Shown one piece after another: positions 1-48,503 of a stretch of 48,503 nt of DNA (positions within the stretch are counted from its first letter, which is position 1; each line of letters starts with the position of its first letter). Source of the DNA: Verrucomicrobiota bacterium JB023. GTDB lineage: Bacteria; Verrucomicrobiota; Verrucomicrobiia; Verrucomicrobiales; Akkermansiaceae. Below the pieces are notes generated by a model. That model was given only the letters and a program-made list of their open reading frames with translations, was not told where the DNA came from and did no database searches. The DNA lies in NCBI GenBank assembly GCA_030673895.1, contig JAUTCR010000064.1, positions 1 to 48,503 of the forward strand, read 5' to 3'. A program made the translations under genes and the position numbers.

Positions 1-468
1 TACCGCCTCAATGTGGTCGAGGTCCATCTGCCTCCCCTCCGGGAGCGCTCCGAGGACATCCCCCTCTTAGCCGAATTCTTTCTCCAGCGCCTCGCGCGGA
101 AGTATAATCTCGCTCGTCTGAAGCTCTCGAGCGAAGCCATCGACGTCCTTCAAAAGCACCGCTGGACAGGCAATGTGCGCGAACTTGAAAACACGATGGC
201 GCGGGCCTGCGCCTTGGCCCAATCCTCCGTTCTTCTCCCCGCCGACATTCCCTTCGCCCGCAGCCCCTGGAGTGATGAGCACCGTATGCGCTCCCACTTC
301 GATGCGCTGCTCGAGCTGGCCCCCAAAAAGAACACCAATGTGGTCGATTGGCTCGGTAGGGAAATGGCCAAGCATGCCTTGGAACTCAGCGATAATGATC
401 CCGCCAAGGCGGCCTCTCTTTTGAAGATTCAAGAGGCCGAGCTGGAAAAGTTTCTGGTCGGCGAATGA
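1..468 (+). CDS. Sigma-54-dependent response regulator / enhancer-binding protein, C-terminal part
   Basis: The reading frame is open from the first base, so the 5' end of the gene lies outside the window. The first residues, YRLNVVEVHLPPLRER, followed by a DIPLL segment, are the conserved late part of the AAA+ domain of sigma-54 activators (usual form YRLNVVxIxLPPLRER). WTGNVRELENTMARA matches the WPGNVRELxN motif that ends this domain. The last 45 residues are the right size and place for a Fis-type DNA-binding helix-turn-helix, but the match there is weak. Such proteins hydrolyse ATP to open sigma-54 promoter complexes. The N-terminal sensory or receiver domain is not visible, so the signal is unknown. 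The sulfatase gene starts 40 bases downstream on the same strand. Confidence 0.85.
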   Translation, partial: YRLNVVEVHLPPLRERSEDIPLLAEFFLQRLARKYNLARLKLSSEAIDVLQKHRWTGNVRELENTMARACALAQSSVLLPADIPFARSPWSDEHRMRSHFDALLELAPKKNTNVVDWLGREMAKHALELSDNDPAKAASLLKIQEAELEKFLVGE

Positions 469-508
469 GGCTGTGAGATCCACCATCACCCCTCGTATCT
501 AAGTTTTT

Positions 509-1879
509 ATGAAGGCCTTCTTCTTTCTCTTTGCCTTGGCGTCAGGTCTCTTCGCGGCGGATCGACCTCCCAACGTGATCATCATCTTCACGGATGATCA
601 GGGTTACAACGATCTCAGCTGCTTCGGTTCCAAAACGATCCACACGCCTCACTTGGACCGCCTCGCCACTGAAGGCAGGAAGTTCACCTCCTTCTACGTC
701 ACCAGCCCGGTGTGCTCTCCGTCCCGCTCCTCCCTCCTGACGGCGAGCTACCCCAAGCGGGTTGGCATGCATGAGCACGTCCTCTTCCCCGGCTATCGGC
801 ATGGCCTCAATCCGGCAGAATACTCGATCGCCGATCACTTCAGCGCGCATGGGTATGCGACTGCTTGCTACGGCAAATGGCATCTCGGACACCATCCCGA
901 GACCATGCCGACCGCCCATGGCTTCGACCACTATTACGGCATCCCCTACTCCAATGACATGAGCTATCCGGACAACAAGGGGCTGCCCCGGGTTCATCAG
1001 GATGAGCATTGGCTGGACCCGGAGTCCACCGTGACCAAGTGGGGCGCACCACTCTTCGAAGACACCAAGCTGGTTGAGCATCCGGTGGATCAGCGCACCA
1101 TTACCCGGCGCTACACGGATCGGGCCATCGCCTTCATGGAGGAAAACAAGGAACGCCCCTTCTTCCTCTATCTCCCGCATTCCATGCCCCACATCCCGCT
1201 CTACGTTCCCGAGGACGTGCAGGACCCCGATCCCAAAAACGCCTATAAGTGCGTGATCGAGCACATCGATGCGGAGGTCGGACGCCTCGTCGCCAGACTT
1301 GAGGAGCTTGGCCTTGGGGAGGACACCATCCTCCTCTTCACCTCCGACAATGGGCCCTGGCTCCGCTTCAAGCATCATGCCGGCAAGGCTGATCCCTTGC
1401 GTGCGGGGAAGAGCACCACCTTCGAGGGTGGCCAGCGGGTCCCGGCAATCCTCTGGGCTCCAGGCCGCCTGCCTGCGGGCAGCAGCTCCGACGAGATTCT
1501 ATCCACCCTTGAGGTGCTCCCCTCCTTTGCCGCGATCACCGAGACCCCGCTTCCTGACGGATTGCCCCCCATCGATGGTTTGGACGCATCAGGCACCTTC
1601 TTTGGTGACAAGCCAAGCCCACGTGAGGAATTCCTTTACTACTCTTCACGGGGAGACATCGAGGGTATCCGCCGCGGGGACTGGAAATTGCTACGCAAGA
1701 AGCGCCCGAAAAGTGAGCAGGCACAAATCCTCCTCTTCAACCTCGCCGAGGACATTGGCGAGCGAAATAATCTGGCGGAGAAGCACCCTGAACTCGTTGC
1801 GGAATTGCAGGCCCGGATGCTGGAGCTTGACGAAGAAATCGAGGCCAATGCCCGTCCTGTTCTGCAGGTTTCCAAGTGA
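509..1879 (+). CDS. Secreted sulfatase (arylsulfatase / N-sulfoglucosamine sulfohydrolase-like)
   Basis: This 456-residue protein should hydrolyse sulfate esters, probably on sulfated glycans, outside the cytoplasm. Residues 1-17 (MKAFFFLFALASGLFAA) form a signal peptide. The metal-site DD is at residues 29-30. The catalytic C-x-P-S-R motif is CSPSR at 69-73; its cysteine is converted to formylglycine in this family. GKWHLG is at 122-127, the PHSMPH histidine region near 223-228, and the SDN metal ligands at 279-281, followed by the lysine of AGKSTTF at about 301. All expected catalytic positions are present and the length is normal. No formylglycine-generating enzyme gene is in the window. 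The substrate cannot be read from sequence. It may share a transcript with the upstream regulator and with ygfZ, which starts 58 bases downstream. Confidence 0.93.
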   Translation: MKAFFFLFALASGLFAADRPPNVIIIFTDDQGYNDLSCFGSKTIHTPHLDRLATEGRKFTSFYVTSPVCSPSRSSLLTASYPKRVGMHEHVLFPGYRHGLNPAEYSIADHFSAHGYATACYGKWHLGHHPETMPTAHGFDHYYGIPYSNDMSYPDNKGLPRVHQDEHWLDPESTVTKWGAPLFEDTKLVEHPVDQRTITRRYTDRAIAFMEENKERPFFLYLPHSMPHIPLYVPEDVQDPDPKNAYKCVIEHIDAEVGRLVARLEELGLGEDTILLFTSDNGPWLRFKHHAGKADPLRAGKSTTFEGGQRVPAILWAPGRLPAGSSSDEILSTLEVLPSFAAITETPLPDGLPPIDGLDASGTFFGDKPSPREEFLYYSSRGDIEGIRRGDWKLLRKKRPKSEQAQILLFNLAEDIGERNNLAEKHPELVAELQARMLELDEEIEANARPVLQVSK

Positions 1880-1937
1880 ATCCCTGCCTATCGCAGGCAT
1901 TGCGAGCAGGCGCTTTTTGCCTTAACCGTCCACCCAC

Positions 1938-2750
1938 ATGGCGACCATCGACCTATCCAGCCGAACCTTCTTCCGTCTCACCGGACCCGACGCGCGGCGC
2001 TACCTTAATGGACAAGTAACCCAAGAGGTCTCCCAGCTCGAGGAAGGCGAAGTCACCTACACCTTCGTCTGCGACCTCAAGGGCCGCATCCAGAGTGACG
2101 CCTACATCAGGGCCTTGCCTGCCGGGGATTTGCTCATTGACGCCCCATCCTCAGCTCGCGAGAGCCTGCTAGCCCGTCTCGACCGCTATCTAATTGCCGA
2201 TGATTGCGAGCTAATCGACGAAACCGGCAAATGGCAGTTGCTGCATCACCTTGAAGAGGCCTCAGGCCCTGGTCAGGTGTCCCGCTTTGGTTCCCAGGGG
2301 CGGGATGAAATTCGGCCCGCCGGTGAGCCAACTCTTTCCGCGCCCTCCCTCTCTGGCGACGAGGCGGAGAATCTCCGTATTCGAGCCGGAATTCCGACCT
2401 TGCAAGATCTCGAGGGACTCTTTCCTGCCGAGTCCGGCCAAATTGAGCGAGCGGTCTCCTTCGCCAAAGGATGCTACCAAGGCCAGGAGGTGATCTCCCG
2501 CATGAAGCGGGCTGGGAAAACCAATAAGACCCTTGCGACCGTCTCCCTTGACGAGAGGCCGGAGGCTCTGCCCCTCACCTTCTCTGAGCCCGATGGTAAA
2601 AAGCCGGTCCTCACGCTCACCTCGGTAACCTCAGATACCACCGGGGGATGCCACGCCGGCTTGGGCTCCTTCTCAACGAAGGCCAATCTCGAGCACGAAT
2701 TGGTTGCGGAGAATGGGCTCCGCGCCCGGGTGACGAAGCGACTTAATTGA
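1938..2750 (+). CDS. ygfZ: Folate-binding Fe-S cluster maintenance protein YgfZ (GcvT-like)
   Basis: A 270-residue cytoplasmic protein of the YgfZ/GcvT family. The family binds tetrahydrofolate and supports synthesis or repair of certain iron-sulfur enzymes. The signature K-G-C-Y-x-G-Q-E is seen as KGCYQGQE at residues 177-184, with the conserved cysteine at 179. The N-terminal FFRLTGPDARRYLNGQVTQ segment (residues 11-29) matches the family's opening (LxGxDAxxFLqGQlTq). Length is within the usual range (about 270-330). Its 3' end overlaps the 3' end of the convergent LysM gene by 8 bases, so the two stop codons interlock. Confidence 0.93.
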   Translation: MATIDLSSRTFFRLTGPDARRYLNGQVTQEVSQLEEGEVTYTFVCDLKGRIQSDAYIRALPAGDLLIDAPSSARESLLARLDRYLIADDCELIDETGKWQLLHHLEEASGPGQVSRFGSQGRDEIRPAGEPTLSAPSLSGDEAENLRIRAGIPTLQDLEGLFPAESGQIERAVSFAKGCYQGQEVISRMKRAGKTNKTLATVSLDERPEALPLTFSEPDGKKPVLTLTSVTSDTTGGCHAGLGSFSTKANLEHELVAENGLRARVTKRLN

Positions 2751-3570
2751 AGTCCTCCACCCCCCAGACGAAGGCGTTGCGCATCGCCTGTCCCAGATGG
2801 GTGTGCACCCGGGTCAGGCGTGAGTTGCGACGACCGTAATCGCCCTGCAGCATGGCATCGAATTGGTCGACCAAGTTCTTGCACTGGGCCAGCAGACTCG
2901 TGGCGTATTCCTTCACTCCGGGTCGCTTCACGAGAAAGCCCCCGTGGATTTTTTTCGCCGTCGCGCGCAGCTCTTTCAACGTCGCCAGACTCGCCTCACT
3001 GACTTCCCCTTCCGCAATCTCGGATCGTAGCTGCGTCTCCAGGGCCAGATAATCTTTCCGTAGTTGCAACATCGCGGTCATCTCATCCGGATAGCGGGAA
3101 AGGACGGCGGTGCCCTTCACCTTGGCGATCGTCGCAATGCTGGGCGTTTTGATTTTCTGCCCAACGTAGACTTTGGTCGCGTTGCAATCATTCCAAAATT
3201 CAATCACGGGATAATACCAGCTGTTCCCATAGCGTTCGGCTGCGATGCCTCCCAACGTATCACCTGCCTGCACAACGTATTCTTGCTGACCACCGCCACT
3301 CTCTTGGCCAAGCTTCAGGTCCTCCACGTCGACCATTGGGTCCGCCTTTGCCGCCGCAATCTCCCGCTGCCGGGCTTCTTCCTCCAATCGCTTGGCCTCC
3401 GCCTCTTGCCGGGCTTTCTCTCGCGCAGCCTCTTCCCGACGCCGTTCCTCTTCCGCCGCTTGCCTCAATTCATCCAAATTAGGCTTCACCAAGTCATGGA
3501 TGCCTTCGGCCGCACAGGGAAGCAATCCGAGAAGAGCATAGCAAAGAAGGGAGGGAAAAAGATTCTTCAT
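2743..3570 (-). CDS. Exported LysM-domain protein with coiled-coil linker
   Basis: A 275-residue protein when read from the ATG at 3570; a GTG eight codons upstream is possible but would bury the signal peptide. Residues 1-22 (MKNLFPSLLCYALLGLLPCAAE) are a signal peptide. Residues about 34-76 are almost entirely E, R, A, K and Q and should form a charged coiled coil. Residues about 97-143 are a LysM domain (EYVVQAGDTLGGIAAERYGNS, ending with the YVGQKIKTP segment), which binds peptidoglycan glycan chains. The remaining 130 residues look helical and match nothing I recognise. A periplasmic cell-wall binding role is likely; no catalytic residues are visible. Confidence 0.85.
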   Translation of the reverse strand: MKNLFPSLLCYALLGLLPCAAEGIHDLVKPNLDELRQAAEEERRREEAAREKARQEAEAKRLEEEARQREIAAAKADPMVDVEDLKLGQESGGGQQEYVVQAGDTLGGIAAERYGNSWYYPVIEFWNDCNATKVYVGQKIKTPSIATIAKVKGTAVLSRYPDEMTAMLQLRKDYLALETQLRSEIAEGEVSEASLATLKELRATAKKIHGGFLVKRPGVKEYATSLLAQCKNLVDQFDAMLQGDYGRRNSRLTRVHTHLGQAMRNAFVWGVEDFN

Positions 3571-3732
3571 GATGGGGAGGCCTTGGTTCAACACTCCCGT
3601 GAGACAATCTCAAGCCTTATTACTTCACAAAATTTTCGGCAACATCTCGCAACCCGCTCAAAAAAGCGTCACTTTTGACACGTATGAGTCCTACCTTGCG
3701 ATAACTCGCTTCGTATTCACTATCCTCACAAC

Positions 3733-6438
3733 ATGACCACGATCACCTTCCCACTCCTCTCTCTCGCTCTCGGCGCCTTGACGCTCGGCGCGGCTGGTGA
3801 GGAAACACTCTTCCCGGACCAAACCGCCGCTTGGAAAATGGCAGGCCCGGGTGATTTCAAAATCGAAAACGACGTCGCAACCTCTCGCGGAGGGATGGGC
3901 CTCTGGTGGTACTCCGGTAAGGCCTTCAGGAATGCGACGCTGTCTCTCGAATTCAAAGCCGATAGCTATCAGCACAATTCCGGCATCTTCGTCCGCTTTC
4001 CCGACCCCGGCAACGACCCATGGATCGCAGTCCGGCAAGGTTACGAAGTCCAAATTGCCGGCACCGAAGTGAACAAGAAAGCCACCGGCTCGATTTACGA
4101 CATCCAAGCCCCAGTCGCCATCCCCCTCAAGCCAGCTGGCGAATGGAACAAATACGAGATCGCCACCATCGAAAGCGAGATTTTCATCTCCCTCAACGGA
4201 GAACTCATCAATATCTATCAGACGCAGGAAGGTCGCGGAGACGAGCAGGGCTACTTCGGCTTGCAAAATCATGATGACAATTCGCCAGTTTCCTTCCGCA
4301 ACGTGGTCGTGACCGAACATGCCGATGATGCACAAGCCAGTGAGGTCGTCGGTAGTGCGGCCTTGGACTCCTATCAGCAAAAGAGCGAGCCCGAGTCGCC
4401 GCGCAAGAAGGCTGGCGAATGGTATGAGCAGATCAATTTCGGTCCCGCCCATCTTCAGACTTTCGGAGCCTACATTGATGGCGATTACCGGGCGGACGCC
4501 GCGCTCAAGGGGCTCGTCTATCGACCTTTCCCGAACAACCCGGACCATGTCGCCCTCTTTAATACCGAGACCTTGCAATGGATCACCGCGACCGACCAAG
4601 GCGTCTCCCTGGACAATACTCCATGGAAGGGAACCCACGGCACCCAGAACAAGGTGAATAACAAGAAGCAAGCCCTTTTCACTCACGCACCCTCCCCTGC
4701 TTGGCCCGATGAATCCGGCTCGCGGGAAGACACCCGACCCCAGCCTGGGCACGGCAACTTCGAGCATCTCGACTTCAAAGGCTTCTATCGCCACGGCCAC
4801 CAGGTTATCCTCGACTACGAAGTCAGAGGCTCCCAAGTCTTGGAGCTTGTCGAGGCAACGATGCAAGGAGACTTCGTCTCTGTCCTCGATAGCGACGACC
4901 CCAAAATCATCGAAGAAGCAGCCACCACTCGCGAATCCGTGGTCACGCAGGACCTCTCCCCTCTCACCCAAGGCGGACCAGGCATCTTCCCGGAGACCTT
5001 CACTGTGACCCCGACTGTCGAACAAGGCGACGAACCTTACCTGGTCGATGAGATTCCTCTCCCTCCTTCGCTGGAAGAATCGCCTTGGCATAACAAAGTC
5101 CGCATGACCGACTTCGACTTCTTCGCAGATGGCGACCGCGCTGCACTCTGCTCGTGGGATGGCGATGTCTGGTTGCTCAGTGGGTTGAAGGACTTCAAGG
5201 AATTGACTTGGAAACGCTATGCCTCCGGCCTCTTCGAGCCTCTCGGACTCAAGATCGTCGAGGACATCATTCATGTCTCCTGCCGGGATGGCATCTGGCA
5301 GCTTATCGATCTCAACGACGATCAGGAAGCGGACCACTACCAGCTTTTCTGGAACGAGATTCTCATCACGGACAACTTCCATGAATTCCAATTCGGTCTC
5401 GAGACAGACCAGGAAGGCTACTTCTACACCGCCAAAGCCTCCCCTGTCCGCGCGGGTGGGAGAGGTTTTGACAAGTTGGTGCCTCACAATGGCGCTGTGC
5501 TCAAGATCGCTCCCGATGGCTCCAGCCACGAAGTCATCGCCACCGGTCTCCGTGCCCCGGGTGGCATTGGGGTGGGTCCCAATGGAGAAATCACCACGGG
5601 TGAGAACGAGGGCACCTGGCAGCCCTGCTGCAAGCTCAACTACTTCACCCAAGAGCAAATTCCCGTCTTCCTCGGGGTTGAAGACACCCGTCACGGCGTG
5701 GTGAAGGATTTTCACGAGCCTCTCTGCTATTTCCCGATGCCCGTCGACAATTCGGGCGGAGGACAAATTTGGGTTACCGCCGAGTCCAAGATCGGCTTGC
5801 GTGAAGGAGAGCTGCTCCACCTCAGCTACGGTCAATCCAGTATCTACCGGGTCCTCCCCCAAGAGCTCTCATCGGGCCAGATGCAGGGCGGCGTGGTGAA
5901 GCTTCCTATCCGTCTCTCCTCTTCTGCACAGCGGGCCGCCTTTCACCAAGATGGCTCCATGTATGTGGTCGGGATGCGTGGCTGGCAAACCAATGCAGCC
6001 AACGAAGCCGGATTCCAGCGAGTCCGTTACCAACCAGAAACCCCGCTTGGTCTCCCCGAAAAGATGGAGGTCAAAGGAGACAAGCTCATCCTCACCTTTG
6101 ACGTCGAGCTGGACGAGGAACTCGCCACCGATCCGACATCATTCGCCATCGAACGCTGGAAATACATCCGCGGTCCTCAATACGGTTCCGGCCACTTCTC
6201 CATCGACAATCCGGATGAAGAAGCCGAGGCCAATGCTCTCAAGCAAGAGAGCAAGGCTCACAAGGAACACGATGACGTCGAAGTCGAATCCGTGGTGCTC
6301 AGTGAAGACGGAAGAACCGTCACCCTGACGATTCCCACCCTCAAGCCAGCTCAGCAGATGAAGATTGATTACGACCTCGAAACCGTGGACGGCGATATCC
6401 TCATCGAGACGATCTACTCGACCATCCACGAGAACTGA
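3733..6438 (+). CDS. Secreted DUF1080 (3-keto-disaccharide hydrolase-like) protein fused to a beta-propeller
   Basis: A 901-residue exported protein. Residues 1-22 form a signal peptide (hydrophobic run FPLLSLALGALTLGAAG). Residues about 25-195 look like a DUF1080/LamG-type jelly roll (SLEFKADSYQHNSGIFVRF, later GYEVQI and GSIYDIQAP). DUF1080 is named after 3-keto-disaccharide hydrolases but most members are uncharacterised. The middle (about 240-770) resembles the sugar-dehydrogenase-like propellers found in secreted Planctomycetes and Verrucomicrobia proteins, for example GLRAPGGIGVGPNGEITTGE and the following WQPCCKLNYF. The last 120 residues resemble an Ig-like domain with an acidic insert. 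No CxxCH heme motif is present although related proteins often carry a C-terminal cytochrome c. A role in glycan or oxidised-sugar breakdown is inferred; the substrate is unknown. Confidence 0.8.
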   Translation: MTTITFPLLSLALGALTLGAAGEETLFPDQTAAWKMAGPGDFKIENDVATSRGGMGLWWYSGKAFRNATLSLEFKADSYQHNSGIFVRFPDPGNDPWIAVRQGYEVQIAGTEVNKKATGSIYDIQAPVAIPLKPAGEWNKYEIATIESEIFISLNGELINIYQTQEGRGDEQGYFGLQNHDDNSPVSFRNVVVTEHADDAQASEVVGSAALDSYQQKSEPESPRKKAGEWYEQINFGPAHLQTFGAYIDGDYRADAALKGLVYRPFPNNPDHVALFNTETLQWITATDQGVSLDNTPWKGTHGTQNKVNNKKQALFTHAPSPAWPDESGSREDTRPQPGHGNFEHLDFKGFYRHGHQVILDYEVRGSQVLELVEATMQGDFVSVLDSDDPKIIEEAATTRESVVTQDLSPLTQGGPGIFPETFTVTPTVEQGDEPYLVDEIPLPPSLEESPWHNKVRMTDFDFFADGDRAALCSWDGDVWLLSGLKDFKELTWKRYASGLFEPLGLKIVEDIIHVSCRDGIWQLIDLNDDQEADHYQLFWNEILITDNFHEFQFGLETDQEGYFYTAKASPVRAGGRGFDKLVPHNGAVLKIAPDGSSHEVIATGLRAPGGIGVGPNGEITTGENEGTWQPCCKLNYFTQEQIPVFLGVEDTRHGVVKDFHEPLCYFPMPVDNSGGGQIWVTAESKIGLREGELLHLSYGQSSIYRVLPQELSSGQMQGGVVKLPIRLSSSAQRAAFHQDGSMYVVGMRGWQTNAANEAGFQRVRYQPETPLGLPEKMEVKGDKLILTFDVELDEELATDPTSFAIERWKYIRGPQYGSGHFSIDNPDEEAEANALKQESKAHKEHDDVEVESVVLSEDGRTVTLTIPTLKPAQQMKIDYDLETVDGDILIETIYSTIHEN

Positions 6439-6448
6439 TTTCCATCAA

Positions 6449-6480
6449 CCCGGGGGCAACGCCCGCCCCCGGGCTCCTTT
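6449..6480 (+). terminator. Strong GC hairpin, likely terminator of the DUF1080 gene
   Basis: CCCGGGGGC at 6449-6457 pairs perfectly with GCCCCCGGG at 6465-6473 around a 7-base loop, 10 bases after the stop codon. The following bases (CTCCTTTCC) are only weakly T-rich, so termination efficiency is uncertain. Confidence 0.6.
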
Positions 6481-6662
6481 CCGCAACGACTCGCTTGCGA
6501 CGCGCTGCGGAAGCCTTCCGGCATCGTTCCTCGGAGAACGACAGCACTCGACCCTTACCCGGAGTGACGACACCGTCACCCTCGCACCGTCGGAATGAGC
6601 GATACGGTGACTAGTCTCCAAGGCCGTCTATTCAAGGACGACCTGCACGACTTGTTTACTGT

Positions 6663-9470
6663 ATGAATTACCGCCCTATCTTTTCACTCGCCATCGCGAG
6701 CCTGGCTCTTCCCGGAGCCCTCGATGCCCAGAGAATTCTGGTCGACTTTGGTCTAACAACTGAAGAAACATCCAGCCCTGATCTCCGCGGAGATCACTGG
6801 AACAACCTGTCCGGCACCGAAGCCCAGACCCTCACTCCAGCCTTGGATGCCTCTGGCAGCCTCACCGGTATCACTCTCGACCTCACCGATGGCTTCGCCG
6901 CGGTCAGTACGAACACCATCGGAGGAGAGACGGTTTATACTCCCAACGCGACCGGCGACTTCGCCTACTTGACCAACACTGGGGACGATACCGCAGTCCT
7001 GGAAATCAGTGGATTGGACGTGACCAAAGTGTACGACTTTAAGCTCTTCGTCTCAACGAACCGACAGGCGCCCCAGCAATTCATCACCGACTACGAGATC
7101 GAGGGAGCAACGACCTCGAACATCAGCTTCGAGGCCGTTGGCAACAGCCAGGATGTGGGCTCCTTCACCGCTCTCGCCCCTTCTCCATCCGGTTCCTTTA
7201 CTCTGACCATCACTACCAATGTGAACACCACCAATTTCGGAGCGCTGAGCCTCTTGGAAATGGTGGGGCGGGCACCGGAAGATCCGGAGGCGCCCGATTC
7301 AGAGCCGTTCCGCTGGTCCAATCTCGGCAACACTCCCAATCCCCCCGCCACCGCCGGGGCGAACAATCCGGAAGGTCTTACCGCTTATGTCTTCGAGACC
7401 GCAGACGGATATTCCAAGTATGCCGGAGCTGGCGAATCGCTGCGCCGGGCCGGCTTCCATGTCATTCCTCTTCCCCTGGACCAACCTCCCTTTCTCTTTG
7501 CGGACGATCCGGAGACCGACGTCGACCTCATTCTCTTCGGCTCCTTCGCCAGCGAGGACCCTCGCTACGGCGAATACATGGCCGAGTATGCCGACATCTT
7601 GGACGACTATGTCGACCGCGCGGGCTATCTCGTGCAGCTGGCGCAAGCAGACCAGCGCGAGTCCGTCCCTCCGTTTCTTCCTGATACCCAGAATGCGACC
7701 CGCATCGATCCTGATTACGAAATGGCTCGGATCCTCTCGCCAGATCACCCCATGATCCAGGGCTTCCCCACCAATGAAGCAGGCCATGTCTTCTTCGAAC
7801 AAAACCACATACCCAACCATTTCAACGACGTTGTCTGGGAGGCTTTTGCCTCCTTCGCCGGATTCGAGGTCATCCTCGCGGGAGACGACCGCGCCCGCTT
7901 CCCAGCGCTGATGGAAGGCGCCTACGGCCAGGGTCAACTCCTCCTGGCTTCAATGGCCCCGGACAAAATCCTCAGCAGCTCGGACGGTAGCGAACAAACC
8001 GACCCTGCCTACGCGCAATTCAATGAAGCCTTCTTCAATAACCTTTACGATCACACCGCTGATGTGCGGGACCGCACCGCCCCGGCCGTTGAAATCACTC
8101 CCCAGCCCGGAGAATCTGAGATTGCGGAAGGCGCTTGGACGATTGCTGTTCTTCCCGATACTCAAATCTACTCGCAAAACCGTCCCGGTGTCTTCTCAGC
8201 CCAGACCGCTTGGCTCCGCGATAATGCGGACCGCTACAATATCCGGACCGTCCTCCACCTGGGTGATATCGTCAATGTGAACTCCCTCCCGGAGTGGAAG
8301 GCCGCTCGCGAATCGATGGCTATTCTGGATGATCACATTCCCTATGCCTTCGTCCCCGGCAATCACGACTACGGCCCGAGTGGTAACGCCTCCACCCGCG
8401 ATACCCTCATGAACGACCACTTCCTCTTCGAAGATTTTTCCACGCGCCCAAACTTCGGCGGAGCCATGGTCGAGGGAATGATGGACAACACCTATCACTA
8501 CTTCCAAGCAGGAGGATACGACTGGATCGTGATCTGCCTGGAATGGGGTCCGCGCAATGAAACAATCGAGTGGGCGAACAACATCATGGAGGCAAACCCT
8601 GGGAAAAAAGCCATTCTGGTGACCCATGCCTACATGAACAACAATGACCTGCGCTACGACCACACCGATAGCGTCAATCCCCAGAACTACAACCCCCACA
8701 ACTACTCAACGCCCGGCGGCGTCAATGATGGCGAGGAACTCTGGCAGAAGCTCGTCCGCAAGCACGACTTCGTCCTCACCCTCAACGGACACGTCCTGGG
8801 TGATGGCACGGGCTACCGCGTCGATGAGGGTGATACCGGATTGAACGTCCACCAGATGTTGGTGAACTACCAATTCCTTTCCCCCTTCGGAGGGAATGCC
8901 TTCCTGCGCCTTCTCACCGTCAATCCCGATGGGAGCGTCGACGCGAAAAGCTATTCTCCGCTCTACAATGAATTCCGATCCGAAGCGGATCAGGAATTCA
9001 CCTTCGACTTTGAGTGGTATTCCCCCCTCGACGCCAACCAGAATGGCGTCGCCGATTACTACGATGACACCCTCGACAGTGACGGAGATGGCATCGACAA
9101 CTTCGAGGAATTCGTGCAACGGCGCTCGAACCCTTATCACGCCGATAGCGATGGCGACGGTCTCGGAGATGGCTTGGAGAAGCAAATCGGAACCCACCCT
9201 GCGGTGCGGGATCATGCCACCGCCAATGCGATTCTTGAGAACGCGGAACTCTTCGGTCTCTACACCGCCGAACAAATCCTGGATGCCAACATCGACAATC
9301 TGTTGATCGAGAAGGATGGAGAGAACTTCAAACTCGACTTGCAGTTGGAGGTCACTTCCGACCCTGAGACTGAGCCCTTCCAGCCTGAGGGTGACCCTGT
9401 GGAATGGGTCGTTCCCGCAGAAGAAGACAAGGCCTTCTTGAGAGTGAAAGGGAGCAACATCCCTGACTAA
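6663..9470 (+). CDS. Secreted three-domain metallophosphoesterase with calcium-binding C-terminus
   Basis: A 935-residue exported protein with signal peptide MNYRPIFSLAIASLALPGALDA. Residues about 23-210 look like a beta-sandwich, possibly carbohydrate-binding. Residues about 235-480 resemble a ThuA/glutamine-amidotransferase-like fold (VFETADGYSKYAGAGESLRR, later DLILFGS and GAYGQGQLLLAS). Residues about 493-770 are a calcineurin-type phosphoesterase with its metal motifs: PDTQ near 498-501, GDIV near 534, GNHD near 566, THAY near 654 and NGHV near 709. Residues about 790-846 carry calcium-binding repeats (DSDGDGIDNFEEF and DSDGDGLGDGLE) typical of secreted Verrucomicrobia proteins. A C-terminal domain ends AFLRVKGS. 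It probably cleaves a phosphomonoester or phosphodiester extracellularly; the substrate is unknown. Confidence 0.85.
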   Translation: MNYRPIFSLAIASLALPGALDAQRILVDFGLTTEETSSPDLRGDHWNNLSGTEAQTLTPALDASGSLTGITLDLTDGFAAVSTNTIGGETVYTPNATGDFAYLTNTGDDTAVLEISGLDVTKVYDFKLFVSTNRQAPQQFITDYEIEGATTSNISFEAVGNSQDVGSFTALAPSPSGSFTLTITTNVNTTNFGALSLLEMVGRAPEDPEAPDSEPFRWSNLGNTPNPPATAGANNPEGLTAYVFETADGYSKYAGAGESLRRAGFHVIPLPLDQPPFLFADDPETDVDLILFGSFASEDPRYGEYMAEYADILDDYVDRAGYLVQLAQADQRESVPPFLPDTQNATRIDPDYEMARILSPDHPMIQGFPTNEAGHVFFEQNHIPNHFNDVVWEAFASFAGFEVILAGDDRARFPALMEGAYGQGQLLLASMAPDKILSSSDGSEQTDPAYAQFNEAFFNNLYDHTADVRDRTAPAVEITPQPGESEIAEGAWTIAVLPDTQIYSQNRPGVFSAQTAWLRDNADRYNIRTVLHLGDIVNVNSLPEWKAARESMAILDDHIPYAFVPGNHDYGPSGNASTRDTLMNDHFLFEDFSTRPNFGGAMVEGMMDNTYHYFQAGGYDWIVICLEWGPRNETIEWANNIMEANPGKKAILVTHAYMNNNDLRYDHTDSVNPQNYNPHNYSTPGGVNDGEELWQKLVRKHDFVLTLNGHVLGDGTGYRVDEGDTGLNVHQMLVNYQFLSPFGGNAFLRLLTVNPDGSVDAKSYSPLYNEFRSEADQEFTFDFEWYSPLDANQNGVADYYDDTLDSDGDGIDNFEEFVQRRSNPYHADSDGDGLGDGLEKQIGTHPAVRDHATANAILENAELFGLYTAEQILDANIDNLLIEKDGENFKLDLQLEVTSDPETEPFQPEGDPVEWVVPAEEDKAFLRVKGSNIPD

Positions 9471-9496
9471 CTTGATTCCAATTGGGTTTCTGGTCG

Positions 9497-9528
9497 AAGG
9501 CCGAAAGCGTTTCGCTTTCGGCCTTTTT
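9497..9528 (+). terminator. Rho-independent terminator of the metallophosphoesterase gene
   Basis: GGCCGAAAGCG at 9499-9509 and CGCTTTCGGCC at 9513-9523 form an 11-base-pair stem with a TTT loop, extended by AA/TT, followed by TTTTT at 9524-9528. It lies 26 bases after the stop codon. Confidence 0.93.
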
Positions 9529-9553
9529 CGTCGAGAAGCCCAGCGTCCTCGCC

Positions 9554-9593
9554 TAGGGAGGCTCCCTCTCGTCAGGAGCGACAATCCTCCCTA
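9554..9593 (+). other. Inverted repeat with alternative pairings upstream of the SDR gene
   Basis: TAGGGAGG at 9554-9561 is perfectly complementary to CCTCCCTA at 9586-9593. The left arm can instead pair locally with the adjacent CTCCCT (9555-9567), and a nested GCTCC/GGAGC pairing (9561-9565 with 9575-9579) is possible. It sits between the upstream terminator and the SDR start, so it could be a leader structure or a second terminator without a T tract. The function is a guess. Confidence 0.4.
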
Positions 9594-9673
9594 ATGTGGG
9601 ATTTTTACAAGTAGCCGTTTGCTAGTCACCTCCGTGATCGCCGTAAACAAGCGACCTCAACGATTTCTGAACA

Positions 9674-10483
9674 ATGAATATCCTCAAAAATAACGGCTTG
9701 GGCTCTGGATTTGGTTGGCCTCTACTCGCACTCTTACTGCTGTCTCTCACCACCTTTGGAGACGAAGCCAGCAAGACGAATCCTGAAGAAAGGAAACCCA
9801 GTGTGCTCATCACTGGTGCGAATCGGGGCTTGGGCCTCGAGCTCGTCAAGCAATACATCGAGGACGACTATCTCGTCTACGGAACAGCTCGTAAGCCTGA
9901 TGAAGCTGATGAGCTCAAAGCGACAGGAGCCCAAGTGGTGCAACTCGATGTCACCTCCGAAGAAAGCATCACCGCCATGGCGCAAACCCTCGAGGGCAAA
10001 CCTCTTGATATCCTCATCAACAATGCCGGGTACTTCGGACCCAACAAAATTGGGACCAAGCAAGACGGCATCGACACCATCACCCGCTCGGAGATCGAAC
10101 TTTGCTTCCAGGTCAATGCAATGGGCCCAATCTTCGTCACCCAGGCCCTCATGCCCAATCTCCGAGCTGGCCAACAAAAGAAGATCATCAACATGTCCAC
10201 CCGCTCCAGCATCATCAGCCGGCCACGCTCCGGCGCGATGGGCTACCGTGTCTCCAAGGCGGCGCTCAATATGGTAACCAGCACGCTGCACGGCGAACTC
10301 TTCAAGCAAGGCTTCATTGTCGTCTCGGTGGCTCCCGGCCACAACAAAACCGATATGGGAACCGATCGCGCCAAGATGACCCCGGAGGTCACCATGCCTC
10401 AGCTCAAGAAGGTCATCGACGAGCTCACAAGAAAGCAGAGTAGCGGCTTCTGGTATTACGATGGCAAGAACCTGCCCTGGTAA
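9674..10483 (+). CDS. Short-chain dehydrogenase/reductase, C-factor-like, with exported-type N-terminus
   Basis: A 269-residue NAD(P)-dependent SDR. The nucleotide-binding TGANRGLG is at residues 47-54, NNAG at 116-119, and the active-site Y-x-x-x-K is Y191/K195 (YRVSK). The serine candidate lies in NMSTRSS near 173-179. The C-terminal pattern SGFWYYDGKNLPW and the TDMG before it are characteristic of the C-factor (CsgA-type) SDR branch. Unusually, the Rossmann fold is preceded by about 40 residues containing a strongly hydrophobic run (WPLLALLLLSLTTFG, residues 15-29), which looks like a signal peptide or membrane anchor. Either the enzyme is anchored or exported, or an internal start is used, although no later ATG lies before the Rossmann motif. 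The substrate is unknown. Confidence 0.9.
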   Translation: MNILKNNGLGSGFGWPLLALLLLSLTTFGDEASKTNPEERKPSVLITGANRGLGLELVKQYIEDDYLVYGTARKPDEADELKATGAQVVQLDVTSEESITAMAQTLEGKPLDILINNAGYFGPNKIGTKQDGIDTITRSEIELCFQVNAMGPIFVTQALMPNLRAGQQKKIINMSTRSSIISRPRSGAMGYRVSKAALNMVTSTLHGELFKQGFIVVSVAPGHNKTDMGTDRAKMTPEVTMPQLKKVIDELTRKQSSGFWYYDGKNLPW

Positions 10484-10512
10484 TCAGTCACGCAAAACTA
10501 ACTTCCGCGATT

Positions 10513-11820
10513 TTGAGCCCGATCTCTCTTCTCTGCAGCCTCACGCAAATCAAGCGTGAGGAACTGAAAGGTGCACTCCTCTCCTTTCTGTTCATCTTCA
10601 TCCTGATGGCATCCTACATGATCCTGCGCCCCGTGCGGGATGCCCTTCCCAGTGATTGGGGTGACGTCAGTCTGGCGGTCCAATGGTCGTTCACCTTCAT
10701 CCTCTCGACCATTGCGGTCTCAATCTACAATTTTTTTGCCTCGAAGGTTTCGATCACCAAGCTGGTCCCTTCCGTCTTCATCTTTTTCGCTCTCAGCTTT
10801 CTCCTCATTTACACGCTGAGTAAGTCCGGGTTCGACAAAGAGCTGCTCGGGAAGGTGTTCTATGTCTGGACGAGTGTTTTTGCCCTCTTCCACATCTCGG
10901 TCTTCTGGAGCTTCACCTCCCACTTCTACAGTAAAGAGCAGAGCACTCGAATCTTTGGCTTCATCAATACCGGAGCCAGCGCGGGCGCGATCGTCGGACC
11001 TCTTTCGGTCGTCTACCTTGTGAAAAACCTTCCACTGGAAGGCATCCTGATTATTGCCAGCGTCGCCTTGTTCGCCGTCGTCCCGCTCGTGATGATTCTC
11101 AATCGATATCATCACAATGTCACCTCGAAGGGTAAGACTCTAGGCAACCTGGACCCAAACCCCTTCAGCGGATTCAAGGACCTCATCTCGAGCAAACAGC
11201 TGTTAGGCATCGCGCTCTTCTTCTTCCTTTTCTCAGGAATCAGCACATTTCTCTATTCTGCCATCAAGGACCTCTTGGTTGATTATTCCAGCTCCGAGCG
11301 ACGCGAACTTCTCGGCTCCCTCGACCTCTGGACCAATATCCTCACCATCACAATCGGCCTCTTCGCCACCAATCGGATCACGAGAAAGTTCGGGCTCGCC
11401 TTCTCACTGTCCAGCGTTCCGTTCTTCGTTGCCGGAATGCTCCTTATCCTGAGCGCGAATCCTGCCGTCATCCTCGTCCTCGCCCTTCAGTTATTCCGTC
11501 GCGCTGGTAACTACGCAATCACCCGGCCGGCTCGTGAAATCCTCTTCACCAAAGTGAGCAAAGAGGCCCGCTTCAAAACCAAACCCATCATTGATGTAGC
11601 AGTCTATCGAGGAGCTGACGTGTTCTGGATCTGGGGCCTTGCCTTCCTTGGAGATGGCTACCTCAACCTTGGACTCAAGCAACAACTCTGGGTAGGAGCC
11701 TTCATTGCCATCATCTGGGGATTCTTCGGGATTCACCTCGGGCGACGAGCGGAACGAGCACCCAAGGACGACGAAGAAGAGAACGAGGAACTCCTCGCTA
11801 CCTCATCTCAGAAGGCCTAA
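10513..11820 (+). CDS. ATP:ADP antiporter-like (NTP/NDP exchange-type) membrane transporter
   Basis: A 435-residue inner-membrane protein with roughly 11-12 hydrophobic segments. The opening region IKREELKGALLSF, then MASYMILRPVRDALP, matches the bacterial branch annotated as AAA-family ATP:ADP antiporter or MFS-like protein, in which ASYxxLRPxRDA is typical. FGFINTGASAGAIVGP near residue 150 also fits. Despite the name, free-living members of this branch have no demonstrated nucleotide exchange activity that I know of, so the substrate is open. The only plausible start is a TTG at 10513; no good Shine-Dalgarno sequence is seen. The C-terminus is an acidic tail. The last 23 bases overlap the end of the convergent AraC gene. 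Confidence 0.75.
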   Translation: MSPISLLCSLTQIKREELKGALLSFLFIFILMASYMILRPVRDALPSDWGDVSLAVQWSFTFILSTIAVSIYNFFASKVSITKLVPSVFIFFALSFLLIYTLSKSGFDKELLGKVFYVWTSVFALFHISVFWSFTSHFYSKEQSTRIFGFINTGASAGAIVGPLSVVYLVKNLPLEGILIIASVALFAVVPLVMILNRYHHNVTSKGKTLGNLDPNPFSGFKDLISSKQLLGIALFFFLFSGISTFLYSAIKDLLVDYSSSERRELLGSLDLWTNILTITIGLFATNRITRKFGLAFSLSSVPFFVAGMLLILSANPAVILVLALQLFRRAGNYAITRPAREILFTKVSKEARFKTKPIIDVAVYRGADVFWIWGLAFLGDGYLNLGLKQQLWVGAFIAIIWGFFGIHLGRRAERAPKDDEEENEELLATSSQKA

Positions 11821-12646
11821 ACCCCATGAACTTCTTGAAGGCATTCGAGAAGGCAGCCGCATCGGGATAGCCCACTTCCCGCGCAATGGCCTCGATCTTC
11901 ATATCACGGTCTCCCAAAAGGATTCGAGCCTTTCTCATCCTCAGGTGCTCCAGCTGCTGCTTGGCGCTACGGCCGAACTGCTTCTTGCAAAGTCGTCTCA
12001 AGTGCTCAGTGCTCATCTTTGCCTTCTCCGCCAACTCTTCCACCCGCCACGTTGAGGACAAATCCTGCTGCACCTCGGTCCAGAGCACCCAGAGCCGCTC
12101 GTCTTTCACCTTTGGCCGGGAGAAAAGCATGACGTGCTGATGGATCAGCTCAACCCAGAGGTTCTCCGCCGTCGTGTTATCATGCGAGATCAGGTTGTGG
12201 TGAAGCCCCATCACCGCATGCTTCATGGCCGCACCATCGAATGCGCCATGGACAGGTGATAGAGCCGTGACGATGGGGCTACTATCTTCCTCCTCCAAAT
12301 ACTTGACCCAAGTGAAAGTCCAAGGTTTGCCCTCAACCGAGCGAATGGAATTGAAGGCGAACGGAGGCAATAAACAAGCTTGGCCCTCATTGATGGAGAT
12401 CCAATAGCCATCGACAAAGACCCTCCCCTCACCGCTCAGGGTGGCGACCATACAGCTTCCATTTTGATACACCCTCGTCAGCTCATAGGGGTGGTTGGTG
12501 GTCAGAATCCCCGTATGCGCGATCCGGTAGTGGGAGAGTATTTTCGAGAAAGGGAAAGAGGCATAGCGCTCATCCTCCCGAGCCCCGGAGATCGTGATCC
12601 GCTCCGTGACTTGGCTCCAATCGTCTCTATCTTCCTTGATCTCCAC
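11798..12646 (-). CDS. AraC-family transcriptional regulator
   Basis: A 282-residue regulator. The N-terminal part (about 40-110) looks like an AraC-type cupin ligand-binding domain (LTRVYQNGSCMVATLSGEGRV in two pieces, then INEGQACLLPP). The C-terminal 100 residues carry the double helix-turn-helix: WRVEELAEKAKMSTEHLRRL, then MKIEAIAREVGYPDAAAFSN and AFKKFMGFRPSEMR. The start is a GTG at 12646, preceded by GGGAG about 12 bases upstream. It lies 132 bases downstream of hrpB on the same strand and is convergent with the transporter gene. AraC proteins of this kind often control sugar-use genes; the ligand and targets are unknown. Confidence 0.92.
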   Translation of the reverse strand: MEIKEDRDDWSQVTERITISGAREDERYASFPFSKILSHYRIAHTGILTTNHPYELTRVYQNGSCMVATLSGEGRVFVDGYWISINEGQACLLPPFAFNSIRSVEGKPWTFTWVKYLEEEDSSPIVTALSPVHGAFDGAAMKHAVMGLHHNLISHDNTTAENLWVELIHQHVMLFSRPKVKDERLWVLWTEVQQDLSSTWRVEELAEKAKMSTEHLRRLCKKQFGRSAKQQLEHLRMRKARILLGDRDMKIEAIAREVGYPDAAAFSNAFKKFMGFRPSEMR

Positions 12647-12778
12647 AATCGCTGATTCTCCCTAAAAGAAACCGAAACGCCTGATCACTCCATCCTCAAA
12701 ATGGGAAACCTGCGTGACTCCCAACTGAACCCTAATCGCTAAGGCAGGGAGATTGGCAGGCGACGCCCTGGCCCAGCA

Positions 12779-15391
12779 TCATCTCCCGTCCGGGTCCCAG
12801 TTGTGCTTGGGATAACGACCAGCCAGATCTTTCTTCATCTGCGCAAATCCGCTCTCCCAAAATCCCTCCAGATCCTTGGTGACTTGCCAAGGCCTCTGAT
12901 TGGGAGCCAGGATCTTCACCACTAACTTTTGTCCCCCGGGAAGTGCCGGAGTCGTTTTCACTCCGTAGAGTCGTTGCACCTTCTCTCCTATCCATGGCTC
13001 TTCCTCCGCAGAGTAGTTGACGCGGGTATTGATCCCGTTGGCCAATGCGACCTTAGTCGGCGCATAACTCTCGAGACTGGCCTTCTGCATCCCGGAGAGA
13101 AAGTCCTCCAGGACGGGACGCACCTCGAGATGGCGAATCTCGCGCAGACTTCTGGCACCCTCACAAATTCTCGCGACGACAAATTGCCGTTCTTCCTCAC
13201 CAATGGCCGGCATCTCCAGCTCAGGCATCGTTTCGGCCAGGAAGTTGACGCGCGCTATCCACTTCTCAACGGAGGCATCCCAGTTTTTGAGCGGCGCTTT
13301 GCCTGCAATCACTTGTTCGGCCAGAATCTCGCCTGCCAACTCCGCACTCACGTCTCCCGTCTCCTCCTCCTCGACAACTAAATCATCAAAGACCAAGCGC
13401 CGCTTGCCACTGACCCGGCGGGCGCCCTCATCCCATTCCGCGCCCTCGTCCCGGCGCAGGAGCGTTGGAAAAAACTCTTCCAGCCAAGCCGCTTCTACTC
13501 GGGCACAATGTTTCAGATGGGTCACCGTCTCCTTGCCTTCGACCTCGGTCGCCTCGCAAGCTAGGAAGAGGTGCCCCTCCTTCGCCACGCTCGCTTCATC
13601 GAGCTTGCCCTTGCGTTTCCCAGTTAGTCGACAGGCCAGGGTGCTCGCGCTCAAGCGGACCCCCACTTGGTCGCCAAAGGCCGATAACAGCGCCCGCGCC
13701 AAGCCTTCGTCATTCCGCTCGAAGTCGACCCGATCAATCCTCATCCCGCGGTCGGACGCCATCCCGCAAAGCTGCTTGAAGGCCTTCATCACCTCGCGAG
13801 CTTGGTTGCCATGGATACCGAGCGACCGACAACTATCCGCGCGGAAACGGACTTCCTCCGCCGCCTTGACCGCCCGCCAAGCGGCGGCAAAGTCCGACCA
13901 ATCTCCCTCCATCACAAAGCGCTCCCGTTGGCTCCGGTCCGCGGACTTCGCCCACACGCCTTCCCCCTGTAACGCGGCGGCTGCGAAGCAAGCCTCTGAC
14001 ACGCAATTCTCCTTCCCTCCCGCACCCACAAGCAAACCGGCCAACCGGGGATGGAGCGGGAAGGACGCCATGAGCCGCCCCTTTTCACTAATCCCCGCCG
14101 GTCCTGTGGCACCCAGTCGATCCAGCATCTTCTCGGCCCGCTCCAGTGAATCGCCCGCAGGCTGGTCTAACCAACGGAAGGACCCAATGTCATCGTATCC
14201 CGCCGCTTTCAGATAAAGCACAGACTCGGCAAGGTCCACCCGGTGGACCTCCGGGAGCTCGAAGGCCGGCCTGCGCCCGTGATCTGCCTCCGACCAGAGA
14301 CGCAGGCACCTCCCCGGGCCTGTCCGGCCTGCCCGTCCCGCCCGCTGCTCGGCAGAAGCCCTCGATACCGCTTGAATGGTCAAGGTATCAATGCCCCGGC
14401 GGACATCAAAGCGGGATTGACGGGCGGTGCCCGAGTCCACCACCAGCTTGATCCCGTCAATGGTGATTGAGGTCTCCGCCACGTTGGTGGAGACAATGAT
14501 GCGCGGCCGCCCGCCCCGGGCCACGGCGGCCCGCTGTGCCTGCGGCGGCAGGGCCGAGTAAAGGGGCATGACCTCCCAGGATCGAGTCGATGACGATCGT
14601 TCCAGTAGTTCGACCGTCTTTCGAATCTCAAAAGCTCCTGGCAAAAAGATCAGCACCCGCGGAGGCTCTTGACCAGCCTCCTGAGAATCTAACAAGGACG
14701 GAAGCTCTTGCTTCAGGAGCCTTGCGATACGCTCCCAGACGGGCTCTTCCTCCAAGCGCCCGAAGCGATTTCGTTTTCTCTCGGCCGCACCGGCGTAAAG
14801 AACTTCCACCGGGTAACGCCGCCCCCCGCTCTCCAGCTTCACACAGGGAGCTAGATATTCCTCGAGGCCCGCGACCTCCAGAGTCGCTGACATCACGGCG
14901 AGATGGAGAGCAGGCTGCCCACCGCCGGACGATGACCTGCGGCTCTCGGCGCGGCGCTCATCTTGAATCTCCAGGACTCTCCCCAGAGCCAGATCGCTTG
15001 AGAGGCGCCGCTCATGGAATTCGTCGAACAAGACGCACCCTACCTTTCGAAGTTCAGGATCCTCGGCCAGCCATCGCTGCAGGACTCCATCCGTCACATA
15101 GACCAAGCGGGTGCGCTCACTCATTCGATTCTCGAACCTCACCACATAGCCTACCTCTTCTCCCAAACGCGAGCCGCAGAGCTGTGCCACGTATTCGGCG
15201 AGCATTCTCGCCGCAATTCGTCGAGGCTGTACCACGACGATGAGCCCCTCAACTCCCCCACCCCCCAGAATCATCTTGGGCACCAGGGTTGACTTCCCCG
15301 ACCCCGTGGGCGCCTTCAAGAGGATACGGGCGGGCTCCTCGCCTGCAAAACAAGCAAGTAAGTCGTCTTTGATTTCTTCAACCGGCAACAT
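12779..15391 (-). CDS. hrpB: ATP-dependent helicase HrpB (DEAH/RHA family)
   Basis: An 870-residue cytoplasmic RNA helicase-type ATPase, close to the usual HrpB length. The chosen start is the ATG at 15391 (MLPVEEIKDDLL), because HrpB proteins begin with an LPV segment a few residues from the N-terminus; a TTG seven codons upstream is less likely. Walker A is APTGSGKST (27-35), the DExH box is DEFH (123-126) and VMSATLE is motif III. ETSITIDGI, then QRAGRAGRTGPGRCLRLW, give motifs V and VI. The C-terminal YPKHNWDPDG matches the hallmark YPKHxWP end of HrpB. Its cellular role is poorly defined in most bacteria. It is transcribed divergently from phoD across a 142-base gap. Confidence 0.95.
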   Translation of the reverse strand: MLPVEEIKDDLLACFAGEEPARILLKAPTGSGKSTLVPKMILGGGGVEGLIVVVQPRRIAARMLAEYVAQLCGSRLGEEVGYVVRFENRMSERTRLVYVTDGVLQRWLAEDPELRKVGCVLFDEFHERRLSSDLALGRVLEIQDERRAESRRSSSGGGQPALHLAVMSATLEVAGLEEYLAPCVKLESGGRRYPVEVLYAGAAERKRNRFGRLEEEPVWERIARLLKQELPSLLDSQEAGQEPPRVLIFLPGAFEIRKTVELLERSSSTRSWEVMPLYSALPPQAQRAAVARGGRPRIIVSTNVAETSITIDGIKLVVDSGTARQSRFDVRRGIDTLTIQAVSRASAEQRAGRAGRTGPGRCLRLWSEADHGRRPAFELPEVHRVDLAESVLYLKAAGYDDIGSFRWLDQPAGDSLERAEKMLDRLGATGPAGISEKGRLMASFPLHPRLAGLLVGAGGKENCVSEACFAAAALQGEGVWAKSADRSQRERFVMEGDWSDFAAAWRAVKAAEEVRFRADSCRSLGIHGNQAREVMKAFKQLCGMASDRGMRIDRVDFERNDEGLARALLSAFGDQVGVRLSASTLACRLTGKRKGKLDEASVAKEGHLFLACEATEVEGKETVTHLKHCARVEAAWLEEFFPTLLRRDEGAEWDEGARRVSGKRRLVFDDLVVEEEETGDVSAELAGEILAEQVIAGKAPLKNWDASVEKWIARVNFLAETMPELEMPAIGEEERQFVVARICEGARSLREIRHLEVRPVLEDFLSGMQKASLESYAPTKVALANGINTRVNYSAEEEPWIGEKVQRLYGVKTTPALPGGQKLVVKILAPNQRPWQVTKDLEGFWESGFAQMKKDLAGRYPKHNWDPDGR

Positions 15392-15533
15392 CGTCTGCAA
15401 GACAGAAGTCAAAAATGCGACGCCGCTGCAAGCGAGACATTCTTCAACTGGCGAAAACGCAAGTTCTCCGAGGCAGCATTGTCACTGGGAAGAAATTGTC
15501 TTCCTTCGCTCGCTGCGAAAGAAGCAGCGCGCC

Positions 15534-17120
15534 ATGATTGACCACCAAGCACTTGACCGCGCGCTACGGCACGAAGGAAAAATCTCCCGCCGCCTGCTCC
15601 TCGCTTACGGCGCATCTCTTGCCGCCATCCCTCTCCTCGGCCAACGCTCCTACGGGCACCAGGCCCAACAGCCCGCCGACTATCCGTTCACCCTCGGCGT
15701 CGCCTCCGGCGATCCCGATCACCGCGGGGTCGTCCTCTGGACCAAGCTCGCTCCCAAGCCACTCGAGCCCGGTGGAGGCATGCCCGCCGAACAAGTCGAA
15801 GTACGCTACGAGGTCGCCGACGACGAGAATTTCCGCTCCCTCGTGGCCAGCGGAACCACGCTGGCCACGCCCCAGCTCGGGCACTCCGTCCACGTTGAGC
15901 TGGAGACCCTGCAGCCGGACCGCTGGTATTACTATCGCTTCCGTAGCGGTGGCTCCGACAGTCCCATCGGCCGCACCCGCACCCTTCCCCGCCCCGAGGC
16001 GCGTCCCGACAAGCTCCGCTTCGCCATCACCTCTTGTCAGAACTACGAGCAAGGCCTCTTCACCGCCTACGAGGGGATGATGAAGGAAGACCTCGACCTC
16101 GTCTTCCACCTCGGTGACTACATCTACGAGTACGAAGCCGGCCGTAATGGCAAGGTGCGCACTCATCTCGGCCCCGAGATTGAGACCCTTGATCAATACC
16201 GCGTTCGCTACGCGCAATACAAGCTCGACCCTCTCTTGCAGGGCATGCATGCCGCCTGCCCGTGGTTTGTCACTTGGGATGACCATGAGTTCGATAACAA
16301 CTGCGCCAACCTCATCTCCGAGGAAAAAGGGATCGCGCCCGCCCACTTCCTCGCCCGCCGGGCCAATGCCTATCAGGCCTACTACGAAAACATGCCTCTC
16401 CGCCGCCGCAGTCTGCCCAAGGGAGCGCACCTGCAGCTCTTCCGGAAGGCCTCCTTCGGTCAATTGGCCGAGCTGATGATCCTCGACACTCGCCAGTATC
16501 GCTCTGACCAGCCGAACGATGACCGCAAGTCGCCGCTCAACGAGGCTGCCTTCGGCCCGCGCAATACGCTCCTCGGAGGTCGTCAATTCGACTGGCTTTG
16601 CCGCTCGATGGTCGACTCCAAGGCCACTTGGAACGTCCTCGCCCAGCAGGTGATGATGGGCATGGTGGGCTTCGAGAAGGACGATCAGACCCTCTACTCC
16701 ATGGATCAATGGCCAGGCTACCTCGCCGAGCGTGAGCGCCTCCTACGCTTCATCTCGGAGCGCAAGGTGCCGAACGCGGTCGTCCTGACCGGCGACATCC
16801 ATAGCAACTGGGCCAACGAACTCCGCTTTGACGATCGCCAGGACGATCTGCCGGTGGTCGCCAGCGAATTCGTCTGCACCTCCCTCTCCAGTGGAGGTAA
16901 TGGCAAGAACAAGCCCAAGGATAGCGACCGCCTCTTCTCCCAGAATGCCTGTCTCAAGTTCTACAACCGCGAGCGTGGCTACACGGTCTGCACCCTCTCG
17001 CCCGAGCGTTGGCAGAGCGACTACCGCGTCGTCAATGACGTGCTCAAGCCAGGCGGCACGGTGAGCAATCGCGCTTCCTTCGTCGTGGAAGCCGGTTCCT
17101 CGCTGATTCACTCTGCCTAA
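15534..17120 (+). CDS. phoD: Tat-exported alkaline phosphatase D family protein
   Basis: A 528-residue phosphodiesterase/phosphatase of the PhoD family. I placed the start at the ATG at 15534; the open frame extends further upstream but only across the hrpB start region. Residues 18-22 (SRRLL) with the following hydrophobic stretch AYGASLAAIPLLG form a twin-arginine signal, as expected for PhoD, which folds with its metals in the cytoplasm. Family motifs follow: FTLGVASGDPDHRGVVLWTK split near 52-71, GDYIYEY near 193-199, WDDHEFDNN near 248-256 and LTGDIHSNW near 418-426. These supply the metal and active-site residues of the family. It probably releases phosphate from extracellular organic phosphorus. 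No Pho box was identified in the 142-base upstream gap. Confidence 0.94.
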   Translation: MIDHQALDRALRHEGKISRRLLLAYGASLAAIPLLGQRSYGHQAQQPADYPFTLGVASGDPDHRGVVLWTKLAPKPLEPGGGMPAEQVEVRYEVADDENFRSLVASGTTLATPQLGHSVHVELETLQPDRWYYYRFRSGGSDSPIGRTRTLPRPEARPDKLRFAITSCQNYEQGLFTAYEGMMKEDLDLVFHLGDYIYEYEAGRNGKVRTHLGPEIETLDQYRVRYAQYKLDPLLQGMHAACPWFVTWDDHEFDNNCANLISEEKGIAPAHFLARRANAYQAYYENMPLRRRSLPKGAHLQLFRKASFGQLAELMILDTRQYRSDQPNDDRKSPLNEAAFGPRNTLLGGRQFDWLCRSMVDSKATWNVLAQQVMMGMVGFEKDDQTLYSMDQWPGYLAERERLLRFISERKVPNAVVLTGDIHSNWANELRFDDRQDDLPVVASEFVCTSLSSGGNGKNKPKDSDRLFSQNACLKFYNRERGYTVCTLSPERWQSDYRVVNDVLKPGGTVSNRASFVVEAGSSLIHSA

Positions 17121-17151
17121 AGGCGGCCGACTCCCTCCCTTTCTCCAGCCT

Positions 17152-17171
17152 CACGCCCCCGGCGGGGCGTG
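17152..17171 (+). terminator. Hairpin after phoD, possible terminator
   Basis: CACGCCCC (17152-17159) and GGGGCGTG (17164-17171) form a perfect 8-base-pair stem with a CGGC tetraloop, 31 bases after the phoD stop. Only two Ts follow, so it may be a weak terminator or a processing or stabilising structure before the M48 gene. Confidence 0.5.
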
Positions 17172-17223
17172 TTGACTGGAATCAGCTCTTGCGTCTGGGG
17201 CCTTCCCGTCTTCAATCTCCCCC

Positions 17224-18477
17224 ATGACACCCACCATCCTGACGGCTCTCATCGTCATCGCGCTCTACCTGCTCTGGAAGCTCGATTTCGTCGCGACCTT
17301 GCTGACCTTGAAGAATCTGAAGCCCGGCCTGCCCGAGGAGTTCGCGGATGTCTGGGATGAAGAGAAGTATGCCAAGGCTCAGGCCTATGAGCGAGCGGGG
17401 GCCAAGTTCTCAATCGTCTCTTCGGTGGTCTCCCTGTCTCTGCTGCTCGCCTTCTGGTTCGCGGGTGGATTCGGTTGGCTGGATGATTGGGCCCGCTCGT
17501 TTGGCGGGAATTATTTGGTCACGGGGCTCATCTTCATCGGTGGACTCTTTCTGCTCAATCTTCTCGTTCAGCTCCCCTTCGATATCTACCACACCTTCGT
17601 CCTCGAGGAAAAATTCGGCTTCAACAAAACAACCCCCGCCACTTTCATCTCCGACCAGATCAAAGGCTTGGTTCTCGCCGCTCTTCTCGGGATTCCCTTC
17701 CTCGCCCTCATTCTCTGGCTCTTCCACAGCGTGCCCCATGCCTGGGTCTATGCCTGGGTGGTCACCACCGTTCTCTCCCTCCTTCTCACCTTTCTGGCAC
17801 CCGCCCTCATCTTGCCTCTGTTTAACAAATTCACCCCCATGGAAGATGGGGAGCTAAAGACCGAGATCTACAAAATGGCTGAGAAGTGCGACTTCCCTCT
17901 CACCGAGATTTCCATCATGGACGGCTCGAAGCGCTCGGCGAAAGCCAACGCCTTCTTCACCGGATTCGGCAAAACGAAGAAAATTGCCCTCTACGACACC
18001 CTCGTGGAGAAGCAGACCACCCCCGAGCTAGTCGGCGTGCTCGCTCACGAGATCGGGCACTTCAAGAAGAAGCACATCGTCCAGCGTATTGTCCTCTCCA
18101 TCGTCCAGACTGCTATCATCTTCTTCCTCCTCGGGCTGGTGACGAACCCAAATTCCGACTTCGCACGGACGCTCTTCACCGCCTTCAAGGTCGACGAGAT
18201 CTCCCTCCATGTCGGGCTGGTGATCTTCTTCATCCTCTTCAAGCCGGTCTCCCGTCTCATTTCCATCGGGATGTCCCTCCTCTCTCGCAAGCATGAGTTC
18301 GAGGCCGACCACTATGCGGCTATGGTGCAGGAGACGCCCACACACCTCATGTCGGCGCTGAAGAAACTCTCTGCCGAGAATCTCTCCAACCTGACTCCTC
18401 ATCCGCTCGAGGTCTTCCTCCACCACTCCCACCCTCCCGTCTTGGAGCGCCTGAAGGCGCTGAAAGCCAGCGCTTAA
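17224..18477 (+). CDS. M48 family (Ste24/CAAX protease-type) membrane metalloprotease
   Basis: A 417-residue multi-pass membrane zinc protease. The HExxH motif is HEIGH at residues 275-279 within VLAHEIGHFKKKH. The third zinc ligand is the glutamate of EFEADHYA further downstream. About six to seven hydrophobic segments surround these motifs, and the characteristic segment PLFNKFTPMEDGEL lies near 198-211. The C-terminal HSHPPVLERLKAL matches the (Y/H)SHPPLxERLxAL end of Ste24-type proteins. Length is typical (about 410-430). Bacterial members are thought to act in membrane protein quality control rather than prenyl processing. The gene is convergent with murJ. Confidence 0.95.
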   Translation: MTPTILTALIVIALYLLWKLDFVATLLTLKNLKPGLPEEFADVWDEEKYAKAQAYERAGAKFSIVSSVVSLSLLLAFWFAGGFGWLDDWARSFGGNYLVTGLIFIGGLFLLNLLVQLPFDIYHTFVLEEKFGFNKTTPATFISDQIKGLVLAALLGIPFLALILWLFHSVPHAWVYAWVVTTVLSLLLTFLAPALILPLFNKFTPMEDGELKTEIYKMAEKCDFPLTEISIMDGSKRSAKANAFFTGFGKTKKIALYDTLVEKQTTPELVGVLAHEIGHFKKKHIVQRIVLSIVQTAIIFFLLGLVTNPNSDFARTLFTAFKVDEISLHVGLVIFFILFKPVSRLISIGMSLLSRKHEFEADHYAAMVQETPTHLMSALKKLSAENLSNLTPHPLEVFLHHSHPPVLERLKALKASA

Positions 18478-18495
18478 AAAACTCTTACCGAGCGC

Positions 18496-18526
18496 GACTG
18501 CCGCGATAAGAATCCGCGCGGCAGTC
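18496..18526. other. Perfect 10-bp inverted repeat between convergent M48 and murJ genes
   Basis: GACTGCCGCG at 18496-18505 pairs with CGCGGCAGTC at 18517-18526 around an 11-base loop. There is no adjacent T tract on the + strand. On the - strand a T-rich run lies about 15 bases past the stem. It probably acts as a shared 3' end structure for the two converging transcripts. Confidence 0.5.
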
Positions 18527-18585
18527 AAGGGAGGGACTGCAAGAGGGCCTTCCCTTCGCCGCCAAGGAGGGGAGCTGACGCCGCT

Positions 18586-20559
18586 TCATCTCTTGAAGCC
18601 AGCCTTCAAGTCCTTGATGCTCGTCGCTCTCAGGAAGAGGGCCAAGGCTCCATAGGCGGAGAGACCGGTGCCCACGAGAAGGACAAGGGCCACCACCCGC
18701 TGCATCCAATGCCCGATGAACCAGGATTGGAGCCCCTGCGAGGCGGAATAAAGCACCACCCCCATGAGTGTGCTGGCCAAGACGATGCGCCCCATGCGGA
18801 AGAATGTGTCGTCGGTGAAGCGAAGAAACCCCTTCAGCCCTTTCAACAACAGAAAGACGTTGACCCAAGCCGCTATTGAGGTGGCCACGGCAAGTCCGAC
18901 ATGCCCGATGAGTGGGAAAAGGAGCAGGCTGACCACGATATTCACCGCCACCGTCACCACTGCCATCTTCATGGGCGAGCGAGTGTCCTCGCGAGCGAAG
19001 TAGCCGGGCTGCAGGACCTTGATTAAAACGTAACCGGGTAAGCCGACGGCAAAGGCAGCCAAGGCCGCGGCTGTGGCGCGAACGTCGGCGCGGGTGAATT
19101 CTCCGCGCTGGAAGAGGCCGGCGATGATCTCGTCTGGCACCACCATCATCGCCACAGCGGCGGGCAGGGTGATGAGAAGGCCCAGCTCGATCCCCTTGAT
19201 GATGGTCTTCGAGGCATTGTGCTCCATGCCGCCTCGCAGCTGCCTCGTCACCTCAGGGAGCAGGACCACTCCCAGCGCAATCCCGATCATGCCGAGAGGG
19301 AGCTGATAGATTCGGTCCGAGTAATAGAGCCAGGAGACCGCGCTCGGCTGGAAGGAGGCAATGATGCCGCCGACAAGGAGATTGATCTGCTGGACACTCG
19401 CGCTTGCCACCCCTGGGCCCATGAGTCCGAAAAGGCGCTTCATGTCGGCATCGAGCACCGGCTTCACCACATGCACGGCCGAGCCTCGTCGCTGGCAGGT
19501 CACCCAGAGGGCTCCCAGCTGGATGACCCCGGCAATAGCCACGCACCAAGCCAGGGTCTCGCCTTTTGCCCAATCGAGGACCCAGATCCCCATCAGGCCG
19601 AACAAGAGCGTGATATTCAGGAAAATCGGCACGGCGGCAGGCATCCCGAAGATATTGAAGGTATTCAGCACCCCGCTCAGGTGCGCAGCAAGGGCCATGC
19701 AGAGCAGATAGACGAACATGATGCGGGCCAGCTTGACCGTCAGCTCGAAGGTATCGGGATGATTGCGGAAGATTTTCACTTCTCCCTGACCGGTCAATTC
19801 GCCCGTGAACCAATCCATCCCCTCCCCGACCTTGCCGGTCGGTCGGGAAATCTTGAGAAAGTCCCCGGCCAGGCTTCGGGTGAAGCCGTCCACCTCCCAG
19901 ACAGCACCCTCGACGACGAAACTGGTGCGACGAATTTCCTGCGAGGATTCTTTTTCCTCCTCGCTGCCCATCGGCAACGGGCCGAGGACGACGGGGATTG
20001 CAGCGTCAACTTCCGGTTCGCCCACAGGGAAGTTCTCCAGCGCACTCTCCTTGCCGAAAAGGCTGCCGATCCCCTTGCTTGCGACTTTTCCAAATGAAGG
20101 CGAGTTGAGCTTCAGCTCCTGCCCCTCTGCGAGCTCGAAGAAAACGGAACTCGCGCCCTTAAGTTCGATCTTGATCTCCTGGCTCTCTGCCGAGAGCTGA
20201 AGGGTCTCCCGCGCCTTGAAGCCCGGCACCACGACGCTCATGAGCAGTGGCATGGCCGGTATGGCGATGATGGTGAAGATCCCGAGCACAGCCAGCAGCA
20301 TCGAAAAGGCCCGGCTGGCGAACCTCATCGCCCCTGCCGCATCATCTCCCAGACGCTTGCCGAACATCGGCACGAACGCGGCATTGAACGCCCCCTCGCC
20401 AAAGATTCGGCGAAAAAGATTTGGAAATCGGAAGGCCGCAAAAAAGGCATCACCCACCAGCCCGGCCCCAATGAATTGGGCGACGAGCATATCCCTTAAA
20501 AAACCGAGCACCCGGCTGATTGCCGTGAAACCCGAAACCGTCATCAATGAACGAAGCAT
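18586..20559 (-). CDS. murJ: Lipid II flippase MurJ (MviN) with a large periplasmic insertion
   Basis: A 657-residue member of the MurJ/MviN family, which flips lipid II across the inner membrane for peptidoglycan synthesis. The start region MLRSLMTVSGFTAISRVLGF, then RDMLVAQFIGAG, is the family N-terminus. The conserved DAFFAAFRFPNLFRRIFGEG, then AFNAAFVP, follows. RIMFVYLLCMALAAHLSGVL is the fourth membrane segment. Normal MurJ is about 510 residues; here about 150 extra residues lie in the third loop, and removing them gives about 507. I used the ATG at 20559; alternative starts upstream (for example a GTG after AGGAGCTTG) cannot be excluded. The gene is divergent from the DUF2383 gene. 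Confidence 0.92.
   Translation of the reverse strand: MLRSLMTVSGFTAISRVLGFLRDMLVAQFIGAGLVGDAFFAAFRFPNLFRRIFGEGAFNAAFVPMFGKRLGDDAAGAMRFASRAFSMLLAVLGIFTIIAIPAMPLLMSVVVPGFKARETLQLSAESQEIKIELKGASSVFFELAEGQELKLNSPSFGKVASKGIGSLFGKESALENFPVGEPEVDAAIPVVLGPLPMGSEEEKESSQEIRRTSFVVEGAVWEVDGFTRSLAGDFLKISRPTGKVGEGMDWFTGELTGQGEVKIFRNHPDTFELTVKLARIMFVYLLCMALAAHLSGVLNTFNIFGMPAAVPIFLNITLLFGLMGIWVLDWAKGETLAWCVAIAGVIQLGALWVTCQRRGSAVHVVKPVLDADMKRLFGLMGPGVASASVQQINLLVGGIIASFQPSAVSWLYYSDRIYQLPLGMIGIALGVVLLPEVTRQLRGGMEHNASKTIIKGIELGLLITLPAAVAMMVVPDEIIAGLFQRGEFTRADVRATAAALAAFAVGLPGYVLIKVLQPGYFAREDTRSPMKMAVVTVAVNIVVSLLLFPLIGHVGLAVATSIAAWVNVFLLLKGLKGFLRFTDDTFFRMGRIVLASTLMGVVLYSASQGLQSWFIGHWMQRVVALVLLVGTGLSAYGALALFLRATSIKDLKAGFKR
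19765..20214 (-). other. Extra periplasmic domain inserted in MurJ between membrane segments 3 and 4
   Basis: Residues about 116-265 of MurJ separate VVPGFKAR, the end of segment 3, from the FELTVKLARIMF start of segment 4. In ordinary MurJ these are joined by a loop of roughly 15 residues. The insert is hydrophilic, with no membrane segment, and looks rich in beta strands. It contains no cysteine and no motif I recognise. By MurJ topology the loop faces the periplasm. Confidence 0.75.
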
Positions 20560-20835
20560 CCGGGGCAAGGCTGCTCTCACCAAGCTCCTCACACAACGCC
20601 ATTCCCCGTCAAAACGCAGGCATTGCTCGCGCAACCGGATGCTTCCAGCACATCCCCGGGAAGCACCCGAACCGCGCAGATCGCATCACCAACATTTGCA
20701 GAACTCGGTATTCCCCAACCTCACCGCCTTGCCAACCACCAGACCCGACCACTCTCCATCAACGACTTACAACTCAAAAGCTGCGGCGGCACCTTTTCTG
20801 CAAGAAGGCAGATGTAACCTAAACCAAAGAAAAAT

Positions 20836-21300
20836 ATGAACCCAGCAACCCTAGAATCCGATAAACTCGAAACTTGTATCTCAGTTTGTAAAAGTCTTCA
20901 CCGTGGTGAGATCTCCGCGATTTCCACCTACGACCAAGCTGTCGAGAAGTTCGCCAATGAGCCATACGTGGCCGAGCTCCGCAAAATCCGCGAATCCCAT
21001 GCCCAGAGCGAGGAGCTGCTCCGCAATCACATTCTCTCCATGGGTGGCTCTCCAGACACCGACGGCGGCGCTTGGGAAACATTCGCGAAAACGGTCCAAG
21101 CCACTGCTGACTTCTTCGGAGACAATTCCGCTCTCTCATCTCTCCAGATGGGTGAGGAACACGGCGAACGCGAGTATCAAGATGCTCTCGCCAACGATGG
21201 AGTGATGGAAGAAATGAAGGAGACCATCCGCAACATTCTCCTCCCCCGCGTGCAAGCTGACCAGCAGGTCCTTGCCAACCTGAAGGAGATTTATAGCTAA
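20836..21300 (+). CDS. PA2169/DUF2383-type four-helix-bundle protein
   Basis: A 154-residue soluble, helical protein of the DUF2383 family, whose members adopt a ferritin-like four-helix bundle and often respond to stress. Family-like segments are EISAISTYDQAVEK (about 25-38), LRKIRESHAQSEELLRNHI (48-66), GGSPDTDGGAWETFAK (69-84) and the GEEHGEREYQDAL helix (about 105-117). A glutamate and histidine pattern compatible with metal binding is present, but metal binding is not established for the family. A terminator follows 34 bases after the stop, so it is probably a single-gene transcript. Confidence 0.85.
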   Translation: MNPATLESDKLETCISVCKSLHRGEISAISTYDQAVEKFANEPYVAELRKIRESHAQSEELLRNHILSMGGSPDTDGGAWETFAKTVQATADFFGDNSALSSLQMGEEHGEREYQDALANDGVMEEMKETIRNILLPRVQADQQVLANLKEIYS

Positions 21301-21334
21301 AGCTTCTGACCAGAAAATTTACCTGAGCAATCGA

Positions 21335-21370
21335 GGCCGGGTGGTGTTGGCAGGCACCCCCGGCCTTTTT
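21335..21370 (+). terminator. Rho-independent terminator of the DUF2383 gene
   Basis: GGCCGGG at 21335-21341 pairs with CCCGGCC at 21359-21365, with additional TG/CA pairing inside after a small bulge, followed by TTTTT at 21366-21370. Confidence 0.88.
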
Positions 21371-21733
21371 CGGTCTCTACCGGTCACCGTCCCAAGCTAC
21401 GGCTAACCGCGAGCCTCCATCTGACGGCCTGGCAGCGTCAGCAATCCATCAAAAATCGGCGCTGTCAGAAAAATTTCGCAATATCGCTGCCCGTTCAATC
21501 AGCTGTTTTACTTGAATACCAAGGGCCCGGGGAAAACTGAAACTGCGTTCCTCTATCCCCTACAATAGCGCTGATAATCAGCAACTTGAGCACAACGACA
21601 AGCACGATCAGAAATGACGTTTTCAGGTCCACTTTCCCCTTTAGACCCGTCAATTTCTCTAACGGTCACAGCTCTCGGAAAAAGTTGATCAAGCGACTTG
21701 GCCCGGTGAGTGCTGAAAGAGACCTGAATCCGA
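21371..21733. other. Intergenic region without a convincing gene
   Basis: No open frame here has coding character or a recognisable product. The only structured element I see is GCTGATAATCAGC at 21570-21582, a 6+1+6 palindrome that could be an operator for the downstream gene. No clear -35/-10 pair was found. Confidence 0.5.
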
Positions 21734-22423
21734 ATGAAAACGATTACCGATTCAGAGGCCACCTCCCCCGCTTGGCAGTCATTGGAAGTGCGCAATCTTT
21801 TGCGCGCCGAACAGCAGCGAGGCCATCACCCCACCCGCCTGCTTCTGGGCAACCGCGAAGCAAACTCCCTCCGCAGTTACCTCTCCAGCCACTTCGACGA
21901 AGGCACTCCTCCCACGCTGGCGGATACCTATTATCTCGGCATGAAGGTCGAGGTTTCACTCTCCGAAAGCCAGCTGGTTTTCCTTGGTGAGAAACGTCAT
22001 CCGGCGCCAGAAGATGATCTGGGACCCGAAGATGGGGTGAGCAATCAGGAAAGCCCCGAGGAGCCCGACTTCACTATTCCTTCCGAACTGCGACTCTACC
22101 ACCACTGGGACTCCGAAGCGCTTCGCGACCTCATTGACACCAAGACCAGCAATAATCGGAAGCCCGCTTACCTCTTTCTCGGACGTCATGAAGCCTTTCT
22201 TCTCCGCAGGCACTTGAAGGCAGCCTTCGGCCCCGAGTCCGTGCGTTCGCTTAAGAATCTCTACTACATGGGCCTCGAAGTCGTCGAAGTCGACACCGAT
22301 TACTTCCTCCGCACAGTGGGGATGAAGCGGGTCCAATCCTTCCGCGAACTGACCGGTAAAAATCAACCCCGCTGGAAGGACATCACCAGCGGCTCCGTCT
22401 GGCAGCCGTCCTTCTTTGGTTAA
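21734..22423 (+). CDS. Unrecognised protein made of two tandem copies of one small domain
   Basis: A 229-residue protein without signal peptide or membrane segment, so probably cytoplasmic. I do not recognise the family. It contains two related halves. Copy 1 (about 21-88) has RLLLGNREANSLRSYL, then TYYLGMKVEV, then FLGEKR. Copy 2 (about 129-199) has YLFLGRHEAFLLRRHL, then LYYMGLEVVEV, then TVGMKR. The halves are joined by an acidic linker (about 89-112). The start is the ATG at 21734 (MKTITDSEATSPAWQ). A terminator follows the gene. The paired copies could mean a pseudo-dimer. No catalytic pattern is evident. Confidence 0.75.
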   Translation: MKTITDSEATSPAWQSLEVRNLLRAEQQRGHHPTRLLLGNREANSLRSYLSSHFDEGTPPTLADTYYLGMKVEVSLSESQLVFLGEKRHPAPEDDLGPEDGVSNQESPEEPDFTIPSELRLYHHWDSEALRDLIDTKTSNNRKPAYLFLGRHEAFLLRRHLKAAFGPESVRSLKNLYYMGLEVVEVDTDYFLRTVGMKRVQSFRELTGKNQPRWKDITSGSVWQPSFFG

Positions 22424-22498
22424 GCCGCCGCTCTGAAGACGAGCTGAACGCTACGTCGGCCGTGCACGAGGCAACGGCCAGCCAGCAAATAACGAATT

Positions 22499-22525
22499 AA
22501 GGGAGGGTCTCACCCCTCCCTTTTT
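22499..22525. terminator. Bidirectional terminator between convergent genes
   Basis: GGGAGGG at 22501-22507 pairs with CCCTCCC at 22514-22520, extended by AA/TT, and is followed on the + strand by TTTTT. On the - strand the same stem is followed by TTAATT. It can therefore end both the tandem-domain gene (+) and the PEP-CTERM gene (-), whose stop codon is at 22528. Confidence 0.88.
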
Positions 22526-22527
22526 GA

Positions 22528-23274
22528 TTAGCGGGCGCGTCTCAGGAAGACGCCACCAAGAGTGGCCAGCAAAAGGAGAGCGGAAGGCTCGGGAATCACC
22601 CCCACTCCGAAGGTGAGGGAATCGCCCAATCCTTCTCCATACCCCGAAGGGATACGCAGGGTCAGTTGCGGATTGGCCGACCCTGGCGAAACCAGAAAGA
22701 AGGCCAACTCGGAATCTTCCCCCTCCGCGCTCAGGGGAGCCCGGACCAATTGCGAAGCGGTGCCATCCCAGTTCAGCGGGGTGATGAACGAATTCAATCC
22801 GTCAGCCCATCCTTGGCTTCCGAGAAAGGAGACCGTGCCCTCTCCGGCATCGAAGACGATAGGTCCGGTCTCCGACGACGCATCGCCGAAAAGCTCCCCA
22901 ATCATGAGGACGAACGGGGTGCTCGAATTTAAGGAGAACTGCAAATCGTAGCTAGCGACCCCATTGGAGGGCACCACTCTCGTCGACAGAGCTTGCACGG
23001 AACTGTCCCCCATCAAATCGACTACCGGTGGCTCCGCCGACCAGTAATCTTGATCGAGGCTTCGGGCGGTCGAAAAGGCTTGCGAGGTCACCCCCTCCTC
23101 AATGGCTAGCTCGACAGACCCGAAAGAGGCTCCGGATGAATCCGAGAGCAAGAAGGTCGTTCCATCCGCTACGGTGATGTCAGCCCAAGACTCGACAACG
23201 ACTGGGGCCGCCGCAGCATGGCCCAGGGTCGTCAGGAAGATAGCTGCGGTCGTATTTCGTATCGTCTTCATCAT
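22528..23274 (-). CDS. PEP-CTERM sorting-signal exported protein
   Basis: A 248-residue exported protein. The N-terminus (MMKTIRNTTAAIFLTTLGHAAAA) is a signal peptide. The C-terminus has the full PEP-CTERM signal: VIPEPSALLLLATLGG as PEP box and hydrophobic stretch, followed by FLRRAR as basic tail. PEP-CTERM proteins are processed by exosortase and handed to the cell surface or exopolysaccharide. The body looks beta-rich, with no recognised catalytic motif. It begins 16 bases after the stop of the giant gene on the same strand with no terminator between, so the two are probably co-transcribed. No exosortase gene is in the window. Confidence 0.88.
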   Translation of the reverse strand: MMKTIRNTTAAIFLTTLGHAAAAPVVVESWADITVADGTTFLLSDSSGASFGSVELAIEEGVTSQAFSTARSLDQDYWSAEPPVVDLMGDSSVQALSTRVVPSNGVASYDLQFSLNSSTPFVLMIGELFGDASSETGPIVFDAGEGTVSFLGSQGWADGLNSFITPLNWDGTASQLVRAPLSAEGEDSELAFFLVSPGSANPQLTLRIPSGYGEGLGDSLTFGVGVIPEPSALLLLATLGGVFLRRAR

Positions 23275-23290
23275 CAGCGCACAGTAGCCA

Positions 23291-26200
23291 TTATTTTTCT
23301 TCGGAAATCACTTGGAAGAACATGTCGGCATCGGAGTCCTCCGGTATGTATTCGTAGATGAGCAAGTCAACTTGCTCCGTCTCCGGACGACCGTCGGCAT
23401 CTCCCGAGGCATCAATCTGGGCCGACCAATCCGTTACCGGAATATTGGCCCAAGGCCCTTCAAGGTCGGCCGTCTTGCGCGGACGTAGAGTGACGAAATC
23501 GTCGGAACCGGTGCGACGATGCAACGTCATCTTAACCTGCCGGAAGGGAGCGAAGCTATCATCGACATCAATGGCCACGGGCACGCCATCCGCCTGCAAT
23601 GGGTTGGTGAGCAGCGCCATCTCATGGATATTGGTGCGATCATCGTTGTCAGGATCGGCATCAGGCTCGAGGTCATCAAGGTCAGCTGCCTGCGCGAAGG
23701 AATCCCCGAAGGTCTCTGTCACCCACTGCCAGTAAAGGTCATCCTCCACCACCCTGACGATCAAGACGGCATTGGCGGTCTGGCTATTCGCGGTGGCGGT
23801 GACCGGCACTTGATAAGTCGTCGGAGCAGCCCCTGAGGTGTCCCAGCTGAAGCGACCGACACCGTTCCCTTGGTCGACAAAGGTCGCGCCCGAAGTGGCT
23901 CCGACATTGGCCGCCATCGTGATGGCATCCCCATCCGCATCGCTGGCCGTCACATCGGTGGTGTAGGTCCGCCCTTGGAACCACAGAACCACCGGGATGG
24001 AGCCAAAGAGCGGGGGACTATCTCCCACCACATCGGGGACCGTCACCAGGAAGCTCTGCTCAGCCACGCGCGATGGGCTGCCATCATCAGCCACCTGGAT
24101 GGTGAAGAGATGGTTCTCGCCCCCATGTTCATCGGTCGGAGACCAAGTGACCACGCCATTCTGATCAATGACAGCACCACCAGGCCCCTCGACGAGAGAG
24201 TAGCTCAATGTCTGAACCGGCACATCGCCATCCACTCCATCGAGGTCGACGATCAGGAGGCCGCCGCTCTGCACGGTCTGTGGCGCAACCGGTGTGAGAG
24301 AGGGTGCCGAATTGTCTTCCTCGACAGTCAACAGGAAGGACTCGTTGGCCGTGCCGGGAGGAGTCCGGCCATCGTCAGCAACCACGATGATCTCGACCGT
24401 CGTGCCTCCGGTGGTTTCTCCCGTGGTCCAGCGAATCTCCCCTGTCACCGGATCGATCGTGACTCCGGGAGTATTGGATCCAATCCGGAAGCGAATTTCC
24501 TCATCGTTGCCATCCGGGTCAGTCGCCCGCGCCCGGTAGGTGAAGATCGAACCCTCTCCAATCGACTGATCAGGAATTGGGGTGATGACCGGATTCATAT
24601 TGTCGGTCACCACCGTGGTAGTGGCCTCCGCTGCTGGGGTTTTGCTCTCGATATTGCCCGCTGTATCTGTAGCCACAGCATAGAAGGAGTAGGTCTCACC
24701 GATTGTTCCTGGGTAAAGAGCCGCAGTAGCGACGATGTTGTCCTTCCACTTGGTGAAGGCTCCGCCCGTCGACACATAAATGTCATAGTAAGCCACCTCC
24801 ACATCATCTGTCCCACTCCAGAAGACTGGGATCTGCTCCGGGCTTTCGGTTGGCAGGGTGGTGATGGTGCTACTAGGCGGTGTAAAGTCCCCTCCTCCGA
24901 CGGCCTCATAGGTGAGCGTGTAGAGCCCGGAACTATCACAGTCGGCCAAGTGAAGAATATCCTCATAGCGCGGACGGCGACCTCCACCGATGAAGGTGCG
25001 GTCGGTCTGCCAGGCATTGAAATCGAGGGCAAGTTCGACACCATCGGATCGTTCGCAAGCGATCAGGCGGTAGTTGCCCGCGCCCGGATCGGGCAGACGG
25101 ATGTAGGACCACCCGGTAAAGGCACCCACGTCCAGAGTGATGCTCAAGCTATCCGGGCCAGGAGTTCCGCTGAAGGTGCCTGCTTCCACGACTGTCACCT
25201 CATCGGTGCCTCCATCGCTGTAATGAACGGTATCCGGGTAGTCATTGACATCGGTGACATCGTTCACAAGGAAATCCGGAGCCCCGTCATCCTTGGCGCC
25301 GGGCGATTGAATCATGCGAATCATCTCGTGGATCTCCACATTTTGGAGAAGGGAAATACGCTCATCCCCCAGCCCGGTGACGTGCTCGAAGGTTGCTTCA
25401 TAATCGATAAAGAGCCCTTGCAGCGTCGAGGTCATCAGCCAAGTGGCGATCTTGCGCTCTCCCGGAGGCAGAGTCCCGAAATCAGCGGTCAACGAAGGAG
25501 TTAGATTCTGTCCATCGACTTCCGTTCCAATGATTTTGAAGTCAATGAAGAGGCCTTTTTCGTTTTCCACGATCTGGGGCTGGCCGGAGATAATCTTCAA
25601 GTCCCGGGCCTCGCCGTGTCCGCTATTTTCCACCATCACCGCGAGTTTGTAAGGAATGGCGGGCTCGACAGGCTCGGTATGAGGATCATCCGAGAAGACG
25701 TCCCGCTGGTGGAAGTATTTCAGCGAAAGCGCCGCATCCGGCCGAACGGTAATCGGCACGTTCTCCAAGGGAACGGTGAAGAGCGTCCCATTCTGCGTGT
25801 AGGTCACGACGCCACCCACGGTGTAGACCGTTTCCTCTTCCAAAGCTGCGGTATCACGCGGGATTAAAGTCCATGTCGCCCGACCGGTGCTGGCCGTTCC
25901 AATTTCACCAGTCCCATCAATCGCGGTCATTCCGCTGAGCTCGGGAGACTGGATATTGAACAAATCCGCAGCAGGTTCACCCGCTGCATCCCGTATGATC
26001 ATCTCAAAGCCAATGTCGGTGACATCGCTATCCTCTCGCTCGTTTTCCAACACGAGAGTCGCCTCGAAGGCCGTCCGGGTGAGCATGAGGTCCTGGGTCA
26101 ACTGAATCTTCACGGTGGCGCAAGTGCCGCCCTGTCCACCTTCCAGCTCTGCGCGTAGATCGGTGAAGGCGGAAAGGAACTCCTCGAAGGGGTCGACAAA

Positions 26201-29200
26201 GCCTTTGGTCTGGCTCACGGCGTAAGCATCAATCAATAGAGCAGCTGCCGCCTGCCATTCACTCAACGGAATGAAGTCGGTGCTCTGCCCTTCCGGGACG
26301 TCGGCCAACTCCAGAATCTCTTCGGACCAATAGTCCATGGTCCGATTCCAACGCTCGACGATGGCGGTGAGCTCGGTCTCATCCAAAGAATTGGCCGAGA
26401 CGATGGCAGCGAGGGTCACTTGCTCTGAGGCGTCAATTGAGCGCCCCCCCGGACTCTCGGAATCACTTGCGGCACCGAGAGCTTCAAACCAATCCTCATA
26501 CTGGGCTTCTCGCTGCAGGAGCACCCGCTCCTTGCTACCCAGCATCACTTCTTGCATGGCGAAGATGGTCTCGACACGGGCATAGGCCGAAGCGACCGCA
26601 GGATCAAAGTTCCGCTGGTCAGCCGTCATGATGTATCCGGAGTCGTCTTTATCCGGCTTCTCCCCGGACTTACTGCCGAGAATCGGACCACTGAAGGGGA
26701 GGAAACAGTTGATATAGCCTGCGACACAGAATCCTCCGTTGACCACCGGTCCCGCCCAGCAGAACGCGGCTCCTGCGCACGTCAAGGCATCACCTTCGGA
26801 AGCTATACAGTTGGCAATCGCATAAGGACAACCCGCTGGGGTGAAGCCGACCAGGCAGTCCAAGCTCGCCCGGGCAATACAGAGAGGCGTGCATGGATCC
26901 GGAGAACCGAAGCTGCTCGACGATCCACCCGGACCGGAGCCTCCGCCTCCTCCTCCGCCACCACCTCCACCGCCGCCGCCGAACCAGCCGGAGAAGCCAA
27001 GGTATCCACCCCCGCCACTACCGCTACCTCCGCAGCTTCCTTGAACCCCGCTGACAACGAGCGCCACGACCTTCTCCACCAAGTGAGGGCCGCAAGGATA
27101 GTCGTAGTCGACTGCTCCCGCCGCATTACAAGCAACACTCGCCGCCTTGGGGTGTCCCTTGGCTGTCTTTAGGCCCTTGTTAGAGCCACTCTTGCCAAGA
27201 GTGACAATGGACCCATCCTCACCAAAGACGCCCACCCGGGTGATGGTCACGGGCACCACTAGAGACGATTTTGCCGGGATCGTCCCGACGTTCTCAACCA
27301 ATGGCTTGAACTCGTAGAATGGGTGCTCGGTGAAGCGAAACTCGGAATTCTGAGCCGCGATGAAGCCTTCGTTCGATAGCGTCACGTTGACAATCTTGGT
27401 CTGTCCCAGTGCAACCAGATCCTCGACATCAAAGCGATTGGGAGTCGCCACCACCACCGGGGCTGGCACGTTGGTTTCGAAAGTTGTCTCCACCGTGATT
27501 CGATAGACATCTTCAATTTCGACCTCCTCGACGGTCCATGAAATGTTGACCAGCTGTTTGGAGATAAAGATTCGTTCGCTCGTGACCTCCTCCGCACTGA
27601 CATAGTAGTTCCCAGAGAAGCGGTCGTGCTCGGGAGCTGTCACCTCGACCCGATACCAGCCTTCATTCAAGTCCTCGAAGAGGGCGAGGCCGTCCCCTCC
27701 GGTCGTGACGCTCGCAAGGCGTGCCGAGGAAATGGCATCGCGAACCGTCACCGTCGCACCGTCCAGCTTGGGCGCTTCATCGGTGAAGTAGAACAGCTCG
27801 TCGACCACCTCCACGGCCAAGTCGCCAGTCAGGTCAGAGACCACCCGGAGCCGGTAGGACACCGACTTTTGCGCACCATTGGCAGGGCGAAGCACGAGAC
27901 TTCCCGTGTAAAGAGTGAGCGGGACCTCCTGGCCAGGGGCTAGGAAAACATCAACCGAAGTCGACTCGCCTGGCTGCAAGCTTGGGATGACGGCGGGTGA
28001 GGCTAGTGACATCCATGGCACGTCGGGGAGCAGCACTTGGATCGCGCCCGTTTCCAGTCCTCCAGTATTCGTGACTCCGATACTGAAGGTCTTTGCCGTG
28101 CCCCGGAGGACGGAACCATTCAGGCTCCCCGGATTCAGGGCCAAGACTGGCTTAAGCAAGCTGACGCTCACATTGAATGAAGTCTGCATGGTCACTCCCT
28201 GGTCCGTTGTGACCTCCAAGCCAAAGGAACCTGAACCGGAGAAGCCCATACCCGCCGATACCGTCACGGGGAGAGCCAAACTCTCACCTGCAGCAAGGGA
28301 GGACGCAGGAAGATTCGGCGTAATGGTCAAGCCACTTGGCAAATCGCCAAGCACGGTAGCCGTCAATCCGGTGAGGGCCTGACTATTCGGATTGGCGATG
28401 GAGCCCTCCCGAATGACGGTTTCCCCTTCCTTGAAGACGAAGCTCCCGGGCGAGCTCAGACCCATGGTCAGGATTTCGAAAGTGTCCTGCACCGGAGCGC
28501 TGGACGTGCCAGGATGGGTGGCACCCACGGTGTAGATGCCGCCCTCATTGCGGAGAGGATTCCATTGCACGGAGAAGTCCCCGGCTGAGTTGGTGATAGC
28601 GGAGATCACTCGCTCGGTATCTCCAACTTTGATGTGGATGTTGACCATCGAGGAAGCTGCCGGTTGACCACTCTCTTTCGTCGCAGAGCCTGTCAAAGTG
28701 ATTGGGGTATTGGTAGGGATGACACTTTCCGCCACTTCCACCGTCGCCGAGTAAGCAGCTCTCACGTCAATTGCTTGTGTAAGGACCTTGGTGTTGTTCG
28801 TCTCATCAAGCTCCTCAACCGTTCCGCCGGCATCGACCGTGACGATAAGGTAATACATGCCCGTCTCGCGCGGAGCAAAGAGACTAACCGAACGGCCGTA
28901 GTTTGAGCGAGCAGCGACTTCACCATCGAAGTCGATTTGGCGAACCAAGATATCATCTGCTCCCGGCGACGGATCCTTGGAAAGGAAGATCCGCTCGGAA
29001 AAGGGTCCTTCCGCAATTCCGTAACCATGATTATCGATGTTGTAGCTAACCGAGACGGTGGATTCGGAGAGCACGCTACTTGGAGCAGCGAGAGCACTCG
29101 GGGACAGATCAGGTAAGTCTTGATCAGTGACTCGAAGATTCGCTAGCCCATCGGTAAAACCGCTGGCCGAGACGCGGAGTCCAATCACACGGGTTCCATT

Positions 29201-32200
29201 GCTCCCCGAGACATTGAGCGCGGTTGCAGGAACTTCAATTTCACTCTCTCCGGCCGCAAAGCTGGCCGTGGCCGGCACGCTCAGGTTGCCGGAAGGGGTG
29301 TGAGTCAGGTTCACTGTCAACGCACTTGCAGGCGACGAGCCGGAACGGCGGATGGTCAGGCTGGTGGCCTCGCCTTCGGCCAAGACCGGAGTCGCGGAAG
29401 TCATGGTCAGGACGGGCCCCTCATCATCGCGAACTTCGAGGGGCACATTTCCCGTGCTCGAGATGGTCTCCGACCCAACCCTTACCGTTCCGCTGAGGTT
29501 AGCAGTCACATTGCCGTCATCATCCTCATCATCGACAATCTCGACGATCAAACCGACCGATGTTTCACCGGCAGGAATCGTCACCGAAGATGGAACTCTT
29601 GCTTCCGAGATATCACTGCTACCCAGATAGACGACCAAGGCTCGATCAGTGGCAATGGTTCGTTCGACTGCCGCCAGCACCGTACCGTCAGCCTCTGAGA
29701 CCGTCGACTCGTCCAACGAGAGAGAAATGGTCGGCCAGTCATCATCGGCCAAAATCAGTTGAGCATCCGTGCTCCGATGAAGGTCCGCCGTCGCTGTCAC
29801 CCGGACGGTGGACAAGGCCTCAATAACGGTATCCTGGCGCGCTTCCAGCTGGAAGCCGACACTCGTTTGCCCCGCTGGGATAATAAGCGGAGGGATGGAG
29901 ACGATTTGACTGCCCTTATTGGTGCTCACATTAACCGTTAGGTCGGCTCCTTCGGCGGCAGGCAGGCTGACTGTGCCCGCCAAGGGGCCTCCTTCTACCA
30001 AGGTCAGGTCGTCGAAACTCAAGGCTAGTTGCGGGAATTCACGCTCCCGCGTCACCACCACGGTGTTCGATTGTGGACTATCCCCCGCCCGATTGCGGGC
30101 GACGGCGTGGAAGGCATTCAGTCCGGTTTGCAAAGGGGCCGAATAATTAAACTGGCCGCCGCTGGTGGCATAGCCGGCGAAAAGGAATTGCCCGTCACGG
30201 TAGATGCGGACATTCGCGCCCGGTTGCGCGGTGATCGCCAGGGCAACGGTGGGGTCCTCCACGGTGAGACCACTCTCGGGAGCGGCGATAACTGGCGCGG
30301 GCCAAGGGGACAGCGTCACCGTCACGGACCGGGATTCCTCCGAGTAGGCTCCGGAAGTGTCAAACACCCGGGCAATCAACGTATATGATCCGTCCGGAAT
30401 GGTGGCGACATCCCAGGTCGCCGCCAACCCGTTGCCCGGCGAGCTGTCCCTCCCCAGGAGAATACGGTTCCCTCCACTCGGTTGATAGTAAAACTCGGCG
30501 GAAGCCACACCTTGGGTATCGGTCGCAGTGGCCGAGAGAGAACCCTTGGCGGTGAGAACCCGTCCGTCCACGAGGTCGGCCCCTTCCCATTGGAAAGCGG
30601 TGATTGCCGGAGGTTGGGCATCGATGGTGTAGTCGCGCGTTGCCACGCCGGACGGATTGTAGCCAGTGCGGTAGGCCCGCGCCTTCACCGTGCCACTGGC
30701 TCCCACATTCAAAGTCTCCGAATAGATGGTCGAGGCCTCCGTCGGCTCACTGCCGTCCAAGGTATAACGGATGGTAGCCCCACCAGTTGCTGTCGAGATC
30801 GACACTTCAACCGCAGCAGTAAAGGTCCCACTCGCCGGAGTAATCACCGGAGTGACCACGGTCTGGCTGAATTGAGCGTCGGAGAAGAGCTGACTCTGCG
30901 GGATCACGACCTTGCCAAGGCTGAACGATTCCCACGAGAGGGTCACATCGGCCCCGCCGGTCGCCTCAAAATACTCGAGCTTGATGTCGTAAAGTTGACC
31001 CGCAAGGAGCGAAACAGGACTGGAACTGAACTCTTGCGTTCCATGGCCATACCAATTGTCAATGAGTAGCTCGGACTCATCCTCAAAGGTCCCGTTCTGA
31101 TTGAGGTCAATCCAGAGGCGGGTCCCATCATCGTTTCTCGTGTAAAACGTGGTCTCTTCACTGAAACGGGCCAGCAGTTTTCCGGTCCAACGGATCGAGA
31201 ACTGATCCACCCCGATGGACGCGTCGGGAGAACCGCTACCAAAGTCGAAGTCCACCACCGGATCAACGCGGGTGAACCCACTACCGGTGAAGTCATCATT
31301 GTCATAGTAGTTCCCGGTCAGACCATCCCCTCCGCCGGGCGGATTCCCGATCAGGTAGGTCGCCTCACTGAACTGGCTCGCATTGAAACCTTCCGCAAAA
31401 GCCCTCGCCCGAATGCGTGTGGAGCTGGTTAGATTGATGGGCCCGGTGTAGAGCGGGCTCGTCTCATCCGGCTCGCTGCCATCAATCGTGTAATGAATCG
31501 CCGCCTCAGGGGTCACGCTCTGCAGAGTCACAGGAACGCCTCCAGGATAAAGGTCCGAGGGCGAAGGCGAAAATCCGACCGTTCCAGCGGAGGTGGAGGC
31601 GATGCCATAGCGCGCACTCACCTGCTGCTCCATGGTCTCCCGCTCGAGGTCATCCAAGACCCGGTTGTAGAGAATAATTTCCGCGATTCCCCCACTGTAG
31701 TTGGCATCGCCACTCCAGTTGCTCTCCCCGATGATATTGCTGTCCCGGATAATGGACTGGGGTAGCGAAAAGCTCGCGTCCTCCGCCACGACCGAACCAT
31801 TGTGGAAAATCTTCACCCCACCGTCGGGGGCTTGGCTGACCGTCAGAATCGCGTTGGTCGATTGCAACATCGTCTCCGCCGCCCGGAGATTGGAGCTGCC
31901 AGCGCCCCTCACGTCGTAGGTGAAGTCGTTGGTGCTACTATACCGTCCGAAGAAGATATTCGCTTGGCCCGCCCCTCGTCCTAGGTCCATGAAGCGTTGC
32001 CAGTTGCCCACCGCATCGGGCCGGGCAACGAAGATGGCCGTCAAGCCCTGAGAGTAATCCTCAAAACCTGTCGGCAGGCGCATCAGATCGTCCGATCCAT
32101 CAAACATGATGGCCTCCTGACCCCCGATGACATCCGCTACCAAAGCCGGACGCGCCGCAACCGCTGTCTGGGTGGCATCATTTCCGGAGCCCGACAAATC

Positions 32201-35200
32201 CCTCCACAGGGACACTCCGTCGGCATCGCTCATTGTCCCCACACCTGCGCGCAGCCACAATTCCATCCCCTCCCGCTGGGGAGGCGTCAAGGCAAGGCTG
32301 TCAAAGATGAACTCGGCCTCCTCCACTTCACTTGGCAGGTAGCCATCCGCATAGGCTCGCGCCTTGATGACTTCATCGGCTGAAATCTCAATGCTACCGG
32401 TATAGAGAGGCGATGCCTCGGTGGGCTCGCTGCCATCACGGGTGAAACGAATCTCCGCATCTGCCAGTGGATGGCTCAAGGTCACAACCTTGGTGGCAGC
32501 ATAGAGTCCTCCATCAGGAGAAATCTCGGGAGGCTGAATAGCCTCAAGAGGCAGGCCATATCGCTCGCTTAAGAAGGCAGCCACTTCCTGCCGTTCCGCG
32601 ACCGACAGTTCCCGGTCATAGACAATCAGTTCGGCAATATCTCCATTGCTGGGCTGGAAGGTGTAGCCCACGCCTCCACCGATGGCCAGACGGCCAAGGT
32701 TCCCTGTGTTGTGGGAATTCTCGGTCAAATCTCTCCCATTGTAGAAGTAAAAGCTGTCTGTAGGAGTCTGTGAGGCGATAGACAGGGATGGCACGTTATC
32801 CCGCAAATCGACATCACTGACCCAGCCATTGGCATAGTAACCCGAGGAATTCCCGGAATTGCTATGGGGGCCAAGCAGCCAATTGGAATTGTCCGCGCTC
32901 TGGAGCAGACGTCCGTAGGAGGTTGATCCGCCGGCGAGCTTGTTAAATACGAGGAAGACAGTGGAAGGACGACCCACGCTGTAGGAGGGATCACCAAACA
33001 TGCCGTCATCGAAACCGTCGAAACGAAGGACAGGATGCGTTGGCTCGCTCGCCCCACTGAGGCGGAACTTGAAGTTGCCGGCTTCACCCAAATAGCGGCT
33101 ATCATTCAGCCGCGTGCCCGGGAAAATTGAGCCCGTGGAATAACGGCTGACGTTAGGATAGGAGATTCCCATCCCAAGAAGCTCATCCCATTGCGAGCCG
33201 CCATAATAAAAATCCCCCCCGAGCCAGCCACTACTCTCCAAGAAGTAGCGCCCTGGCGAAAGAATCAGCGGACTATCCAAGGGCTTGAAACGGGTGCCCC
33301 CTTCAAGTTCGCCCGGGTCGGCAGTGGAGAACTCACGCGTCGCGAGAACTCCCAGACTGGAATCATCGGAGGCATCATCAGGAGTATCATTGTCGTCGAC
33401 CTCATGCAGGCGCACCGTGACCGTTCCGTTAAACCCGTCGGAACGATGATCGAAAGCCCCCAAGTGGGTGATTTCCACTTCCTCTTCCACAATGAAGTCA
33501 GTTCCAACCGAGCCCGAGTAGTTGGTCGTCCCAGCGGCTCCTGAAGGAACGAGAACGGAGGGCTGGACGGAGCCGCCAAAGGCATCGGCGATTCTCATCG
33601 GAGAGAGCCCGGGCCGCTCTTGCACAAAATCCCGGCCATTCCCGGACAAATCCCGCCAGCGCCGCACCGAGCCATCCGCATGAGTCTCAATGCCCCGATC
33701 CGCTCGCACCCAGAGACCGGGCTCACTGACAGGGAGCGGGTAGTTACTAGATAGCCCGTAAAACACCTCGGAACGCCCACTCGTCATCTCTCCGAGGAAA
33801 GCGACGGCACGCACAGTTGTCTCACGGGAAACGGTGAAAGGAGTCGAATACAGAGGCGAGCTTTCGGTCGGCTCACTTCCGTCAGTCGTGTAGCGAAGTT
33901 CGGCTCCGGGCGTGCTTGTTGAGAGCGTAACCTCCACATCTCCAGTTCCGTAGTTGGCGACAGGCGCGATGACCGGGGCCTCCACCTCGAAGTCGAAGAG
34001 ATTATTGCGCAAGGCCATGTAACGCTGCATCTCCCAAAGCTCAGAGTCGTCGAGAACGCGATCGAAAACGATCAGCTCGGAGATCCGGACTGGAGCCGGA
34101 TCATTGTTTAGACCTTCTCCCCCACCAAGGCCGAGGCGGCCGGGATTCGGTGTCGAGTAAGAAGAATTCGAGGTCACCTCCACACCGTCGCGATAAGCGC
34201 GGGTGTAGTCGGGTCCGTTGACCATGATGCCGAGATGAGGCTCGATAATAGTAAAGTTCTCATTCCGAACCCAGCCGTTGGAATAGAATCCGTCATATCG
34301 GAACCACCAATTACCATTCAAGCTTTGTAGGGCGTAGCCATGTTCCGCGCGATTCCATTCGAAGGCCATGAGCACGGTACTGGGACGGGAAATATCCATC
34401 GTCTCAACGCCGATGAGACCGTCATTGCTTCCATCGAATGCGACTGCAGGCACAGTCGCTGCCGAGGATTCAGGAATCACCTTGAAGTTTGCCGCGCCAT
34501 TGTAATCGAGGCGCGCACTGTCGAAAGAGGTCGGCCAAGCGCCACCTGTCCCGACGTAGCGGGAGACCCCGATGAAACGAAATCGCGGATCATCATTCTC
34601 AATACTACGACTTCCCTCGTAGTAATAATCGTATCCCGTGTATCCCCAGGCGAGAATCGTGTAAGCGCCCGGCGCCAAGGTGACGGGCGAGGCCAGCTCC
34701 TTGAAGCGCAGCGTACCCTCCAGCTCTCCCGGAGCCTCCCTTGTGAAGGTCATTTCTGCCAGCATTGTTCCGGCTGTGTCATCACCCTGGGTGCTTTCCG
34801 TTCCCCCATCGTTCCGGCTCCAGAGTTGCACCGTGATGGTTCCAGCGAAGCCATCAGAAAGGTGATCAAAAGCGCCGAGGTGGCTGACCTCGATCTCATC
34901 ATCGACAACGAAATCTTCACCAAGGCTTCCTGCATAAGCCCGGCTACCAGCACCATCGGAGACAATAATGGCGCTCGTCGCCGTCCTTTCGAAAGCGTTC
35001 TCCTCCCACCCGGGGCGTTCCGATGCGACAGGTTGATAGACATCATTGCCATTACCGGAGAGATCGTTCCACCGGCTGACCTTTCCCTCGCCATCCATTT
35101 CCACCCCGCAATCCGCGCGCAGCCACATGGTGGCGCCTGCCACTGGCAAGTCCCCGGGTGTGGCACTCTCTTCATAACAAGCCGCCGCTACCAACGATGG

Positions 35201-38119
35201 CAGGGCTCCGCTCAGGAAGCCACGCGCCTTCACCTCCGTGCCCCGAGGCACGGAAAAGGGAGCCGAATAGAGTGCTGAGGATTCGCTCGGCTCAGAGCCA
35301 TCGAGGGTGTAACGGATCTCCACCATCGGGTCATCATGAGTCAGCGTGACCTCGACAGAACCTGTCCCGAAATGGCTCTCGGGAGAGATCGCAACCGGAG
35401 GCAGAACAGGAGCTTCCACAGGGTACTTGCTGGCGAAATAGGAGTCTAGCTGCCAACGCTCGAGTTCGCTGAGCTCGTGATCGAAAACCAGGACTTCGGC
35501 GATCTCAACCTGATTGGGGTTGTAGCTCACCCCTGCCCCTCCACCCAAGGCCAAGCGACCCGGGACGGGCGTGGAACGTCCTGACTCGACCGTCAATTCC
35601 TCACCATTGAGGAACGCTCTCGTTCCGGCAGGCCCGAATTGCACGCCCGCCGCCAGAGGTGTTCCCACGGCCAAGTTCTGGTTCTTCAGCCATGCATCCG
35701 AGTAGAAGCCATCGTTGCGGATAAACCACCAGCCGCTGCTGGTATTCTGGATCGCGATGCCATCGGCGCGAAGTTGCTCGAAGGCGACATAGATGGACGC
35801 GGGTCTTGGAATCGTTGAGGTCGCCAAGGCGAGAAGACCATCATCCGAACCGTCGAAAGAGACGACTGGGCAGGTTTCCCCATTGGCAGATTGCAGGTTA
35901 AATTTGAAGTTTCCTGCCCCGTTGTATTTCACGGGATGGGAATCAATGCTTGTCGGCCAAGTGCCGGTGCTTCCGATGGCACGGGAGTTGCCCACGAAAG
36001 TCAGGCCTTCATTCAACCAGGATCCGTCGCTACTATTCCGATAAAGATCGCTACCGGTGTATCCCCAGGCGAGAATTGAGTAGGAACCGGGGGCCAACAC
36101 CAAGGGCGTATCGAGAGCCTTGAATCGGTAAGGGCTATCAGGGCGAGAGTCGTCGAGCAGTCCCGGCTCGGAATTGGTGAATTGCATCTCGGCAAGCAGG
36201 CTCACGGGCTCGTCATCCTGCGGAGTATTGAACGTGCTCTTGTTATCCCTGCTCCACAGCTGCACCACAATGGTTCCGGCGAATCCGTCGGCCAAGTGAT
36301 CGAAGGCGCCCAACTCGGTGACCTCGAGGGTTTCTTCGACATCGAAGTCAGTTCCCAACGTTCCTCCGTAGGTAGTGGAGCCCGAGGTGCGGTGCCGCGT
36401 TTGAATCGCTGTCCCCCCATTCTTGGCGAATCCTTCCCGCAGGGTCGGCCGCTGCCAGAGTACGCCCTGCTCCAAGTCATTGCCATTGCCTGTCAAATCC
36501 CGCCACCGCGAGACGCGGCCTTCGGCATCGGTCTCGACTCCCCGGGAGGCATCCAGCCACATCACAGCGCCACTCACGGGAAGAGCAGCGGAATTGCTAT
36601 CGGCACCCATGGCCGCACTATCGCCGTAGTATTGGCTGGCGATGCCGCTCGCAGTCGCCCCCGCCATGAAGGAACGCGCCTTCACCTCGGTCCCGCGACT
36701 GACCAAGAACGCGCCAGCATACAAGGTCGAGGATTCGGTGGGTTCAGATCCGTCGGTCGTGTAGCGGATCTCGACTCCGGGAGTCTCACTGGTGATGGTG
36801 ACCGAGACGTCACCCGTGCCCAAGTCGCCTTGGGGTTGCACGATCGGATTTTCCAAAGGAGCGGTGAAGAATCCGTATTTCTCACCGAGGTAAGCCTGAG
36901 TCCGGTAGATCTCACTCTCCGACAATTCTCGTTTATAGACGAGAAGCTCGGCGATGCGGACCGGAACAGGATCATTTTGACGACCGCTGCCCCCACCCAG
37001 CGCAAGACGACCGGGAACGGGAGAGGTCAAACCGCCATTGGAGGTCACCTCGCTCAAATCTTGATAAGCCTTTGTCCCTGCAGAGGTGCTCAGCATCGCC
37101 GCGACATGCGGCGTGGCCCAATCGGGAGTGATATTTCTGACCCAACCGTTGGAATAGTAGCCATCCGTGCGGAACCAGAAACTGCCGCCCGTATCCGAGG
37201 AGTTTTGAAGGATGTAACCAAACTCATTCGCATCCCGCTGATAGGCGAGGAAGACCGTGCTCGGTCTCTCCACCAGCAGGCCTGCCACCCCTTCCAAGCC
37301 ATCATCGGTTCCGTCAAAAACCACGGCGGGTAGACCTGGCTCGAGAAGCGAGGTCACCTCGTAGCGCAGATTCATCGCACCCGCATAATAGTCCGTCCAA
37401 GAGTTATTGACCGTCGGAGGAAAGACCCCGGGACTATTCGAGCCAGAGTAGCGGGAAGTGCCTACCCGTTTCACGCCGGGAGCCGTTGGCCCTTCGGCGG
37501 CATTTGGCGAATAGTAGTAGCGATCCTGGGTATAACCCCAGCTGACCAAGGTGTAGGAGCCCGGGGCGAGAACCCGCGGCGCGGGCAGCGGCTTCCACCG
37601 ATAAACACCCTCGAGGTCTCCTGGGTCCGCTGCGGTGAAGGTCAAGGTCTCGAGGATGAGCTCGCCGGTATCATCGGCTGTTTGATTCAAGGTCCCATTA
37701 TCATTCCGCTCCCAAAGCTGGACCGTGATGCTACCTGTCAGGCCGTCGCGGAGATCATCAAAGGCTGCGAGGTGCGTCACGCTCACTTCCTCCTCCACGA
37801 CAAAGTCCATCCCCAGAGAACCTCCATAGGTGCTGCTCCCATTCCGGCTCCGGGTGAAGCGATTCAACTCACCCCGTCCTGGCACAAATCCCTCGCTATC
37901 CACCACCGGACGTTTGGCTTCATCAACTTGTTCGAAGTGATTGCCATTACCAGACTGGTCCTCCCAACGCTCTACCTTGCCCCCCGCATCGGTCACGATC
38001 CCCTCTCCCGCCTCTAGCCAGATATCCGGAGCTGACACCGGTGGGGTCTGGGCTGTAGATACCAGTAAACCCGCGAGCCACAATAGGCTCGCGACTGCCG
38101 CGCGCGTTGTTTTGTTCAT
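23291..38119 (-). CDS. Giant exported multi-domain protein (LamG-like / chitobiase-type modules, PA14, Calx-beta, CARDB, cadherin-like)
   Basis: About 4,942 residues from the ATG at 38119; a GTG directly before it is also possible. Residues 1-24 are a signal peptide. Five LamG-like modules (WL-x-A, then SGNGN) each end in a chitobiase/hexosaminidase C-terminal-type domain with the signature Y-T-x-DGSEP-x-E. A sixth such domain follows a PA14 domain (about 30870-31330). Next come Ig-like repeats (about 30030-30620), three Calx-beta-like repeats (about 29110-30030), a CARDB-like domain (about 28745-29110), a Gly/Cys-rich island (26680-27140), cadherin/He_PIG-like domains (about 23950-24600), a calcium-binding segment (DPDNDDRTNIHE) and a C-terminal domain ending FFQVISEEK. 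No catalytic domain, membrane anchor or sorting tail is seen. A surface adhesin or glycan-binding matrix protein is the best inference. Confidence 0.88.
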   Translation of the reverse strand: MNKTTRAAVASLLWLAGLLVSTAQTPPVSAPDIWLEAGEGIVTDAGGKVERWEDQSGNGNHFEQVDEAKRPVVDSEGFVPGRGELNRFTRSRNGSSTYGGSLGMDFVVEEEVSVTHLAAFDDLRDGLTGSITVQLWERNDNGTLNQTADDTGELILETLTFTAADPGDLEGVYRWKPLPAPRVLAPGSYTLVSWGYTQDRYYYSPNAAEGPTAPGVKRVGTSRYSGSNSPGVFPPTVNNSWTDYYAGAMNLRYEVTSLLEPGLPAVVFDGTDDGLEGVAGLLVERPSTVFLAYQRDANEFGYILQNSSDTGGSFWFRTDGYYSNGWVRNITPDWATPHVAAMLSTSAGTKAYQDLSEVTSNGGLTSPVPGRLALGGGSGRQNDPVPVRIAELLVYKRELSESEIYRTQAYLGEKYGFFTAPLENPIVQPQGDLGTGDVSVTITSETPGVEIRYTTDGSEPTESSTLYAGAFLVSRGTEVKARSFMAGATASGIASQYYGDSAAMGADSNSAALPVSGAVMWLDASRGVETDAEGRVSRWRDLTGNGNDLEQGVLWQRPTLREGFAKNGGTAIQTRHRTSGSTTYGGTLGTDFDVEETLEVTELGAFDHLADGFAGTIVVQLWSRDNKSTFNTPQDDEPVSLLAEMQFTNSEPGLLDDSRPDSPYRFKALDTPLVLAPGSYSILAWGYTGSDLYRNSSDGSWLNEGLTFVGNSRAIGSTGTWPTSIDSHPVKYNGAGNFKFNLQSANGETCPVVSFDGSDDGLLALATSTIPRPASIYVAFEQLRADGIAIQNTSSGWWFIRNDGFYSDAWLKNQNLAVGTPLAAGVQFGPAGTRAFLNGEELTVESGRSTPVPGRLALGGGAGVSYNPNQVEIAEVLVFDHELSELERWQLDSYFASKYPVEAPVLPPVAISPESHFGTGSVEVTLTHDDPMVEIRYTLDGSEPSESSALYSAPFSVPRGTEVKARGFLSGALPSLVAAACYEESATPGDLPVAGATMWLRADCGVEMDGEGKVSRWNDLSGNGNDVYQPVASERPGWEENAFERTATSAIIVSDGAGSRAYAGSLGEDFVVDDEIEVSHLGAFDHLSDGFAGTITVQLWSRNDGGTESTQGDDTAGTMLAEMTFTREAPGELEGTLRFKELASPVTLAPGAYTILAWGYTGYDYYYEGSRSIENDDPRFRFIGVSRYVGTGGAWPTSFDSARLDYNGAANFKVIPESSAATVPAVAFDGSNDGLIGVETMDISRPSTVLMAFEWNRAEHGYALQSLNGNWWFRYDGFYSNGWVRNENFTIIEPHLGIMVNGPDYTRAYRDGVEVTSNSSYSTPNPGRLGLGGGEGLNNDPAPVRISELIVFDRVLDDSELWEMQRYMALRNNLFDFEVEAPVIAPVANYGTGDVEVTLSTSTPGAELRYTTDGSEPTESSPLYSTPFTVSRETTVRAVAFLGEMTSGRSEVFYGLSSNYPLPVSEPGLWVRADRGIETHADGSVRRWRDLSGNGRDFVQERPGLSPMRIADAFGGSVQPSVLVPSGAAGTTNYSGSVGTDFIVEEEVEITHLGAFDHRSDGFNGTVTVRLHEVDDNDTPDDASDDSSLGVLATREFSTADPGELEGGTRFKPLDSPLILSPGRYFLESSGWLGGDFYYGGSQWDELLGMGISYPNVSRYSTGSIFPGTRLNDSRYLGEAGNFKFRLSGASEPTHPVLRFDGFDDGMFGDPSYSVGRPSTVFLVFNKLAGGSTSYGRLLQSADNSNWLLGPHSNSGNSSGYYANGWVSDVDLRDNVPSLSIASQTPTDSFYFYNGRDLTENSHNTGNLGRLAIGGGVGYTFQPSNGDIAELIVYDRELSVAERQEVAAFLSERYGLPLEAIQPPEISPDGGLYAATKVVTLSHPLADAEIRFTRDGSEPTEASPLYTGSIEISADEVIKARAYADGYLPSEVEEAEFIFDSLALTPPQREGMELWLRAGVGTMSDADGVSLWRDLSGSGNDATQTAVAARPALVADVIGGQEAIMFDGSDDLMRLPTGFEDYSQGLTAIFVARPDAVGNWQRFMDLGRGAGQANIFFGRYSSTNDFTYDVRGAGSSNLRAAETMLQSTNAILTVSQAPDGGVKIFHNGSVVAEDASFSLPQSIIRDSNIIGESNWSGDANYSGGIAEIILYNRVLDDLERETMEQQVSARYGIASTSAGTVGFSPSPSDLYPGGVPVTLQSVTPEAAIHYTIDGSEPDETSPLYTGPINLTSSTRIRARAFAEGFNASQFSEATYLIGNPPGGGDGLTGNYYDNDDFTGSGFTRVDPVVDFDFGSGSPDASIGVDQFSIRWTGKLLARFSEETTFYTRNDDGTRLWIDLNQNGTFEDESELLIDNWYGHGTQEFSSSPVSLLAGQLYDIKLEYFEATGGADVTLSWESFSLGKVVIPQSQLFSDAQFSQTVVTPVITPASGTFTAAVEVSISTATGGATIRYTLDGSEPTEASTIYSETLNVGASGTVKARAYRTGYNPSGVATRDYTIDAQPPAITAFQWEGADLVDGRVLTAKGSLSATATDTQGVASAEFYYQPSGGNRILLGRDSSPGNGLAATWDVATIPDGSYTLIARVFDTSGAYSEESRSVTVTLSPWPAPVIAAPESGLTVEDPTVALAITAQPGANVRIYRDGQFLFAGYATSGGQFNYSAPLQTGLNAFHAVARNRAGDSPQSNTVVVTREREFPQLALSFDDLTLVEGGPLAGTVSLPAAEGADLTVNVSTNKGSQIVSIPPLIIPAGQTSVGFQLEARQDTVIEALSTVRVTATADLHRSTDAQLILADDDWPTISLSLDESTVSEADGTVLAAVERTIATDRALVVYLGSSDISEARVPSSVTIPAGETSVGLIVEIVDDEDDDGNVTANLSGTVRVGSETISSTGNVPLEVRDDEGPVLTMTSATPVLAEGEATSLTIRRSGSSPASALTVNLTHTPSGNLSVPATASFAAGESEIEVPATALNVSGSNGTRVIGLRVSASGFTDGLANLRVTDQDLPDLSPSALAAPSSVLSESTVSVSYNIDNHGYGIAEGPFSERIFLSKDPSPGADDILVRQIDFDGEVAARSNYGRSVSLFAPRETGMYYLIVTVDAGGTVEELDETNNTKVLTQAIDVRAAYSATVEVAESVIPTNTPITLTGSATKESGQPAASSMVNIHIKVGDTERVISAITNSAGDFSVQWNPLRNEGGIYTVGATHPGTSSAPVQDTFEILTMGLSSPGSFVFKEGETVIREGSIANPNSQALTGLTATVLGDLPSGLTITPNLPASSLAAGESLALPVTVSAGMGFSGSGSFGLEVTTDQGVTMQTSFNVSVSLLKPVLALNPGSLNGSVLRGTAKTFSIGVTNTGGLETGAIQVLLPDVPWMSLASPAVIPSLQPGESTSVDVFLAPGQEVPLTLYTGSLVLRPANGAQKSVSYRLRVVSDLTGDLAVEVVDELFYFTDEAPKLDGATVTVRDAISSARLASVTTGGDGLALFEDLNEGWYRVEVTAPEHDRFSGNYYVSAEEVTSERIFISKQLVNISWTVEEVEIEDVYRITVETTFETNVPAPVVVATPNRFDVEDLVALGQTKIVNVTLSNEGFIAAQNSEFRFTEHPFYEFKPLVENVGTIPAKSSLVVPVTITRVGVFGEDGSIVTLGKSGSNKGLKTAKGHPKAASVACNAAGAVDYDYPCGPHLVEKVVALVVSGVQGSCGGSGSGGGGYLGFSGWFGGGGGGGGGGGGGGSGPGGSSSSFGSPDPCTPLCIARASLDCLVGFTPAGCPYAIANCIASEGDALTCAGAAFCWAGPVVNGGFCVAGYINCFLPFSGPILGSKSGEKPDKDDSGYIMTADQRNFDPAVASAYARVETIFAMQEVMLGSKERVLLQREAQYEDWFEALGAASDSESPGGRSIDASEQVTLAAIVSANSLDETELTAIVERWNRTMDYWSEEILELADVPEGQSTDFIPLSEWQAAAALLIDAYAVSQTKGFVDPFEEFLSAFTDLRAELEGGQGGTCATVKIQLTQDLMLTRTAFEATLVLENEREDSDVTDIGFEMIIRDAAGEPAADLFNIQSPELSGMTAIDGTGEIGTASTGRATWTLIPRDTAALEEETVYTVGGVVTYTQNGTLFTVPLENVPITVRPDAALSLKYFHQRDVFSDDPHTEPVEPAIPYKLAVMVENSGHGEARDLKIISGQPQIVENEKGLFIDFKIIGTEVDGQNLTPSLTADFGTLPPGERKIATWLMTSTLQGLFIDYEATFEHVTGLGDERISLLQNVEIHEMIRMIQSPGAKDDGAPDFLVNDVTDVNDYPDTVHYSDGGTDEVTVVEAGTFSGTPGPDSLSITLDVGAFTGWSYIRLPDPGAGNYRLIACERSDGVELALDFNAWQTDRTFIGGGRRPRYEDILHLADCDSSGLYTLTYEAVGGGDFTPPSSTITTLPTESPEQIPVFWSGTDDVEVAYYDIYVSTGGAFTKWKDNIVATAALYPGTIGETYSFYAVATDTAGNIESKTPAAEATTTVVTDNMNPVITPIPDQSIGEGSIFTYRARATDPDGNDEEIRFRIGSNTPGVTIDPVTGEIRWTTGETTGGTTVEIIVVADDGRTPPGTANESFLLTVEEDNSAPSLTPVAPQTVQSGGLLIVDLDGVDGDVPVQTLSYSLVEGPGGAVIDQNGVVTWSPTDEHGGENHLFTIQVADDGSPSRVAEQSFLVTVPDVVGDSPPLFGSIPVVLWFQGRTYTTDVTASDADGDAITMAANVGATSGATFVDQGNGVGRFSWDTSGAAPTTYQVPVTATANSQTANAVLIVRVVEDDLYWQWVTETFGDSFAQAADLDDLEPDADPDNDDRTNIHEMALLTNPLQADGVPVAIDVDDSFAPFRQVKMTLHRRTGSDDFVTLRPRKTADLEGPWANIPVTDWSAQIDASGDADGRPETEQVDLLIYEYIPEDSDADMFFQVISEEK
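26680..27140 (-). other. Poly-glycine and cysteine-rich island in the giant protein
   Basis: The segment encodes a run of 14 glycines (DNA about 26939-26980) flanked by Ser/Gly-rich sequence, plus about 12 cysteines spread over roughly 150 residues (for example PCTPLCIARASLDC and AGCPYAIANC). The rest of the protein has only scattered cysteines. It resembles a disulfide-stabilised knot next to a flexible hinge. Confidence 0.8.
31345..32263 (-). repeat. Giant-protein module 5 (short form without inserted domain)
   Basis: It starts at ELWLRAGVG and contains WRDLSGSGND, a plain LamG-like domain and HYTIDGSEPDETS. At about 306 residues it lacks the VQLW-type domain of about 150 residues found inside modules 1-4. 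Confidence 0.8.
32264..33718 (-). repeat. Giant-protein module 4
   Basis: It starts at GLWVRADRG and contains WRDLSGNGR, an inserted domain with TVTVRLHEVDDND, GRYFLESSGW and RFTRDGSEPTEAS. About 485 residues. It diverges more from modules 1-3, for example by losing the WGYT motif. Confidence 0.8.
33719..35131 (-). repeat. Giant-protein module 3
   Basis: It starts at TMWLRADCG and contains WNDLSGNGN, TITVQLWSRN, GAYTILAWGYT and RYTTDGSEPTESS. About 471 residues. It is most similar to module 2 by eye. Confidence 0.85.
35132..36565 (-). repeat. Giant-protein module 2
   Basis: It starts at VMWLDASRG and has the same order as module 1: WRDLTGNGN, inserted domain with TIVVQLWSRD, GSYSILAWGYT, and RYTLDGSEPSESS. 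About 478 residues. The DNA around its GYT segment shares a 20-base identical stretch with module 3. Confidence 0.85.
36566..38026 (-). repeat. Giant-protein module 1 (LamG-like + inserted domain + chitobiase-type domain)
   Basis: It runs from DIWLEAGEG to the residue before VMWLDASRG. It contains WEDQSGNGN, an inserted beta domain (SITVQLWERNDNG to GSYTLVSWGYT), the rest of the LamG-like fold, and RYTTDGSEPTESS. About 487 residues. Confidence 0.85.
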
Positions 38120-38501
38120 CACTCTACTTCAGTTGGTAACGTCTTGGAATCGATGACGAGCGCAATGAATGGCCAGCTAAGCCCCCAGCCAAATCATCAC
38201 GAAATTGCACCCCCATGAGCACAACTCTCCCACCCCCATTCCCGAGTGATGGCGCGTCAGTCATTCCAACCCTAGAAAACCCGCTTTTGTTCTAAGTAAG
38301 CAAGAGCCTTCACTCCTCGCCTGTTTCCGAAACCAATAAATAACTGATGATAAGCATTTTAAACACCTCCAACAATCTCCCCGAACTTGACCCTTTAATT
38401 TAACTACCTTAATCAATTGGCGTCGCCATCGCTCGCCTCAACGAAATCGTTGCCTCTCTTGACCCCGACGGCACTCATCCGCATCCCACTCCCATCCCCG
38501 C
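38120..38501. other. Region upstream of the giant gene; no gene seen
   Basis: This AT-richer stretch holds no plausible coding frame on either strand. It should contain the promoter of the giant gene on the - strand, but I cannot point to a convincing -35/-10 pair or Shine-Dalgarno sequence. A short palindrome GTTTCCGAAAC (38323-38333) is the only symmetrical element noticed. Confidence 0.5.
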
Positions 38502-38572
38502 AAAAAAAAGAGGCACGCTGGAGGACTTCCGGGAGCCAATGATCCCGCAGAAGAGCCCTCGCAGTCGTGCCT
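38502..38572 (-). terminator. Long-stem Rho-independent terminator of the TonB/porin operon
   Basis: Read on the - strand, AGGCACG (38572-38566) pairs with CGTGCCT (38517-38511), with inner GAGG/CCTC and GGGA/TCCC pairings between. After one C there are eight Ts (38509-38502). It lies 43 bases beyond the stop of the last operon gene. Confidence 0.85.
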
Positions 38573-38615
38573 GCTCGGTCAGCTGAGCGACAAATTCGCC
38601 CGCTGCTTGGTTGAT

Positions 38616-39227
38616 TTATTTGAAGCTTGAGGTGGTGGCGTAAGCCAAGCCGATGTTGTCCACCAGCATGTTGAGATTGTGTCGCAGCGCGGCGGCAAGG
38701 TTGGCATTGTCGAGCTTGGACCCATTGAGGCGACCCCAAAGGTCGCGAGCGCCAGAGCTCTTCTCATCGTCGTCCTCTTTCTCCATCTCAGTGTCGAGCC
38801 TGCTGAAAAGGTCGATGACCATGCGGGTGTAGCTGGTCTGCCAGTCGGATGCGGTCATTTCGCCAGCTTCATTGAATTCGCGGAGAACGATGCCCGTGTT
38901 CAAGTCCTTCTCGCCAATATTGATCCGAATCTGGGAAGCGCCAACATAGCCGGAAGGGGTGACGGTGAGCTCAATGTAGCAGACCGCATTGGACTTCCCT
39001 CCCGCGATGTGATCCACCCGGGTAGAGACGAAGATGCCGCCGTCGGCATTGCCAGTCACGGTGGGCACATGGGTGCGGTAAGTTTGATTATCAAGGGTAT
39101 AGACCGCCGTGCGGTCCTTACGCCAGCCATTGAGGGTCTGGCCGAAGCCCTCCACATTCACACCCAGTCCGAAGGCGGGTGTCACCACGGAAAGCCCCGC
39201 GGCAAGGATCATTGCTACTAGTTTCAT
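38616..39227 (-). CDS. Unrecognised secreted protein, last gene of the TonB operon
   Basis: A 203-residue protein with signal peptide MKLVAMILAAGLSVVTPAFG. I do not recognise the family. The middle is beta-rich (GGIFVSTRVDHIAGG, then CYIELTVTPSGYVGASQIRI), and the C-terminal 70 residues are helical and charged (EMEKEDDDEK). It has one cysteine and no lipobox. It starts 31 bases after the porin stop and ends just before a strong terminator, so it is the last member of a nine-gene operon. Its position suggests a periplasmic or outer-membrane accessory to the TonB/porin machinery; this is inferred from context only. Confidence 0.8.
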   Translation of the reverse strand: MKLVAMILAAGLSVVTPAFGLGVNVEGFGQTLNGWRKDRTAVYTLDNQTYRTHVPTVTGNADGGIFVSTRVDHIAGGKSNAVCYIELTVTPSGYVGASQIRINIGEKDLNTGIVLREFNEAGEMTASDWQTSYTRMVIDLFSRLDTEMEKEDDDEKSSGARDLWGRLNGSKLDNANLAAALRHNLNMLVDNIGLAYATTSSFK

Positions 39228-39258
39228 CGTATTAAGTTGGTTATTTCTACTAATTTAC

Positions 39259-40545
39259 TTAAAATGCGACCCGGCCACCCGTGTGCCAAAGCCAGCTGGT
39301 TGCGTCTCCGTCGTCCTCGTCCTTCAACAAACGATACTCCAGACCCGTCGAAAACAAAAGATGGTCGCCATAGACGTGCCAATCGAGACCTCCGTAGAAG
39401 GAGTGGAACTCGTCAACCGGAGTAACCAATCCATATCCCATGAGGGGCTGGGTAGAGTCTCCGATAGCGGAAGGCACTCCCGAGGTGACCGAGATGGCAT
39501 CGGGATCATCTGAATCGGCGTAGCTATAGCGGCCAACGAAGCGAACCGCCTCATCGTAGAGCCAGTAGCGACCGAAAAGGTTCATCCCCCATGCGGTATC
39601 CACCGGACCATTGGCGAGGAGGAAGTCCCCGGCAAAGTCGAACTTGCCGCTACTGACCTCGATACCCGTCGAGATCAGGTGCTCGTAGCCCTTGGGGATA
39701 CTGCCTGCCTCGTCATCCAGATTATAGATGTAGTCCAAGTGCCAGCGCTGATGCCCGGGAGGGACGGCGACATCTTCTCCCTCGGTACCGGCCTCCGCGG
39801 TGGGCGAGAAGGTGTAGGCCAGGTTGGCGAGAATGAATCCATCACCCCCGAAGCCCGGCACATTCTTATCGTAGCCCCCGGAGAAGTAGCCCAGCCCGGC
39901 CATCCAAGGGCCGCTGTAGGTCTCGAAGCGCACGCCCAGCGTATTGGCTGGCGCAATGTTCTGAATGAGGGGCGAGAGTCCGGGAGCCACGCGAACTTCC
40001 GGATCACGCTTATACTCCTGGCTGAAAGGAGGGCGGAATTTACCGGCCTCTACCTTCAAGCCATCATTGACATTCATGGTGGCTCGCAGGGTATCGATGC
40101 CCTGGTAGCCATTGCCGTCGGCAACGACTTTGGCCTCAAGATCCGTATTCCCGAAGGCGCGCATCACTCCCCCGAGGCGCAGGCGTCGCAGCGTGTTGTC
40201 ATCGACGTCGGTATCATTGCCTCCGTCGGCATCGATAGAGCCCGTGGTGTAGCCCCACTCCGCCATGCCCTCGACGGCGACGCGTTGAACGAGCGCGCTG
40301 TTCGGGTTCTCATAGACAATCGCTTTGGGAGGAAGCGAGTTCCGCCAACGGCGGGAGTAGTCGGTATCATCGACAAGGACTTCCGGCGCGGACTCGCCGG
40401 AAGAGCTCGCGCTGCCGGACTCCTCATCCTCGCTGACTACTGTGATTTCATCCTCGGTGATTTTTCCCTCGAGGAGGTCCAGAGCCTCATTGCCGAGGGC
40501 GCTTCCCGCGCAGCCGAGGCCAATTGCTAAAAATTTTGCTCTCAT
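39259..40545 (-). CDS. Outer-membrane porin (phosphate-selective porin O/P-like)
   Basis: A 428-residue beta-barrel protein. Residues 1-18 are a signal peptide (MRAKFLAIGLGCAGSALG). An acidic Ser/Glu-rich linker (about 28-60) precedes the barrel. The barrel part shows alternating amphipathic strands and the OprO/OprP-like pattern LRRLRLGGVMRAFGNTDLEA, then VEAGKFRPPFSQEY, where the PFS/PFG turn is typical. It ends RVAF, a C-terminal phenylalanine recognised by the BAM machinery. It starts 14 bases after the TPR gene stop. Porins of this family are passive channels; phosphate or pyrophosphate selectivity is known only for the Pseudomonas members and cannot be assumed here. Confidence 0.85.
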   Translation of the reverse strand: MRAKFLAIGLGCAGSALGNEALDLLEGKITEDEITVVSEDEESGSASSSGESAPEVLVDDTDYSRRWRNSLPPKAIVYENPNSALVQRVAVEGMAEWGYTTGSIDADGGNDTDVDDNTLRRLRLGGVMRAFGNTDLEAKVVADGNGYQGIDTLRATMNVNDGLKVEAGKFRPPFSQEYKRDPEVRVAPGLSPLIQNIAPANTLGVRFETYSGPWMAGLGYFSGGYDKNVPGFGGDGFILANLAYTFSPTAEAGTEGEDVAVPPGHQRWHLDYIYNLDDEAGSIPKGYEHLISTGIEVSSGKFDFAGDFLLANGPVDTAWGMNLFGRYWLYDEAVRFVGRYSYADSDDPDAISVTSGVPSAIGDSTQPLMGYGLVTPVDEFHSFYGGLDWHVYGDHLLFSTGLEYRLLKDEDDGDATSWLWHTGGRVAF

Positions 40546-40559
40546 CGTGTTCGAAGTGG

Positions 40560-42074
40560 TTACTCGCTTTCGTTATTTGCCTCTTCGGCATTTTCCTTGG
40601 CCTCGCGTTCCTGTCGAGCCGCCTCGCGCTCGGCCTGTTCGCGGGACTCACGTTCCTTTTGTTTTTCGGCGAAGACCGAAACCTGGCGCACATAGCGGCG
40701 CAGGTTGTCGCTTGGCTTCATCGCCACCGCCTGCTCGAGATAGCTCAGGGCATCGACATACTCGCGCTGCCGCACCTGCATCTGGCCGTAGCTCCGGGTC
40801 GCCGTGTAGCGGATGTCCTCGTCCTGGCTATTCATCGCCAGCTTGAACTGGGCGCCCGCGGTAGCAAGAAGTTGGCCGGCTTCTTCCTCGTCGGCAGTCT
40901 CAGCCTGCCGCTCGTAGTAGAGCCCATTCTCGATACGGGCCTCACCATTGGTGGGGTCGATGGCGAGGATCTCGGTCAGCAAGGTGCCGACCCGGTCGAT
41001 TTCGCCTGTCTCCTTGGCAATGGTCAGCTCGACCAGCTTGAGGCGGACCTGCTCGTCCCGGCTCAGGGTGACCCCCTTGCTGCGGATGGCGGAGATGTAT
41101 TCGGCTGACTCGCGTGGTGCACCGTAGTCGGCGAGCACCTCGGCAGTCTTCAGGCTCCGCTGGACGTTGACGGTTTCGCTCATCTCCAAGGCGGCGAGGT
41201 AAGCCCCAAGGGCGAGGAGCGGCTTGCGTTGATCCGTGTAGATGTCACCCAGGGTATTCAGGGTGGCCTCATCCGCGAGGTTCTTGAGGCGCATGGCCTC
41301 GAAGTTGGTGGCCGCGCGCAGGGGCTCGCCCATATTGAGATAGCAGTTGGCCTGCATCTTCCAGAAGTCCCCCGCCTCGGGGGTCTCGGTCAGCAGCTCA
41401 CCCAGCATGGCTGCGGCTTCCACCCACTTCTCCTGCTGATAAAGGGTCAGGGCCAAGCCGGACTTCCATTGCGATTCGTCTGGATTGAGGAGATAGGCCT
41501 GACGATAGGCACCCTCAGCCGCAAGAGGCTTGCCCTCCTGCGTGTAGGCATAGCCGAGGAGGCCAAAGATGAGTTGATCAGCCTCGCCCAGAGCGAGCGT
41601 CCGCTTCAGGTGGGGCAAGGCCTCGCTGATGCGGTCCTCGCTGGCGTAGAGAAGGCCGAGGTATTTATGAGCGCGGCGGAAATCCGGATGACGCTCGATG
41701 GCCAGCTTGTAGGCCCGTTCCGCGTCCTTGGTGCGATCATTCATGTAGTAGAGCTGGGCCAGCTGGAAGACCAGCGCCGCACTCACATCCTTGGGCTCGA
41801 CTCCTTCTTCCGTTGGATTCTTCCGCTCCTTGATGAAGTTCACAATGCGGGCCTCGGCCTCGCGGAAGCGTCCGTCGGAGAAGAGCTCGGATAGCTCAAT
41901 GAGTAGCTCGCTTTCTTCCCGATCCACCTTGGGCTCGACCGGAGAGAGGAAGCCAAAGGCACCGACAAAGCCCTTGATGAACTCCTTGCTACGAAATTGC
42001 TCTTTGGGAATATCAAACGGCTCGGCCAATGCCGACCCCGCCATGAGAGCTACTAGAAACATCGTTCTCTTCAT
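40560..42074 (-). CDS. Exported tetratricopeptide-repeat protein of the TonB cluster
   Basis: A 504-residue protein starting at the ATG at 42074, which shares its A with the TGA stop of tonB (TGATG), implying translational coupling. Signal peptide MKRTMFLVALMAGSALA. About nine TPR-like helical pairs follow, for example LAQLYYMNDRTKDAERAYKL, then ERHPDFRRAHKYLGLLYASE and LLGYAYTQEGKPLAAEGAYR. The C-terminus is a highly charged helix of Glu, Arg and Lys. TPR proteins are encoded beside TonB2/TtpC-type clusters in other bacteria and probably scaffold the periplasmic complex. No enzymatic motif is present. Confidence 0.88.
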   Translation of the reverse strand: MKRTMFLVALMAGSALAEPFDIPKEQFRSKEFIKGFVGAFGFLSPVEPKVDREESELLIELSELFSDGRFREAEARIVNFIKERKNPTEEGVEPKDVSAALVFQLAQLYYMNDRTKDAERAYKLAIERHPDFRRAHKYLGLLYASEDRISEALPHLKRTLALGEADQLIFGLLGYAYTQEGKPLAAEGAYRQAYLLNPDESQWKSGLALTLYQQEKWVEAAAMLGELLTETPEAGDFWKMQANCYLNMGEPLRAATNFEAMRLKNLADEATLNTLGDIYTDQRKPLLALGAYLAALEMSETVNVQRSLKTAEVLADYGAPRESAEYISAIRSKGVTLSRDEQVRLKLVELTIAKETGEIDRVGTLLTEILAIDPTNGEARIENGLYYERQAETADEEEAGQLLATAGAQFKLAMNSQDEDIRYTATRSYGQMQVRQREYVDALSYLEQAVAMKPSDNLRRYVRQVSVFAEKQKERESREQAEREAARQEREAKENAEEANNESE

Positions 42075-42769
42075 CAGTTCTTCATTTTGAAATTGAACGG
42101 CTGCACCACCGTCATCACCGCCTTGCGGCCTCCTTTGATACCAGGCTTGAATTTCCACCGCTTGGCCGCATTGAGCGCGGCCTTGTCCATATCACCGTAG
42201 CCCGACGTCTCCTTGACCACCGCATTGGTGACCTTGCCGGTCTCGTCCACAGTCATCGCCACAAGCACGCGGCCGCTCACCCTTTTCTTAAGGAGGCCTT
42301 GCGGATAGCGGGGAGGGATCTTGGTCGTCGCCCGGGGCGGCGTATCCAGATCGCCACCTCCCAGATCGTTGGGATCCTGGGCAACGTCGAAATTTGGCTT
42401 CAGATCGAGCATCATCTTCCCGCCGATGCCGGCTCCCAGGTCGATGGGAAGGTCCGCTATATCCATCGGCTCGGGCTCGATCTCCGGCTCGGGTGGAGGC
42501 GGCTCATCCTCCTCAGGCGGCGGTGGCTCGTCCTCGAAATCGAGCTCCTCGGGAGGCTCCTCGACGACCTTGGTTTGCAGAGCGGTGGTTTCGGTCCTCT
42601 TCCCCTCCTCCAGCTTCTTCATGAGCGGGATCACGTAGAAGACGAGAAAGGTGAAGATCAGCCCCCCAATGAGGGCCAGCATCATATTGAGCGGACGATT
42701 CCCCCGCGGCGGCTGATAGACATGCCTCCTATTCGCGAGTCTCCGGTGATTTGACTGCTCTTCTGCCAA
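42074..42769 (-). CDS. tonB: TonB-family energy transducer
   Basis: A 231-residue protein with one membrane segment (about 29-49), an acidic proline-rich periplasmic linker (about 70-101, rich in EPPPPE units rather than the usual Lys-Pro), and a C-terminal TonB domain (about 155-230) including YP at 155-156, GRVLVAMTVDETGKV and AALNAAKRWKFKPG. TonB passes proton-motive energy from ExbB/ExbD to outer-membrane proteins. The start is taken as the TTG at 42769, 14 bases after the exbD stop, because the first ATG (residue 29) would remove the cytoplasmic N-terminus. Its stop overlaps the TPR gene start. Confidence 0.92.
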   Translation of the reverse strand: MAEEQSNHRRLANRRHVYQPPRGNRPLNMMLALIGGLIFTFLVFYVIPLMKKLEEGKRTETTALQTKVVEEPPEELDFEDEPPPPEEDEPPPPEPEIEPEPMDIADLPIDLGAGIGGKMMLDLKPNFDVAQDPNDLGGGDLDTPPRATTKIPPRYPQGLLKKRVSGRVLVAMTVDETGKVTNAVVKETSGYGDMDKAALNAAKRWKFKPGIKGGRKAVMTVVQPFNFKMKN

Positions 42770-42783
42770 CTTGGTGTACTGGG

Positions 42784-43197
42784 TTAAGCCTGGGTGAAAG
42801 TGACGGTCTCCGCGCCGGCCTTACGAACCTCGTCGTAAACCCGGGTGCGCACCCCATGGTGGGCGCGCGGATGACTTTGAATAATGATGGGAGCCTCGGA
42901 ATCCTTGTTCAGCGCGGTGCGGACGATATTGGCAACCTGGTCGAGACTGATGCGGCGGCCATCATTCTCAATCACGTTTTGCTGGCTGACGGTGAAGACC
43001 ACGGTGGTCTGCTCTGTCACCGTCGAGACGGCGGCCGAATCCTCCGGCAATGGCAAGGGGACTCCATCCTCCTCAACGAACACCGCAGTCACGATGAAGA
43101 AGATGAGAAGAATGAAGACGCAGTCAATCATCGGAGACAGATCCGGTTCCGGATCCTTCTCATCTGCGCCAGCGCCTAATCTGCCTCGTCCGAACAT
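42784..43197 (-). CDS. exbD: ExbD/TolR-family protein, second copy
   Basis: A 137-residue protein with one N-terminal membrane helix carrying the essential aspartate: PDLSPMIDCVFILLIFFIVT, near residues 18-37. The periplasmic domain follows. ExbD subunits sit inside the ExbB pentamer and couple proton flow to TonB. The ATG overlaps the stop of the preceding exbD copy (TAATG at 43195-43199). Its membrane segment is nearly identical to that of the first copy, whereas the periplasmic parts differ, which points to an old tandem duplication. Confidence 0.92.
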   Translation of the reverse strand: MFGRGRLGAGADEKDPEPDLSPMIDCVFILLIFFIVTAVFVEEDGVPLPLPEDSAAVSTVTEQTTVVFTVSQQNVIENDGRRISLDQVANIVRTALNKDSEAPIIIQSHPRAHHGVRTRVYDEVRKAGAETVTFTQA

Positions 43198-43616
43198 TAG
43201 CTCTCAGTTGATACGGTGATTCGATTCTTGAAGACTCCCGCCTCCAGACATTCCTTGCCGACATCGTCGACCAAGCCTGCTTGAGCGGAGGAATCGCCCT
43301 TGATGATGACATGGGCCTCCGAGGGATCGGACTTCTCCAGCAGCAGCGGCTTCACCACTTGCTGGACTCCAGCCACCCCGATGCTTTGCCCATCGTAAAA
43401 AACCTTATTATCCGCAGTGACGGCGAAGATAATGCTATTCTTCTCCAAGGACTCCGCCGTGGCAGCGAGAGGATCGCTCACCTCGACCTTGGGCTCCTTC
43501 ACGAAGACCGTCGTCACGATGAAGAAGATGAGGAGGATGAAGACGCAATCGATCATCGGCGAAAGGTCTGGCTTCGCCTCGTCGTCATCTCCGGACATGG
43601 GATTTCCTTCCAGCAT
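43197..43616 (-). CDS. exbD: ExbD/TolR-family protein, first copy
   Basis: A 139-residue protein. The membrane helix KPDLSPMIDCVFILLIFFIV contains the conserved proton-path aspartate. The periplasmic region (about 45-139) includes FYDGQSIGVAGVQQVVKPLL and ends VFKNRITVSTES. The ATG overlaps the stop of the upstream exbB (TAATG at 43614-43618). Together with the second copy it may form an ExbD heterodimer; ExbD normally acts as a dimer. Confidence 0.92.
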   Translation of the reverse strand: MLEGNPMSGDDDEAKPDLSPMIDCVFILLIFFIVTTVFVKEPKVEVSDPLAATAESLEKNSIIFAVTADNKVFYDGQSIGVAGVQQVVKPLLLEKSDPSEAHVIIKGDSSAQAGLVDDVGKECLEAGVFKNRITVSTES

Positions 43617-44218
43617 TATTGAATCGACTTAAATTTCGTAGTGACGACGGTGGCTTGAATCTGGCTCAGCACTGCCGCGATTTCGTTGCGCTTTTGGCGC
43701 ACAATGAGGGCGAAGAACATTCCCGGCAAGGCCACAACGAGTCCCGTCAGCGTGGTGAAGAGAGCCTCCCGCATGCCCGCGGCGATCATCTCCATACTCT
43801 GCTTACCGCCACCGGCGCTGAGACCATCAAACATGGCAAGCATCCCGAGCACCGTGCCTAGCAGACCCGTCATGGGAGCCGCCGCAATGAGCGTGCTGAT
43901 GATGATGAGACGCTGATCAATGGTGCGCACGAGGACATCAAAGATCTCATCAAAGCGACGTTGCACCCGCTTGACCGAGAGCCGGGGGCCGTGGACCGCA
44001 TACTTGATAATCTCCCCCACCCGGCCGGTGGCCTCCTCGGGATTCTGGATCCAGTGCTCCCATTGATCCCGCTTCGAGTTGGTCAGATTCCCCTTCATCA
44101 CAAAGATCACCGAAGCGACCGAGGTGATGTAGAGCATCGCCGCCACGGAGGCGAGCACGACCATGACCCAGCCGCCTTCCGCGAAGATGTCGATGACTGC
44201 CTGGACGTTTTCCTGCAT
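43616..44218 (-). CDS. exbB: MotA/TolQ/ExbB proton channel protein (short ExbB)
   Basis: A 200-residue inner-membrane protein with three hydrophobic segments (about 17-40, 107-130 and 150-175). The family signature appears as LIAAAPMTGLLGTVLGMLAMF followed by MREALFTTLTGLVVALPGMF, the last two helices of the ExbB channel. It corresponds to the ExbB2 subunit of TonB2-like systems. It lies 19 bases after the TtpC-like gene and overlaps the first exbD by one base. Confidence 0.93.
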   Translation of the reverse strand: MQENVQAVIDIFAEGGWVMVVLASVAAMLYITSVASVIFVMKGNLTNSKRDQWEHWIQNPEEATGRVGEIIKYAVHGPRLSVKRVQRRFDEIFDVLVRTIDQRLIIISTLIAAAPMTGLLGTVLGMLAMFDGLSAGGGKQSMEMIAAGMREALFTTLTGLVVALPGMFFALIVRQKRNEIAAVLSQIQATVVTTKFKSIQ

Positions 44219-44237
44219 CAGATCAAATTAGGGTCGC

Positions 44238-45692
44238 TTAAACGGGGGCCAGCTCCTTCTCGTCGAAGTCGTCGCCGTCATCCCCTCCGCTGCTATCGTC
44301 GGCCAACTCTTCCTTGGTCTCGCTATCGAGCTCGGTTGTGCCATTGAGGATGGCAAGAGCCACGCCCTGCGCCTTATCGAAGCGCCCACGGGCCAAGCTC
44401 TTCAGCATGCCGTGAATCACGATCACCGGAATAGCCACGACGAGACCCTGTGCCGTCGTCACCAGCGCGGCACCAATTCCCTTCGAGAAGTTCTGGGCAT
44501 TACCCGTGCCATAGATGGCCATGGCATCGAAGGTCTGCATGATGCCGAGAACCGTTCCCAGCAGACCCATCATCGGTGCTGCGGCTGCCACGAGGGCAAG
44601 GAAAGGCAGGAAGCGCTCCAAACGCGGCTGGATGGCACTCAGCTTTTCCAAGAGCGCATCTTCGAGGATCCGGCGGCGCTCGTGGAAGTTCTCCACTCCA
44701 GCTTGAACCATCACCCCGGTGAAGCCTTGCAAATCCTTCGCCTTGGCCATCGCCTTCTCTCGATCTCCGGCGAGAAGGTCGTCGAGAATCTCGTTGATGG
44801 TGCGACGGGTCGGGATGCGGAAGAGATTAATCTCGAGGAGCTTGAAGAGGGCAATGAGGATCGCCACGCAGCCGAGACCGATAATCGCGTAGCCAACGTA
44901 GCCGCCATCTGCCATCCGGTCAGCCAAGGTGGGAGTTTCCTGCACGGCCTTGAGCGCCTTGCCGCCCGTGGCGTCGATAGGCAAGACGCCGGAGCCTGCC
45001 TCGACGAACTGCTTCACCAGCGGACCTTTCTCATCTTCAAAGACCGCAATCGCAGGCGTCTTCTCCTGCACCAGACCCGTAAGACCACCAATCTCTTTAC
45101 CCTTGGCTGCAAAGTATCCAACCGGCCCCAAGACCGCGAACTCACCATTGACATAATCGGAGCCGACCAGGCCTTGACCGTCGAACCGTCGGCCTCCTGC
45201 TGCCTCCTGCAGGCGTCTGGCACCCAGCTTGAGCCCTTCCAGGCGAAGGACGATTTCCTCTGCCAGGTTGTCCTCTTCAGTCGCCGCGTTGCGCAACCTC
45301 TCCACATCATCCTTGTAGAGCTGAACCTCCGCAGCCTGCAGGCGATTCAACAAGCCCTTGGAATAGCCATCAATGGTCTCCGTGGTGTAGGCGAATTCAC
45401 CCTTCCGGCTCGCCAGCTCGCTATCGAGTCGGCGCTGGCTTTCATCGAGCGAATCCTCCTTCGCCTCCAAAGTCTTCAACTCCTGCTCCTTCTCGCGCAA
45501 CTGCTGCTCGAGTCCCTCGACCTCCTCAACCAGAGGCACCTCCATCGTGGCGATAGCCTGCTGCAGGGCATCATGCTCTGCCTTGGCTTCGGCCAAATTC
45601 TCCTGAGCCTTGACCAGCGCCTCTCCCGAGGAGACCTGCCCGGTCACCCAACTGGTGGCTGCGACCAATATTGCGGCAATACGAATCTTCAT
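44238..45692 (-). CDS. TtpC-like MotA/TolQ/ExbB protein with periplasmic coiled coil
   Basis: A 484-residue protein. Signal peptide about 1-18 (MKIRIAAILVAATSWVTG). Residues about 24-165 are charged heptad-rich sequence that should form a periplasmic coiled coil. A globular segment follows, and the ExbB core lies at the C-terminal half: membrane helices near 265-287, 361-385 and 408-428, with APMMGLLGTVLGIMQTF and ALVTTAQGLVVAIPVIV. The tail is acidic (DDSSGGDDGDDFDE). This long-N-terminal architecture is that of TtpC, an ExbB-like subunit required by Vibrio TonB2 systems. It lies 20 bases downstream of the DUF3450 gene. Confidence 0.9.
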   Translation of the reverse strand: MKIRIAAILVAATSWVTGQVSSGEALVKAQENLAEAKAEHDALQQAIATMEVPLVEEVEGLEQQLREKEQELKTLEAKEDSLDESQRRLDSELASRKGEFAYTTETIDGYSKGLLNRLQAAEVQLYKDDVERLRNAATEEDNLAEEIVLRLEGLKLGARRLQEAAGGRRFDGQGLVGSDYVNGEFAVLGPVGYFAAKGKEIGGLTGLVQEKTPAIAVFEDEKGPLVKQFVEAGSGVLPIDATGGKALKAVQETPTLADRMADGGYVGYAIIGLGCVAILIALFKLLEINLFRIPTRRTINEILDDLLAGDREKAMAKAKDLQGFTGVMVQAGVENFHERRRILEDALLEKLSAIQPRLERFLPFLALVAAAAPMMGLLGTVLGIMQTFDAMAIYGTGNAQNFSKGIGAALVTTAQGLVVAIPVIVIHGMLKSLARGRFDKAQGVALAILNGTTELDSETKEELADDSSGGDDGDDFDEKELAPV

Positions 45693-45712
45693 CGTCTGAA
45701 ATCCTTAATCTG

Positions 45713-46522
45713 TTACTTAATCTCCAAAGGCAAATTGACCATCTGCGATTCCCCTGACCCGTCCGCCGACTTGTAAAGGTCCAGCACCCGTGAGGCGATG
45801 TCCTCGCCCTCCATGGGCTCGAAGACCCAGCCCTCGCTCAAGTCACTATAACCGCGCAGTGCCACCGTGCCCTCGTCATCCACCGCGTAGGCGTAGGAGA
45901 GCCCCATGTAGAGCACATTCATGTTCTTATCAGTCTCCCCCACCCGCAGACGATTCTTCACCGCCCAGATTTTGGTGTGGAAGCGCTCGGCATCACTGAG
46001 GATTTGCACCAAGGGCTGCAAGCGCTTGTTGAGACCGAGATCCTCCTTCTCGTCCGGCTCCATCGTGATGTGGGCCTGTAAGTCCTCAAGGGCCGCCTTC
46101 AGCTTGGGCGAGCCATCCTCGCTCTCGTAATAAAATTCCGGGATGATGGGCTGCAACTTGGCCACCTCAGCCTCCACCTCGGGAAGGGCGCTGCGGAAGG
46201 CATCCCGCGCCGCATTGTAAGCCTCCTGCTGATCCAGCTTCTCCCGGGAGGTCTCATCGACCGCAGCCAACCGCTTCTCGACCTCGGCGATATCCACCTC
46301 GGCCTGCTCAATCATTCCCTTGAGCCCCACAATACTGTCCTGCAGAACGTCCTTGCGCGAGGCCCAGCTGCTCTCGAGCTCCTGCGTCGCCTGCATCTGC
46401 TCCATCCACTGCTCAATGGTGGTCTTCAGCTCGACGTGAGTCTCGGCCACCGTCTGCCCCTGCAATCCGCCGATCGCCAGCGAAATCCCAACTACTGCGC
46501 ACGCTCGATTCAACCTAGCCAT
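45713..46522 (-). CDS. DUF3450 family periplasmic coiled-coil protein, first gene of the TonB operon
   Basis: A 269-residue protein starting at the ATG at 46522. Signal peptide about 1-27 (MARLNRACAVVGISLAIGGL). The long helical region at about 30-105 contains TTIEQWMEQMQATQELESSW and WASRKDVLQDSIVGLKGMI. The C-terminal half includes VLYMGLSYAYAVDDEGTVAL and RGYSDLSEGWVFEP, typical of DUF3450. Proteins of this family are regularly encoded directly before ttpC-exbB-exbD-tonB genes, and the same order is seen here. The 174 bases upstream, before the preceding terminator, should hold the operon promoter; I see no clear sigma-70 boxes. Confidence 0.88.
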   Translation of the reverse strand: MARLNRACAVVGISLAIGGLQGQTVAETHVELKTTIEQWMEQMQATQELESSWASRKDVLQDSIVGLKGMIEQAEVDIAEVEKRLAAVDETSREKLDQQEAYNAARDAFRSALPEVEAEVAKLQPIIPEFYYESEDGSPKLKAALEDLQAHITMEPDEKEDLGLNKRLQPLVQILSDAERFHTKIWAVKNRLRVGETDKNMNVLYMGLSYAYAVDDEGTVALRGYSDLSEGWVFEPMEGEDIASRVLDLYKSADGSGESQMVNLPLEIK

Positions 46523-46696
46523 TTGGAAGGCGCCCTTATGCGCCCAAATGGACAAACAACAATCCCCCTCATCTGACGATTTTGTAACATTCGCGATTTT
46601 TCTCCCTCTCACTGCGTATCGACTCGCCATTTTCCTGCCCCTCCTTAGAGGAGTCCACCGCCCCTGCCAAGCCACCGCCGCCCTATCGGGGAAAAT

Positions 46697-46728
46697 AAAA
46701 AAGCCGCCCCCCGACCAAAGGGAGCGGC
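46697..46728 (-). terminator. Rho-independent terminator of the beta-helix repeat gene
   Basis: Read on the - strand, GCCGCTCCC (46728-46720) pairs with GGGGGGCGGC (46712-46703), followed by TTTTTT (46702-46697). It lies 43 bases after the stop codon at 46772 and separates this gene from the TonB operon. Confidence 0.9.
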
Positions 46729-46771
46729 CTGTATGGATTGCCTGCGGATAGAATTTTCTATCCGCTAGGAT

Positions 46772-48503
46772 TTATTCTTCCTCCACTCGGAAGAAGAGCT
46801 TTTCAGGAGTACCGTCAGGAATCAGGAAGGTGCGGGAAACTACACCGCCGGTTCCAGGAATTCCGGTCTCACCAGAGATGGTATCAGCGAAGCTAGTCAA
46901 ATCATCCGAATAGGTGATTTGGTAAGTCGCAGAAGCCTCACTCATGAACTCGATGGTGGCATTGTTGCCGTCCTTGGAGATCGAGGTGATGATGACGTCA
47001 CCGTCAGGCTGCAGGAAGTGACCAAGAGCATCGGTTCCGGTCCAGCCAAGGGCCCAGTTGGAGCCCTGCGAGAAGGCACCCTGGTAGTCGGTCACCTCGA
47101 AGAAGCTGTCCGCGCTCAAGTCGGTCACCGCTGCTCCGTTGGCCGCAAGCAGAACCGAGTCTGCTGCAGGACGGGGATCGTAAAGCGCGTTGGCCACGTC
47201 CACGAAGTTCAGTCCCACTCCGGTGCTGCTCGCGTCAGTGAACTGGGCAGCAAGGACGGATTCGACAGAGACGTTGTCTGCTTCGAGCGCGTTGCTCACA
47301 TCGGTGCTCACGTTGGTGAAGCTGGCGGTGTCGTTAAGAACCGCGTCGCCGGTCACCGTGACGAGGTCCGCGAAGGACGTTACCGCACCGTTGTAGACGG
47401 AACCTGCGAAGAAGTCGTCAATCTTGAAGGCGTGGTCGCCTTCATTGTCTCCGATGAAGGTGATGTTCGCGATGGTCGGCGCGGTCTGGAAATCGTTGGT
47501 GTCGCCGCCAACGTTGCCGTCCCACTCACCACCGTGGTCACTGTCCTGGATGCTATTATCGTCGCTGTCCGTGTCGGTCGGGGTCTGGATGACACAGGCG
47601 AATTGGATGTTACCGGTGTAGCCCTCGTCGAGGTCGAAGCCGTCATCCTTCACGAAGCTCACCAGAGCATACTTCAGGTTGGCGGTGCCACCGAAGAACT
47701 CGATGCCGTCGTCACTGTTGGACATCACCTCGATATACTCGAGGGTGGTGCCACTTCCCACGCCACCAAGGGTCAGGCCGTTGATTTCGTTGTCGGTCTC
47801 GAACTCGTAACCACCATGACGGATGGAGACGTAAGTCAGGATACCGCTGCTTTCCTCGTCGTTGGTGCCACCATACTCGATGATGTCCGCGCGACCGTCA
47901 TTGTCCGCATCGGGAGAAACCGACGGGGCAAAGCCCTCAATGACGTTCTCGCCAATCAGCACGCCGGGGGCGCTGTAGTTGTAGGTCCGGGCGTTGCCGA
48001 GAATGACAAGACCGCCCCAGAGGCCACGGTCGGCCTTAGTTGGCATCAGACCCGCAACGCTGTCGCTGTCCATGTCCATGCCCCGCTCAGCTTCAAGCTC
48101 GCGGATGGTGGTGAACTCGATAGGAGCTGCTGCCGTTCCCTCGGCTACAATCTGGGAGCCACGGGTGATAACAATCGAACCGAACTCGTCGTCGGCCTTG
48201 TCCGCCGTGCCAAAGTCATTGGTCGTGTTATAGATTTTGGTTCCCGCAGGAATGGTCAGAACATTGCCGTCGGTCACGAAGAGTCGGTCGGTCAGGATGT
48301 AGTTCTTGGTGGAGTCCAGCGTCTGGCTGCCGTTGAGGACATAAACACCCAATGAAGAGTCAAAGGACACCAGCTCACTGGCCATCACGTCGACATCGTC
48401 ACCGGTCAGGTTGGTGAGGATGCTGTCCGAAGCATTGACAAAGTGACCCAGATCCGAAGTTCCGGTCCAGCCAAGGGCCCAGTTGGAGCCCTGCGAGAAG
48501 GCA
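46772..48503 (-). CDS. Large beta-helix-like repeat protein, C-terminal part (5' end outside window)
   Basis: At least 576 residues. The frame stays open to the right edge, so the start lies beyond the window; the GTG at 48388 is only an internal codon. The pattern of short repeats is that of a right-handed beta-helix-like family common in secreted proteins of marine bacteria: IPAGTKIYN, GSIVITRGSQIVAEGTAAAP, RGLWGGLVILGNA, IEYGG, YVSIRHGG, LTLGGVGSGTTLEYIEVM, DDGIEFFGGT and VSFVKDDGFDLDEG. The C-terminal 70 residues (YQITYSDDLTSF to LFFRVEEE) form a Verrucomicrobia-type C-terminal domain. A sequence near the end recurs at the window edge, so several modules of about 475 residues are stacked. 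The function is unknown; a surface location is likely. Confidence 0.85.
   Translation of the reverse strand, partial: AFSQGSNWALGWTGTSDLGHFVNASDSILTNLTGDDVDVMASELVSFDSSLGVYVLNGSQTLDSTKNYILTDRLFVTDGNVLTIPAGTKIYNTTNDFGTADKADDEFGSIVITRGSQIVAEGTAAAPIEFTTIRELEAERGMDMDSDSVAGLMPTKADRGLWGGLVILGNARTYNYSAPGVLIGENVIEGFAPSVSPDADNDGRADIIEYGGTNDEESSGILTYVSIRHGGYEFETDNEINGLTLGGVGSGTTLEYIEVMSNSDDGIEFFGGTANLKYALVSFVKDDGFDLDEGYTGNIQFACVIQTPTDTDSDDNSIQDSDHGGEWDGNVGGDTNDFQTAPTIANITFIGDNEGDHAFKIDDFFAGSVYNGAVTSFADLVTVTGDAVLNDTASFTNVSTDVSNALEADNVSVESVLAAQFTDASSTGVGLNFVDVANALYDPRPAADSVLLAANGAAVTDLSADSFFEVTDYQGAFSQGSNWALGWTGTDALGHFLQPDGDVIITSISKDGNNATIEFMSEASATYQITYSDDLTSFADTISGETGIPGTGGVVSRTFLIPDGTPEKLFFRVEEE
47034..47078 (-). 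repeat. 45-base direct repeat, copy 1 (C-terminal side)
   Basis: Encodes AFSQGSNWALGWTGT. It is identical base for base to 48459-48503, lies 1,425 bases (475 codons) away and is in the same frame. Confidence 0.95.
48459..48503 (-). repeat. 45-base direct repeat, copy 2 (at the window edge)
   Basis: Identical to 47034-47078. It is cut by the window end, so the true length of the identical block may be greater. Confidence 0.95.

What the first reader, a model, noticed from the sequence alone, without database searches (positions are those of the whole stretch)
38616..46522. Nine-gene TtpC-type TonB operon carrying two ExbDs, a porin and an unknown secreted protein
The order DUF3450 - TtpC-like - ExbB - ExbD - ExbD - TonB - TPR is the Vibrio TonB2/TtpC layout with a second exbD. 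Here it continues without a break into a porin and a secreted protein of unknown family. Gaps are 31 bases or less and three junctions overlap (TAATG/TGATG). TonB normally drives gated TonB-dependent receptors. No receptor is encoded here; the only outer-membrane protein is a porin. The set may be an energised envelope machine in which TonB works with the porin or the last protein.
Basis: partly seen in the sequence, partly recalled or inferred. Interest (0 to 1): 0.65.

Follow-up and report, generated by a model that had tools for sequence, protein, structure and literature searches.

The report
Phosphate-starvation TonB uptake operon with porin
A marine bacterium probably switches on, when phosphate runs short, one outer-membrane uptake system that joins a TonB motor, a receptor and a surface protein (both lying beyond the end of this contig) and a phosphate-type pore, which suggests a role for a kind of TonB cluster whose role is unknown.

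Summary
The nine genes are real, tightly packed and at the stated coordinates. "No receptor" is a contig-edge artefact: the window is a whole contig cut inside a secreted repeat protein gene; contig C29 shares an exact 64-base end, continues that gene in frame and carries a TonB-dependent receptor before it. A matrix built from pstS promoter sites of relatives finds Pho-box-like sites before the receptor, the secreted protein and the first of the nine genes, none before porin or last gene. In three relatives pst genes follow the operon; in Alteromonas macleodii the same cluster, without porin, follows phoBR-pstS. The secreted protein has relatives in the elpS-receptor-gsp gene order; Caulobacter ElpS is made under phosphate starvation. 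The porin model matches OprO/OprP best. The porin follows the TPR gene in 43 of 43 close clusters, but in 0 of 20 more distant ones; the last gene is in 21 of 41 testable. Best reading: a Pho-controlled TonB3-like system for acquiring phosphorus. Direct TonB action on the porin is unproven; a near-invariant porin tail (NEALDxLEGK) keeps it testable. Regulation and function are inferred from sequence only.

The parts
46772..48503 (-). 3' part of a secreted repeat protein gene (ElpS-like), cut by the contig end; the rest is on contig C29:1-1578, two similar halves in tandem
   Evidence: 64-base exact end overlap and 87.6% identical DNA repeat; in-frame join, 1081 aa plus stop from the first listed codon; paralogous half at C29
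46701..46730 (-). terminator-like stem with T tail between the ElpS-like gene and the nine-gene unit
   Evidence: 12 pairs, 8 G-C; 8 such matches in the region against 6.6 in shuffles
46572..46590 (-). Pho-box-like site ATGTTACAAAATCGTCAGA, 49 bases before the DUF3450 start codon
   Evidence: 21.0 bits with a matrix made from pstS promoter sites; top score of the window; 20 shuffled windows give 0.15 scores of 15 bits or more on average
45713..46522 (-). ttpB-like, DUF3450, secreted
   Evidence: PF11932, 48.8 bits
44238..45692 (-). ttpC-like, long N-terminal region plus MotA/TolQ/ExbB domain
   Evidence: PF01618, 95.4 bits; profile matches solved ExbB/TolQ
43616..44218 (-). exbB
   Evidence: PF01618, 79 bits
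43197..43616 (-). exbD, first copy
   Evidence: PF02472, 81.9 bits
42784..43197 (-). exbD, second copy
   Evidence: PF02472, 83.3 bits; two copies in 6 of 44 close clusters
42074..42769 (-). tonB (listed start TTG)
   Evidence: PF03544, 71.1 bits; one of two PF03544 matches of the genome
40560..42074 (-). ttpD-like TPR protein, signal peptide by eye
   Evidence: TPR families; alignment
39259..40545 (-). OprO/OprP-like porin with conserved mature N-terminal tail NEALDxLEGK
   Evidence: PF07396 22 bits; model pLDDT 84; OprO Z 28.2, OprP Z 28.1, next family 24.6; tail
38616..39227 (-). secreted protein of unknown family, last gene
   Evidence: no Pfam/NCBIfam match; homologues; model pLDDT 82.4 without significant PDB match
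6562..6580 (+). second Pho-box-like site of the window, about 80 bases before a metallophosphoesterase gene (6663-9470); supporting evidence, not part of the operon
   Evidence: 17.0 bits; PF00149

Best explanation
The nine genes are the energising and porin half of an eleven-gene, phosphate-starvation-induced outer-membrane acquisition system. Full order: TonB-dependent receptor, ElpS-like secreted repeat protein, then ttpB-ttpC-exbB-exbD-exbD-tonB-ttpD-porin-last gene. When phosphate is short, PhoB-like control at three Pho-box-like sites (before the receptor, before the ElpS-like protein, before ttpB) turns on three units. The ElpS-like protein and the receptor capture a phosphorus-containing substrate at the surface. 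The ExbB/ExbD/TonB motor, with the accessory TtpB, TtpC and TtpD, energises that receptor. The OprO/OprP-like porin lets phosphate or small phosphate esters through passively. Shown by sequence: gene content, order, contig overlap, shared promoter element, conservation, predicted porin fold. Inferred: PhoB binding, energising of this receptor, substrate class, passive porin role. The substrate and the role of the last protein are not known.
For: Receptor and ElpS-like gene upstream, also in relatives: ElpS-like gene in 34 of 40 loci that hold the ttpB gene (5 of the other 6 have under 600 bases upstream), receptor in 17 of 40 (22 of the other 23 have under 2.6 kb upstream). GTNAC-N6-GTNAC before 33 of 34 receptors (30 of 31 after removing repeats), 18 of 29 pstS genes and 7 of 195 other genes, 4 of these 7 being pst genes; only the 6-base spacer stands out. 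Matrix from pstS sites, 12 bits or more: ttpB 30 of 38, ElpS-like 12 of 18, receptor 32 of 34, other genes 8 of 170, last gene 0 of 22. The element also precedes a phoB/phoR-like pair in R. persicicus and a metallophosphoesterase in this window. pst genes downstream of the operon in 3 loci. A. macleodii: phoB-phoR-pstS-oxygenase-ElpS-like-receptor-ttpB-ttpC-exbB-exbD-tonB-TPR. elpS-receptor-gsp order of relatives of the ElpS-like protein. Porin closest to OprO/OprP. In B. fragilis a porin O gene and a MotA/TolQ/ExbB gene rise in low phosphate, though another porin O gene falls (PMC3547664 passages).
Against: No expression or binding data. The matrix is not fully independent: its pstS sites were picked with a pattern first seen at the receptors. 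Half-sites are usually mirror images (22 of 34), so another dimeric regulator is conceivable. 8 of 38 ttpB upstreams score below 12 bits; 11 of 29 pstS upstreams lack the element. Over the whole genomes the pattern is only modestly above its reversed control (17 against 10; 19 against 15), and some copies precede genes without evident phosphate role, such as dnaA. In the 20 distant clusters 0 of 13 receptors and 1 of 5 ElpS-like genes reach 12 bits. R. ishigakijimensis (L063) has 5.5 kb upstream without receptor or ElpS-like gene. The window's genome has no PstS-like match. In three gammaproteobacterial loci E. coli-type sites are no more frequent overall than in shuffles. The ElpS-like protein was not compared with CC0170 itself and shows no lipobox by eye.
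Confidence: 0.74

Rival explanations
1. Energised or gated porin (the first reader's idea, made specific; it could hold together with the best explanation): TonB or TtpD holds the porin by its conserved N-terminal tail and opens or positions the pore, so the porin is a driven partner.
For: Porin directly after ttpD in 43 of 43 close clusters; tail pattern, drawn from these same sequences, in 42 of 43 operon porins, in 0 of 5 neighbouring paralogous porins and 0 of 509 other ORFs (the 43rd, L076, is a mis-started ORF that reads NDALDILEN); the tail is low-confidence in the model, as a short linear docking motif would be; in the window it is followed by DEITVVS, which by recall resembles a TonB box.
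Against: A receptor for TonB exists next door. The tail motif is predicted as a short helix, at low confidence, and the TonB-box-like stretch is not conserved in relatives. Porin-free clusters of the same kind exist. Tails can also plug a pore.
Confidence: 0.1
2. Iron-type TonB2 system: the cluster takes up an iron chelate, as TonB2 of Vibrio does.
For: TtpB/TtpD are needed for TonB2 iron uptake in V. vulnificus (PMC6957404 passages).
Against: Pho-box-like sites before three units; pst and phoBR neighbours; OprO/OprP-like porin. Fur sites were not scanned.
Confidence: 0.06
3. Export rather than import: the TtpB-TonB motor helps to place or release the ElpS-like protein, the place that type II secretion takes in the alphaproteobacterial clusters.
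For: An ElpS-like/receptor pair is followed by gsp genes in two alphaproteobacteria and adjoins ttpB-tonB genes in Alteromonas and Verrucomicrobiota. ElpS release depends on type II secretion (PMC2996285 section 12).
Against: I saw no precedent in the papers looked at for TonB-driven export of ElpS; the simplest role of TonB beside a receptor is uptake.
Confidence: 0.07
4. The shared element is real but belongs to another regulator of envelope genes, so the phosphate reading is wrong.
For: Mirror-image half-sites in most copies; copies before dnaA and other genes without evident phosphate role.
Against: Shared with pstS and a phoB/phoR-like pair; 11-base period and A-rich spacer as in PHO boxes (PMC4415409 passages, and recall); phosphate genes adjoin the cluster in two phyla.
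Confidence: 0.08

Closest known systems
TonB3/TonB2 systems of Vibrio vulnificus and Teredinibacter (ttpB-ttpC-exbB-exbD-tonB-ttpD)
   Same: Gene order and protein kinds; TonB3 has an outer-membrane receptor at the start of the operon (PMC6957404 passages).
   Different: Here a second exbD, a porin and a further secreted protein are added, an ElpS-like gene sits between receptor and ttpB, and the promoters carry Pho-box-like sites. TonB2 is iron-regulated; the role of TonB3 is stated to be unknown (PMC10734418 passages). No Vibrio sequence was compared here.
Caulobacter elpS (cc0170) - cc0171 receptor - type II secretion cluster
   Same: A secreted ElpS-like protein beside a TonB-dependent receptor, tied to phosphate starvation (PMC2996285 passages and sections 5 and 12).
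   Different: There followed by gsp genes; here by a dedicated TonB motor and a porin. No lipobox by eye in the window's protein. No direct sequence comparison with CC0170.
Alteromonas macleodii plasmid pBGP9 cluster
   Same: ElpS-like gene, receptor, ttpB, ttpC, exbB, exbD, tonB, TPR, directly after phoB-phoR-pstS and an oxygenase gene.
   Different: One exbD, no porin or last gene among the annotated neighbours; I saw no functional description in the searches made.
OprO/OprP phosphate and polyphosphate porins
   Same: Best fold matches of the porin model (Z 28.2 and 28.1 over about 300 residues).
   Different: 14-15% identity; conserved N-terminal tail; encoded with a TonB motor; the arginine ladder was not examined.

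Membership tests
TtpBCD-type (TonB2/TonB3) TonB system | Order ttpB-ttpC-exbB-exbD-tonB-ttpD in one unit | tested here: met
   with a second exbD inserted. That ttpB is DUF3450 rests on position and on the term occurring in PMC6957404 (those passages were not shown), not on a sequence comparison with Vibrio.
TtpBCD-type (TonB2/TonB3) TonB system | Outer-membrane receptor at the start (TonB3) | tested here: met
   Receptor on contig C29 upstream; separated from ttpB by the ElpS-like gene.
TtpBCD-type (TonB2/TonB3) TonB system | TtpB and TtpD required for transport | not testable with these tools
   Needs mutants.
Pho regulon | PHO box: two direct repeats with an 11-base period upstream | tested here: met
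   definition from PMC4415409 passages. Half-sites are also mirror images, and the consensus is not the E. coli one.
Pho regulon | PhoB-dependent induction by low phosphate | not testable with these tools
   Needs expression data.
ElpS family (secreted repeat protein) | Gene beside a TonB-dependent receptor | tested here: met
ElpS family (secreted repeat protein) | Lipoprotein signal with lipobox | tested here: not met
   No cysteine at the end of the signal sequence, read by eye in the joined protein; so it is called ElpS-like, not ElpS.
ElpS family (secreted repeat protein) | Sequence similarity to CC0170 | not tested
   Only relatives in elpS position (Indioceanicola, Sphingomonas) were matched.
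OprO/OprP porins (PF07396) | Family profile match over cut-off | tested here: met
   22.0 bits, cut-off 20.9, over residues 105-234 only.
OprO/OprP porins (PF07396) | Barrel fold nearest to OprO/OprP | tested here: met
   Best fold matches OprO and OprP; strands were not counted against OprP.
OprO/OprP porins (PF07396) | Arginine ladder / phosphate selectivity | not tested
   Not examined.

The most novel reading that the evidence does not exclude
The porin is a docked partner of the motor: its near-invariant periplasmic tail (NEALDxLEGK) binds TonB or the TPR protein TtpD, so that one energised complex couples a TonB-dependent receptor, a surface ElpS-like protein and a phosphate-type porin, with the pore gated or positioned by the inner-membrane motor. 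This would be a TonB-assisted phosphate porin.
Probability: 0.12. Interest if true: 0.85.

Novelty: new variant of a known kind. Interest (0 to 1): 0.62.

Why it matters
TonB3-type clusters are known but their function is stated to be unknown (PMC10734418 passages). This cluster ties one such type to phosphate starvation in Verrucomicrobiota and, by gene order, in Alteromonas, and names testable parts: three promoter sites, a receptor, a surface protein and a porin with a conserved tail. It would extend dedicated TonB motors to phosphorus, a nutrient that limits parts of the surface ocean (general knowledge), and it would link the orphan ElpS observation in Caulobacter to an energised uptake route.

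Tried and rejected
No receptor: rejected (contig edge). Last protein's function: structure prediction and two structure comparisons gave no significant match (best Foldseek E 8.5e-3; VIA Z at most 6.0), so no family is claimed. PDB sequence searches with the secreted repeat protein and with the porin profile found nothing at E 1. The fold of the secreted repeat protein was not predicted; I called it 'helix' in scripts from recall of how such repeats look. LipL48 of Leptospira as a relative was only recalled; the paper looked at (PMC2964297 passages) does not settle it. Shewanella SO_1821/SO_1822 was a recalled lead; one search gave a listing only, which I did not follow. E. coli-type Pho-box scan of three gammaproteobacterial loci: overall counts equal shuffles; several of the best sites lie before the ElpS-like and ttpB genes, which is only suggestive. 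Crp-like reading of the element: set aside by spacing, from recall (8 instead of 6 between TGTGA and TCACA). In print: the searches gave listings in which I saw no description of a phosphate-controlled TtpB/TonB cluster with a porin; most subscription papers are not held, and the 2012 Vibrio TonB3 paper was not held.
Full report
OBSERVATION. The nine minus-strand genes are present from 46522 to 38616. Pfam gives DUF3450, MotA/TolQ/ExbB with a long N-terminal region, ExbB, two ExbDs, TonB, TPR, Porin_O_P (22.0 bits, cut-off 20.9) and no match for the last protein; NCBIfam adds nothing for the porin and the last protein. Gaps are at most 31 bases and three junctions overlap. A terminator-like stem at 46730-46701 follows the gene upstream. 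The one sigma-70-like match of the region lies just before the porin (40617-40590); it is weak and below the shuffle mean of 2.6.

THE RECEPTOR. The window is a complete contig, C64, and its right end lies inside a gene for a secreted repeat protein. In the same genome, contig C29 carries a paralogous copy of that gene at its left end and a Plug domain behind it. The ends of C29 and C64 share exactly 64 bases, and the repeat halves are 87.6% identical in DNA, which would explain the assembly break. Joined at the overlap, the gene reads through in frame. Behind it lies a 1164-aa protein with CarboxypepD_reg, Plug and OMP_b-brl_3 domains (Plug below its cut-off, 19.7 against 23.9 bits); the same domains and position are found in four other genomes. 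So the statement that no receptor is encoded holds only for this contig.

CONSERVATION. A search with the TPR alignment returned 47 loci: 44 strong matches (L062-L105, from Verrucomicrobiota or unassigned bacterial bins) and 3 weak TPR matches that I set aside. In those 44, the porin follows the TPR gene in 43 of 43 whose DNA continues. The last gene, by a profile of five sequences, is present in 21, not found in 20 with room, and undecidable in 2. The secreted repeat gene is upstream in 34 of 40 loci that hold the DUF3450 gene; of the six others, five have under 600 bases and one, R. ishigakijimensis (L063), has 5.5 kb without it. The receptor is seen in 17 of 40; 22 of the rest have under 2.6 kb upstream and the other is again L063. 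Two ExbDs occur in 6 of 44, and 19 of 44 have a divergent TtpC and no separate ExbB profile match. In the phylum sample, TtpD-type TPR genes occur in 77 of 387 genomes at E 1e-40. I took 20 clusters from 20 of the 67 genomes outside the strongest-scoring group of ten: no porin was found in the 20 stretches by my profiles, and four have two ExbDs. The porin thus looks like a group-specific, fixed addition to an older motor. The receptor itself was found in 38 of 145 genomes of the family at E 1e-60.

REGULATION. Upstream of receptors I noticed GTNAC-N6-GTNAC, also twice before pstS of R. persicicus. I then took 34 receptor upstreams (29 of the 30 loci returned, plus five others) and 29 pstS upstreams (of the 30 best-matching loci returned, from 79 genomes with a match). 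The pattern occurs before 33 of 34 receptors (30 of 31 non-redundant), 18 of 29 pstS genes and 7 of 195 other genes; four of those seven are pst genes. Only a spacer of 6 stands out. The consensus is roughly GTGAC[AG]AAAnnGTCAC, an 11-base period with an A-rich spacer as in PHO boxes (PMC4415409 passages, and recall), although the halves are mostly mirror images. A matrix built from the 24 pstS sites, which had been picked with this pattern, ranks three sites first in this genome's cluster: before the receptor (23.8 bits), before DUF3450 in the window (46572, 21.0 bits) and before the secreted repeat gene (17.0 bits); nothing of note lies before the porin or the last gene. Across the loci, 30 of 38 DUF3450 upstreams, 12 of 18 repeat-gene upstreams and 32 of 34 receptor upstreams reach 12 bits, against 8 of 170 other genes and 0 of 22 last genes. 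Four of 48 porin upstreams also do; all four are further porins downstream, not the operon porin. Three of 44 TPR genes and one of 22 ExbDs also reach 12 bits, and eight DUF3450 upstreams do not. These scans used 250 bases before and 60 inside the longest ORF start. The window holds three scores of 15 bits or more, at two sites, against 0.15 in 20 shuffles; the second site precedes a metallophosphoesterase gene. The element also precedes a PhoB/PhoR-like pair in R. persicicus (best NCBIfam hits PhoB and PnpS/PhoR, all below their cut-offs). I looked at 14 stretches around other copies in the two genomes; several precede genes with no evident phosphate role, for instance dnaA, and pattern counts are only modestly above the reversed control (17 against 10 and 19 against 15).

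PHOSPHATE NEIGHBOURS. pstS-pstC-pstA, with pstB and phoU where the DNA reaches, and paralogous porins lie downstream of the operon in three loci. In Alteromonas macleodii the order is phoB-phoR-pstS-2OG oxygenase-repeat protein-receptor-ttpB-ttpC-exbB-exbD-tonB-TPR; two Pseudoalteromonas replicons have ttpB to TPR followed by repeat protein and receptor, the TPR gene being annotated only as hypothetical in one. Among the 20 more distant clusters, the 5 with a repeat gene all have a site of 12 bits or more before DUF3450, against 1 of 15 others (Fisher 4e-4). The five hold only three distinct site sequences, and there 0 of 13 receptors and 1 of 5 repeat genes reach 12 bits. Relatives of the repeat protein in Indioceanicola and Sphingomonas lie in the order repeat protein-receptor-gspC-gspD-gspE, the order described for elpS-cc0171-gsp in Caulobacter, where ElpS is made and released under phosphate starvation and its overproduction goes with more secreted alkaline phosphatase activity (PMC2996285 sections 5 and 12). 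PhoB of Caulobacter controls TonB-dependent receptors (PMC11208175 passages). I therefore call the protein ElpS-like; it was not compared with CC0170 and lacks a lipobox by eye. The window's own assembly has no PstS-like match.

PORIN AND LAST PROTEIN. The porin model (pLDDT 84) matches OprO and OprP best (Z 28.2 and 28.1), clear of the next family at 24.6. Its mature N-terminus is near invariant: N19 and L22 are invariant, A21, D23, L25 and E26 at 90% or more of 42 sequences, although this stretch is low-confidence in the model. A pattern drawn from it is in 42 of 43 operon porins (the 43rd is a mis-started ORF reading NDALDILEN), 0 of 5 paralogous porins and 0 of 509 other ORFs. That suits a docking or plugging tail. 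The last protein has a fairly confident alpha/beta model (pLDDT 82.4) but no significant fold match; relatives were found in 12 of 288 genomes of the phylum sample, many outside such an operon, including one in this genome.

INTERPRETATION. The best reading is a Pho-controlled, TonB3-like system that energises its own receptor for a phosphorus-containing substrate, with an ElpS-like surface partner and an OprO/OprP-like porin as passive companion. The role of TonB3 is stated to be unknown (PMC10734418 passages), while TonB2 of Vibrio serves iron (PMC6957404 passages). That TonB acts on the porin remains possible, not shown. Fur sites were not scanned, and no expression data exist here.

Noticed in passing
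window 6562-9470: A protein of 935 aa with a calcineurin-like phosphoesterase domain (PF00149) is preceded by a 17-bit Pho-box-like site: possibly another member of the same regulon.
   Followed up: partly
L078-L105, 19 of 44 loci: A divergent TtpC without any separate ExbB profile match, mostly with one ExbD: TtpC may itself be the ExbB of these systems.
   Followed up: no
G000 (own genome): No PBP_like_2 (PstS-type) match in an assembly estimated 97.5% complete, although relatives carry pst genes. May be a gap.
   Followed up: partly
L188:493-2208 and L194:2388-4103: Similar 571-aa proteins of the window's genome and R. persicicus, without Pfam match, both with a Pho-box-like site upstream.
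   Followed up: no
L023:9432-10130, L026, L027, L030, L035, L037, L038: Relatives of the last protein outside this operon, some with longer Pro/Lys-rich tails.
   Followed up: no
window 23291-38122: A single 4943-aa ORF of repeat-rich secreted type directly downstream of the operon on the same strand.
   Followed up: no
L079, L095, L096 upstream of DUF3450: Instead of the box, a repeat ATGACACAAATGACACG with a 9-base period lies at the start of the gene in some of the loci whose sites score low.
   Followed up: no
L240, L241, L247: Two unidentified genes of 222-267 codons lie between the TPR gene and the receptor in three distant clusters with two ExbDs.
   Followed up: no
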